Under the pieces are notes generated by a model that ran no database searches, had not been told where the DNA came from, and saw only the letters and a program-made list of their open reading frames with translations. From an uncultured Planctomycetia bacterium (GTDB lineage Bacteria; Planctomycetota; Phycisphaerae; FEN-1346; JAACEH01), in contig CAIYVX010000106.1 in NCBI GenBank assembly GCA_903929765.1, positions 1 to 43,661 of the forward strand: DNA of 43,661 nt, in the 5' to 3' direction. A program made the translations under genes and the position numbers. Positions 1-43,661 of the stretch are shown here, in pieces (positions within the stretch are counted from its first letter, which is position 1; each line of letters begins with the position of its first letter).

Positions 1-25
1 AGCAACAGAAGCAACAACACCCTCA

Positions 26-58
26 CCCTACCCTCTCCCCTCAAGGGAGAGGGGTGAA
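26..58. repeat. Palindromic repeat downstream of rho
   Basis: A 9-bp perfect stem, CCCTCTCCC at 31-39 with GGGAGAGGG at 45-53, closes a 5-nt loop just past the rho stop codon. The same element (accctctccc...gggagagggg) recurs at about 4190-4222 inside polA and at 35440-35462 between phage-like genes. It is therefore a dispersed chromosomal repeat. It could act as a 3' hairpin for the polA-coaE-rho transcript, but no U-tract follows it on the minus strand, so a classical terminator is not supported. Confidence 0.7.
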
Positions 59-78
59 AAAGAAACAACAACCACAGC

Positions 79-1578
79 TTACGACAGGTTCATCGAGAGC
101 AGGAACTCGGCGTTGGTCTTGGTTTTGCCGAGACGGTTACGCAACAACTCCATGGCCTCGACGACGTTCATGTCGGAGAGGACTTTGCGCAGGGTGAAGA
201 TCAGTTTCAGTTCGTCGGGGTGGCAGAGCAGGTCTTCCTTGCGGGTGCCGGACATGTTGATGTCGATGGCGGGGAAGACGCGCTTTTCGACCAGGCGGCG
301 GTCCAAATGCAGTTCCATGTTGCCGGTGCCCTTGAACTCCTCGAAAATCACTTCGTCCATGCGGCTGCCGGTGTCGACCAGGGCGGTGGCCAGAATCGTG
401 AGAGAGCCGCCTTCTTCGATTTTTCGGGCGGCGCCGAAGAAGCGTTTGGGTTTCTGGAGGGCGTTGGCGTCGACGCCGCCGGAGAGGATTTTGCCGGAGT
501 GGGGCATCTCGCTGTTGTAGGCTCGGGCCAGGCGGGTGATGGAGTCGAGCAGGACGACGACGTCCTTGCCATATTCGACCATGCGTTTGGCCTTGTCGAT
601 GACCATTTCGGCGACCTGGCAGTGGCGCGAGGCCGGCTCGTCGAAGGTGGAGCTGACGACCTCGGCCTTGACGTTGCGGCGCATGTCGGTGACTTCTTCG
701 GGGCGCTCGTCGATGAGGAGGACGATGACGTAGGTGTCGGGCGAGTTGGTGATGATGGCCTGGGCCATTTTCTGGAGCAGGATGGTTTTGCCGGTGCGCG
801 GCGGAGCGACGATCAGGCCGCGCTGGCCTTTGCCGACGGGCGTGACCAGGTCGACGACGCGCATGTTGATTTCGTCGGGGACGGTTTCGAGGATGAAGCG
901 CTCGCAGGGAAAGAGCGGGGTCAGATCGTCGAAGACGACCTTCTCGGGCACCATTTCGGGACTTTCGTAGTTGACGGCTTCGACCTTGAGGAGGGCGAAG
1001 TAGCGTTCGTTCTCTTTGGGCGGACGGATCTGGCCGTGGATGACGTGGCCGTTGCGGAGGCCGAAGCGGCGAATCTGGGAGGGCGAGACGTAGATGTCGT
1101 CGGGGCCGGCGAGGTAGTTGTAGTCGGGGCTGCGCAGGAAGCCGAAGCCGTCGGGCAGAACTTCCAGGACGCCCTCGCCGAACATGAGGCCGGTGGAACT
1201 GACGCGGGCGCGGAGGATCAGGAAGATGAGGTCCTGCTTTTTGAGGCCGGCGTACTCCTCAAGGTTTTCCTTGCGGGCGACCTCGTGCAGCTCGGCGACG
1301 GTGAGCTTCTGAAGTTCGGTGATGTGGAGGGCGCCGTGCTTGGCCTCCTCGTATTTTTCGTGGGTTTCCTCGTCGAAGGTGCTGACGGCGGCGCCGGCGT
1401 CTTTTTTCTTTTTGGCGTCGTTGTTGGGAACGGGAGCGGGATTGGGCTTGGGGTCATTTTCGCCCTTGCCCTCGCTCTTGACCTCACCCTTGCCCTTGCC
1501 TTTGCCCTCGCCCTTGGCGTTGCGGGGCAGGGGCTTGACGGGTTTCTCTTCGCCCTTGCTCTGTTCGTTTTCGGCCAT
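79..1578 (-). CDS. rho: Transcription termination factor Rho
   Basis: This is a hexameric RNA-dependent ATPase/helicase that ends transcription by pulling RNA out of the polymerase complex. The 499-aa protein has a Lys/Gly/Glu-rich low-complexity N-terminal extension (residues about 1-80), a Rho N-terminal helical domain ([16 protein letters not shown]), a cold-shock-like RNA-binding domain ([20 protein letters not shown]) and the RecA-type ATPase domain. The P-loop APPRTGKT lies near residue 256, and [10 protein letters not shown] and the [11 protein letters not shown] segment follow. It is longer than E. coli Rho (419 aa) because of the basic N-terminal insertion, a feature known in several high-GC phyla. 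The start is supported by AAGGAGAG nine bases upstream. It is the last gene of the leftward polA-coaE-rho string, 65 bp after coaE. Identity is certain from the motifs. Confidence 0.97.
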
Positions 1579-1622
1579 GAACCATGCTCTCCTTAGATAT
1601 GTGACGTGATACAGATTATTAA

Positions 1623-1647
1623 TGTCGGGTCTGTTGACCCGACCTAC
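1623..1647. repeat. Palindromic repeat overlapping the end of coaE
   Basis: The stem TGTCGGGTC / GACCCGACC-type palindrome occupies the coaE-rho gap. A 25-nt reverse-complement copy, identical base for base as I read it, lies at 33772-33796 between the capsid and connector genes. The first bases of the element, read on the minus strand as G-TAG-G, supply the TAG stop codon of coaE (1644-1646). Confidence 0.8.
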
Positions 1648-2291
1648 TGATTAATTTGTCCTTTGGGGGAAGAAAACCGCTGACAAACTTCGGTCAGAAT
1701 ACGTTGGGCGGTGGCGTGGAGGGCGTCTAAGTTGCCATCGTTGGTACAGAAGAAATCGGCCAGAGCACGTTTGCGGCTTAACGGAAACTGGCGGGCCTGG
1801 CGGCGCAGGACTTCGTCCCAGGACCAGCCGCGGGAGCTTTGGATGCGCTGGCGGCGGAGGTCTTCGGGGGCATCGACGAAGACGACGGCGTCGCAGAGGT
1901 CTTGGGAGTCGCTCTCGAAGAGGAGGGCGGCATCGAGGATAACGGCGGGAACTTCGGGCGGCGCATTGTCAGCGGCTTCAAGGGCTTGGCGGCGGAATTC
2001 GGGCCAGAGGGCGGCGCCGACGATGCGGTTCAGGGTGGCGGTGGAGGCGTCGTCGGCGAAGGCAACGGCGGCGAGGGCAGCGCGGTTGATGCGGCCGTCG
2101 GGGGCGAGGATGGAGTTGCCGAAGGTGGTGACGAGGTCGGCGTAGACATCGGCGCGAGCGATGATTTCGTGGCCGAGGCGGTCGGCGTCGAGGCGGCGAC
2201 AGCCGAGCGCTTCGAAAGCGGCGGCCAGGGCGGATTTGCCGGAGCCGATGCCGCCGACGAGGCCGATGATGGGAAGGCGGCGGGTGGTCAT
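1644..2291 (-). CDS. coaE: Dephospho-CoA kinase
   Basis: CoaE catalyses the last step of coenzyme A synthesis, the ATP-dependent phosphorylation of the 3'-hydroxyl of dephospho-CoA, in the cytoplasm. The 215-aa protein has the P-loop GGIGSGKS at residues 13-20, then LDADRLGHE, typical of the CoaE substrate-binding segment, and the lid-like [20 protein letters not shown]. Length fits the family (about 200 aa). It starts four bases after the polA stop codon, so the two are very likely co-transcribed and translationally linked. The C-terminus (SSPKGQINQ) runs into a dispersed palindrome that provides the stop codon, so the last few residues may be recently altered. Function is clear; only the tail is odd. 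Confidence 0.95.
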
Positions 2292-2295
2292 CGTT

Positions 2296-5070
2296 TCATT
2301 TCGCCTCTCGCCAGTTCGGTCCCCAGGCGACGTCGACCTTCATGGGGACGTCGAGGGTGATGGCGGATTCCATTTCGCGGACGATAAATTTGCTTTCTTC
2401 ATCGACCGAGGCAGCAGGCACCTCGAAGACCAGTTCGTCGTGGACTTGGAGAATCATCTGCGACGGGCGATTTTCTGCGACGAGGCGGCGGTCGATGTTG
2501 TTCATGGCGACCTTGATGAGGTCGGCGGCGGAGCCTTGCAGGACGCCGTTAAAGGCGGCGCGCTCGGGATTGTTCCAGTGCTGGGCGTCGGTTTGCTTGA
2601 CGCCGGGGGCGGGGCGGCGGCGGCCGAGGATGGTGGTGACGAAAGCGTCGCGTTTGGCCTGTTCGAGAACGGCGGTCATGAATTCGCGGACGCGGGTGAA
2701 GCGGGCGAAATAGGCGTCGATGTAGTCGCGGGCCTCGGCGACGGAAATGTGGAGGTCGCGGGAGAGGCCGTAGGCGCTCTTGCCGTAGATGAGACTGAAG
2801 TTGACGACCTTGGCCCGGCCGCGCTGCTCGCTGGTGACTTCGGATTGGGGCACGCCGAACAGTTCGGCGGCGACGAAGGCGTGAATGTCGAGGTCTTTAT
2901 GGAACGCTTCCTGGAGGAAGGGGTCGTGGCTGAAATGGGCGAGGAGGCGGAGTTCGACCTGGCTGTAGTCGGCCGTCAGAAGCACGTCGCGTTGGCGGTC
3001 GCCGGGGACAAAGGCCGCGCGAATGCCGCGGCCGAGTTCGGTGCGGGCCGGGATGTTCTGGAGGTTGGGGTCGGAGGAGCTGAGGCGGCCGGTGGCGGTG
3101 ACGGCCTGGTTGAAATTGGCGTGAATGCGGCCGGTGTCGGGGTTGATCATTTCTGGCAGGGAATCGACGTAGGTGCCTTTGAGCTTGGCCAGCGACCGGT
3201 ATTCGAGAACCTTGGCGGGGAGGGGATGGTCGGCGGCGAGGGCTTCGAGGGTGTCGGAATCGGTGCTTCGGGCGGCGCCGGCGGTTTTGCGGAGCGGCTT
3301 GAGGCCGGCTTCGTCGAAGAGGACGACGCCGAGTTGTTTGGGCGAGTCGACATTGAACTCGTGGCCGGCGAGTTGGAAGATTTCGTGTTGCAATTCTTCC
3401 ATGCGGCGGCCGAAGGTTTCGGCGAGGGAGGAGAGGAGCTTGAGGTCGAGGGCGACACCGGTGCGTTCCATTTTTTCGAGGACGCGGACGAGAGGCATTT
3501 CGACTTGCTCGAAGAGTTTGTAGAGTCCGTCGGCTTTGAGGCGCGGGGCGAAAAGTTCGTGGAGTCGCCAGGTGAGTTCGGCGTCTTCGCAGGCGTAGGG
3601 GGTGATCTGGTCGAGGGGCACCTGGTCCATGGTCTTTTGCGGCGCGGCGTTTTTGCCGCGCGGGCGCGGACCGATGAGATTTTCGATGGGCGTGCCGGCG
3701 TAGGCGAGATATTTGAGGGCTAGGGCGTCGAGGCTGTGCTCACGGTCGGCGGCGTCGAGGAGGTAGGAGGCGATCATGGTGTCGAAAAGCGGGCCGGCGA
3801 GAGCGAAACCGGCGTGGTGGAGGACGGCGAGGTCGAATTTGGCGTTGTGGGCGATTTTAAGGGATTTTTCGTTGGCTAGGGCCGGAGCTAAAACGCGGCG
3901 CACGGTGGCGGCGTCGAGATGGGCGGCGGGGTCGGGCGAGAGGACGGGGATGTAAAAGGCTTCGCCGGGTTGTAATGAAAAACTGAGGCCGACGAGTTGG
4001 GAGCGGAGCGGATCAAGGCCGGTGGCTTCGGTGTCGAAGGCGAAGGCCGAGGCGGCGAGAAGTTTGGCGGCGAGAGATTCGAGAGCGGGAAGGGTGGTAA
4101 GGCAGGAGAAGTTACTGTCGGGTTCTTTGAAGAGAGTTGTTTGCGGGGATGAGGTTGTTGGCCTCAACCCCTCCCCGGCCCTTTTTTCCCTAGGCCCACC
4201 CTCTCCCGAGGGAGAGGGGTTATTACTTTCAAATTGTTCGGCGAGGGAGCGGAAAGAAAGTTGGCGGAACAGGGCGGCGAGGCGGGCGTCGTCGGCGGGT
4301 CGGACGGTGAAATCGGTATAGCGGAGTTGGACGGGAATGTCGGGCTGGAGCGTGGCGAGTTCGCGGCTGAGGCGGGCGACGTCGGCGCTCTGGCGAAGGG
4401 TTTCGCCGAGCTTGCCGGGGATTTCGGCGGCGCGGGCGAGGATTTCTTCGAGGGAGCCGTATTTCTGGAGGAGCGCGACGGCGCGTTTTTCGCCGATGCC
4501 GGGGACGCCGGGAATGTTGTCGGCGGCGTCGCCCATCAGGCCGAGCATGTCGGCGATCTGGTTGGGGCGGAGGCCTCTTTCGGCCAGGAGCCAGGCTTCG
4601 TCAAGAGTTTCGTCGCGGCGCGGGTCGAACATGACGACGCCGGGGCCGAGGAGTTGCATGAGGTCTTTGTCGCGCGAGACGATGACGACTTCGCAACCGT
4701 CGGCGCGGGCTTCAGCGGTGAAGCGGGCGATGAGGTCGTCGGCCTCGTAGCCGGGGGCGTCGAGGTCGGTGACGCCGAGGGCGTGGAGGATTTCCTTGAC
4801 GCGGGGAATCTGGGGTTGGAGGTCGTCGGGCATGGGCTTACGCTGAATTTTGTAGTCGGCGAAGGCTTTCTTGCGGAAGGTCTCGGCGGGGCCGTCGAAG
4901 ACGGCGACGATGAGGTCGGGCTTCCTCTGGCGGAGGATTTTGAGGACGGCCTGGGTGAAGCCGAAGGTGGCTCCGGTCGGCTCGCCGGAGGATGAGCGGA
5001 GATGGGGAATGGCGTAGTACGAGGCGTAGAGGTGCGAATGCGAATCGATGATATAGAGAGTTCTGGGCAT
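2296..5070 (-). CDS. polA: DNA polymerase I with 5'-3' and 3'-5' exonuclease domains
   Basis: PolA is the repair and Okazaki-fragment-processing polymerase. The 924-aa protein has an N-terminal 5' nuclease domain (residues about 1-275, with YEADDLIARF, SRDKDLMQL and GDAADNIPGVPGIG), a 3'-5' proofreading domain (about 320-500) and a family A polymerase domain (about 540-924). The proofreading residues look intact: AFDTEATGLD (Exo I), HNAKFD (Exo II) and YACEDAEL (Exo III). Polymerase motifs are LTADYSQVELRLLAH (A), RGRAKVVNFSLIYG (B; Phe at the position that disfavours dideoxynucleotides) and QVHDELVFEV (C). Residues about 283-306 (NPSPSGEGGPREK...), between the 5' nuclease and proofreading domains, are encoded by an in-frame dispersed palindrome. 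It is the first gene of the polA-coaE-rho string. Confidence 0.97.
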   Translation of the reverse strand: MPRTLYIIDSHSHLYASYYAIPHLRSSSGEPTGATFGFTQAVLKILRQRKPDLIVAVFDGPAETFRKKAFADYKIQRKPMPDDLQPQIPRVKEILHALGVTDLDAPGYEADDLIARFTAEARADGCEVVIVSRDKDLMQLLGPGVVMFDPRRDETLDEAWLLAERGLRPNQIADMLGLMGDAADNIPGVPGIGEKRAVALLQKYGSLEEILARAAEIPGKLGETLRQSADVARLSRELATLQPDIPVQLRYTDFTVRPADDARLAALFRQLSFRSLAEQFESNNPSPSGEGGPREKRAGEGLRPTTSSPQTTLFKEPDSNFSCLTTLPALESLAAKLLAASAFAFDTEATGLDPLRSQLVGLSFSLQPGEAFYIPVLSPDPAAHLDAATVRRVLAPALANEKSLKIAHNAKFDLAVLHHAGFALAGPLFDTMIASYLLDAADREHSLDALALKYLAYAGTPIENLIGPRPRGKNAAPQKTMDQVPLDQITPYACEDAELTWRLHELFAPRLKADGLYKLFEQVEMPLVRVLEKMERTGVALDLKLLSSLAETFGRRMEELQHEIFQLAGHEFNVDSPKQLGVVLFDEAGLKPLRKTAGAARSTDSDTLEALAADHPLPAKVLEYRSLAKLKGTYVDSLPEMINPDTGRIHANFNQAVTATGRLSSSDPNLQNIPARTELGRGIRAAFVPGDRQRDVLLTADYSQVELRLLAHFSHDPFLQEAFHKDLDIHAFVAAELFGVPQSEVTSEQRGRAKVVNFSLIYGKSAYGLSRDLHISVAEARDYIDAYFARFTRVREFMTAVLEQAKRDAFVTTILGRRRPAPGVKQTDAQHWNNPERAAFNGVLQGSAADLIKVAMNNIDRRLVAENRPSQMILQVHDELVFEVPAASVDEESKFIVREMESAITLDVPMKVDVAWGPNWREAK
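4165..4222. repeat. Palindromic repeat inserted in frame within polA
   Basis: The stretch holding cctcaacccctccccgg and ccaccctctcccgagg matches the intergenic repeat at 35407-35462 (cctcaacccctcacccgg ... ccaccctctcccagg) and the hairpin at 26-58. Within polA it encodes the Pro/Gly/Glu-rich linker at residues about 283-306 without breaking the frame. Confidence 0.8.
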
Positions 5071-5386
5071 CAGAGATCACAAAAACGGGCAGGTCTGGAG
5101 AAACAAAGGGTTAAAAGACAGGGAGAAAAATGGAATATCGGTCGGGGTAAAGTTTAGTCCGGAAGAGCAGCGGATGCCGGTGGAGCGGGGGAAACTGGGT
5201 CACAAACTCCTATAGCCCTTGCATCCTGAGGTAAAGAATAGCGGGGCGGGGAGCGGGGGTCAAGGGATTAATCCGGTCGATTCGGGAATTTAAGGAACCG
5301 GGTATGCTGAACGTGGGCCTTCAATGCCGATAAAGAATGACAGTGTCCGGCGGTCGCAGTGCGCGCCGAGGCACGGGGAGAAGGAC
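5071..5386. other. Divergent intergenic region, polA and the secreted protein
   Basis: This 316-bp gap separates the leftward polA operon from the rightward gene at 5387 and must hold both promoters. I see no convincing -35/-10 pair, no conserved riboswitch and no long palindrome. The only clear signal is GGGGAGAAGG at 5375-5384, the ribosome binding site for the gene starting at 5387. Confidence 0.5.
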
Positions 5387-8047
5387 ATGCGGATCGCCGT
5401 AAGAATTGTCATTGTTCTGGCCGGGCTGCTGTTGTGGCCGGCCGGGTTCGCGCCGGCGCAGTCGCCACCTGTGGCCCCGACTGCGGCAGCGCCGGGCGAG
5501 GAGGCGTGCTATACCCGCGAGATCATCCGGGCGTTCGACTTCAACGAGCGGCACGGCGAGACGACGCCGCTGAACTGGACGAAGGTGACGGGTCGGGGGT
5601 ATCCCAGTTACACGCGCGGGGAGTTCGACCACGAGGTGTTTCATTCGCCGCCGACGAGTTTCCGGTTCAACCTGGACGGAGGGAATTGTAAATATGAGTT
5701 TGAGTTCCACCGGACGCAGGTCTCGCGGGAATTCGATTATTGCCTGGAAGGGTGGATCAAGACGAAGGACCTGAAGAGCAGCCGGGCGGCGCTGGGGGTT
5801 TGGTTCAACGACGACGAGGGTCGTGAAGTGGCGGGTAGCCGGGTGAGTTCGGCGGCGGTGGTCGGGACGACGGACTGGACGCGGGTAGAGGTGTTTGTTT
5901 CTCCGGCGGCGGACCGACAGGGCCGGGCGTTCAAGAATCCGCCGCGCTTCATCGGCTTCTCGATGGAAGCGCGCGGTGGCGAGGCGGCGGACATCGGGGC
6001 GAAGGTCTGGTTTGCCGATTTGAAGCTCTATCGGATTCCGCGGGTGGGGTTGAGCCTGTCCGAGGGCCGGACATTTTTCACGCAGGGCGAAGCGGTGACG
6101 GTGCACCTGTCGGCGGACGGCGTGCTGTCGGGCGCGTTCCCTGGGCGGCTGGTGGTGACGGACGAGCGCGGGCGGGTGGCCTGGAGCGAGACGGCGACGC
6201 TGGCGGCGGACCAGGGCGGGGCAGGGCGGCGTGACGTGACGTTGCCGGCGCTGGCGCCTGGGGCCTATCGGTTGAGTTATGACGCGGCGGGTGAGGGTTC
6301 GACGATTTTGCGGCGCGAGACGGGATTCGCGGTGGTGGCGCCGTGGCACAGCGCGGCAGGGGTGGTGGGTCAGGGCTTTGGTCTGGCGGACGCGGGCGGG
6401 GCGGCAGATCCGGCGGCGCTGGCCGAGGCGGCGCGGTTCCTGGGGGTGCGGACGCTGAAAGTTCCGCTGTGGCAACCAGCGGACACGGCGGCGGAGGTGG
6501 AGTGCGGCCACCCGGAGAAGGAACGATTGATGAACTCGTTGCGGCGCGAGGGCGTGGAGTTTGTGGGGGTGATCGGCCAGCCGCCGGAGTGCCTGGCGAA
6601 GTTGTCGACGGAGCGGATACGCGGGGCGGCGGATTTTCTGGCTTGCAAGGACGATCTCTGGCAGCGTCCCTTGAGCTCGCTGGTGAGCCGGTACGCGGGC
6701 GTGGTGAGCCAGTGGCAACTCGGGAGCGACGACGATGTGAGCGTAGTGCGGTTGCAGACGGAGCCGGCGGTCCTGGATGCGGCGTCGCGGCAGATCGACC
6801 GGCTGACGGGGAAGATGCCGCGCGGAATTTCGTGGCCGGCCAGTTACGCCCTGCCGCTTAAACGACCGGCGGGGCTGGGCTTTGTTTCATTGCACCTGGG
6901 GCCGGAGGTTTCGGCGGAGCAGATACCGGAATACCTGGCGTCGGCGACGGCGGCGGGCGGGCCGCGCGTCTATCTGACGCTGGAGGCGATCAGTCGCCGC
7001 GGGCACGACGCGGACGGGCGGATCGTGGACCTGGTGAGCCGGGTGCTGGCGGCGCGGCGGGCGGGCGTAGAACAGATATTTTTCGACAAGCTGACGGACC
7101 AGGAGACGGGACTGATGACGGAGAGCCACCGGCCGGGGGAATTGTTCCTGGCGGCGCGGACGCTGTGCGACCTGCTGGGCGGGGCGCGGTTCGCGGGGTG
7201 GTTGCCGCTCGGGCACGAGGCGACGGCCCTGGTCTTTGCGCGGCCGGACGGGTCGGAGACGCTGGTGGTCGGGAAAGACGACTTGCCGGGACCGATCAAA
7301 GAGCCGCTGTATCTGGGCGAGAACCTGACGCAGACGGACGTGTTCGGGAACCAAACGGCGGTGCCGCGCGTCGGGTCGGTTTCGACGCTGACGCTCCAGC
7401 CGCTGCCGCTCTTTGTGACGGGCATCGACCCGCGGATATCGGGGACGCGGCAATCGTTCGCTCTGACCGGCGGGGCGATTCCGGCGGCCTATCACGGGCA
7501 CAAGGCGACCATCGAGTTCACCAACCGCTTCGGGCGGGGCATCACGGGTACGGTGCGGCTGCGGCCGCCGGAGGGCTGGCGGATCGACCCGGCGGTGATT
7601 CATCTGAACCTGGCCGAGAACGAGCATGTGGCCCAGGCGGTGACGGTGACAGTGCCATACAACGAGACGGTGGGGGTGAAGGATATTCTGGCGGATTTCG
7701 ACGTGGAGGCGGGAATCACCTGCCGGTTTATGGCGGTGGCCCCGGTGCGGTTCGAGATGGCCACGGCCCGGACCAGTGCGGTGGTTTACAACGAGGGCGG
7801 GAACCTGGTGATCGAGCAGGAGATCACCTGCACGGCGCGGGAGGCGATGAGCTATTCGGCCTACGCCCAGATTCCGGGGCGGCCGATGATGGGCTACGAA
7901 ATTTCGAAGATGAAGCCCGGCGAGACGGTGGTCAAGCGGTACCTGCTGCCGGGGTCGGCGGGGTTCGCGGGCAAGTCGGCGCTCTTGGGCGTGCGTGACA
8001 ACACGGCGGATCGCGGTTTCGCCAACGTGCTGGTGTCGCTGAGATAG
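5387..8047 (+). CDS. Large secreted protein, carbohydrate-binding-like and barrel-like regions, function unknown
   Basis: The 886-aa protein starts at the ATG at 5387, preceded by GGGGAGAAGG; a frame-open ATG at 5324 has no such site. Residues 1-26 form a signal peptide (MRIAVRIVIVLAG..., ending near APAQS), so it is exported. Residues about 40-230 look like a jelly-roll carbohydrate-binding module (FDFNERHG, TSFRFNLDGGNCKYEFEF, VWFADLKLYRI). A beta-sandwich follows (about 230-330), then an alpha/beta region (about 345-640) with YLTLEAI and EQIFFDKLTDQETG that could be a glycoside-hydrolase-like barrel. A C-terminal beta-rich part (about 690-886; RFGRGITGTVRLRPPEGW) resembles NEW3-type domains. 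No catalytic pair can be named. It stands alone between polA and the ATPase gene. A role with surface or environmental polysaccharide is inference. Confidence 0.85.
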   Translation: MRIAVRIVIVLAGLLLWPAGFAPAQSPPVAPTAAAPGEEACYTREIIRAFDFNERHGETTPLNWTKVTGRGYPSYTRGEFDHEVFHSPPTSFRFNLDGGNCKYEFEFHRTQVSREFDYCLEGWIKTKDLKSSRAALGVWFNDDEGREVAGSRVSSAAVVGTTDWTRVEVFVSPAADRQGRAFKNPPRFIGFSMEARGGEAADIGAKVWFADLKLYRIPRVGLSLSEGRTFFTQGEAVTVHLSADGVLSGAFPGRLVVTDERGRVAWSETATLAADQGGAGRRDVTLPALAPGAYRLSYDAAGEGSTILRRETGFAVVAPWHSAAGVVGQGFGLADAGGAADPAALAEAARFLGVRTLKVPLWQPADTAAEVECGHPEKERLMNSLRREGVEFVGVIGQPPECLAKLSTERIRGAADFLACKDDLWQRPLSSLVSRYAGVVSQWQLGSDDDVSVVRLQTEPAVLDAASRQIDRLTGKMPRGISWPASYALPLKRPAGLGFVSLHLGPEVSAEQIPEYLASATAAGGPRVYLTLEAISRRGHDADGRIVDLVSRVLAARRAGVEQIFFDKLTDQETGLMTESHRPGELFLAARTLCDLLGGARFAGWLPLGHEATALVFARPDGSETLVVGKDDLPGPIKEPLYLGENLTQTDVFGNQTAVPRVGSVSTLTLQPLPLFVTGIDPRISGTRQSFALTGGAIPAAYHGHKATIEFTNRFGRGITGTVRLRPPEGWRIDPAVIHLNLAENEHVAQAVTVTVPYNETVGVKDILADFDVEAGITCRFMAVAPVRFEMATARTSAVVYNEGGNLVIEQEITCTAREAMSYSAYAQIPGRPMMGYEISKMKPGETVVKRYLLPGSAGFAGKSALLGVRDNTADRGFANVLVSLR

Positions 8048-8193
8048 GAGGCGAGCAGACGGGCCGGGCCTTGACCCCGGGTTGCCGCGGTCGTCCGAAC
8101 TCGGCGAGCTAGGAAGAATAGTATATGGCGCACAAGGCCCCGGTCGCATTAGGCGCCCTTGAAAATTGTCCCGCACCAAACGATAATAGACTT

Positions 8194-8214
8194 GCGTTTA
8201 GTGACGCCAAACGC
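8194..8214. promoter_or_regulatory. Inverted repeat upstream of the DUF4143 ATPase
   Basis: GCGTTT (8194-8199) and AAACGC (8209-8214) form a perfect 6-bp inverted repeat separated by 9 bp. It ends 14 bp before the ATG at 8229. The position fits an operator or a short leader hairpin, but no partner regulator can be named. Confidence 0.4.
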
Positions 8215-8228
8215 TAGGCTGTCTGCGT

Positions 8229-9371
8229 ATGGTCAAGAGAGAATTCTGGCTTAGCCTCATTGAGCGCTCCTGGCAGGAAAAGCCGGTCATCTGGCTTGCC
8301 GGCGTGCGCCGCGTCGGCAAGACCTGCCTGTGCCGGAGTCTGCCGCGCGTGGAGTACTTCGACTGCGAGTTGCCCCGCGTGCGGCGGATGATGGATGACC
8401 CCCAGGGTTTCCTCGACGGCCTGGGCCGGAAGCGGATTATTCTGGATGAGGTGCATCGCCTCAGCCACCCGTCGGAACTGCTCAAGATTGCGGCCGACCA
8501 CTATCCGCACCTTCGTCTCCTGGCCACCGGCTCCTCCACCCTGGGTGCCTCGACCAAGTTTCGTGACACCCTGGCCGGCCGCAAACGCGACTTCTGGCTG
8601 ACGCCCATGTGCGGACAGGATCTTCAGGACTTCAAGCGGACGGACCTGCGACATCGCTTCCTGCACGGCGGCCTGCCGCCGTTCTTTCTGGCTGCCCGGC
8701 TCCCGGAGCGGGATTTCCAGGAATGGCTGGACGCCTATTGGGCCAAGGACATCCAGGAGTTGTTTCGCCTGGAGCGGCGGAGTTCCTTCCAGAAGTTCAT
8801 CGAGTTGCTTCTGGCCCAGAGCGGGGGTATCTTCGAGGCCACGAAGTTCGCCGCCCCGTGCGAGGTCAGCCGGACCACCATCACCAACTACCTGAAGGTT
8901 CTGGAGGCCACCTTTGTCGCCCACGTGATCCGTCCGTTCAGCACCCACCGGCCGACCGAGATCGTGTCCGCGCCGCGGGTCTACGCCTTCGATACCGGAT
9001 TCTTCTGCTACTACCGCGGCTGGCACGAGATCCGTCACGACGACCTGGGCATACTGTGGGAACATTTCGTACTCAATGAAGTCATGGCGGCCACCCAAAG
9101 CCGCGAAACTCACTACTGGCGGGACAAGCGCGGCCACGAGGTGGATTTCGTCTGGGTCCGTCGCGGCCGGCACCCCCTGGCCGTGGAATGCAAGTGGTCG
9201 GCGGACGAATTTGACGCCGCGGGGATCAAGGCCTTTCGACAGCAATATCCCCAAGGCGAGAACGTGGTAGTGGCCCAGGACGTGGATCGCACCTACGTCC
9301 GCAACTACGGCGACTTGAAGGTGCACTTCAACAATCTTCCCTCGTTGGTGGAGCGGATCGCGGTGGGATGA
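8229..9371 (+). CDS. AAA ATPase with C-terminal DUF4143 domain
   Basis: This 380-aa protein belongs to the AAA_14/DUF4143 group of prokaryotic ATPases. The P-loop GVRRVGKT is at residues 25-32 and the Walker B segment RIILDEVH at 69-76; LLATGSSTLGAS fits sensor 1. The C-terminal half ends in HEVDFVW followed by LAVECKWS, an Asp and Glu-x-Lys arrangement like the PD-(D/E)xK nuclease fold known for DUF4143. Members are common in accessory regions and their cellular role is poorly defined; defence or mobile-element maintenance has been suggested. The gene is preceded by an inverted repeat and stands alone, 81 bp before a kinase-like gene in the same direction. Family call is firm, function is open. 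Confidence 0.88.
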   Translation: MVKREFWLSLIERSWQEKPVIWLAGVRRVGKTCLCRSLPRVEYFDCELPRVRRMMDDPQGFLDGLGRKRIILDEVHRLSHPSELLKIAADHYPHLRLLATGSSTLGASTKFRDTLAGRKRDFWLTPMCGQDLQDFKRTDLRHRFLHGGLPPFFLAARLPERDFQEWLDAYWAKDIQELFRLERRSSFQKFIELLLAQSGGIFEATKFAAPCEVSRTTITNYLKVLEATFVAHVIRPFSTHRPTEIVSAPRVYAFDTGFFCYYRGWHEIRHDDLGILWEHFVLNEVMAATQSRETHYWRDKRGHEVDFVWVRRGRHPLAVECKWSADEFDAAGIKAFRQQYPQGENVVVAQDVDRTYVRNYGDLKVHFNNLPSLVERIAVG

Positions 9372-9452
9372 CGGCCTTGACGGGTAAATCGGGTCGGAGC
9401 ATTGTATTCTTGAATTAAGTGCTCCGTCCCTTTTTTGCGAGGATACGCCGGC

Positions 9453-10025
9453 ATGTCAGATAACCATTCGAATCTCACCACAACCCGGCGAGTCGGACGC
9501 ATCATCCTGTTGAATGGAGCGTCGAGCGCCGGCAAATCGACGCTCGCAAAGGCGATACAACTCGCGATTGACGAACCGTTCCTGCACTTTTCGTCGGATC
9601 TTCTCGAGCCAGGCCTGCCTGAACGGCGCGACGAACAAGGCCCGTTTCTCTGGTGGGGCAACGTTCGGCCACGGTTTTTCGATGGCTTCCATCGGTGTAT
9701 CGCCGCGCTCGCCGCAGCCGGCAACGATCTCATCGTCGAACACATTATCGAGTTCCCACAGTGGCGAGCGGATCTGAGACATCTGCTGAAGCCGTACGAC
9801 GTTTTCCTGGTGGGCGTGCATTGCTCCGTGGAGGAAATCGAGCGTCGCGAACGCCTCCGTGGCGATAGAGCCATTGGCGAAGGCAGGTCGCACTTGAAGG
9901 AGGACCGGATACACGACCATGGTCCGTATGATTTCGAAGTCGATACGACGCACGGCGATCCAACAAAGGTTGCCGTTGACATCATACGGCATTGGCGAGA
10001 GCGATCGGTTTCTGTTCTCTGTTAA
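9453..10025 (+). CDS. Chloramphenicol phosphotransferase-like P-loop kinase
   Basis: The 190-aa protein carries a P-loop GASSAGKST (residues 22-30), then an acidic DLLEPGLPERRDEQGPFLWW substrate segment, NDLIVEHIIE and the lid-like EEIERRERLRGDRAIGEGRS. This layout matches the chloramphenicol 3-O-phosphotransferase-like family (PF07931), soluble kinases of small hydroxylated compounds. Real substrates are mostly unknown, so antibiotic inactivation should not be assumed. The ATG at 9453 is chosen over the upstream TTG because GCGAGGA lies nine to ten bases before it. It may share a transcript with the upstream ATPase gene. A short motif at about 10034-10050 (ttaattggggacagtatacc) after the stop resembles REP-type repeats. 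Confidence 0.85.
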   Translation: MSDNHSNLTTTRRVGRIILLNGASSAGKSTLAKAIQLAIDEPFLHFSSDLLEPGLPERRDEQGPFLWWGNVRPRFFDGFHRCIAALAAAGNDLIVEHIIEFPQWRADLRHLLKPYDVFLVGVHCSVEEIERRERLRGDRAIGEGRSHLKEDRIHDHGPYDFEVDTTHGDPTKVAVDIIRHWRERSVSVLC

Positions 10026-10054
10026 TTGTTTAATTGGGGACAGTATACCATTTG

Positions 10055-11308
10055 TCAACTCTGCCGCACGAATTGCGGCCTATGACGCTGATAGATGGCC
10101 AGTTGCACGACGATACCGAGGGCGAAAATTCCGGCGGCGACGAGGTAGGGCGTGCGGACCAGCCAATAGTCGCTTTCGACGCCGAGGTGTCGGAGCAGGC
10201 TCGGGGAAAAGCCGGAGAAGAGCAGGCCGCAAACGCCGCCCAGGCCGAGGACGCACTCGTGCCAGCCGGCCATGTGGCTCGATTCGGTGGTCCCTTCGAT
10301 GCTGTAGAACAAACTTCCGGAATAGATGAACGAGCTGGCCACGCCGATGACCAGGAAGGCGGCCACCGAGACCCAGAAGCTGCCGGTTAGGGCGACCACG
10401 GCCACGGCGGCGACCAGGGCGAGTTGGGCGAAGATGTGCCGCTTCAGGCGGTAGGGCCAACGGTGAGCGAAGAACATGGCCAGGAACATCAGCGTGCTGG
10501 CCAGGCCCAGGGCGGTGAGGAGGACGAAGTCCTTTCGGGCCGGTTCCTGGTCGGCCCACTGCTGGCTGGCCAGTTTCTGGTAGAGGTTTCGCAGCACGGC
10601 GATGACGACATAACACATGAAATTACCAACATAGGCCATGAGGAGAAAGGCCCGCAGGCGGGCCGGATCGCGCGGGGTTTCGGCGGCGATGTGGCGGCGG
10701 ACCTCGGCGGCGGCGGGCTGCGCGCTGCGCCAGAGGAGCAGAAAGAGGAGAGTGCCCAGGGCCAGAGCGGCGGCGGCGTAGAAGACGAGGTTGATGGCGG
10801 CGCGGCCGTCGGGACCGGCGGCGACCAGGTCCGAGGGGTAGATGAAGGAGCCGAGGAAGGGGCCGAAGGTGGCCCCGGCGCACCACATGGTGTTGAAGAT
10901 GGAGAGGCGGCGGCGCAGGAGCGGTCCCTGGCGGCCGCGCGCGAGTTCGGCCTCGACGTTGGGCCAGAGCATGGCGCCGGCCAGACCTGTCAGGGCGGAA
11001 GCTCCGATCACCTGGACGACCGAGCCGGACAGGGACATCAACAGACTGGCCGTGGCGTAGAGGGCCGCCCCGGTCACAGTCATTCGCCGCAAACCGAAGC
11101 GCGGCCCGAGGCGAGCCGAGAGCGGCGAGGCCAGGGCGTAGGCGAGCGACCCGGCGGCGCCGACGAGGGCCAGGTCGGCGTAGTTGCCGCCCAGTTTCTG
11201 GAGGACCAGGAACCCGGCGGCGACGCCGCCCAAAAGCAGCGCGGCGTCGGCCAGAATGACGGCGGCCCAGATGGTGGCGTCGAAGAATCGAGGAAAGCGT
11301 TCGCGCAT
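10055..11308 (-). CDS. Major facilitator superfamily transporter
   Basis: The 417-aa protein has about twelve hydrophobic helices, starting with WAAVILADAALLLGGVAAGFLVL, and is an inner-membrane secondary transporter. Between helices 2 and 3 it has SPLSARLGPRFGLRRMTVTG, an MFS motif A variant (G-x-x-x-D/x-x-G-R-R/K). A hydrophilic central loop (SAQPAAAEVRRHIAAETPRDPARL) separates the two six-helix halves. No residue lets me name the substrate. It is divergent from ffh with 70 bp between the starts, so both promoters must be compact. Its 3' end faces the kinase-like gene. Confidence 0.9.
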   Translation of the reverse strand: MRERFPRFFDATIWAAVILADAALLLGGVAAGFLVLQKLGGNYADLALVGAAGSLAYALASPLSARLGPRFGLRRMTVTGAALYATASLLMSLSGSVVQVIGASALTGLAGAMLWPNVEAELARGRQGPLLRRRLSIFNTMWCAGATFGPFLGSFIYPSDLVAAGPDGRAAINLVFYAAAALALGTLLFLLLWRSAQPAAAEVRRHIAAETPRDPARLRAFLLMAYVGNFMCYVVIAVLRNLYQKLASQQWADQEPARKDFVLLTALGLASTLMFLAMFFAHRWPYRLKRHIFAQLALVAAVAVVALTGSFWVSVAAFLVIGVASSFIYSGSLFYSIEGTTESSHMAGWHECVLGLGGVCGLLFSGFSPSLLRHLGVESDYWLVRTPYLVAAGIFALGIVVQLAIYQRHRPQFVRQS

Positions 11309-11378
11309 GGGGCGAGATTATAATCTCCCGCGCCCGGCCTGCCCTTGAAATTCCGCCGGATTTTCCTATGATTGGGGC

Positions 11379-12794
11379 ATGTTTGAATCTCTGACGCAGA
11401 AACTCAACGAAGCCGTGCGGCAACTTTCGGGCCGCGGCCGCATCAGCGAGGGCAATGTCAAAGACGCGCTGCGCGAAGTGCGCACGGCGTTGCTCGAGGC
11501 CGACGTCAACCTGAAAGTCGTCCGAGACTTCATCGAAACGGTGCAGCAAAAGGCCATCGGCCTGAAGGTGCTCTCCAGCCTTCAGCCCGGCCAGGTCATG
11601 ATCAAGGTCATCCACGACGAGTTGGTGGCCATGATGGGTCCGGTCAGCCACGACATTCCCGTGGCTCCCGCCGGGCCAACGGTGATCATGCTCGCCGGCC
11701 TGCAAGGCTCGGGTAAGACGACGACCTGCGGCAAGCTGGCCCGGTACCTGAAAGAGAAGGGCCGCAATCCGATGATGGTCGCGGCGGACCTCCAGCGTCC
11801 GGCGGCGGTGCGGCAACTCCAGGTACTCGGCGAACAACTCAACATTCCGGTGTACGCGGAAGAGTCGAAGGATCCGGTCCGGGTGGCTCGCGGGTCGATC
11901 TCCTTCGCCCAGATGCAGGGTTGCGACACGATCCTGCTGGACACGGCGGGCCGGTTGCACATCGATGACGAGTTGATGACCGAGTTGGAGAAGGTGGCCA
12001 AGGCGGTCAGCCCGCAACAGATTTATCTGGTTTGCGACGCCATGACTGGGCAGGACGCGGTGAATTCGGCGCGGGAGTTCAACGAGCGGCTGGCCCTGGA
12101 CGGGGTGATTCTGACGAAGCTCGACGGCGACGCTCGCGGCGGCGCGGCTCTGAGCGTCAAGGCCGTGACCGGCAAGCCGATCAAGTTTATCGGCGTCGGG
12201 GAAAAGCTCGACCGGCTGGAAGAATTTTACCCGGAGCGGATGGCCGGGCGGATTCTGGGCATGGGCGACGTGGTCAGCCTGGTGGAAAAGGCTCAGGCCT
12301 CGGTCGAAGCGGCCGACGCGGCGAAGATGCAGGAAAGACTAGCCCGGGCGGAATTCACGTTCGACGATTTCCTGAAACAGATCGAACAGGTGCGGAAGAT
12401 GGGGCCGCTCAAGGAAATCATGGCCATGATTCCCGGCCTGGGCAGCGCGATGAAAGACCTGCCGCTGGACGACCACGAAATGGACGTGACGCGGGCGATG
12501 ATCGAGTCGATGACCGCCGGCGAACGCAACCGGCCGGAGACCATAGACGCTTCGCGCCGCCGTCGCATCGCGCGCGGCTCCGGCACCCAGCCGCAGGACG
12601 TGGCCGGGCTGGTGAAGAGCTTCGACCAGATTCAGGGCATGGTCAAGCAGATGAGCTCCGCCGGGGCCTTCGGCAAAGACAAGGCGGCGGCGATGAAGGC
12701 GATGCAGGGCATCGACCTGTTCGGCCACGGCGCGCCCAAAAAACGGATGCGCAGCACCCGCAAGCGCAAGGACCGCAAGCGCCGGTCGCGGTAA
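11379..12794 (+). CDS. ffh: Signal recognition particle protein Ffh (SRP54)
   Basis: Ffh binds 4.5S/6S-type SRP RNA and signal sequences of nascent membrane proteins, and with its receptor FtsY delivers ribosomes to the membrane. The 471-aa protein has an N-terminal helical bundle (residues 1-95), a GTPase domain with GLQGSGKTTTCGKL (near 107), the DTAGRLHIDDEL segment (near 188) and TKLDGDARGGAALS (near 245), then a methionine-rich M domain (about 320-450, KMGPLKEIMAMIPGLG). The C-terminus is strongly basic (KKRMRSTRKRKDRKRR), as expected next to RNA. Length is normal for the family. The SRP RNA gene was not found in the window. Confidence 0.97.
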   Translation: MFESLTQKLNEAVRQLSGRGRISEGNVKDALREVRTALLEADVNLKVVRDFIETVQQKAIGLKVLSSLQPGQVMIKVIHDELVAMMGPVSHDIPVAPAGPTVIMLAGLQGSGKTTTCGKLARYLKEKGRNPMMVAADLQRPAAVRQLQVLGEQLNIPVYAEESKDPVRVARGSISFAQMQGCDTILLDTAGRLHIDDELMTELEKVAKAVSPQQIYLVCDAMTGQDAVNSAREFNERLALDGVILTKLDGDARGGAALSVKAVTGKPIKFIGVGEKLDRLEEFYPERMAGRILGMGDVVSLVEKAQASVEAADAAKMQERLARAEFTFDDFLKQIEQVRKMGPLKEIMAMIPGLGSAMKDLPLDDHEMDVTRAMIESMTAGERNRPETIDASRRRRIARGSGTQPQDVAGLVKSFDQIQGMVKQMSSAGAFGKDKAAAMKAMQGIDLFGHGAPKKRMRSTRKRKDRKRRSR

Positions 12795-12803
12795 CATAAA
12801 TTC

Positions 12804-12828
12804 TTGAGGTCACAATCTGTGACCTCAA
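12804..12828 (+). terminator. Hairpin after ffh, possible terminator
   Basis: TTGAGGTCACA (12804-12814) and TGTGACCTCAA (12818-12828) make a perfect 11-bp stem with a 3-nt loop, starting ten bases after the ffh stop codon. The plus strand downstream is AAAAGGGC rather than a T-run, so this is either a hairpin that relies on Rho or 3' RNA protection, or an operator-like palindrome. Terminator function is inference. Confidence 0.5.
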
Positions 12829-13272
12829 AAGGGCAAAGGGTGGCATGGCGGCCGCTGTTTGCCGCCATGTTTCGCCAAGATGTGCCATGGCCGGATCGCG
12901 GACATTTCACTTGACCAATATTATGCTTCTAAGTCTACTGTTGGTATTGAAATTCGTCTCACACGATTTGAGGCCGCTATAGACTGGCGAATGGTCCGGT
13001 TAACACGGGTAAAGGAGGTGGAACACCGCACAAAGATTAAAAGATAGCGAAAATCTAAACTTGGTCTGACCAAGCGTATGCTCCGGCAGAAAACTACCAC
13101 TTTTCATCGGAGAGGCGACGTCTTGGCGGACTCCCGTAATGGGAGTCCGTCGGCGAATCCCTCTCCATGGGCTGTGGTAGGCCTTCTGCCGGGGGTAGTA
13201 CCTGGCGGCTCCCTTTTCTCTTTTCAACGCGCCGCCAGAAACCCGCAGTCACACCTATTGGGAGGACGGCGC
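12829..13272 (+). other. Intergenic region with candidate promoter and structured leader
   Basis: The first part (12838-12876, ggtggcatggcggcc...gccgccatg) is a chromosomal palindrome that also occurs near 35367. A candidate promoter for the lipoprotein gene is TTGACC at 12911-12916 and TCTACT 17 bp later; the -10 box matches consensus only partly. Downstream lie a CTTGG/CCAAG hairpin (13060-13074) and a larger nested stem at 13109-13166. An open frame at 12859-13047 has no codon bias or homology I recognise and is not called. Confidence 0.5.
13109..13166 (+). ncRNA. Nested stem-loop in the leader of the lipoprotein gene
   Basis: GGAGAGG (13109-13115) pairs with CCTCTCC (13160-13166), CGAC pairs with GTCG inside it, and a perfect 8-bp hairpin GGACTCCC / GGGAGTCC (13128-13135 and 13141-13148, loop GTAAT) caps it. 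It lies about 105 bp before the ATG at 13273. It does not match any riboswitch class I know; it may be a cis-regulatory leader or simply another dispersed palindrome. Confidence 0.35.
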
Positions 13273-13800
13273 ATGAAAAGGTTTTTGCCACATTGTTTGT
13301 CGATGGTCTTTGTTGCGTGCTTCTTGTGTCCTTTGGGCGGCTGCCTCGCCAGCGGTATCGCGGGGGCGGTCGGGACGGCCGTTGCCCCGGCAATTTTTAC
13401 CTGTGGCGCTGTGCCCCATGGCCACTCTTTGGATCCAAGCATTGTCAATTCGATCAAAGATGGGGATTCACGGTCACAAGTCGAGAAGAAATTGGGCGAA
13501 CCTGATTTTGTTGATGTAACCAGAGGAGGAGTTTGTCAAGTTAGCTATATGCGCAACGATGTCAGGCCAAATCCGATGATGATGATGCCTATTATCCAGT
13601 TTTTTGTGAGTGATGTGCAAAAGGTTCGCATACAAAAACTGTGTATCACCTATAAAGACGATTTGGTTCAAGAACACGAATTCTCTGATACAACGGCGCG
13701 GACAACCGGAGGAATTATGGACATGCAGACCAGGCAAGCCCCCACACCTGGCGCTCAACCCCTACCCCCACGCCCGACACTACAACAAAATAGCGAGTGA
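13273..13800 (+). CDS. Small outer-membrane-type lipoprotein, BamE/SmpA-like region
   Basis: The start at 13273 is supported by GGGAGGAC immediately upstream and by a lipoprotein signal (MKRFLPHCLSMVFVACFLCP, lipobox LGGC with Cys24); the reading frame stays open further upstream but without a start that makes sense. The mature 150-residue part contains NSIKDGDSRSQVEKKLGEPDFVD followed by a tyrosine-containing strand (CQVSYMRND). That pattern resembles the BamE/SmpA fold, where a short turn precedes a G-x-P motif. The tail is Pro/Gln-rich. It is followed in the same direction, 69 bp away, by a membrane protein gene. Similarity to BamE is by pattern only, so a role in outer-membrane assembly is a suggestion. 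Confidence 0.75.
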   Translation: MKRFLPHCLSMVFVACFLCPLGGCLASGIAGAVGTAVAPAIFTCGAVPHGHSLDPSIVNSIKDGDSRSQVEKKLGEPDFVDVTRGGVCQVSYMRNDVRPNPMMMMPIIQFFVSDVQKVRIQKLCITYKDDLVQEHEFSDTTARTTGGIMDMQTRQAPTPGAQPLPPRPTLQQNSE

Positions 13801-13869
13801 GTTCTGTAATTGAGTCGCGGTGGCCGCCTCTGCTTTAACCAATAAATCTCAACAAGAAAGGCGTTTGAT

Positions 13870-14685
13870 ATGACCCAGGCAACCTACACCACCATCTGCA
13901 AAATTATTGTTCTCGTTACGCCCCTTGTGATCGGCGTTATAATTGCGGCCATCAACAACCAATGGCTGAACGGCACAATTGAAAAGGTTGAACCCTGGGT
14001 CCGAAGGCGGCAACAGAGCGCGGCTCAAAAACGAGGATGGTTTTCAAAATTCGTTACCCATCCCCCATTGTGGACAATCACAAAGTTCTGCGACTGGACC
14101 GACGGCGTTGCTCATCGTGGCCTGAGAAGCGGCCTTCGGGTAACAGCTACGCTTTATGCCATTGCTGCCTGGCTCTTCGTCTTGTATGTGGCTTTTATTG
14201 TAGTTGTTGTGATTCTCGTTTTGTTTGTATGTCTGCTTGTGCTGGGGCTTATTTTAAAATTAAAGGAAGGAACAAGTCCGGGGAGAGCCAGTTCTGACGA
14301 CACAAGAAGAGCTATGCACGATGGCCGCTCGGAAGAAAAAGAAACTTTTTTGGGTGGAAAGTATACGCAGTACTATGACAAGGAAGGGGACGCCGTGGCG
14401 ACGGAGGAAGTAAAAGAACGGCTCCTGGGCGGGCAATATGTGCAATGCTATGACAAAGACGGGAATGAAATCGGAACCAAGGAGTTGAAAGAAACGCTTT
14501 TCGGCGGGACGTATGTGCAACAATATGATGAGGAAGGAAATAAAGTTGGAACGGCAGCAACTAAAGAAAGGTTATTTGGAAGCAAATACACGGAACACCG
14601 GGACACGGAGGGAACCAAAATCGGAACTTCGGAAAAGAAAGAAACTTTATTCGGCGGCAAATTTACCGAACACAAACCAGAATAG
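13870..14685 (+). CDS. Membrane protein with C-terminal 24-residue tandem repeats
   Basis: The 271-aa protein has one N-terminal membrane helix (residues about 8-32, ICKIIVLVTPLVIGVIIAAI), a basic linker, then a long hydrophobic stretch (about 95-135, LFVLYVAFIVVVVILVLFVCLLVLGLIL). From residue about 155 it has four and a half tandem units of about 24 residues. Each reads roughly K-E-x-L-F-G-G-x-Y-x-Q-x-Y-D-x-E-G-x-x-x-G-T-x. The Y-x-x-Y-D-x-x-G core resembles MORN-type or YD-like beta-hairpin repeats, but I cannot assign a known family. The units differ at many positions, so they are an old duplication. The start is preceded by AAGAAAGG. Base composition is poorer in GC than the neighbours, which hints at transfer. 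Confidence 0.8.
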   Translation: MTQATYTTICKIIVLVTPLVIGVIIAAINNQWLNGTIEKVEPWVRRRQQSAAQKRGWFSKFVTHPPLWTITKFCDWTDGVAHRGLRSGLRVTATLYAIAAWLFVLYVAFIVVVVILVLFVCLLVLGLILKLKEGTSPGRASSDDTRRAMHDGRSEEKETFLGGKYTQYYDKEGDAVATEEVKERLLGGQYVQCYDKDGNEIGTKELKETLFGGTYVQQYDEEGNKVGTAATKERLFGSKYTEHRDTEGTKIGTSEKKETLFGGKFTEHKPE

Positions 14686-14727
14686 GGTTGGTTCGTAGGT
14701 CGGCGGTTTTGCTGGAGGGGCACGGTT

Positions 14728-14949
14728 ATGGCTGATATTCTGATTCGCGGTGTCAAGGCGCAGACGATAAAAAATCTGAAGGCCCGGGCCAAGCGAAACG
14801 GTCGGTCGCTCCAAAGCGAAGTGCGGACCATGCTGGAAAGTGCCGCCGGCAGCGAAGAGATCGTATCTGTGTTCGCTGGCTGGAGAAAACGCCTCGGGCA
14901 AAGCTTCTCGGATAGCGCAGAGTTGATCCGCGAAGATCGTGAGCGGTGA
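14728..14949 (+). CDS. FitA/VapB-like ribbon-helix-helix antitoxin, no toxin partner
   Basis: This 73-aa protein begins MADILIRGVKAQTIKNLKARAKRNGRSLQSEVRTMLESAA, the typical ribbon-helix-helix DNA-binding unit of FitA-like antitoxins (Arc/MetJ fold). The rest (FAGWRKRLGQSFSDSAELIREDR) matches the usual toxin-binding tail with an E-D-R ending. In complete pairs a PIN-domain VapC/FitB gene follows within a few bases. Here only 23 bp separate it from the end of the opposing methyltransferase gene, and no PIN start (I-x-V-D-T/A-S) is present on either strand. It is therefore an orphan or a relic; it could still repress its own promoter or interact with a toxin elsewhere. Confidence 0.82.
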   Translation: MADILIRGVKAQTIKNLKARAKRNGRSLQSEVRTMLESAAGSEEIVSVFAGWRKRLGQSFSDSAELIREDRER

Positions 14950-14972
14950 AACCTTGCGGTCATTAAAACATG

Positions 14973-16109
14973 CTAGCGAAGCTTAGCCAGTGCCGCGATC
15001 GCGCTGCGAGCCGTGACGACGTAGGCCGCGTCCAGTTCGACGCCGATGCCGGCGTAACCGACGGCTTCGGCGGCGGCGAGAGTGGAACCGGAGCCGGCGA
15101 AAGGATCGAGGACTGTGCCTTCGCCCAGGGGCAACACCGCTCGGACGATCTGCCGCAAAAAGGCTTGGGGCTTGAGGCTAGGGTGCGGCGCGATGGCCCG
15201 TTCGCGGCTGCGCGTGGGCGAGGAGACCACCACGTCGGCGAATGGTTTGTTCGGCTCCGGCCGGCGAAAGCCGCCCGTTTTCCATTTCCGCAAGTTGTCC
15301 TGAACCCGGCCCTCCAATGGTTTTCGGAAGACGACCCACGGCTCGTACATCGAGCGCGGCATGACGCTCACGTCGGGGAATTCCAGATGGGCGTTCTTGG
15401 GTCGGTCTCCGCCGCGCATGGTCATGACCAGTCGGATAATTTCGCCGCGACGCTCTAAACCCGCACCGGCCAGGGCAGAAGAAACCAGGTGGGAGAGCAG
15501 AGGGTTGGTGGCGACCACGACGTGAGCACCCGGCACCAGGACCGGCATCAAGAGCCGCGCCCACTTTCCGAAAAAAACCACGAGGGCGTCGAGATCGTTC
15601 TGGGTGAGGGTCGTAAACCGCGGCAATGGCGCCCGTTGATGGCCGTCAAAGGAGGGCGGCAGTCGCCAGACTCCGCCGCGCCCGGCCCGGAGTTTTTTCT
15701 GTTCTTTTTCGCTGTATTCCACCAGACCGTAGGGCGGGTCGGTAACAACGGCCTCAATGCTCAATGGTTCGCGAGCGGCCAGCCAATCGAAACAGTCGGC
15801 GTTGAAAAGTTGGCTGCGACCGAATTCGTAGACGGGTTCAAAGTGTTTCGGTGTTCCTTCTTCATTGACGACCGGAGTGAGGACACGCAGGCGATATGTT
15901 CCAACGCAGGTTCGCTCGAAATGTGTCTCGGCATTGAGGCTCAGATAGCTACGCACGGACGACGGCGGGACGCCCTCGCCGAGCCTGCGGCTGACCGCTT
16001 GCTGGATTTCAGGGACAGAGGCTTCGGTCGGCCGGCTTCGCAAAAAATCGACGATGGCGTCACGGATTTGGCCGGGTTGTATCCTGCGGTCGATCATGGT
16101 GCACATCAT
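14973..16109 (-). CDS. Site-specific DNA methyltransferase, beta-type motif order
   Basis: The 378-aa protein has an N-terminal helical region (residues about 5-75: GQIRDAIVDFLRSRP, VPEIQQAVSRRLGEG) that looks like a winged-helix DNA-binding unit. The catalytic motif DPPYG is at 124-128 and the cofactor-binding motif DPFAGSGST near 335. Catalytic motif before cofactor motif defines the beta class of amino-methyltransferases, which modify N6-adenine or N4-cytosine; DPPY favours adenine but does not prove it. Three close ATG codons exist (16109, 16106, 16097), and a TTG at 16133 is possible; 16109 has GGACG upstream. No restriction endonuclease gene lies nearby, so it is a solitary methyltransferase. 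Its upstream region is AT-rich with a perfect inverted repeat. Confidence 0.9.
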   Translation of the reverse strand: MMCTMIDRRIQPGQIRDAIVDFLRSRPTEASVPEIQQAVSRRLGEGVPPSSVRSYLSLNAETHFERTCVGTYRLRVLTPVVNEEGTPKHFEPVYEFGRSQLFNADCFDWLAAREPLSIEAVVTDPPYGLVEYSEKEQKKLRAGRGGVWRLPPSFDGHQRAPLPRFTTLTQNDLDALVVFFGKWARLLMPVLVPGAHVVVATNPLLSHLVSSALAGAGLERRGEIIRLVMTMRGGDRPKNAHLEFPDVSVMPRSMYEPWVVFRKPLEGRVQDNLRKWKTGGFRRPEPNKPFADVVVSSPTRSRERAIAPHPSLKPQAFLRQIVRAVLPLGEGTVLDPFAGSGSTLAAAEAVGYAGIGVELDAAYVVTARSAIAALAKLR

Positions 16110-16178
16110 AGACGTCCAGACGTCACGGGGCAAGTAAAAAACGGCGAAAGCTTCTTTACTGCGCTATGATGGCCACTG

Positions 16179-16210
16179 TTATTATAAATTTTCGGCGTTT
16201 TTTATAATAA
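16179..16210 (-). promoter_or_regulatory. Inverted repeat in the methyltransferase promoter region
   Basis: TTATTATAAA (16179-16188) and TTTATAATAA (16201-16210) form a perfect 10-bp inverted repeat around a 12-bp centre. A further similar half-site (tatataataag) lies at 16241-16251. The region 16134-16252 is far richer in AT than its surroundings and lies upstream of the methyltransferase start, so it probably holds its promoter and an operator. The regulator is unknown; the N-terminal winged-helix-like part of the methyltransferase itself is a candidate. Confidence 0.45.
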
Positions 16211-16252
16211 GCAGAGCAGTTTCGACCAGTATATTGAATTTATATAATAAGC

Positions 16253-18295
16253 CTATTGCCCCTCCGCCAACAGGAAATTCGCCGTGGCCAGGGTGCTGGC
16301 GCGGCTGTCGCAGGCGCTGAAGCGGAAGCTGCCGGAGGCGACGGCGGGTTCGGGCAGGTAGAAACTGTTGCTCTCGGTGTATTGCAGGCCCAGGAGGTAG
16401 CCTTCGGCCCGCTGGCGGGTGCGGGCAGCGGTGTCGAGCAGGTCCTGGAGACCGAGCTTTTTGAAGCGGTCGGGGGCGGACGATTCGATTCGTTTGGCCA
16501 GAGCCGTGGCGGCGGCCAGGCCGCGCAGGGAGAAGGAGGCCGACTCGGCGTCGGGGCCGGTGAAGCCGCCCAACTCGTCCAGCGGGTACCGCGACGGGTC
16601 GATGATCTGGGTGGAGGCGACGGCCTGAACGCACTTGGCGACGTACTCCACATAGGCGTCATTGTCGAGGCGGCGGTCAAGGGCGGCCAGGGCTTCGATC
16701 AGGTAGGTGTCGGCCAGGCCGCGGATTTCCTTGCGGCCGAGGGTTTTCTCGCGCTGGAAGACGAGGTAATCGGCGGAGCGGCGAACGTATTTCAGGAGGT
16801 TCTCGTCGCCGGTTCCGGTGGTCAGGGTGGTCTCATAAGCTCGGACCAGGCCAAACAGGGCGACCGATTCGCCGGTCAGGTCTTCGGAGTCCTTTTCGAT
16901 CAGCCGCTTGTCGGTGCCCGGAGCGAACAGAGTGTTGAACGAGCCGTCCTTTTTCTGGGCGGAGAGGAGCGTGTTGGTCAGGCGGGCCAGCACCTGCCGC
17001 TTGGTGTCGTCGGGCTGGACGGCCTGGAGGTCGGCTACGGCGGCCAGGGCCTGGGCGGTCCAGGAGACTTCAGATTTGTGCTCGGCCACGGGGAAGGAAC
17101 AGTCGCGGCGCTCCTGGTCCCAGCCCTGAACTTTGTCAACGGGCTTGAGATCTTTGATCAGGGCCAGGGTCAGGGCCGAGCCGGCCTTGAGGAGCCACTC
17201 TTCGCGTTTGGCCCGTTCCTTTGGCAGGCGGACGCCGTAGCGCTGGAGAAAGGCCTGAGCGGCCAGACCCTGGCGGCCGGGATCGATGGGTTCGCGGCCC
17301 CAGAGGCGGCGGAGCGGATCGTAGGAGGCCCGGACCATGCCGTCGGCGGTGTCGGGGGCGCGGGCCAGGAAATCGGCGGCGCGGGCGGCGGCGGTGGCGA
17401 GAAGTTCAGCATCGACCGAATCCGGGCGGACCAGCGGCCCGGTGCGGAAAATTTCGAAGGTGTCGCCTCCGCCGCCGGTGCGGCCCTCGACGAAACTCTG
17501 AACCTCGAAGCGGAGGACTTCTGCGGCCGGGCTTTTCCAGTTTTTCTGGTCGGCCCCGGCGCGGTCGAGGAGCGACTTGAACAGGGCGACTTTCAGTTCT
17601 TCGGGATCACGGGCCGGGCGGGTCTCGTCGGTCGAGTTGTTGTCGGCCTGTTTGGTGAAGTGCATGTCCCAGGGGCGGCGCACGGCTTCCCAGGGCAGGA
17701 CGGTGCCGGCGGCGGCGCCGTTCTCATAGACCAGTCCGTCGAGACCGGGGCGCATGGTGAAGAGGAACGGCTCGGCGACGTTCTGGAGGTAGGGGGCGCG
17801 ATAGACGGTCAGGTCGAGGGCGATGCGAATCTGCTCCGGGTGCTGCCAACCTTCGGTGCGATAGCGGGAATTGGAGACCAGGTTGACGGCGGCGTCGATG
17901 AGGGCGCCGGCCAGGGTGGTGCCGCGCCCCTGGGCGGTCAGGTCTCCGCCGCCGGGACCGTAGAGCGTGACAAATATTTCCATGCGATGTTTTTCGTTAA
18001 GGATATTCGGCGCGGCTTCGGCCAGGGGCCACTTTTCGGCCATTTTCTTGGCCAGGGCTCTGATCATGGCGTCGCGCGTGGCGGCCGGTTTGATCGATTT
18101 GTCCTGTTCCGTAGTGACGATGGCCCAGCGGACCAGGGCCAGGCCGGCGCCGGCCTCGGCCCGGGAAAGTTTGACGCCGCCGAGGCGGCCGGAAGGTTCG
18201 GGGGCCGTGTCGGCCCGCGCCGCGCCCGCAGAAACAACCACCAGGGTCAGAGCGGCCAAAATTCGCCACATCGATCGTTTCATATGGTTTCTCAT
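16253..18295 (-). CDS. Secreted helical-repeat (alpha-toroid-like) protein, function unknown
   Basis: The 680-aa protein begins MRNHMKRSMWRILAAL with a signal peptide that ends near AGAARA. The ATG at 18295 overlaps the stop codon of the DUF58 gene as ATGA, the sign of translational coupling; an ATG at 18283 (MKRSMW) is the alternative. The region around residues 90-175 (GRGTTLAGALIDAAVNLVSN, IRIALDLTVY) has alternating helices and strands. The remainder has repeated helical pairs with small and Gly residues (SEVSWTAQALAAVADL, LTGESVALFGLVRAYE, SASFSLRGLAAATALA) like six-hairpin or terpenoid-cyclase-type toroids. No catalytic residues can be assigned. Coupling to DUF58 suggests a joint envelope function. 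Confidence 0.8.
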   Translation of the reverse strand: MRNHMKRSMWRILAALTLVVVSAGAARADTAPEPSGRLGGVKLSRAEAGAGLALVRWAIVTTEQDKSIKPAATRDAMIRALAKKMAEKWPLAEAAPNILNEKHRMEIFVTLYGPGGGDLTAQGRGTTLAGALIDAAVNLVSNSRYRTEGWQHPEQIRIALDLTVYRAPYLQNVAEPFLFTMRPGLDGLVYENGAAAGTVLPWEAVRRPWDMHFTKQADNNSTDETRPARDPEELKVALFKSLLDRAGADQKNWKSPAAEVLRFEVQSFVEGRTGGGGDTFEIFRTGPLVRPDSVDAELLATAAARAADFLARAPDTADGMVRASYDPLRRLWGREPIDPGRQGLAAQAFLQRYGVRLPKERAKREEWLLKAGSALTLALIKDLKPVDKVQGWDQERRDCSFPVAEHKSEVSWTAQALAAVADLQAVQPDDTKRQVLARLTNTLLSAQKKDGSFNTLFAPGTDKRLIEKDSEDLTGESVALFGLVRAYETTLTTGTGDENLLKYVRRSADYLVFQREKTLGRKEIRGLADTYLIEALAALDRRLDNDAYVEYVAKCVQAVASTQIIDPSRYPLDELGGFTGPDAESASFSLRGLAAATALAKRIESSAPDRFKKLGLQDLLDTAARTRQRAEGYLLGLQYTESNSFYLPEPAVASGSFRFSACDSRASTLATANFLLAEGQ

Positions 18296-19284
18296 TTCAG
18301 GAATCCGCCGCGGCGGAAGACCTCCAACACCAGTTTGTCCACGGCCAGGTCCGTTCTTGTACCCAGGTGGGCGATGCCGTGCTCGGTCGTCCACCGCTCG
18401 AATCGTTCCACAAATTTCGTCCGGTCGCGCTCGTAGGCGGCGACAACCTCGGGCGTCAGTCGCACGCGCCGCTCCTGGCCGGTCTCGGCGTCGATCAGGG
18501 CGGCCTCGCCCTGCCACGGCGGGTGGATTTCCTCCGGAGCCTCGACCCGCAAGGCCCAGACCTCGTGGCCGCGATGAGCCAGCAGGCCCAGGGCGCTCTC
18601 GTACCCGGCCGGCCCGTCGGCCCCGTCCGGCAGATCGAGAAAATCGCTCAGCACCACCACCAGGCCCGGCCCGGAGGCCTGCCGCTCAAATTGCTCGGCG
18701 GCGCGGAGCAGCCCGGTCGGCCCGCCCAGCGGGGCCGTGGCCAGAAAATCGAGTACGCTGAAAATCTGGCCTCGGCCGCGCCGCGTTTTCAGCACGGCCG
18801 CCTCGCCGTCGGCAAAGACCGAGAGGCGAATCCGGTCGAGGTTCGACAGGCCGATGTAGGCCAGGGCGGCGGCCAGTTGACGGGCCAAATCAACTTTTCG
18901 CGTTTTTGTAGGGGCAGAGCTTGTCTCTGCCCTTCCGACCAACATCGAGTCCGACACGTCGACCAGCAGGGCGATGGCCAGATCCTCGTCCTGCTGAAAT
19001 AACCGCAGGAGCAGTTTTTCGAGCCGGCCGTAGGCGGCCCAGTCGAGATAGCGGAAATCGTCGCCGGTAGTGTAGGGGCGGTGCTCGGCGAACTCCAGAC
19101 CGGCCCCCGGACGCTTGCCGCGCCGCGAGGCCGGATGAACGCCGGCAAAGGCCCGACGGCTGACGATCCGCAGATACTCCAACTGGCCGAGAAACTCGGC
19201 GTCAAAAAGCTCTCGCGCCGCCGGACTGACGGTCCGGTAAGCGCCGCGCAGCCCCGGTTCGGTTTCGGCCTGATTCGCTTCCAT
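18292..19284 (-). CDS. DUF58 family protein with von Willebrand A-like region
   Basis: The 330-aa protein shows the DUF58 signature: GLEFAEHRPYTTGDDFRYLDW (split here by function, not sequence), followed by LAIALLVDVSDSM, the D-x-S-x-S-type metal site of vWA-like folds, and LARQLAAALAYIGL. DUF58 proteins usually sit with MoxR AAA ATPases and vWA proteins in envelope or metal-insertion operons; no moxR is in the window. Start chosen at MEANQAETEP (19284); an in-frame ATG at 19308 is possible. Residues about 116-126, right after the DVSDSM motif, come from an in-frame palindromic repeat. The gene overlaps the downstream secreted-protein gene by four bases and is divergent from the FemAB-like gene. 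Confidence 0.88.
   Translation of the reverse strand: MEANQAETEPGLRGAYRTVSPAARELFDAEFLGQLEYLRIVSRRAFAGVHPASRRGKRPGAGLEFAEHRPYTTGDDFRYLDWAAYGRLEKLLLRLFQQDEDLAIALLVDVSDSMLVGRAETSSAPTKTRKVDLARQLAAALAYIGLSNLDRIRLSVFADGEAAVLKTRRGRGQIFSVLDFLATAPLGGPTGLLRAAEQFERQASGPGLVVVLSDFLDLPDGADGPAGYESALGLLAHRGHEVWALRVEAPEEIHPPWQGEAALIDAETGQERRVRLTPEVVAAYERDRTKFVERFERWTTEHGIAHLGTRTDLAVDKLVLEVFRRGGFLK
18908..18936. repeat. Palindromic repeat inserted in frame within the DUF58 gene
   Basis: GGGCAGAG (18912-18919) and CTCTGCCC (18925-18932) form a perfect 8-bp stem around CTTGT. The flanks (gtagg ... ttccgacc) are typical of an intergenic dispersed element. It adds roughly ten residues (LVGRAETSSAPT) just after the conserved DVSDSM motif and keeps the frame. 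Confidence 0.7.
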
Positions 19285-19412
19285 AATGCCGCATGGTAGC
19301 CGCGCCATAGCCGTCGGTCAAGCAACGGCCCCGGCGGGCGGACGGTTTACAACCGGGCCGGCGGATTATATGATGACCGTCGCCGCGGGCAGAAAGGGCG
19401 AGGGAGCGCGTC

Positions 19413-20417
19413 TTGGCGACAGAGATTCAAAAGAGAAAGTCCGACGATCCGGCGGTGGCCGAGTTTCTGGCCGGCCGGCCGACCTACTTGTTCCAGGAAC
19501 CCGCCTGGCAACAGGTCGTGGCCGCCATCGGTTTTCCCACGGCTTATTATTGCCTCGTGGACGCGGGCCGGCTCGTGCTGGTGCAACCGGCGGCGCACAT
19601 GCGGCTCGGATTTTTCCATTTGCTCTATTGCGGCCTGCCCTACGGCTCGGCGGTGGGCGACCTGTCGCGGTATGGCGAGTTCGTCGAACTCCTGGCCGGC
19701 GCGGCCCGCCGCGAAGGCGTGCATCGCCTCCGCTTCAGCCACAACTGTTACGACCCGGAACTCGTGCCGCCGGGCTGCCTCACAAATCAGCACATGCAGC
19801 AGGTACTCCATTTCGCGGGCCGCGGCGAGGAGCAGCTCTGGAACGAGTTCAAGGGCCGCGTGCGCCGCGACGTGCGCCTGGCCGAGCGGCGCGGCGTGAC
19901 CGTGGAAGAGGTCACGGACCAGGCCGGGCGGGATATTATTTTCGACATGTATCGCCAGACCATGGCCCGCAATGAGACTTACGTCGTCTGGCAGCGGGGC
20001 ATGGTCGAGCGGATCTGGGAACTCTACTGCGCCGCCGGGCGCGGGGAAATGCTCATCGCCCGGCACGAAGGCGAGCCGCTGGCGGCCATCGCCTTGCTCT
20101 ATAGCGGCAAGCACTGTTACTATTTTCTCGGGGCGTCCAGCGGCGCCAAGCGCAGCCTCTGCCCCAACGACGCGGTGATCTGGACCGGGATTCGCCATGC
20201 CCTGGCCCGCGGCTGCGAAGATTTCGACTTCATGATTTCCGCCCGCGACGATGCCGCCCTGATCGAGTTCAAGGACAAGTGGAGTACGACGCAGCACCCG
20301 TTCCTCTTCTACGAACGCGACCTGAACTGGCTGCATTGCCGGGCCTGGAGCGTGGCCTTCAAGCTGGCCCAGTCGCGCCTCGGCGGGGCGATTCTACGCC
20401 GCGTGCGCGGAAGCTGA
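19413..20417 (+). CDS. FemAB-like / GNAT-fold acyltransferase
   Basis: The 334-aa protein has the two-lobed pattern of FemAB-like acyltransferases (BioF2-like/GNAT_6 domain). The first lobe holds YLFQEPAWQQVVAAIG and RLGFFHLLYCGLPYG; the second has FKGRVRRDVRLAERRGVTVEEV, the usual start of the acetyltransferase_6 region, and later EGEPLAAIALLYSGKHCYYFLGASS with the strand-turn-strand core. In this group related enzymes add amino acids or acyl groups to cell-wall or polysaccharide precursors. The start is a TTG at 19413 preceded by AGGGAG at 19401-19406; no ATG fits as well. It is divergent from the DUF58 gene and ends before a strong hairpin at 20442. Substrate unknown. Confidence 0.85.
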   Translation: MATEIQKRKSDDPAVAEFLAGRPTYLFQEPAWQQVVAAIGFPTAYYCLVDAGRLVLVQPAAHMRLGFFHLLYCGLPYGSAVGDLSRYGEFVELLAGAARREGVHRLRFSHNCYDPELVPPGCLTNQHMQQVLHFAGRGEEQLWNEFKGRVRRDVRLAERRGVTVEEVTDQAGRDIIFDMYRQTMARNETYVVWQRGMVERIWELYCAAGRGEMLIARHEGEPLAAIALLYSGKHCYYFLGASSGAKRSLCPNDAVIWTGIRHALARGCEDFDFMISARDDAALIEFKDKWSTTQHPFLFYERDLNWLHCRAWSVAFKLAQSRLGGAILRRVRGS

Positions 20418-20441
20418 GGCTGCTGTTTTTTGTTTTTGAAG

Positions 20442-20460
20442 CCCCCAGCATTGCTGGGGG
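20442..20460 (+). terminator. Hairpin after the FemAB-like gene
   Basis: CCCCCAGC (20442-20449) and GCTGGGGG (20453-20460) form a perfect 8-bp stem with a 3-nt loop, 25 bp after the stop codon. It is followed by a pyrimidine-rich tract (gtttcttcttttgtttcttc), so an intrinsic terminator is plausible. The sequence is also of the type seen as a dispersed repeat. Confidence 0.6.
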
Positions 20461-20504
20461 ACGCTGTTTCTTCTTTTGTTTCTTCTCCGCCCACCACTAA
20501 CCGT

Positions 20505-20665
20505 GGGTGGCATGGTCCGGCGAAGACGGGCCATGAATCTGTACCGTTCGACAGTCTGCCGTTGCTGTTGCTGTCCGCCCTGAAAGGGCGCGGCGGGTGA
20601 AACCCCCGGTATGTGAACACAACAAACCCTCTTCTCTTTTTCTTAGCCCCGAAGGGGCGGTAGGA
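20505..20665. repeat. Cluster of short dispersed palindromes
   Basis: Between the FemAB-like and DUF4432 genes are a gtgggtggcatgg element (as at 12838 and 33592), a GCCC/GGGC hairpin (20577-20589) followed by gcggcgggtgaaaccccc, and a GCCCC/GGGGC hairpin (20646-20658). These are repeat types that occur between genes elsewhere in this window and in many GC-rich genomes. Nothing coding is seen here. Confidence 0.6.
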
Positions 20666-20698
20666 GTAAGGGAAAGAAAACTTAAGGAGATTAAAGAT

Positions 20699-21781
20699 AT
20701 GGATAAGGCAACAAAAGAAAAACTTTCGTTGCTCCCTGGCTTCAATCCCGACGGCGTCGAGGGCGTGGTTCTGCGGCCCACGGCCGACATGGAGGTTTAC
20801 GTCGTGCCGGACCGCGGCCTCGAGGTGCTCGACGTCCTGATCGACGGTCGGCCGGTCATGTACCGTAACCCCGCCGGCCATCGCGGGCGGATTTCCTATC
20901 AGCGGGCGGGCCTCGGGCCGCTGGCGCACATCGAAGGGGCTTTCACCGCCGGACCGGACAACGTCGGCCAACCCACCGACGCCCTGCCGCTCCACGGCAC
21001 CTTCACCGTCACCCCGGCGGCGGACCTCCAGCGCACGGCCACCGGCGGCGTGCGCGGCCGGATGAATTGCAGCAAGATGGTCGTCGGGCCAAGCATCACG
21101 GTCGAAAGGACGGTCGAACCGGTCGAAGGCCGGCGGGCGTTTCGCCTGATCGATGAACTGACCGCCACCGTCACCTCCGATTACATGTGGCTCTATCATC
21201 CGAACTTCCCGGTCGTCACCGGCACGCGCTTCGTTTCGTCGGAGACGGTGGTCGTGCCCCGGCCCAACGAGGCCATTTCCGGCCTCGGGGCGGAAAAATA
21301 TCAGCTATTCGAGCGCGTCGGCGAAGGCCACACCCGCTTCCCCCGCACCGATCCCGACCCGGCCGCCATCGCTGAGGAAAACTTCGAGAAATGTTACATC
21401 ATGCAAGTCAAACCCGACGCCGCCGGCCTGGTTCGCGCCGCCCTGATCGCCCCCGACGGCTCTAGCGCCGCTTATGTGAAGTTCGACGTCCGCCCCTTCG
21501 CCCGGCTCCAGCAGACCTTCCAGTTCTGGAAGAACCCGCGCGACGGGGCTTCGGGCCTGGAGTTCGGCAGCACCTTCACGGGCTGGGCCTATGCCGCCAA
21601 GCACGGCCTTTTGGGTTGCATCAAGAAAGGCGAGACGCACCGCTACGAATGCGAGATCGGCTTCCTCACCACCCGCTCTGAAGTCGAAGCCTTCACCAAA
21701 GAAATCCCGTCCGTCGGCAAAGCTGAAATCCGCCGCACCGACGCCGACGGCTTGGCCGAGGTCTATCGAACGAAGGTCTGA
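20699..21781 (+). CDS. DUF4432 family, aldose-1-epimerase-like protein
   Basis: The 360-aa protein starts at 20699 with TAAGGAGA eight bases upstream. It has the galactose-mutarotase-like layout of DUF4432: VVPDRGLEVLDVLIDGRPV near the N-terminus, DALPLHGTFTVTPA with the family histidine, YMWLYHPNFPVVTG in the middle, and RLQQTFQFWKNPRDGASGLEFGSTF near the C-terminus. Proteins of this fold bind or isomerise sugars, and DUF4432 genes often sit in sugar-use clusters. Here no sugar dehydrogenase or transporter is adjacent, so the substrate is unknown. It is followed by a palindromic element and the opposing zinc-ribbon gene. Confidence 0.88.
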   Translation: MDKATKEKLSLLPGFNPDGVEGVVLRPTADMEVYVVPDRGLEVLDVLIDGRPVMYRNPAGHRGRISYQRAGLGPLAHIEGAFTAGPDNVGQPTDALPLHGTFTVTPAADLQRTATGGVRGRMNCSKMVVGPSITVERTVEPVEGRRAFRLIDELTATVTSDYMWLYHPNFPVVTGTRFVSSETVVVPRPNEAISGLGAEKYQLFERVGEGHTRFPRTDPDPAAIAEENFEKCYIMQVKPDAAGLVRAALIAPDGSSAAYVKFDVRPFARLQQTFQFWKNPRDGASGLEFGSTFTGWAYAAKHGLLGCIKKGETHRYECEIGFLTTRSEVEAFTKEIPSVGKAEIRRTDADGLAEVYRTKV

Positions 21782-21810
21782 TACCAGAGTGAACTCGTCA
21801 TACGGATGTG

Positions 21811-21836
21811 CCACGGCGGGCCTTGTCCCGCCGTGG
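21811..21836. terminator. Palindrome between convergent genes, possible bidirectional terminator
   Basis: CCACGGCGGG (21811-21820) and CCCGCCGTGG (21827-21836) make a perfect 10-bp stem with a 6-nt loop between the convergent DUF4432 and zinc-ribbon genes. A near copy (43194-43216) lies after the last phage-like lipoprotein gene. There is no T-run on either side, so it is best seen as a dispersed repeat that may also stop transcripts. Confidence 0.55.
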
Positions 21837-21905
21837 TCGTTTCTGGTCTCTCACCAGAGGGGCGCCGACTTTCACATTCCTGCGTGGCAGGCATGCCACC
21901 GGACT

Positions 21906-22631
21906 TCACCGTTGCGGCTGAGCCTCGGCGGCGGTGCGAGCCTGGAGTTCGTCGAAGCAGGCCAGGACCAACTGCTTATCCCGGGTATCGGTGATCAAAA
22001 TGTTAATCAGGCCGACACCATAACCGATGACGAAAGCAAAAAAGTAGCCGCCCACGCCGAGAACTAAGAAAACCCAATTAGCATAGTGAACCGAACTGCT
22101 TTGTAGGGAGTTCAGCAGAATAATAAGCGGAAGATAGCAGATCCAGTAACCCAGGACCGCTCCCTTCCAGAAGCGGGGCCAGCGACGGGCATCCAGGGGA
22201 TTGACCTTAGCGAAGATCAGGCGGCCGACAATGGCCAGGCCGAAGAAACAGCCGAGCAGGCTCGAGATCCAGCCGTTGCCGACATTGAGCATGGAACCGA
22301 GGAAAATCAGCGCGACCATAATGATCAGGCCCAGGGTTAGCCGCGGAATAGTCCGCGAGACGGCACGCTGCTCAATTTCCTCACGCGTGACGGCTTTGGC
22401 GCGTTCAAAAATCTTGAACACCGCTTCCCGAGCGGCTCGTTCAGAGACTTTGAGCGGGGGTGGCGGCAGAGTTGCCGGTGGAGCATTCTGCGGCAGCACG
22501 TCCGGAGGCGGCTCGACGGCGGCGATGTTCTCCACCGTGTGGCGGACGCAGTCATGACATTTGTCGTTCTCGGGCAAATGGTTGGAGTCGGACAGCTCCG
22601 TACCGCAACCTGAACAGACCTTCACGGACAT
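21906..22631 (-). CDS. Zinc-ribbon membrane protein of unknown function
   Basis: The 241-aa protein begins at 22631 (MSVKVCSGCGTELSDSN) rather than at an upstream in-frame ATG, because the Cys pair and a GAAGAAGA stretch upstream mark this start. CSGC and CHDC form a four-Cys zinc ribbon. A Pro-rich linker (PPPDVLPQNAPPATLPPPP) leads to about four membrane helices (TLGLIIMVALIFLGSML, GWISSLLGCFFGLAIVGRLIF, AVLGYWICYLPLIILLN, YANWVFLVLGVGGYFFAFVIG). This layout is common in planctomycete genomes and has no assigned function. Its promoter must lie in the same intergenic region as that of the portal gene. Confidence 0.75.
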   Translation of the reverse strand: MSVKVCSGCGTELSDSNHLPENDKCHDCVRHTVENIAAVEPPPDVLPQNAPPATLPPPPLKVSERAAREAVFKIFERAKAVTREEIEQRAVSRTIPRLTLGLIIMVALIFLGSMLNVGNGWISSLLGCFFGLAIVGRLIFAKVNPLDARRWPRFWKGAVLGYWICYLPLIILLNSLQSSSVHYANWVFLVLGVGGYFFAFVIGYGVGLINILITDTRDKQLVLACFDELQARTAAEAQPQR

Positions 22632-23255
22632 GATATTCTTCTTCGTGACAAGAATGATCGTGGACAATTCTAACCCAGACTCCATTAGAAAACCACGTCA
22701 AACAGCCATCGCGCAAAAGTGTCACATTTTTGCCCACCTACCTTTTCGCGCGCCTCGCGCGTGACATGCCCAAAATCAATTGTCGCAACTCCTTGTGCCA
22801 CCCACGGTTACGCCAACGCGCGGGTGTGACACTCCCCAAAATGCCACCCAAAACGCCCGCCGCGAACCCCTGATAGATCTGGCGAAATTCTGTCTTGTCA
22901 CAGCGCTACACCCCTCCCGGAAAAATAATTATTTTTCGCAATCGCCGGATTTTGCCTGTGCCGCCTAAGGAATTCGGCGTGTGACATAGTGTGTCACAGA
23001 CCGAGAAAACGGCGGATTTACCCCTGTACGGGGTGAGACAGTCGGGGATTAGGTTGAGAGGACCGTTGGTCGTAAAAGTGGCGAGGGTCGGAATGCGGTG
23101 GGGGTGCCACACTTTGTCCCGGCGGGTTGTTTCGCCGGGCAAGGTGTGCTGAAAATCGGCCGGCACTCGACACACCTTGCCCCAAAAGCGGGGCCAAGGT
23201 GTGGCACCCCGAGTCGGAGCGAAGAGAAGCAGACATTATTTTAAAGGAGCAAGGA
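22632..23255. other. Intergenic region with a heptamer array upstream of the portal gene
   Basis: This 624-bp region holds five copies of TGTCACA or its reverse complement TGTGACA (22720-22726, 22825-22831, 22896-22902, 22980-22986, 22992-22998), plus GTGACA at 22761. The last two face each other as an inverted repeat 5 bp apart. GAAAAATAATTATTTTTC (22920-22937) is a perfect 18-bp palindrome. At 23102-23210 lies a composite repeat, and TAAAGGAGCAAGGA precedes the portal ATG. No gene is seen. Confidence 0.6.
23102..23210. repeat. Composite GGGTGCCAC repeat upstream of the portal gene
   Basis: GGGTGCCACACTTTG at the left end is mirrored by AAGGTGTGGCACCC at the right end, with further nested stems between (ccggcggg...cgccggg). 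The same outer arms frame the repeats at 38161-38275 and 40142-40242. It is a long dispersed inverted-repeat element located between the operator-like array and the portal start. Confidence 0.75.
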
Positions 23256-24794
23256 ATGAATTTTCAGTTCAACCGTTTTGGAAATCCGCCGCTCGATGCC
23301 GCCTACGTGGAGCATCTGCTCAACGAGGAATTCCTCGACCGCACGCTGGCCTTCGAGCGGCTCTGGAAATATTACCGCAACGAGATTCACGGTCTCGACG
23401 GCGGTTTGGCCCTGCCCCTGGCCGGTGACGGTTGGGCGGAAGTCGCGCGGCCCTACGTTCAGGATCAGGAGTTCGGCCTCCCGGCCCGCATCACCGGACG
23501 CAGCTATCTCGGCTACGGGGCCGGGGGCCTGGGCCTGCCGGCGAATTTGCGGCGCGGCACGGAACCCAGCGGCGCGGCGGCGCGGCGGAAGGAAGTCGTG
23601 GTCGAAAACGACATCGGCTGGCGGATCGACACCGGCGTCCATTTCCTCTTCGGCAAAGCCCCGATCATCGAAAGCCTGGCCCCGGACCCGGCGCGGGCCC
23701 GCGAAATCGAAGCGCTCCTGGCGGCCGTTTTCCAGGCCAACGGCGGTGTGGCCTTCTTTCAGGAACTGGCCCTCCTGGGCGGCGTCTACGGTTTTGCCGA
23801 CGTGGTGTTGCGGCTGACCGAAGGCCTGACCCAGGTGGACGGCCGGTGGGTCCGCTCAGGTGATGACGTGGCGGAGGAAGTCGATCCACTCGCGGCCGTG
23901 CGGCTCGAAGCCGTCGAGGCTTCGCGGGCGATTCCGATCCTCGACGAGGAAGATTTCCGCACGGTTCGCTATTACGTCCTCCATTATCACAAGCTGCTGA
24001 ACCAGGTGATCGTCGCCGACGATCTGCCGTTGCAGCAGGCGACGTGCCGCGTGACGGAAATCCTGGGGCCGGACTGGTGGCAGTATTACGAGGACGGGTC
24101 GCTGGTGGCCGAGGGGCCGAACGTCCTGGGCCAGGTGCCGGTGGTGCACATTCAGAACCTGCCGCTGCCGGGGCGGTACGAGGGTGCGGGCGAGGTCGAG
24201 GCGTTGATTCCGCTGCAGGACGAGCTGAACACGCGGCTGTCGGACCGGGCCAGCCGCGTCACGTTCCAGAGCTTCAAGATGTACCTGGGGCGGGGGATCG
24301 AGAACTTCGAGAATCGGCCGGTGGCGCCGGGGCGGATGTGGTCGACGGACAACCCGGACGCGGCCATCGAGGAATTCGGCGGCGATGCGGATTCGCCGAG
24401 CGAGTCGGCCCACGTGAGCGAACTGCGCGAAGCGCTGGACAAGTTGAGCGGCGTCACGCCGCTGACGGCGGGACTGATAAACGGACGGATGGGCAACCTG
24501 ACGAGCGGGGCGGCACTGAAGGTGACGCTGATGGGGACGCTGGCCCGGGTGGAGCGGAAGCGCGTGACTTACGGCGAGGGGTTGGGGCGGCTGAGTGCGA
24601 TGATTCTGGCCCTGGTGGACCGGGCAGGGATTTTTGCGAACACGGCGGAAGAGCGGCGCGTGCGGATTCATTGGCCGGACCCGTTGCCGGAGAATCAGCG
24701 TGAGCAGTTGGAACAGGCCCAGATGAAACTGAACCTCGGGATTCCGCGAGCGGACGTGCTCCGGGAACTGGGGTATGCGACGCCGGAGGAGTGA
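23256..24794 (+). CDS. Phage portal protein, SPP1 gp6-like
   Basis: The portal forms the dodecameric ring at one capsid vertex through which DNA enters and leaves. The 512-aa protein starts at 23256 after AAAGGAGCAAGG. It shows the gp6-like layout: NDIGWRIDTGVHFLFGKAP near residue 110, HYHKLLNQVIVADD and GPNVLGQVPVVHIQN in the wing/stem part, ALIPLQDELNTRLSDRASRVTFQ (the long stem helix), and LTSGAALKVTLMGTLARVERKRVTYGEGL near the C-terminus. Length is normal. It is the first gene of the rightward structural block; a terminase, expected just upstream, is absent. It is followed by a repeat-filled 101-bp gap and the scaffold-like gene. Confidence 0.88.
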   Translation: MNFQFNRFGNPPLDAAYVEHLLNEEFLDRTLAFERLWKYYRNEIHGLDGGLALPLAGDGWAEVARPYVQDQEFGLPARITGRSYLGYGAGGLGLPANLRRGTEPSGAAARRKEVVVENDIGWRIDTGVHFLFGKAPIIESLAPDPARAREIEALLAAVFQANGGVAFFQELALLGGVYGFADVVLRLTEGLTQVDGRWVRSGDDVAEEVDPLAAVRLEAVEASRAIPILDEEDFRTVRYYVLHYHKLLNQVIVADDLPLQQATCRVTEILGPDWWQYYEDGSLVAEGPNVLGQVPVVHIQNLPLPGRYEGAGEVEALIPLQDELNTRLSDRASRVTFQSFKMYLGRGIENFENRPVAPGRMWSTDNPDAAIEEFGGDADSPSESAHVSELREALDKLSGVTPLTAGLINGRMGNLTSGAALKVTLMGTLARVERKRVTYGEGLGRLSAMILALVDRAGIFANTAEERRVRIHWPDPLPENQREQLEQAQMKLNLGIPRADVLRELGYATPEE

Positions 24795-24798
24795 ATTC

Positions 24799-24875
24799 GT
24801 AGGGTGCGTGCTCGCACGCACCATTTGATTGAAAACTGGAAGAAGCGGATTGGTGCGTGCAAGCACGCACCCTAC
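24799..24875. repeat. Pair of inverted GTAGGGTGCGTG palindromes
   Basis: GTAGGGTGCGTG begins at 24799 and GCACGCACCCTAC ends at 24875. Each half is itself a small palindrome (gcgtgctcgcacgc, gcgtgcaagcacgc), together forming a long imperfect inverted repeat in the portal-scaffold gap. Confidence 0.75.
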
Positions 24876-24895
24876 AGGGAAGAAGGAGGAGTGAG

Positions 24896-25483
24896 ATGAC
24901 GGAGATCCGGGAGGATCGGGAGCCGGTCGCAGACGTGCCGGCGGGCCAGGGGCCGAAGTTGGTGGACGTGCGGGAGAGCATCCGGCACCGGCGGCGGGCG
25001 CAGGAAGCGGAGCAGAGGGCGGCGGCGCTGGAGGCGGAAGTGGAGGAGTTGCGGCAGGCCCAGGACGGGGCGGCCCGGTCGCTGGAGGAGACTCTGGCGT
25101 CGGAGCGGCGCCGGGGCGAGGAGCTTCAGAAACGGTTGGACGCGCTGCAGGCGGAACGTGAACTGGAGCGGGAGTTGATTCGGGCCGGAGCGATTGACCC
25201 GGAGGCGGCGCTGCTGGTGGCGCGGGAGCGTCTGGCGGCGCTGGGCGACGAGGAGGTCGATTTGCCGGCGCTGGCCCAGCGGGTGCTGGAGGAGAAGCCG
25301 TACCTGCGGCCGGCCCAGAAGCGGGAAGTTGAACCGCTGGGTCGGCGGTCGCAGGGGGCTCGTCCGGCGGGTTCGGGCGAGGCGGCCAAGAGCCGGCGTC
25401 TGGCGGATTCGGCGCGGCAGACGGGTCGGCGGGCCGACCTGGTCGAGTACATGCGGACCAGGCGGCGCGGCAGCAAGAAGTAA
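24896..25483 (+). CDS. Scaffold-like coiled-coil protein of the capsid module
   Basis: The 195-aa protein starts at 24896, just after AGAAGGAGGAG. Residues about 35-110 are a charged coiled coil (AEQRAAALEAEVEELRQAQ, ERRRGEELQKRLDALQAERE), followed by a helical region and a very basic tail (DLVEYMRTRRRGSKK). Acidic or coiled-coil proteins with a basic C-terminal capsid-binding tail, encoded between portal and major capsid, are typically internal scaffolding proteins. The call rests on position and composition; sequence conservation is low in this class. It precedes the capsid gene by 53 bp. Confidence 0.7.
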   Translation: MTEIREDREPVADVPAGQGPKLVDVRESIRHRRRAQEAEQRAAALEAEVEELRQAQDGAARSLEETLASERRRGEELQKRLDALQAERELERELIRAGAIDPEAALLVARERLAALGDEEVDLPALAQRVLEEKPYLRPAQKREVEPLGRRSQGARPAGSGEAAKSRRLADSARQTGRRADLVEYMRTRRRGSKK

Positions 25484-25536
25484 GCGGTTCATTCGGTTTG
25501 TATTGGTTAATTCAACAACAGTAAAGGAGATTCACA

Positions 25537-25710
25537 ATGGCATTTACTGGAAAAGCAACGTACCTGGCCGGCTTCCCGTTCCCCGAAATTGCGGAGGACG
25601 TGAGCGACCTGGTGGGCATCGTCAGTCCGTACGAGACGCCGCTCTTGGACGCCGTGGGCGATCCGCAGCGGGCGGCGCAGTCGACCTATCACGAGTGGCT
25701 GGAGGATGCG
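25537..25710 (+). pseudogene. Major capsid protein, N-terminal part (interrupted)
   Basis: Codons 1-58 (MAFTGKATYLAGFPFPEIAE..., ending STYHEWLEDA) match the start of SU10/DUF5309-type major capsid proteins, in which an N-terminal arm leads to the E-W-x-x-D-x segment. The start follows TAAAGGAGATTCACA. After codon 57/58 the frame runs into the inserted element and stops at 25770 after 19 unrelated codons. The rest of the gene begins again at 32602. As it stands this piece lacks the whole capsid fold and cannot make shells. Removing the 6,891 bp between the halves restores the gene exactly in frame. Confidence 0.9.
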
Positions 25711-27455
25711 CCCTCCATCCCTCGGATGGCCGTATTGCCAAACAAAGCGGCCGCGTTGGCAGGGAGGTAAAGCGTGCCCACTTTCGCGTCGGGATCGACC
25801 TCGATGCGGTCGACGTAGGCGCGAACGATACGCCGTGTTTCGAGCGTCGATTCCGGGTTGGCCAGCACGCGTTCCAGTTCCTCGAATCTCGCTGTGGCCC
25901 AGGCACGTAGCGAGGCTTCGTCCATCTCCTGGCTTTTCGCCGTCGTGGCCTTCTGCAACTTGGCCAGAAGGGTGTCGCGTTTATGACTGAGTTCGACAAC
26001 GCTCTGTTTGACTTCTTTCACGTCGCCCAGGTCTGGGTCGGCCAGCATGGCCACCATCGTCCTGAGGCGGTTGCCGACGGCGGCCAGTTCTTTCTCGGTC
26101 GCCGTGTTGTCCGTCTTCGCGGTGGTCCTCTTCATCAGCGTCTGGACCACGGTATCGATGGCCTCCTCGGCGGCGCCGTCGCCGAAGATGGTTTTGCGAA
26201 CCTGGTCCAAGACCCACCGCTCAAGCTTTTTCGACGGGAGGCTCGTCGAGCGGCAGAAGGTGGGGCCGCGCTCCCGATAGCCACGGTCCACGTAGTACCG
26301 GGTCTCGCCATCTCCGTAGGGCGGGTGCTTGATGACGGTACCGTGGAAGTTCAGGCCGCAGCGCAGGCATTTAACCAGGCCCGACAGCAGGTAACGATCT
26401 ACTGGACGGGCGATGCCGCCCTTCTCTCGGCGTTCCGCCATTGCCGCGTGGGCCTTCTCAAAGACTTCAGGGCTGATGAGCGGCTCGTGGACGTTTTCGA
26501 CGAGAATCCACCTGTCCTTCGGGTTCCGCGTGCCCTCTTTGACCTTCTTGGGCCGCGGCATACCGTCGCCGTTGATGCCATGAAGTTTGCCGTAGGTGCG
26601 TTTATTCCAGGCGAGCGCCCCACGGTAGGAAGGGTTTTCCAGAATGGCCTTGACCGACGCGTGGTTCCAGAGGCTGCCCATCGGGCCGGGGATACCAAGC
26701 CGGTTCAGTTCAATCACCATGGCGCGGAACCCGAGACCCTTGATGCACATGTCAAAGATCAGGCGGACGACCTTGATACGCTCCGGGTCACTCGGGACAA
26801 GCCGCACGATGTCAGACTTCAGTTTGTGGCCCATTCGCTCTTTCTGGGCAATGTGCCGGATGAGCCGGCAGTCGGGGCCAAGTTCCTGGCGGCGACCATC
26901 AGACAGGGTCCTGATCGTCTTGACGACGTGGCCATCGGAGCTCAGGTATTGACGGTCATAACCATAGGGTGCCAGGCCGCCCATGCTGCTGTGGCGAACG
27001 GTTACGCACGAATGCTGTCCGCGGATGCTGTCGCGCGACAGTTTCACGCTGTACTGCCGAGCCTGCCAACTCTTCACGCCTTGGAGCAACTCGCCTTCGT
27101 CGCCCTCGGGAATGCCCTCAGCGCAGAAGATAGCCTGGACGCCGGCCAGACCCAGACGATGGAGATAGTAGCCGGTCTCGTTCGTGCCGCCGCGCGAGAA
27201 GCGGCTGATGTCATAGCAGAGGATGACGTCGAAGTCGCGGCCGTTCTCGGCCGTCTTGATCATACGTTCGAATGCCATGCGGCCTTTGGTCGAAGTGCCG
27301 CTGATGGCGTCGTCGACATACCAGCGGACGATCTCGTAGCCACGCTCTTTTGCCCAGCGCTCGACGTAGACTTGCTGGTCGGGTATCGACCGCTCCTGCA
27401 TGTCGGTGGAACGTCGGGCGTAGCCCACTGCTTTGATGGTCTTGTTCGCTATCAT
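25689..27455 (-). CDS. Large serine recombinase (site-specific integrase)
   Basis: The 588-aa protein has an N-terminal resolvase domain with the catalytic serine in GYARRSTDMQ (Ser16), DDAISGTS and CYDISRFSRGG; a recombinase domain (about 170-310, GGLAPYGYDRQY and ILENPSYRGALAWNKRTYG); a zinc ribbon (CLRCG near residue 364 and a later Cys in TFCRST); and a C-terminal coiled coil (NTATEKELAAVGNRLRTMVA). This is the full domain set of serine integrases that join attP and attB. Its last seven codons (GASSSHS and stop) are capsid-gene sequence, so in the excised circle it would have a different C-terminus. It is transcribed away from the element interior toward the left end. A 61-aa gene lies upstream. 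Confidence 0.95.
   Translation of the reverse strand: MIANKTIKAVGYARRSTDMQERSIPDQQVYVERWAKERGYEIVRWYVDDAISGTSTKGRMAFERMIKTAENGRDFDVILCYDISRFSRGGTNETGYYLHRLGLAGVQAIFCAEGIPEGDEGELLQGVKSWQARQYSVKLSRDSIRGQHSCVTVRHSSMGGLAPYGYDRQYLSSDGHVVKTIRTLSDGRRQELGPDCRLIRHIAQKERMGHKLKSDIVRLVPSDPERIKVVRLIFDMCIKGLGFRAMVIELNRLGIPGPMGSLWNHASVKAILENPSYRGALAWNKRTYGKLHGINGDGMPRPKKVKEGTRNPKDRWILVENVHEPLISPEVFEKAHAAMAERREKGGIARPVDRYLLSGLVKCLRCGLNFHGTVIKHPPYGDGETRYYVDRGYRERGPTFCRSTSLPSKKLERWVLDQVRKTIFGDGAAEEAIDTVVQTLMKRTTAKTDNTATEKELAAVGNRLRTMVAMLADPDLGDVKEVKQSVVELSHKRDTLLAKLQKATTAKSQEMDEASLRAWATARFEELERVLANPESTLETRRIVRAYVDRIEVDPDAKVGTLYLPANAAALFGNTAIRGMEGASSSHS
25705..25729. other. Left attachment junction (attL-like) of the inserted element
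   Basis: The capsid codons ggaGATgcg meet element DNA here. GAT at 25705-25707 is shared with the right junction (32596-32598). The element side carries CTCGGATGG at 25721-25729, which is the exact reverse complement of CCATCCGAG (32573-32581) at the right end. Confidence 0.75.
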
Positions 27456-27589
27456 TCCGGTCTCGCTTTCGTGGCCCTTACGCCAGCCACGGTTGTGACT
27501 CCTACCTCAACCGGCCAGACACATCAAGTTGAATCTACGCGATTATGTGCAGAAGGGCATGCGACTGGCGGGCGGCTTGGGAGGCGGGT

Positions 27590-27775
27590 TCAATACGTTT
27601 CTTCGTGCTCGCGGCGCCATTCGGTAAGGAGCCAATCGACCAGGGCGTCAACGCGTCGCGCCCGACGGGCATCGTCTTCAGGGGAGGGGTCGGCAAAGGC
27701 CACGGACATCCGGACCGAACCGATGACGTTGGTGTCGTCGGCGACGGTGCGATTCATGGTCTGTTCGGCTGGCAT
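27590..27775 (-). CDS. Small acidic protein upstream of the recombinase
   Basis: The ATG at 27775 is preceded by an excellent GGAGGAGAG ribosome binding site. The 61-aa product (MPAEQTMNRTVADDTNVIGS, then a charged DPSPEDDARRARRVDALVDW helix and LLTEWRREHEETY) is predominantly acidic and helical at its C-terminus. No family is recognised. It precedes the recombinase by 134 bp in the same direction, the place where small recombination directionality factors or regulators are often found. Such a role is only a positional guess. Confidence 0.65.
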   Translation of the reverse strand: MPAEQTMNRTVADDTNVIGSVRMSVAFADPSPEDDARRARRVDALVDWLLTEWRREHEETY

Positions 27776-28054
27776 GTTGCTCTCCTCCGGCCCCATCTGG
27801 TTACTTATGCCGAAGACGTGGAGCGTGTCCGGAAATCTCGAAGGAAGGGGAGCAAAACGGTCTGCCTATGGGGCCAAAACGATGTCATCCCCAAGCGGTT
27901 GTGGTGCCCCAAAAGACGCGATGGAAAAATGCCATAACATGTTGTGTGGTAAGTGGTTATAAGAATCCGAACGGCAGCTTAATGAGGTCTTGACGAGGGC
28001 AAAGAAAATGCTAACCTACGCCCATCCTGCGAAACCCGCCTGCTTGGGACCTGA
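27776..28054. other. Noncoding stretch inside the element
   Basis: This stretch should contain the promoter of the leftward 61-aa and recombinase genes, but I see no convincing -35/-10 pair. At 28022-28030 ccatcctgc partly resembles the right attachment arm (CCATCC shared), with GGGA about 17 bp further on, just before the truncated tape-measure frame opens. The likeness is weak. Confidence 0.4.
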
Positions 28055-29152
28055 CGGATCGGCGTTGTCGTCACCTACGTCTCGGCGGCCGTCGGGGCGC
28101 TCGGGACAATCTGCTCGGTGGTGGGGAGCATCCTCGGTGCCCTTGGGTCGGTGATCGCGGCCATTTGTTCGCCCGTGGGCCTGGTCGTGGCCGCCATTGT
28201 CGCCCTCGGGGTGATCATTCTGAAGGTGACCGGCGCCGGGGGCAAGGCCCTGAAGTGGCTCGGCGACATGTTCAAGGGCCTCTGGAAAGACGCCTGCCTG
28301 GCCTTCGACGGTATTTCCGACGCCCTGGCCGCCGGCGACATCGCCCTAGCCGCGAAAATCCTCTGGCTCACCCTCAAGATGGAGTGGATCAAAGGCTGCG
28401 CCGCCCTTTCGGAAATCTGGACGAAGACGAGCAGTTGGTTCAAGACCGTCGGGGCCGAGGCGTGGTATGGCACGCTCCAGGTGGCGGAATCGGTCTGGCA
28501 CGGCCTCGCCGAGGGCTGGATCGAGACGACCAACCTTCTCTCGAATTGCTGGACGCGGTTCGTCCAGGGCGTCACCAAGGGTTGGAATTGGGTCAAGGGC
28601 CTGTTCGACGAGAGTTTCGATTCTCAGGCCGCGAACAAGCTGGTGAACCAGGCGGCGAATTCCGACGTGGCGAAGCGGGAGAAGGAGCGCGACGACGAAT
28701 TGGCCCATGAAGCGGCCATTCATGAAAAGGTGCAACACCAGATCGACGCCGAACGCGAGGCCAAGCTGAAGGCGATCAAGGACGCCAAGGACGAAGCCCT
28801 GAAATCGACTCAGGCCGAAGTGGACGCGGCGCGGAAAGCATGGGACGACGCGCGGGCCAAAGCGAAACAGGAACGGAAGGACAAAGAGGACACCGCGAAG
28901 GCCACGGCGGACGCCGCCGCCGGTGCGGTGCGGAACCGGAAGCTCCCCGACAAGGACGACGTGTCGAAGGCCATTAACGACGCCTCTGCCCGGGGCACGT
29001 TCAACGCGTCTCGGGGCGCCATGCTCGGTATGCGTATGAACGGCGGCGAGACGATGGAGCGGGTGGCCAAGGCCAGCGAGAAGTCGGAAAAGCACCTGGA
29101 CAAGATTCAGAAGGACATTGCTGAGTTCGACGGCTTGGAATTTGGAGTGTAG
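28055..29152 (+). pseudogene. Tape-measure protein, C-terminal fragment
   Basis: The frame is open from 28055 after an in-frame TGA and encodes about 365 aa with no proper start. It begins with a small-residue hydrophobic stretch (VSAAVGALGTICSVVGSILG, SPVGLVVAAIVALGVIILKV), then amphipathic helices with GDMFKGLWKDAC and WHGLAEGWIETTNLLSNCW, then a highly charged coiled coil (DAEREAKLKAIKDAKDEALK). This is the standard C-terminal layout of long-tail tape-measure proteins, which set tail length. The much longer N-terminal part is missing. It lies within the inserted element, so either the element picked it up from another phage locus, or the locus was rearranged. It overlaps no neighbour and is followed after two bases by another truncated phage-type gene. 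Confidence 0.7.
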
Positions 29153-29154
29153 GC

Positions 29155-29544
29155 GTGGCGATTCAGGTTGGCGAAAAGTTCAACTCTCCGCGGCTGACGA
29201 CCGGTCGTAAGTCGTCGGCCGAAAGTCGCTGGTGGATCACCGGGACGGGCGACGAAAATGCCGCGAAGGCAGCGCTGTGCGCGGCGGCGCCGGCGTCGAT
29301 TGGCGGGGCCGCAGAAGTCACCATGACCACGCCGACCGGTACGGTCATTCTGGCGGTTTGGCCGTTTCTGGTGTCCAGCGACGTGACGGTCGAGCAGGTC
29401 GCGCCGGGCCTCTGGGACGGCATCCTTTCTGTTGGCGGTTCACCTTGCGTTTGGATCGATTCAATCGTTCTTCTCTCGGCAAGAACGGATCGGCACTCAC
29501 TCTGGGCCAGGGCATTTAGTGCCATGCGCCTTACATCCCATTAA
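29155..29544 (+). pseudogene. Truncated tail-associated phage gene
   Basis: GTG start at 29155 with GGAG upstream, right after the tape-measure stop codon. Residues 1 to about 93 (GEKFNSPRLTTGRKSSAESRW, VTVEQVAPGLWDGILSVGG) look like a phage-tail protein encoded after tape-measure genes. After that (VWIDSIVLLSARTDRHSLWA...) the sequence loses this character, and the frame ends at an unrelated stop. The break near 29435 marks the right edge of the captured phage DNA. Family assignment is from gene position and sequence pattern only. Confidence 0.5.
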
Positions 29545-29791
29545 TGGGGGTAGAGCCACGCCTCCCTGACAGCCACTGACAGCAACCCGCCCCCCTGCGT
29601 GCACGACAGCATCTCTCAAGCTGCAACACCTTATAGATCAAGAGGTTACGGAAATCCCGTAATCTCTTGGATCATCAAGCACCCCGGAATCCACAACCGT
29701 ACGTGAGTCTTGCCGAGAATCTGAATACCTGCAATCTGAAGCCCCTAATGGCTATCTGGACAAGGACTCCTAGTTGGAACAGGCCGTGGAA
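29545..29791. other. Noncoding stretch inside the element
   Basis: No gene is seen. The only structure is agaggttacgg / cccgtaatctct near 29650-29680, an imperfect 11-12-bp inverted repeat around a short loop, which could be a terminator between the rightward phage fragment and the leftward gene, or an old recombination site. Confidence 0.4.
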
Positions 29792-30217
29792 CTATTCAAG
29801 CTGAAAGTCCTGGCCATACCCAAGAATCTGCTGGCACTCCTCGCGAGCCTTGGCCCAATCGTCGTCTTGCCCGTCGCTGACGACAATGATCTCGCCACCC
29901 AAGTGATGCTTGAGAACGATCAACGCCACTTGGACACAAAGGTCGTACGGTAGACGCTCGGTCTTGCAGAATGAAAAAGCTCGCTTCCGTCCTTGATGTG
30001 GAGCATCGGTCCGGCGGAAGACAAAAGGCTCGCAACAGTTGTCGCCGGCTCCGTTGAAGGCAATCTCATCATCAGAGAACACCGGTAACCCTTCGCCCTG
30101 CTCGTCACCGAGAGGGATGTTAATGCCTGCCATGATTCGCAGGCAATCCCTGGCAGCTTGGATAAACCCTTCCTTCGGAAGTTCTGGTACACGCTCCCAC
30201 GAATGCGTCCAGCCCAT
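29792..30217 (-). CDS. Hypothetical protein of a conserved-looking family
   Basis: The ATG at 30217 (MGWTHSWERVPELPKEGFIQ) is preferred over an upstream in-frame ATG because AGAGGTGGTG precedes it. The 141-aa product contains GEGLPVFSDDEIAFNGAGDN, then CCEPFVF, RAFSFCKTERLPYDLCVQVA and LIVLKHHLGGEIIVVSDGQ. I recognise this overall pattern (MGWTHYW..., FCKT...PYD, LKHHL, SDG) as a recurring uncharacterised family often found in accessory DNA. No catalytic residues are assigned. It is cargo of the element, left of the 30364 repeat, and transcribed toward the left like the recombinase. Confidence 0.7.
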   Translation of the reverse strand: MGWTHSWERVPELPKEGFIQAARDCLRIMAGINIPLGDEQGEGLPVFSDDEIAFNGAGDNCCEPFVFRRTDAPHQGRKRAFSFCKTERLPYDLCVQVALIVLKHHLGGEIIVVSDGQDDDWAKAREECQQILGYGQDFQLE

Positions 30218-30515
30218 CGGATCACCACCTCTCGCTCCAAGAGTACCCAATTTGAGTTGTAATCGCAAGGCTCCTCGCGGCCAATATCCTTATTCCAGAT
30301 GGCATCGGCTGTCCGTACGCCGATCTTCTTCAAACCGTATTTTTGATTCTGCCATCGCAGTATGTGAACCCGATTTCTATCCGAGCGCTAAGCCACGCAG
30401 AAGATCGCTGACGTGACATGTCCGCGTTTTTGACCCCGCCAGGGCCATTTTTTCTATCCGAGCGCTGAGGCGCGCGCCGTCCGCAGCCATTCTGACCCAG
30501 CATTGCTCACGGCGG
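30218..30515. other. Noncoding stretch with two right-arm-like repeats
   Basis: Contains the direct repeat copy at 30364-30401 and a diverged copy at 30451-30475 (tttctatccgagcgctgagg). Both share tatccgagcgct with the right end of the element. An open frame on the minus strand from 30333 has no support as a gene. Confidence 0.6.
30364..30401. repeat. Internal copy of the element's right attachment arm
   Basis: 34 of 38 bases match 32560-32597, including an identical 21-base block (30381-30401 and 32577-32597). The block ends in GA, the proposed crossover dinucleotide. The arm here reads CTATCCGAG at 30377-30385 instead of CCATCCGAG. Confidence 0.85.
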
Positions 30516-31343
30516 TCACTCCGCCATGCCGAGCGTGGCCAGCAAATAATGCACGCGTTCGAATGCGTCGCGCCGGACACGATCTCGTTCTTCCGAGTTG
30601 GTGATTTCCTCGAAGTCCACCACCTGCATCGGCCCCAGGCTATCGATGGCGCGGAAGTGCTTCGCCAACTTCTGGATGCCCTCCCGGACCAGACCCTCTG
30701 CCAAGTGTGGCCTGATGGCATCCACAACCGCATCGGCGCCACCCGGGTAATTCAGTAGGCAGTAGTAGATGTCCCAAGCGTCCTTTTCCTTCAGTCGCGC
30801 GTCGAGGGCCATGCTTTTCATCACGATGAACGGGACCACAGATGCGATCCGCAGCGTGACGGAGTCTCTGGCGCCGCCCGGCAGGGTTCCCTCAAGCTCA
30901 ATTTCCGTGGGAGTGTCGAACACAAGGTCGGCGCCCCGCGCCTTTCGGACCTGCAAGTCTTGAACGGTCTGGGTTCGATGGCCGCGTCCCGTGCCCCCGT
31001 ATTCGCCGGCCAGGAAATCCACCTCCACCTTTATGCTGCGGCCGCCGACCGGAACGGTTCGGAAGTAGATGTACGGCTGGCTCCCTTGCTCGTAACCCCG
31101 CGCGGTCAGAAGTTTTTGGATCGTGCGGTAACTTGCCTCCGTGACGTGCCGGTGGTCGAGGGCCAGGTCGATGTCCATACTGCCGACGTGCTGCTGCCCT
31201 GCCTTACCACAGAGGAATTGCGGCACCCACCCGCCGACCAAAACCATGTCCTCCCGGTACTCGCCTAGAAGATGGACGAGTTCAATGAGCACCGATCGCG
31301 CGGCCTCCACCATCTCCTGGTTGTAGTCGTGACGGGTCACCAT
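30516..31343 (-). CDS. AbiEii/AbiGii-type nucleotidyltransferase toxin
   Basis: The 275-aa protein has the nucleotidyltransferase-fold signature: DMVLVGGWVPQFL followed by GS at residues 54-55, Asp57 and Asp59 (GSMDIDLAL), and a third acidic residue in IKVEVDF (Asp109). This is the pattern of AbiEii toxins of type IV toxin-antitoxin systems, which modify tRNA or otherwise stop growth, often in phage-infected cells. The gene overlaps the upstream antitoxin gene by seven bases, so expression is coupled, with antitoxin first as in known abiE operons. All three acidic residues are present, so activity is expected. Confidence 0.85.
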   Translation of the reverse strand: MVTRHDYNQEMVEAARSVLIELVHLLGEYREDMVLVGGWVPQFLCGKAGQQHVGSMDIDLALDHRHVTEASYRTIQKLLTARGYEQGSQPYIYFRTVPVGGRSIKVEVDFLAGEYGGTGRGHRTQTVQDLQVRKARGADLVFDTPTEIELEGTLPGGARDSVTLRIASVVPFIVMKSMALDARLKEKDAWDIYYCLLNYPGGADAVVDAIRPHLAEGLVREGIQKLAKHFRAIDSLGPMQVVDFEEITNSEERDRVRRDAFERVHYLLATLGMAE

Positions 31344-32395
31344 TGTGGTTTGATAACCTCCTCCAGAATAGCGGTCGCCGCTTCTTCGCCTCGCCCCTTG
31401 AGGCCTACCAGGTCGAGATAGGTTTGGATCGGGGACACGACGCGCACCTCATCGATGTCGCAGAACCCCAGGTATACGCCGACGTCATAGGGTTGCAGCA
31501 GCGTCACGTTGGCGCCGCTGCTCACCTTCTTCAGGCCCAAAGTATTGGCGACCACCTTGACGTCATCGGCATACGCGAAGACTCGCTGGTAACGCACGTT
31601 GGGGGCCAGCCGTGCGGCGGCGGAGAATGCCGTGAGCGCGTAGCGAACCTTCATGTCGGCGCACGCCACAGCCAGTTTGGCCTCCGTTTCCGAAGCCGAT
31701 TTCATCGTGTAGAAGTCGGTCGCCTCGGACTTACGGAACGAGTAGTTGTCCGCCCACTCCGCAAGCAACTCGGCCGGCCGAGCCAGAGCGAACCCGGCTC
31801 TTGCCTCACGCAGCCATTCGCGGTCTCCCAGGCCTTTCTTCACGGCCGCGACCAGACCCAGGCTCACGTCTGCGGCCTCAACGACCTCGGTCATCTTCCA
31901 GAGCCGCTTGGGCTCGCCGAGGAGAACCCGGAGAATGCGGCTGGCTTTCGGAGAGTAGAGCGTTCCCAGGTCACGTTTCAAAGAGAATTTGTTCGGTCGC
32001 CCTTGCCGTTCGATGAAGACGCCGCCGAAACTGAGCTGGCAATTCCCCGAAAGGTCGATATAGCCGACCCCCCGCTCGGCGCAGACGCGGGCCGCACTGT
32101 CCGAGATGTAAGGTGCCAGAAAGACGCCATAGGCGTTGTTGTACTGCGAGCAGCGTTCTACGAGCTGGCCAGCGGCCTCCCTGGCCAGACGCGGTTCGCC
32201 GCGGGGCTTGACTTCGATTATCAACAGGCGTGACCCCGTGGGACTGTTGACCTTCAGCACGAGATCTGGCCCCTGAGGCGTGGAGGCCTCTGGACCCTCG
32301 CAGCGCACCCAGTCGGTCAGGGGCGTGCCTCGAAAGGCGTCGCGGACGGCTCTCTCCGCCTGTTCCAGCGTGGCCTTTTCGTCTAATTTCACCAT
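31337..32395 (-). CDS. AbiEi-type antitoxin and autorepressor
   Basis: The 352-aa protein starts at MVKLDEKATL (32395); the frame further upstream passes through the operator and is not used. Residues about 40-130 include GPDLVLKV and LLIIEVKPRG, an Asp and Glu-Val-Lys set like the PD-(D/E)xK-type fold seen in long AbiEi proteins, then GVGYIDLSGNCQLSF. A winged helix follows (SPKASRILRVLLGEPKRLWK, MTEVVEAADVSLGLVAAVKK). AbiEi proteins neutralise AbiEii indirectly and repress their own promoter through inverted repeats. Two such repeats flank the promoter here. It overlaps the toxin gene by seven bases. Confidence 0.85.
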   Translation of the reverse strand: MVKLDEKATLEQAERAVRDAFRGTPLTDWVRCEGPEASTPQGPDLVLKVNSPTGSRLLIIEVKPRGEPRLAREAAGQLVERCSQYNNAYGVFLAPYISDSAARVCAERGVGYIDLSGNCQLSFGGVFIERQGRPNKFSLKRDLGTLYSPKASRILRVLLGEPKRLWKMTEVVEAADVSLGLVAAVKKGLGDREWLREARAGFALARPAELLAEWADNYSFRKSEATDFYTMKSASETEAKLAVACADMKVRYALTAFSAAARLAPNVRYQRVFAYADDVKVVANTLGLKKVSSGANVTLLQPYDVGVYLGFCDIDEVRVVSPIQTYLDLVGLKGRGEEAATAILEEVIKPQW

Positions 32396-32404
32396 AATCG
32401 GCCC

Positions 32405-32499
32405 TTTCAACGTTCGTTGAAACATAGTATATCGGTGAAAGCACCACGGCGTCAAGAGAAAATTTTCACTCTTGTTGCCGTTTTCAACGAACGTTGAAA
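32405..32499 (-). promoter_or_regulatory. abiE promoter with two operator palindromes
   Basis: On the minus strand TTGACG (32450-32455) and TATACT (32426-32431) are spaced by 18 bp, a near-consensus sigma70 promoter. TTTCAACGTTCGTTGAAA (32405-32422) covers the expected start site, and TTTCAACGAACGTTGAAA (32482-32499) lies upstream of the -35 box. The two 18-bp sites are exact reverse complements of each other, as expected for a repressor that binds both. AbiEi is the likely ligand. Confidence 0.8.
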
Positions 32500-32559
32500 C
32501 GCTATTTTTGGGTGAAACCGCGCCGTCTAACCGCCTTTTTTATACCAAAAACGCCCCAG

Positions 32560-32601
32560 GTGAACCGTTTTTCCATCCGAGCGCTAAGCCACGCAGATTC
32601 G
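32560..32601. other. Right attachment junction (attR-like) of the element
   Basis: The arm CCATCCGAG at 32573-32581 is followed by 15 bases and then GAT at 32596-32598, after which capsid codons resume (tcg ctg ctg ccg). The first 38 bases are repeated at 30364-30401. Confidence 0.75.
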
Positions 32602-33585
32602 CTGCTGCCGAACAAGGATCAGATTGCGGCCACGCCGACCAATCCTACCAGCGACACGACGCTGAGCGTGGCCAACGCGGGCAGCTTCCGCGTCGGCGAC
32701 CAGATCAAGGACTCCGTCCATACGGAGTTGATGCTGGTCACGGCGGTCAACACGGCGGCCAGCACGATCACGGTGACGCGCGGCTACGGCGGCACCACTC
32801 CGCAGGCCATCGGGCTGAACGACACGGTGTACATCCTGGGCAACGCGGCCCTGGAAGGCGACGACGCCGCCAACCCGCGGTTCACGACGCGGAGCCGGCG
32901 CGGGAACTGGACGCAGATTTTTACCGAGACGGTACTGGTGAGCGGCAGCGACATGGCCGTGCGGCATCTGGCTGTGGCCGACGAACTGGACTACCAGAAG
33001 CAGGAGCGGCTGCGCGAGATGCTCCGCGATCTGGAGAACACGGTGATCAACGGCATCGCCCCGAGCGCCACGCCGCAGGGCAGCGCCGCGGTCCGTCGGA
33101 CGATGAACGGGATCATTCCGCAGATTCAGACCAACGCCTTTGCCATGGGCGTGAACGGTTTCCCGTCCGGTCCGGCCCTGACCGAGCCGACGCTGAACCA
33201 GGCCCTGCGCAACATCTGGACGAACTCCTCGGCGAACATCGACCTGATCGTGGTGAACGGCTACCAGAAGCGGCAGATTTCGGCCTTCTCCAGCGCCATG
33301 CGGCGCTACACGGCGGAGGACGAGCGGTTCAACAACCTGATCGGGATCTACGAGAGCGACTTCGGGGTGCAGCGGGTGGTGCTGTCGCGCTGGGTGCCGG
33401 CCGACACGGTGCTGCTGCTGGATTCGAGCCGTCTGTCGGTCCTGCCGCTGGCGGGCCGGAGCTTCCAGTACCGTCCGCTGGCGGCCACGGGCGACTTCGA
33501 GCGTGGCGAGCTGATCGGCGAGTACACGCTGGAGTTGCGAAACGAGCAGGCCCACGGTCTGATTCGCGGGTTGCAGTCGGCCTAA
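32602..33585 (+). pseudogene. Major capsid protein, C-terminal part (interrupted)
   Basis: This holds 327 codons from LLPNKDQIAATPTNPTSDTT to RGLQSA. It contains the SU10/DUF5309-type core: GSFRVGDQI, GDDAANPRFTTRSRRGNW, TQIFTETVLVSG, LRDLENTVINGIAP, and ANIDLIVVNGYQKRQIS, ending with the P-domain strand VLPLAGRSFQYRPL. The frame upstream to 32494 is element DNA without a ribosome binding site, so this part has no authentic start. Together with codons 1-58 it makes a 385-aa protein, a usual length. It is followed by a 235-bp repeat-rich gap and the connector gene. Confidence 0.92.
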
Positions 33586-33589
33586 CGGC

Positions 33590-33798
33590 AACGGGTGGCA
33601 TGGACCACGCTTGCGTGGCCATGCTTGTCAGAGGTAGCAGTGAAACCGGTCGGGGTGGAGCCCGGCGCGCGTGCGGCCCTGTTGGGTCGTGATCAGCCAG
33701 ACGCCTTCGCGCTCGAATCCAAAACAGGAGCGGACCGAGGCGTGGGGCTCCACCCCACCACTTTTTTTACTGTAGGTCGGGTCAACAGACCCGACAGG
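33590..33798. repeat. Repeat cluster after the capsid gene
   Basis: Three chromosomal repeat types stand in line: a ggtggcatgg/ccatgc palindrome (about 33592-33627), an inverted pair ggtcggggtggagccc ... gtggggctccacccc (about 33646-33760), and the GTAGGTCGGGTC palindrome (33772-33796) that also ends coaE. No coding signal is seen. Confidence 0.7.
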
Positions 33799-33820
33799 TG
33801 AATCAGAAAGGGATATTTTT

Positions 33821-34474
33821 ATGGCAAACTTTTCGACCGACGCGGACCTGGTGAAATGGGAACCGACTCTGTTTCGCGACCTCTCGGCGCCGGGGCAGCG
33901 GCTGGCCGGCGGCAGCGACGGTTCGACGGCGGGCCTGGCGCTGACCAGCGTTTCGGCCAGCTTCACGACGCAGCGCGTGGCCCCCGGGCACGTCGTCCAC
34001 CTGGCGTCGGCGGACGGGACCGACTTCGGCTGTTACGAAGTTCTGAGCGTGGTGTCGGCGACGGCGCTGCTGGCGACCGACGTGGGCCGCGACGCCACGG
34101 ATTCGGTGGACCTGCCGACCGGCCATCCCTGGACCTACAGCATTGACACGTTCGACGCCCAGGCCGAGGAGGTGCGGTTCGAACTTCTTTCGCGGCTCGG
34201 GCTGGAAAGCGACCGGCACGGGCTGGATCAGGAAGCCTGGGTGCTGGACCGGCGCGTGTTGCGGCGGGCCAGCGTTTTCGCCACGCTGGCGATGATCTTC
34301 GAGGGGCAGTCCGGCGGGAACGAGGAGGGGCGGACCCTGGCGGCCAAGGCGGCGCTCTATCGCGGGCTGTATGAAAAGGAACTGGCGAAGATTCGGGTGC
34401 GGCTCGACCGCAACGGCGACGGGTTGGCGGACGACATGCGAGCGCCGGGGAGCGCGCGGCTGTCGCGGGATTAA
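33821..34474 (+). CDS. Putative head-tail connector (phage structural) protein
   Basis: The 217-aa protein starts at 33821 (MANFSTDADLVKWEPTLFRD). Its N-terminal half is beta-rich (FTTQRVAPGHVVHLASADGT, CYEVLSVVSATALLATDV), and the C-terminal half is helical and charged (WVLDRRVLRRASVFATLAMI, KAALYRGLYEKELAKIRVRL). A helical gp6-like head-tail connector encoded right after the major capsid gene would fit. The call rests mainly on position. It precedes the next gene by 29 bp and follows a repeat cluster. Confidence 0.6.
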   Translation: MANFSTDADLVKWEPTLFRDLSAPGQRLAGGSDGSTAGLALTSVSASFTTQRVAPGHVVHLASADGTDFGCYEVLSVVSATALLATDVGRDATDSVDLPTGHPWTYSIDTFDAQAEEVRFELLSRLGLESDRHGLDQEAWVLDRRVLRRASVFATLAMIFEGQSGGNEEGRTLAAKAALYRGLYEKELAKIRVRLDRNGDGLADDMRAPGSARLSRD

Positions 34475-34503
34475 CGAAATAGTCGGTCTAAGGAGAAACG
34501 AAC

Positions 34504-35364
34504 ATGACGGGACGTGGCTGGGCACTGCTGGCGGCGGCGCGACGGGCGATCTTGACCGTGCCGGGCATTGGCGGGGCGCACATTGTGCGTGACCGGCGGC
34601 GCGAGGACGTGCCGCTGGGACAGCAGGCGGCGGTGCTGCTGGAACCGGAGTCGTCGCAGCAGCTCTGGTGGCCGCAGTCGCGCGACTGGCAGTACGAACT
34701 GAGCGCCTTCACGCTGGTCACGGTGGCCCGGGTGCGGCCGGGAGCGTCAGCGCGGCAAAAGGTGGCCGAGTTGCACGAGGCGGCGCTGGCGGCGGTGCGA
34801 AACTCGGCGGAAATTCTGGCGGTGGTGAGCGACGGTCCGCCCAGTTCGGAGCACGTGCTGCGCGACTTGAAGCGGGAGATCGGCGGCGTGCGTTGGGGTC
34901 CGACGGTGGAGGAGAAGGACCGGCCGGGTGATCCGTTCGCGCTGGCCACGGTGGTTTGCCTGGGGGTTTGGATTTCTCAACCGACGACTTCGGTGACGCT
35001 GGACGGGGCGGCCCTGTTCGCCAGCGGACCGCACGAAATTGTTCCGGGCAGCGCCGAACGGGCGACGAGCCAGCGGCTCTTCAACGGCCTGACCGGGGTG
35101 CTGTTGGTGGACCTGGGACCGCGGCCGCGGCGTCTGGTGCAGCACGGGTGGCTCTCGGCGGCGAGCGAAACGAGCCTGTTTCAACTGGAGTCGGCGATTG
35201 AGGCGCGGATCGACGGGGCGGTACACGCGCTGGTTGACCGCGACGGGACGAGTCATCCGTATGTGCGGGTCGAGCGGTTCACGCGGCGCGGGCCGGTGGA
35301 GATCGGGCTGCGTTATAACCGGGCGTATGAGGTGGAGTACACGGACTTCTTGCCGGGGACATAG
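34504..35364 (+). CDS. Phage-type structural protein, possibly tail completion
   Basis: The 286-aa protein starts at 34504 with AAGGAGAAACGAAC upstream. The first 160 residues (LAAARRAILTVPGIGGAHIV, YELSAFTLVTVARVRPGASA, ALATVVCLGVWISQ) resemble small head-closure or tail-terminator proteins. The second half (VTLDGAALFASGPHEIVPGS, GVLLVDLGPRPRRLVQHGWL) is a separate beta-rich domain. It could be a fusion of tail terminator and tail tube functions. No firm family is recognised; the call rests on location and length. Confidence 0.5.
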   Translation: MTGRGWALLAAARRAILTVPGIGGAHIVRDRRREDVPLGQQAAVLLEPESSQQLWWPQSRDWQYELSAFTLVTVARVRPGASARQKVAELHEAALAAVRNSAEILAVVSDGPPSSEHVLRDLKREIGGVRWGPTVEEKDRPGDPFALATVVCLGVWISQPTTSVTLDGAALFASGPHEIVPGSAERATSQRLFNGLTGVLLVDLGPRPRRLVQHGWLSAASETSLFQLESAIEARIDGAVHALVDRDGTSHPYVRVERFTRRGPVEIGLRYNRAYEVEYTDFLPGT

Positions 35365-35406
35365 GCGTGGGTGGCCTGGCGGCCGCTTTTTACCGCCTTG
35401 ATGTTT

Positions 35407-35462
35407 TGAGCCTCAACCCCTCACCCGGCCCTTGCGGGCCACCCTCTCCCAGGGGAGAGGGG
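35407..35462. repeat. Dispersed repeat upstream of a fibronectin-like gene
   Basis: cctcaacccctcacccgg, a GGCCC/GGGCC-type hairpin and ccaccctctccca/ggggagagggg follow one another. The same order is found within polA (4165-4222), and the last part at 26-58. Confidence 0.75.
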
Positions 35463-35482
35463 TAACAACAAAGGAATCGGCG

Positions 35483-36220
35483 ATGGGCTTTTCGATAGCG
35501 GAAATCGGCGGCGTGCGGGCCATGCCGGTGGTGCTGGCGGTGGACGTGGCGGGGCGCTGGCAGGCGGAGCCGGGGTTCGTGGAGGTGGTCTTCACGTCGA
35601 GCGCGGTCGGGATGCAGCACCAGGTTTACGTGGACGGGCGGCTGGCGGGGGCGACGCTCTCGACGGCCGACCGGTCGGTGATCGTGGCGGCGCCGCAAAC
35701 GGCGGCCAGCGCGATCGAGGTGGCGGCGGTCGATCCCGGCGACCGGCTGACGGATTTCAGCGCCTCGCTGGCCGGGTTCACGGCCGCCCAGGGCACATGC
35801 GTGGAACTGGTCTGGTCCGGCGGGCGATACCTGGGCAACGACCTGGATCATTTCGACGTTTTCGGCGGGCCGGCCGGGGCCATCGACTATTCGCGGCCGC
35901 TGAACGCCGAGGCGATCGGGAAAATAGGTGACTGTCCCTATTTTGAGGGTTTGGGTTGCGGCGGATTCGGTCGCGGGGGCTGGGGCCGCAGCGCCATGAC
36001 TTTCACATTCGTTACGCAGAAATATTTCAACGGGACGTACAGCTTTGAAATCCGGTCGGTGGACACGGCGGGCAACGCCGCGCCGGGGCCGCAGGTCACG
36101 GTCCAGGTGCAGGGCCTGCCGCGACCGCCCGGCGAACTCACGATCACAAATTACGACTCCGGCAGTCGGGCGGCGAGCCTGGCGTGGGCCGGCAGTCCGG
36201 ACCTCGAACAAGGGAGCTAA
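35483..36220 (+). CDS. Phage-type beta-sandwich protein, fibronectin III-like
   Basis: The 245-aa protein begins at 35483 (MGFSIAEIGGVRAMPVVLAV) after AAAGGAATC; the longer open frame starts inside a repeat. It contains VYVDGRLAGATLSTADRSVI, LVWSGGRYLGNDLDHFDVFG, YSFEIRSVDTAGNAAPGPQV and LTITNYDSGSRAASLAWAGS, typical alternating strands of Ig/fibronectin III domains, likely in a tail or tail-tip protein. Codons for IGKIGDCPYFE (35912-35944) come from an inserted palindrome. It ends four bases before the next gene, so they are co-translated. Confidence 0.65.
   Translation: MGFSIAEIGGVRAMPVVLAVDVAGRWQAEPGFVEVVFTSSAVGMQHQVYVDGRLAGATLSTADRSVIVAAPQTAASAIEVAAVDPGDRLTDFSASLAGFTAAQGTCVELVWSGGRYLGNDLDHFDVFGGPAGAIDYSRPLNAEAIGKIGDCPYFEGLGCGGFGRGGWGRSAMTFTFVTQKYFNGTYSFEIRSVDTAGNAAPGPQVTVQVQGLPRPPGELTITNYDSGSRAASLAWAGSPDLEQGS
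35921..35944. repeat. AAAATAGG/CCTATTTT palindrome inside a phage-like gene
   Basis: AAAATAGG (35921-35928) and CCTATTTT (35937-35944) form a perfect 8-bp stem around TGACTGTC. The AT-rich block is unlike the surrounding codons and stays in frame. Its sequence type (tagg-tgactgtccc-tattt) is that of REP-like dispersed elements. Confidence 0.7.
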
Positions 36221-36224
36221 GGAA

Positions 36225-36473
36225 ATGGCCTCGACTTTTACACCGCGCTTCAATCTGGAGAAGCCCGCGAACAACGATTATGTGGACACCTGGGATCAGG
36301 TGGTTAATGCAAACATGAACAAGATTGACGCGGCGCTGGCGGCGGTGCCGGTGGCGACGGCTGATCCGCCGGCTCCGGCGGCGGGGCAGATGTGGGTGCG
36401 GTCGGACCTGTCGCAACTGCGGATTCGCGTCGGTTCGGCGACGCTGCAAGTGGCGCTGTCACCGGCGTCGTAA
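36225..36473 (+). CDS. Small phage-type protein
   Basis: The 82-aa protein starts at 36225 with GGGAGCTAAGG upstream. It begins MASTFTPRFNLEKPANNDYV and continues DTWDQVVNANMNKIDAALAA, a pattern common at the start of phage tail-fibre or tail-tip proteins, then a small strand-rich tail (MWVRSDLSQLRIRVG). It may form the attachment part of a fibre. It is followed by a 69-bp gap and the LamG gene. Confidence 0.65.
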   Translation: MASTFTPRFNLEKPANNDYVDTWDQVVNANMNKIDAALAAVPVATADPPAPAAGQMWVRSDLSQLRIRVGSATLQVALSPAS

Positions 36474-36542
36474 GGGGGCTGGCCCGCGCACGGTCGGACA
36501 AGCCGGCCGTGGCACATGTGATAGGTAAGAACGGGAGAAAAA

Positions 36543-38153
36543 ATGCTCACCTTTGCCATGAACACGGCGAATTTCGGCAGTTACCAGGGCGGCGGGTCGG
36601 CGAGCGGCACGCGGCTCGCCGGCGCGGGCGTCCAGTTGACCCCGGCGGAATTCACCTCCGACGGCGATACCATCGGCCTCTGGCACCTGCACCAGCAGGT
36701 CTGGACCGACGCCAGCGGCTGCGGCCACGACCTCGGGCCGATGTCCGGGGCCACGCTCAACGAGCAAGGCGCCGCTTTCGCCATCAGCCGCAACCAATAC
36801 GCCAAGACTCTGGGCATCATGAACCTGCGCGGCCTATCGGTCCTGACCTTCGAATGCTGGTTCAATCCGTCGTCGCTCCAGTCGAGCGGCTACCGCGGCC
36901 TGTGCGGCCAGGACGTCAACCTGATGCTGCTGACCTATCGTACGGGCAACACGTTCTCCGTCCGCTTTTCACTGAATTACGGCATCTATGCAGAGTACGT
37001 ATTTCCAAGCCTGCCGCAGGTCGGCGTCTGGCATCACGTGGCGGGCATCTGGCAGCGCGGCACGGCCGGCGGGCTGGCGGTCTACGTCGACGGCGTGAAA
37101 GGGGCAACCGTCGCTTCGCCACCAAATGCGAACCTGCCGTCGTTATCACACAACTTCTTCATCGGGGCCGCGCAGGGCACCTATTACTTCGACGGAAAGA
37201 TCGACGAGGTGCAATTGAGCGACATGGCGCGCTATACCGACAACTTCACGCCGGCGCGGTACCCCGCCTCGGGCACGTTCACCTCGCCGGTATTCGACGC
37301 CGGACGAAGCGGCGCGCGGTGGCTCGGTGTTGCGGCGCAATCGACCATCCCGCCGACGGCGGGCTTGGTGATGACCGCGTGCATCGGCGACGCACTCGAC
37401 GAAACGGGCCAGGTGGTGGGTGCGTGGAACCCGGCGAGCGGGACGCTTCCTCTCGGCCGGTATCTCCAATGGCAAACTCTCCTTTCTCGTTCGACCGACG
37501 CGACGGGCCTGGCGACGCCGACGCTGACGTCGGTCACGGCCACGGCCGGCGAGGGCGGCTACAACATTTACCACGGCGTCGGCAGCAGCGCGGCGGCGAT
37601 TGACTACGATTCGCCGGCGGGCGTCACCGGGCCGGGCGTCCTGGCCATAACGCAGGCCGGGTTGGCGGCGCCGGGGGTGCACTGGTTCGGCGTTCGCAGC
37701 GTCACGGACGCCGGCGTGGTCTCGCCGACGACCGACGCAGAGGTGCGACTGGAATTGGACGCTCAGGGCCGCCAGGTGTTACCGCGCCCGGCGTCGGTGC
37801 AAGGACTGTCGGGGGCCGCCGGCGCGGGCGGTCGCGTGACGCTGAATTGGTTGGCCATGCCCGAAACTGGCGCGGCCTTGCCGGCGGCGTTTCGTATCTA
37901 CGGCGACGGCGGGACCGGAGCCGTGAACTTCGCCGTGGCGCTGGGGTCGGTGGCTTATGTGCCGGGGCAGCGGGGGTACCGGTGGACGAGCGGCGCGCTG
38001 GCGGCGGGGGTGACGGTGCAACTGGCGGTGCGGGCCGAAAGCGCTGCCGGCGGCGTGGACGCCGCGCCGGCGACGGTGGCGGTGACGCCGGTCGCGGCGG
38101 GGCCGGCGGTGGTCGGGCAGGTGAGTGCAGCGACGGCGTTGGGGGAAAGTTAG
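36543..38153 (+). CDS. LamG/concanavalin-like protein with fibronectin III-like domains, probable tail fibre
   Basis: The 536-aa protein has a laminin-G/concanavalin-like jelly roll at residues about 35-240 (TIGLWHLHQQVWTDASGCGH, LTFECWFNPSSLQ, WHHVAGIWQRGTAGGLAVYV-type strands, KIDEVQLSDMARYTDNFTPA). Two beta-sandwich regions follow (about 250-400 and 410-536; GVHWFGVRSVTDAGVVSPTT, GRVTLNWLAMPETGAALPAA) that look like fibronectin III units. Such proteins bind glycans and often form host-contact fibres on tails. Location between a fibre-start-like gene and a baseplate-like gene fits this. Glycan target unknown. Confidence 0.75.
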   Translation: MLTFAMNTANFGSYQGGGSASGTRLAGAGVQLTPAEFTSDGDTIGLWHLHQQVWTDASGCGHDLGPMSGATLNEQGAAFAISRNQYAKTLGIMNLRGLSVLTFECWFNPSSLQSSGYRGLCGQDVNLMLLTYRTGNTFSVRFSLNYGIYAEYVFPSLPQVGVWHHVAGIWQRGTAGGLAVYVDGVKGATVASPPNANLPSLSHNFFIGAAQGTYYFDGKIDEVQLSDMARYTDNFTPARYPASGTFTSPVFDAGRSGARWLGVAAQSTIPPTAGLVMTACIGDALDETGQVVGAWNPASGTLPLGRYLQWQTLLSRSTDATGLATPTLTSVTATAGEGGYNIYHGVGSSAAAIDYDSPAGVTGPGVLAITQAGLAAPGVHWFGVRSVTDAGVVSPTTDAEVRLELDAQGRQVLPRPASVQGLSGAAGAGGRVTLNWLAMPETGAALPAAFRIYGDGGTGAVNFAVALGSVAYVPGQRGYRWTSGALAAGVTVQLAVRAESAAGGVDAAPATVAVTPVAAGPAVVGQVSAATALGES

Positions 38154-38160
38154 TGAATCC

Positions 38161-38275
38161 GGGTGCCACACTTTGAAGCGGCGGCGAAGCCGACGCCAAA
38201 GTGTGTGTTTCTTTGTCCGGCGAGAAGCACACACTTTGGCTCCGACTAAAGTCGGAGCTTCAAAGTGTGGCACCC
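38161..38275. repeat. Composite GGGTGCCAC repeat
   Basis: GGGTGCCACACTTTG at the left and CAAAGTGTGGCACCC at the right are exact inverted arms (38161-38175 and 38261-38275). Nested stems gtgtgt / acacac and ctccgac / gtcggag lie between. Shares its arms with 23102-23210 and 40142-40242. Confidence 0.85.
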
Positions 38276-38309
38276 GGAATTGAGCAAGGAACGCGAGGAG
38301 AAATAATAA

Positions 38310-40130
38310 ATGAGCAACACAGCGGTTTATTTTCCGGCGCTGAAGGCCGTGCCGACGGCGGCGCAGCCGATTTTTCAGGTTTGCGTGGCGGGGGTGTGGG
38401 CGCCGGCGCTGCGTCCGGTGGAATATGAGCAGCGGGCCGGAGCGGCGCCGCGAATCAAGCTGGCCCTGGACGTGGGCCGGTCCGTGACGGGCGGACCGCG
38501 CGTGTTCCCGGAGGCGGCGCTCGTGGCGATTGCGCCGAACCAACTGGTGACGGTGAAATTGATTCGCAGCGGCGTGGTGGTCGAGCGCGGGTTGGCCGGC
38601 CTGACGCTGTTCGAGGGGTACATCGACGGGCCGGCGTTCTCCTACAGCGCCGGCGGCGAAGAGGCCCACTTCTGGGCGGTGGATCGCAGCGAAGAGGTGC
38701 TGAAGACAACCGTTAGTGGGCAATATGTGAGCATTTCCGGGGCTAATCCGGTGTTGGTCGGCGGCCTGGACCTGGTGTTCAATCCCGGCGGGCAGCCGAA
38801 CATGTCGGCTGGGAGTTTTGCGCCGCCGTCGGGCGGGGTGGCCGGACCGGTTTTCGTCGCCCCAGGTGCGACGGGGGCGCAGTTCTGGACCGCCGACCAG
38901 GCGGCACGCTATCTGATTAATTTTTACGCCGCAGCGCCGTGGCTCCAGTTGCCGACGGCGGCGGAGTTGACGCAACTGGTCGGGACGCAAACGCTGGAGA
39001 GCGTGCGGGTCGAGGGCCGGACGGTGCTGGAGGCGCTGGAACACCTGACGCGGCGCGTCGGGCTGCGGGCGACGGTGGCTCTGTCGCAGGACGCGACGGG
39101 CCTGCTGGTGCGGTCGCTGGTGCTGGTGGGGCGGGGGCAGGGGCGGCAGATTTCGCTCTATCACCAAATGCCGGGCGAGACGTTTTCGCTGGCCGCGACG
39201 GCCATGGAGCAGGCTGAGATCGAGGTGAACTGGGCGGAGTCGCTGGCGCGGCTGGAGTTGTCGGGCGACGTGAAAACTTACGAATCGACTTTCAACCTGG
39301 TGGCGGGCTGGGATCTCTCGGGCGAAGGCGAGGAGCGGGCGTCGTACCGGCGCAGCGACAATCCGAACTTCGCGGGGGTGGCGGACGTGTACCGGAAATG
39401 GGTTTTGAACGAAACGGGCGACTATTCGGCGGCGCCGTACAACCGCGGGGCGGCATACGACCTGAGCGGATTGTTCGAGGGGGCGGCGACGCTCCAACGG
39501 CGGCGGCGTTTTCGGCCGACGATCAGCACGGACGCGGCCGGGGCGTCGTATGGTGTTTATGTCGAAGTGTCATACGACGGCGGGACGACCTTCGCTCGCT
39601 ACGGCGACGCGGTCCGCGTGCTGGAGGAGGAGTGCGGCGTGTGGCTGTCGGGCGACGGGCTGCCGGCGGAACTGTTTTACGCGGCGGCGCGGGGCCTGCT
39701 CCGGGTCCGGGTGACGGCGGCGGTGGAGAGCGACGCGCGGCTTGGAGTGGAGGTGGAGCGGCCGGGGTTGCAGAGCGACCAGCGCGGGCGGCGGCTGTGG
39801 CAGGACGTTTCCAACGGTTATCACTACCGGCAGGTGGCGGGTACGAGCAAGTTTTCGGGCGGGACGTCGAAGGCCGTGGACGATGCGGACCGGCTGGCCA
39901 CGCTGGCGGCGGATTTGTGGCAAGCCGGGCGGCTGGCCCCGACGCCGTGCCGCATCGGGCTGCCGTTTTTCAGCGTGAGTTACCGCGTGGGCGACCAGAT
40001 CGACGCGGTGCGGTACCGCTGGGCGTGGATCAAACGGTCAGCGGCGGGGATCGACACGTCGCCGCTGGTGGAGTGCGTGCGGCAGACGTTCGGGGCGGAA
40101 GGCTGGCGGACGGAATTGGTTTTGGATTGA
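38310..40130 (+). CDS. Large phage-type baseplate or hub-like protein, function unknown
   Basis: The 606-aa protein (MSNTAVYFPALKAVPTAAQP...) starts at 38310 after AGGAGAAATAATAA. It has strand-rich regions (FEGYIDGPAFSYSAGGEEAH, VDRSEEVLKTTVSGQYVSIS), a helical segment (QAARYLINFYAAAPWLQLPT, TVLEALEHLTRRVGLRATVA) and a long beta-rich second half (EIEVNWAESLARLELSGDVK, GVYVEVSYDGGTTFARYGDA). The order beta-helix-beta with the V-L-E-A-L-x-x-L helix is reminiscent of tail hub proteins (gp27/gpD-like). I cannot prove the family. It is the largest protein of the block. Confidence 0.6.
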   Translation: MSNTAVYFPALKAVPTAAQPIFQVCVAGVWAPALRPVEYEQRAGAAPRIKLALDVGRSVTGGPRVFPEAALVAIAPNQLVTVKLIRSGVVVERGLAGLTLFEGYIDGPAFSYSAGGEEAHFWAVDRSEEVLKTTVSGQYVSISGANPVLVGGLDLVFNPGGQPNMSAGSFAPPSGGVAGPVFVAPGATGAQFWTADQAARYLINFYAAAPWLQLPTAAELTQLVGTQTLESVRVEGRTVLEALEHLTRRVGLRATVALSQDATGLLVRSLVLVGRGQGRQISLYHQMPGETFSLAATAMEQAEIEVNWAESLARLELSGDVKTYESTFNLVAGWDLSGEGEERASYRRSDNPNFAGVADVYRKWVLNETGDYSAAPYNRGAAYDLSGLFEGAATLQRRRRFRPTISTDAAGASYGVYVEVSYDGGTTFARYGDAVRVLEEECGVWLSGDGLPAELFYAAARGLLRVRVTAAVESDARLGVEVERPGLQSDQRGRRLWQDVSNGYHYRQVAGTSKFSGGTSKAVDDADRLATLAADLWQAGRLAPTPCRIGLPFFSVSYRVGDQIDAVRYRWAWIKRSAAGIDTSPLVECVRQTFGAEGWRTELVLD

Positions 40131-40141
40131 AAAGTGGATGC

Positions 40142-40242
40142 GGGGTGCCACACCTTGGCCCCCGGCTTTTCGGGGGCAAGGTGTGCGGCCGGAGGCACAC
40201 CCTGCCCGGCGATACAGCCCGCCGGGACAGAGTGTGGCACCC
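40142..40242. repeat. Composite GGGTGCCAC repeat
   Basis: GGGTGCCACACCTTGG at the left and GTGTGGCACCC at the right, with inner hairpins ccccggcttttcgggg and cccggcg...cgccggg. Third member of the family with 23102-23210 and 38161-38275. Confidence 0.8.
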
Positions 40243-40276
40243 TTTTTCCAGACAGTTTTGCAAAGGAGAATTGAAC

Positions 40277-40936
40277 ATGCGAGCGACGGACTTGGCGGTG
40301 AACGATCCGCTGGAGGCGGTGCTGGCGGAGGTGCGGCGACGGCTGGCGGCGGGGCGCGAGGGGAACTTCGTGGCCGAGTTGGGCGGGCCGGACGCCGGGT
40401 TCAGGCTCTATTGGGGCCGGCTGAACGCGACGGCGGCGCCGGGCGCGCCACCGGATGAGCGGTATTACCTGGACGAGGTGCGGCCGGCGGGGGTGGAGGC
40501 CGGCGGGGCAATCGATTGGGAGTTCGTGCCCAACGGCCGGACCAACGTGACGGCCTGGAACGTGGCCGAGGCCATCGACCGGACGCACCAGTTGGCGGTC
40601 GGGCTGGTGGTGCTGGTGCGCGAAGAGTTGGACGAGTCGTCGCCGGCGGAGTTCCGGTCGATCTTCTGCGTCTATCCCGGCGGCGCGGGGAGCGACAGTT
40701 GCCTGGTCCGCGTGACGGGCTACAGCGGGAGCACTTACACGGTGCAGCCGGTGGCCTGGAGCGGCGGGGCGTGGGCGAACGACGGCGACGCGGTTTCGGG
40801 CGTGCCGAACATCGGGGAGATTCAGACGGGGGAGCAGGGGTACCTGGCGGGTCCGAGCGGGGCGAATGTTTATGTACGCATGTACAACGACGGCGGGGAG
40901 AAGTATCTGGTGGTGCATCCGCCGAGGATGACGTGA
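40277..40936 (+). CDS. Phage-block protein of unknown function
   Basis: The 219-aa protein starts at 40277 (MRATDLAVNDPLEAVLAEVR) after AAAGGAGAATTGAAC. It has an N-terminal helical segment and then a strand-rich region with AIDWEFVPNGRTNVTAWNVA, LVVLVREELDESSPAEFRSI and DSCLVRVTGYSGSTYTVQPV. No membrane segment or signal peptide is seen. No family is recognised. It stands between the hub-like gene and the 338-aa gene, so it is probably a virion or assembly protein. Confidence 0.6.
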   Translation: MRATDLAVNDPLEAVLAEVRRRLAAGREGNFVAELGGPDAGFRLYWGRLNATAAPGAPPDERYYLDEVRPAGVEAGGAIDWEFVPNGRTNVTAWNVAEAIDRTHQLAVGLVVLVREELDESSPAEFRSIFCVYPGGAGSDSCLVRVTGYSGSTYTVQPVAWSGGAWANDGDAVSGVPNIGEIQTGEQGYLAGPSGANVYVRMYNDGGEKYLVVHPPRMT

Positions 40937-41018
40937 AAAGAAGACTTAAGGCTTTAGGCTTAAGGCTTAAGGAACGGCAGAAGCAGAAGAAGCAAAAGAA
41001 ACAACAAAGGAGCGGGCG

Positions 41019-42035
41019 ATGGGGTGGTCGAATGCGTGGGCGGTGGCGCGGTGGGCGACGCCGGATCATGAGAAAGTTTTCAACGATCTGGTGGCGGCGC
41101 TGGCGGAGCGGGATTATCTGACGTCGGCGGGTTTGGCGCCGTCGCCGTTTGCGCTGCGGGCGGTCCTGAGGGGCACGCCGGCGGGCGGCGGCGGACCGAC
41201 GGGGCTGGAGACGGTGGCGAATTTGCAGGCGGAAATCGCGGCCATGCTCGGAGTGAACGGGGCGTGGCAATGGTGGAACAGCGCCGCCGATGCGCCGGAA
41301 ACGTTGGCCGAGCTGCTGACGGCAACGATTGGAGCGGCGACGTGGACGCATGATCTGACGGGCGGCGGGGCCGGGTGGACACCGCCGTTTGCGGTGATTT
41401 TCAACGAGTTGCGGGCGGCGGCGAACGGCCTGACCACACTGCGGCGGTTGCCGACCTCGGCCGTGAGCAGCACGACCGACAGTGTGTATCACCTGGCGAT
41501 GGGGACGCTGCACTGGACGACGGAGCGGGCGGCGACGTTCGGGATGTTCAACGGCTCAAACCTGGGCGGGACGAGCGGGCTGGTCTATGACGTGGGTCTG
41601 GGCGGGACGGTTTTCGACGCGGGCGTGGATCGGCAATGGTACCTGGACGCGCGGTCGATGACGCTGGAGTTCGACACGTCGACGCTGGCGGGCAAGACGG
41701 TGACGGGGGCACGGCTGGAGTTCACGACGGCGGCGTGTCCGGGGACGACGGATTTTAGCGGCACGTTTACGGCGGAGGCGTTGGCCCCGAGCGGCGCGGT
41801 GCGCGGGACGTTCGCTTCGGACGATTATTCGCAGAAAAATTTTACGCTGGAAGTTGCGGACGTGAACACGGCGGGTCTGACGACCTTCACGCTGCGCAGC
41901 ACGGCGGCGAATACGGCGGATCGGCCGGCCTGGTCGCCGGCGGGGGCGAACTATTCGAGCACCTATCGCGAAGGGTTTTGCCTCGGCGGCACGGTGCGGC
42001 TGGTGGTGGAAGTGGAATTTGATTATCACGCGTGA
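41019..42035 (+). CDS. Phage-block protein with a C-terminal beta-sandwich, function unknown
   Basis: The 338-aa protein starts at 41019 (MGWSNAWAVARWATPDHEKV) with AAAGGAGCGGG upstream. Residues 1-150 are mainly helical (FNDLVAALAERDYLTSAGLA). Residues about 185-338 form a beta-rich domain (WYLDARSMTLEFDTSTLAGK, VTGARLEFTTAACPGTTDFS, FTLEVADVNTAGLTTFTLRS, GTVRLVVEVEFDY), like carbohydrate-binding or fibre-tip jelly rolls. It ends ten bases before the next gene. A receptor-binding or fibre role is inference. Confidence 0.6.
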   Translation: MGWSNAWAVARWATPDHEKVFNDLVAALAERDYLTSAGLAPSPFALRAVLRGTPAGGGGPTGLETVANLQAEIAAMLGVNGAWQWWNSAADAPETLAELLTATIGAATWTHDLTGGGAGWTPPFAVIFNELRAAANGLTTLRRLPTSAVSSTTDSVYHLAMGTLHWTTERAATFGMFNGSNLGGTSGLVYDVGLGGTVFDAGVDRQWYLDARSMTLEFDTSTLAGKTVTGARLEFTTAACPGTTDFSGTFTAEALAPSGAVRGTFASDDYSQKNFTLEVADVNTAGLTTFTLRSTAANTADRPAWSPAGANYSSTYREGFCLGGTVRLVVEVEFDYHA

Positions 42036-42044
42036 GGAGCGGCC

Positions 42045-42365
42045 ATGAGCGAGACGAAGGGGATGCGGTGCGGCGCCAAACATGCGGCGTGGAGCATGGG
42101 TGTGATCGTGGTCTGCGGCGGGCTGATCGGTGGGGCGACGTGGAACGCCTGGGGCAAGGCCAGCGCCGAGGACGTGTTGCGGCTGGCGGAAGAGATCAAG
42201 GCGGGCGAGGGGATTCAACGCGACCGGCAGGCGGAGCTGGAGAAGGAGAACGTGGCCCTGCGGACAGAGCTGGCGACGGAACTGAAGGGGATTCACGAGA
42301 CGCTGACGGAATTGAAGGGCGATGTGCGGGAGTTGGTAAGGAATGAGTCGAAACGGGGGCCGTGA
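42045..42365 (+). CDS. Single-span membrane protein with coiled coil, spanin-like
   Basis: The 106-aa protein starts at 42045 with GAGGAGCGGCC upstream. Residues about 14-35 (AWSMGVIVVCGGLIGGATWN) span the membrane, and the rest is a charged coiled coil (AELEKENVALRTELATELKG, IHETLTELKGDVRELV). This is the layout of inner-membrane spanin subunits or other small phage membrane proteins. With the lipoprotein that follows it could form a two-part spanin, but the lipoprotein is larger than usual. Function is inferred from layout and position. Confidence 0.55.
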   Translation: MSETKGMRCGAKHAAWSMGVIVVCGGLIGGATWNAWGKASAEDVLRLAEEIKAGEGIQRDRQAELEKENVALRTELATELKGIHETLTELKGDVRELVRNESKRGP

Positions 42366-42507
42366 GAAGAATTAAAAATGCAAAATTAAAAATGAAAAAT
42401 TAAGAAGAAGAAACAACAGCAAAAGCAACGGCAACACCAAGCGGAAAACGGCTTTAACTGTGGCGGCTGCAAACGGCGCATCCGCCCTACATAAAAAGGA
42501 GATGGGT

Positions 42508-43191
42508 ATGCGGCAGATTTTGATGGTTGTTTTTGGAGCGATGGTGATGGCGACGGCGGGCGGGTGCAATGCGGTGGATGCGGTGCGGTTTGCGCCGAGC
42601 GAGGCGATCAAGGAGTCGGCGGCGACGGGGGTGCAGGCGGCGCAGGCCCACACGCAGACGGCCCAGACCACGGCCGACAAGGCCCTGGCCCAGACACAAC
42701 TGGCCACGGCGGCGGCGCTGCAGAATTACATCGGGTTGCCGGTGACGACACCGTCGTCGGGCGACCTGGTGGCGCGGCTGGTTTATGACGATGCGGCCGA
42801 GCGGGCGGCAGCGACGTCGGCGGCGAAAGCGGCGGCGCAGAAACAGAGCGTGGCGGACGCGAGGGCGGCGCATGCGGTCGTGGGGCCGGTGGCGGCTCAG
42901 GCGGCGGCCGACGGGACGGCGCGGCCGAGCCTGGAGGATCTGGCGCCGGTGATCAACCAGGCGGTAGCCCAGGGCGTGGCGGCGGCGAACAACGGGGCGG
43001 GTTGGCCGGGGATTCTGCTGTCGATGCTCGGCGTGGGGATAACCGGGGCGACGGGGGCGGTGGCCTACGGCAAGCACCGGCAGAATCAGACGTTGACGGC
43101 GCAGAATCAGAGTTTGACGGCGGCGCTGCAGACGCAGGCGGCGGGGAGCGGCGGCGCTCCAACGAGTCCCGCACCGGCTCCGACGGCGTAA
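42508..43191 (+). CDS. Lipoprotein of the phage-like block
   Basis: The 227-aa protein starts at the ATG at 42508, six bases after AAAAGGAG; the in-frame ATG at 42502 is too close to that site. A lipoprotein signal (MRQILMVVFGAMVMATAGGC, Cys20) is followed by Ala/Gln/Thr-rich helices (VQAAQAHTQTAQTTADKALA, AAATSAAKAAAQKQSVADAR) and a membrane-like segment near residue 165 (WPGILLSMLGVGITGATGAV). The tail is Gln/Pro/Ala-rich. Lipid anchoring in the outer membrane or inner leaflet is expected. It may act with the membrane protein upstream in lysis. Confidence 0.65.
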   Translation: MRQILMVVFGAMVMATAGGCNAVDAVRFAPSEAIKESAATGVQAAQAHTQTAQTTADKALAQTQLATAAALQNYIGLPVTTPSSGDLVARLVYDDAAERAAATSAAKAAAQKQSVADARAAHAVVGPVAAQAAADGTARPSLEDLAPVINQAVAQGVAAANNGAGWPGILLSMLGVGITGATGAVAYGKHRQNQTLTAQNQSLTAALQTQAAGSGGAPTSPAPAPTA

Positions 43192-43193
43192 CA

Positions 43194-43284
43194 CACGGCG
43201 GGCAAGACCCGCCGTGGCACATTAGTTTGTGATTCACGGGCGCCACAGGTTGAAGCGGAGCAACCGCCAATTTGTGGCGTCCAC
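43194..43284. repeat. Dispersed palindromes after the lipoprotein gene
   Basis: CACGGCGGG (43194-43202) and CCCGCCGTG (43208-43216) form a 9-bp stem nearly identical to that at 21811-21836. At 43238-43284 gggcgccacaggttg and caatttgtggcgtcc form an imperfect inverted pair around gcggagcaaccgc. Confidence 0.7.
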
Positions 43285-43323
43285 AAAGAATGGTCGGATT
43301 GAAATGGAAAAGGAGGAGCGGCG

Positions 43324-43524
43324 ATGATGGAAGTGATTCAGTCGAAGAAGGTGATCGTAACGCTGGTGGGGATGGCGGCGGTGATTACGCTGGTGTTCCT
43401 GGGGCGCGACCTGGAGACGGTGAAGTGGGTGGGCGGCTTTGTGACCGGAATCGTGGCAAGTCTGAACATCGGGCAGGGAATCGCGGACGGGTTCAGCGAC
43501 GGACGGACGAGCGCGCGGAGCTAG
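43324..43524 (+). CDS. Small two-helix membrane protein, holin-like
   Basis: The 66-aa protein starts at 43324 with AAAAGGAGGAGCGGCG upstream, a strong ribosome binding site. It has two hydrophobic helices (VIVTLVGMAAVITLVFLG and VGGFVTGIVASLNIGQGIA) separated by a short charged turn and ends in a polar tail (DGFSDGRTSARS). This is the size and layout of class II phage holins, which form membrane lesions to time lysis. No endolysin gene is found next to it. Other small membrane functions are possible. Confidence 0.55.
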   Translation: MMEVIQSKKVIVTLVGMAAVITLVFLGRDLETVKWVGGFVTGIVASLNIGQGIADGFSDGRTSARS

Positions 43525-43533
43525 TGTAGTGCT

Positions 43534-43661
43534 TCAATCAGATTGCGCTTTATTCAGGACGGCCCTGGCGCGACGGACTTTTTCCAGGATGTCCTCGGCT
43601 TTGGCCGTCCAGACTAACGTTTCCGGGTTTTGGTTATGATGCTCGATGTATTCCATAATCG
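43534..43661 (-). CDS. IS630-type transposase, C-terminal end (cut by the window)
   Basis: The minus strand encodes MEYIEHHNQNPETLVWTAKA followed by EDILEKVRRARAVLNKAQSD and a TGA stop at 43534-43536; the frame continues off the window end. The pattern N-x-x-P-x-x-x-x-W-T-x-x-A-E-x-I is the usual C-terminus of IS630-family DDE transposases. Only about 42 codons are visible. It lies directly after the phage-like block and could mark its right edge. Confidence 0.75.
   Translation of the reverse strand, partial: IMEYIEHHNQNPETLVWTAKAEDILEKVRRARAVLNKAQSD

Follow-up and report, generated by a model that had tools for sequence, protein, structure and literature searches.

What purpose, if any, is served by five copies of one seven-base word crowded into the intergenic DNA before a phage portal gene in an uncultured planctomycete? 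The window, by which we mean the whole stretch of 43,661 bases that was analyzed, is contig 106 of a 3.83-Mb genome in 116 contigs. Our preferred answer, to which we assign a probability of roughly 0.4, is that the array represents lineage-specific binding sites of a candidate DNA-binding protein, overlying a control region that is conserved upstream of a phage head block (portal, scaffold, and SU10-type capsid genes) domesticated long ago. Three observations carry this tentative reading: the sites and their clustering, a conserved portal-upstream element beneath them, and the descent of the portal along host families.

The five TGTCACA/TGTGACA heptamers that an earlier note on this DNA had reported within 279 bp sit exactly where it placed them, and the window contains no others. 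Sites 1 (22720–22726) and 3 (22896–22902) are exact matches to TGTCACA on the plus strand, site 2 (22825–22831) lies on the minus strand and reads TGTGACA on the plus strand, and sites 4 (22980, minus strand) and 5 (22992, plus strand) form an exact inverted pair, TGTGACA-N5-TGTCACA, at 22980–22998. Two weaker sites keep the hexamer TGTCAC (as TGTCACG) on the minus strand, one at 22645–22650, just 5′ of the likely start of a zinc-ribbon ORF, and the other at 22761–22766. Counted as hexamers, 7 of the window's 13 copies of TGTCAC fall within 353 bp (22645–22997).

The total number of heptamers is ordinary for the window (shuffle mean 2.54, with five or more in 15 of 100 shuffles); what exceeds chance is their clustering, as the earlier note had maintained. 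In 5000 dinucleotide shuffles each of 22686–23100 and 22720–22998, the commonest 7-mer of any kind reached at most four copies and TGTCACA at most two, five copies of any 7-mer being found in 0/5000. The same note had proposed comparing the heptamer with the intergenic DNA of this genome, where it occurs 3 times in 33.6 kb against 5 times in 279 bp here. That figure comes from 20 stretches that together sample 400 kb, or roughly one tenth, of the genome (with intergenic defined as outside greedy ORF calls), and in none of the sample's 150 intergenic segments does TGTCACA appear twice. The whole genome holds 112 copies of the word and 92 of its reversed form, and among 100 listed of the 112 places, read by eye, more than two heptamers within 300 bp are found at the array alone. 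The seven TGTCAC sites also share a helical face better than randomly placed sites do, with p = 0.003 for a fixed period of 10.5 bp and 0.026 when the period is left to vary, which favors protein binding in what is a post hoc test; the five exact heptamers give p = 0.034 at 10.5 bp and 0.082 with the period scanned. As in operator arrays, an intergenic control region here contains a single site repeated more often than expected by chance.

Alternatively, the array may have no function and be a post hoc cluster in a lower-GC spacer, helped by decay of the arms of a REP-like repeat (TGCCACA to TGTCACA), a reading that we consider unlikely. The earlier note could have picked out any of numerous words in any of numerous places, and other 7-mers cluster elsewhere: groups of five copies of any 7-mer in 279 bp are numerous in the window and the 400-kb sample, nearly all of them GC-rich, A-rich, or tandem words, plus AATATCC. 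The look-elsewhere effect is therefore real once such words are allowed, but it fails to account for a balanced, intergenic, non-tandem word, and the shuffles described above weigh against a chance origin. The AATATCC/GGATATT cluster of the same genome places five words in ~100 bp, in both orientations (L080:7706-7807).

The REP/REPIN-like element is an imperfect palindrome of ~110 bp, GGGTGCCACAC..GTGTGGCACCC (23101–23210), which adjoins the array and lies between it and the portal gene; the window has a second copy at 40141–40242. About 40 places in the genome carry the repeat (from 40 scored of 172 candidates), and the genome has eight Y1_Tnp (RAYT-type) matches. In favor of arm decay, the repeat copy L025 has a decayed arm with TGTGACA, the site at 22720 matches the REP arm at 7 of 13 flanking positions, and the best REP-arm score of the region is reached by 5% of background pieces. 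The other four sites, however, match the arm at 3 or 4 of 13 flanking positions, approximately the chance level, and with only site 22720 mildly similar, we rejected arm decay as the source of the heptamers. The repeat forms a strong hairpin of 110 bp, and its position between the array and the portal gene complicates any simple operator model.

A genome search for the inverted pair, which the earlier note had called for, returned its single exact copy. Allowing two mismatches adds three further places, all over mechanical ORFs of 181–826 aa (reversed control: one place). Across 298 genomes, the exact pair is present in six, the window's own included (reversed control: one genome), and in the five others it falls inside ORFs of 268–844 aa, without an array. 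No regulon for the pair is therefore seen in the same genome at up to two mismatches, a test that a single-target regulator would fail likewise. The remark that a spacing of 9 bp between TGTGA and TCACA misfits a standard Crp site is upheld, and a Crp site was rejected on frequency, matches at up to two mismatches numbering 8 in the window against 8.2 expected, with only 22825 inside the region. One HTH_Crp_2 protein above the family cut-off is encoded in the genome, away from the array, and no tie between it and the site was found. The perfect A+T palindrome GAAAAATAATTATTTTTC at 22920–22937 is exact over 18 bp, as first described, and is the window's sole palindrome of ≥18 bp; its standing as a special feature did not survive, since 8 perfect palindromes of ≥18 bp in the 400-kb sample make about one per window expected. 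We dismissed it, at so ordinary a frequency, as support for the operator reading.

The region had originally been read as an operator array for the structural block, the zinc-ribbon gene, or both, and for the block that claim splits in two: the region does hold the phage block's conserved upstream element, whereas control of the block by the heptamers as such finds no backing before 65 portal orthologs, none of which has an array. These are 65 of the 70 orthologs in other genomes (those of G035, G061, G065, G069, and G114 fall outside the set), and the 38.5 kb before them, measured from portal starts that are estimates in some families, contain 4 TGTCACA and 13 TGTCAC, a heptamer frequency close to the intergenic background. 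The 600 bp before nine named loci, some from genomes that overlap with the ortholog set, contain no TGTCACA and one TGTCAC. Among 75 fetched loci of relatives, a count from which L129 was dropped for having 123 bp upstream only, the densest carries 2 heptamers in 300 bp and none is higher. Sites conserved before orthologous genes, a second property of operator arrays, were found neither in the 65 orthologs nor in the 75 loci. Because the heptamers are not conserved before the orthologs and the inverted pair has no regulon, these comparisons make the heptamers, as far as the examined genomes go, a feature of the window's lineage alone. A search for relatives of the spacer by DNA similarity gave one short match in each of 3 of 149 other genomes (23–28 bases, E ~0.008), which we judged to be chance.

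What is conserved is an element beneath the heptamers. Six same-order relatives have it in common before the portal gene, and a hidden Markov model (HMM) built from them matches the window at 22783–22835 with an E-value of 0.035, the best match besides the training rows and L070, a locus that duplicates one of those rows. In an unguided two-part scan, the best pair of the window starts at 22779 and 22847, a distance of 68 bp compared with 67–69 bp in the relatives; 7 of 600 random pieces of the same genome reach its score. An iterated search, from which L070 and L077 were omitted and the window was excluded as training material, gathered 28 rows that represent several families; as controls, reversed sequence gave 0 or 1 matches, the minus strand 1 to 4, and the 400 kb sampled from the window's genome none. 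The model R1, built without the window from 24 of the 28 rows (L041, L054, L056, and L057 were omitted from its alignment, A1), has one match in the window, on the plus strand at 22786–22858 (16 bits, E 2.6e-4; model positions 29–101 of 127), inside the array, and none in the 400-kb sample at E-values up to 10. The core of the element, CTCCTTG-N11-GTTACG, lies at 22789–22812, with AAAACG near 22850; toward its 3′ end the window's copy is poorly preserved. The heptamer at 22825 falls in the element's unconserved spacer, and the remaining heptamers flank the element. Of 45 portal-upstream loci that are not part of its alignment, R1 matches nine, one of which is the locus of the window itself; of these 45, L041, L056, and L057 took part in earlier iterations. 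The other 36 give no match, so the element is not universal.

R1's sole match in the window lies inside the array, which marks the region as the upstream control region of the block; most simply, the array region would be the ancestral upstream region of the phage block. No consensus RNA fold was obtained for the conserved element, and we therefore read it as a probable DNA control element; no Rfam family matches the window, and a search for a good promoter on the portal strand found none. A second copy of the element at 22940–23035, at first favored by eye, appears in neither the unguided two-part scan nor the R1 search and was discarded. In one same-order relative, the only one to show them among ten relatives' loci searched, two group II intron matches lie upstream of the portal gene on the minus strand (L040:3387-4043).

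The element also occurs away from portal genes. With strict filters, R1 at E ≤ 0.01 matches 36 of 150 genomes, in up to 23 copies, with none in the window's own genome, and the matched genomes include four without a portal match (G013, G098, G109, and G145). Eight further copies were fetched from G127, and most of these resemble one another and the copy before the portal along most of the element. Relatives of an HNH/AP2-type endonuclease gene, assigned by Pfam on six of the proteins, follow 7 of 8 fetched copies in G127, 3 of 3 in G133, and 3 of 3 in G115, and none of those in G098 (0/7), G045 (0/9), and G145 (0/6). The dispersed copies may be a regulon or a mobile sequence. A bolder proposal, which we regard as a long shot, is that a class-wide element of ~120 bp, with the consensus AAAAATTTT..TCTCCTT..CAGGACTTA..TTTTCGCA..AAACGCGCAGGTTC..GTGGAGGG, governs an anciently domesticated head block of Phycisphaerae that resembles a gene transfer agent (GTA). 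The same genomes would share it with HNH/AP2 genes and dispersed copies, as a regulon or mobile control element, and in this species the TGTCACA array would have overlaid it and rewired it to a new regulator.

The block downstream (23256–40130; portal, scaffold-like, SU10 capsid, and more) opens with the portal protein gene at 23256–24794 on the plus strand (SPP1_portal, PHROG portal), the first gene of the conserved part, preceded by AAAGGAG (23243–23249, plus strand), a likely ribosome-binding site as read from the letters. It is followed on the same strand by a probable scaffold gene at 24857–25483, which scores under the Pfam cut-off and keeps a conserved position, and by the major capsid protein gene (SU10_MCP) at 32494–33585. 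Compared with the named relatives, ~7 kb (25483–32494) are inserted between the scaffold-like and capsid genes. This insert contains a minus-strand gene of the AbiEi antitoxin/regulator family (31337–32455), the nearest gene to the array with a regulator label; no regulator gene adjoins the array, and the AbiEi-family gene is not tied to the site.

A portal match is present in 71 of 150 genomes, counting the window's own. The tree of the best 30 of these 71, compared with host family labels rather than with a host gene tree, follows host families with 10 label changes, the fewest possible over all groups (f16 needs two). All ten named loci with a portal relative are planctomycete, six of them labeled Phycisphaerae or a group within it, which is probably the class of the window as well. 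Portal and capsid occur together in nine of the ten; the sequence of the remaining one, L074, stops just after the portal. The viral_contigs scan produced no relative, and the 16 matches in phage records are 25–29% identical among the ten listed, with none covering more than 80% of the protein. We read the block as an inherited phage head block that was probably domesticated anciently. Descent with the host in many hosts, as expected of GTAs, is seen for the block in these best 30 of 71 when judged by host family labels, and such adherence to host families, over much of the class, makes this phage head block a GTA candidate. From the GTA gene set, portal, scaffold-like, and capsid genes were found, together with a weak tape-measure match (28118–29152) in the insert, outside the conserved block; no terminase was found in the window, and the genome's best match to phrog_2 has stops. 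Titles and abstracts, with partial coverage of the literature, yielded neither a TGTGACA array before phage genes nor a GTA in Phycisphaerae. In some genomes, mainly of families f7 and f11, the portal is matched in two pieces around residues 190–270, at times with an in-frame stop, a possible intron, intein, or insertion.

The heptamer word might itself be phage-borne, and for that reason IMG/VR was scanned. Direct TGTGACA pairs with a period of 8 occur in at least 120 stretches, a few of which share a contig, against 33 for the scrambled heptamer, and intergenic arrays of at least five per 300 bp make up 32 of 120 loci (27%) against 5 of 33 (15%) in the scrambled control. Dense intergenic TGTGACA/TGTCACA arrays are seen in viral contigs at L292:7936-8226, L199:21-304, L229:5013-5308, and L428:3387-3683; terminase and P22-like portal genes adjoin the L292 array, and a primase gene adjoins that of L428. 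Among the neighbors scanned (75 of 136 ORFs, some near-identical), DNA primase phrog_1156 was found in 9/53, large terminase phrog_2 in 6/53, and small terminase phrog_1482 in 4/22, these four looking like near-identical copies; the primase and terminase figures are raw counts. ParB-like proteins are also among the neighbors. Such contexts suggest that the viral arrays may be origin-type or late-control arrays.

By extension, the window array could be a phage-type initiator array, in which repeats around A+T-rich DNA form a replication (or packaging) origin for a phage primase-helicase or terminase, either as a relic or still used by the block. The enrichment of viral arrays over the scrambled control and their nearness to primase and terminase genes speak for such an origin, as do the A+T palindrome that the window array surrounds and the primase of the phrog_1156 family that the genome encodes (two matches, both on other contigs). 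The geometry, however, differs: viral arrays favor direct pairs at 12 and 9 bp, besides the 8-bp spacing used to find them (six near-duplicate arrays were set aside from this analysis), whereas direct pairs in the window are at least 96 bp apart. As a mark of viral arrays, the inverted N5 pair was abandoned, since it comes with intergenic arrays no more often (3/120) than its control does (2/104). The raw and partial neighbor counts mentioned above weaken the analogy further, no primase or terminase family matches any window ORF scanned, as an adjacent initiator gene would, and TGTCACA is absent from L552, the fetched 4-kb locus with the genome's primase. We consider an origin distinctly improbable. 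A blastn search of one viral array against phage records gave short matches, none spanning most of the query. At G000:C94:76075-79733, a primase of phage type, intact, lies close to a weak match to large terminase, perhaps as parts of a separate prophage.

To the left of the array lie the housekeeping genes rho, coaE, polA, and ffh and a minus-strand run ending in a divergent membrane ORF (21906–22631; a longer start is possible at 22685) with N-terminal CxxC pairs and hydrophobic stretches, labeled zinc-ribbon by eye from the CxxC pairs and matching no zinc-ribbon family. It has no relatives in the other 149 of 150 genomes searched. That the array controls only this gene or its operon, overlapping the portal element by accident, is the least probable of the explanations. 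In its favor, the TGTCAC site at 22645 adjoins the gene's likely start, the genomes searched show both the array and the gene in this lineage only, and the portal gene is cut off from the array by the REP hairpin. Against it, the conserved portal element lies inside the array, which contains no promoter-like site for the zinc-ribbon gene.

If the array does consist of lineage-specific binding sites over the control region of the head block, the conserved element would act as promoter or leader, and a dimeric protein would read TGTCAC(A) half-sites. Its best site might be the inverted pair at 22980–22998, in which 10 bp, close to a full turn of the helix, separate the centers of the two pentamers in TGACA-N5-TGTCA. 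Transcription of the portal operon could then be switched by how far the scattered half-sites are occupied, possibly together with that of the divergent zinc-ribbon gene. Candidate readers are the Crp-type protein coded elsewhere in the genome and the product of the AbiEi-family gene in the block's insert. Short-site arrays before genes are already known as a kind, and the weight of this one comes from where it lies: the region is conserved in front of phage head genes whose descent tracks that of their hosts over many families, probably across the class Phycisphaerae. If the block makes particles, the array region would be a likely switch point for particle production, and the element offers a handle for testing whether Phycisphaerae keep a gene-transfer-agent-like system.

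The window shares features with several known systems. Crp/Fnr operators, with the consensus TGTGA-N6-TCACA, have the TGTGA/TCACA half-sites in common with the window, which places nine bases between them. HcpR is a member of the Crp/Fnr family. In the portions of the report consulted, HcpR regulon sites such as TTGTGAcAgcTgTCACAA carry both heptamers of the window pair, likewise facing inward, but separated by two bases instead of five, and as single sites where the window has an array (PMC545781). The MtlR operator of Bacillus subtilis, which appears as TTGTCACA in the PmtlA primers, contains the window's heptamer, yet this operator of a Firmicute is, in the sections consulted, a lone activator site close to a −35 box, without an array (PMC3217849). 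Closer in appearance are the intergenic TGTGACA arrays of phages in IMG/VR, which resemble the window array in word, density, mixed orientation, A+T-rich surroundings, and phage gene context; many of them are more tightly packed, their direct pairs being spaced by 8, 9, and 12 bp, and they count primase and terminase genes among their neighbors rather than a portal alone. For the block as a whole, the nearest comparison is with RcGTA-type gene transfer agents, whose regulation is by other factors. The window departs from them in having no terminase found and in being known from its genes alone. The likeness lies in inheritance: as far as the consulted part of the source describes them, RcGTA-type agents keep their head genes by descent over many members of a class, as the window block appears to do (PMC7947584).
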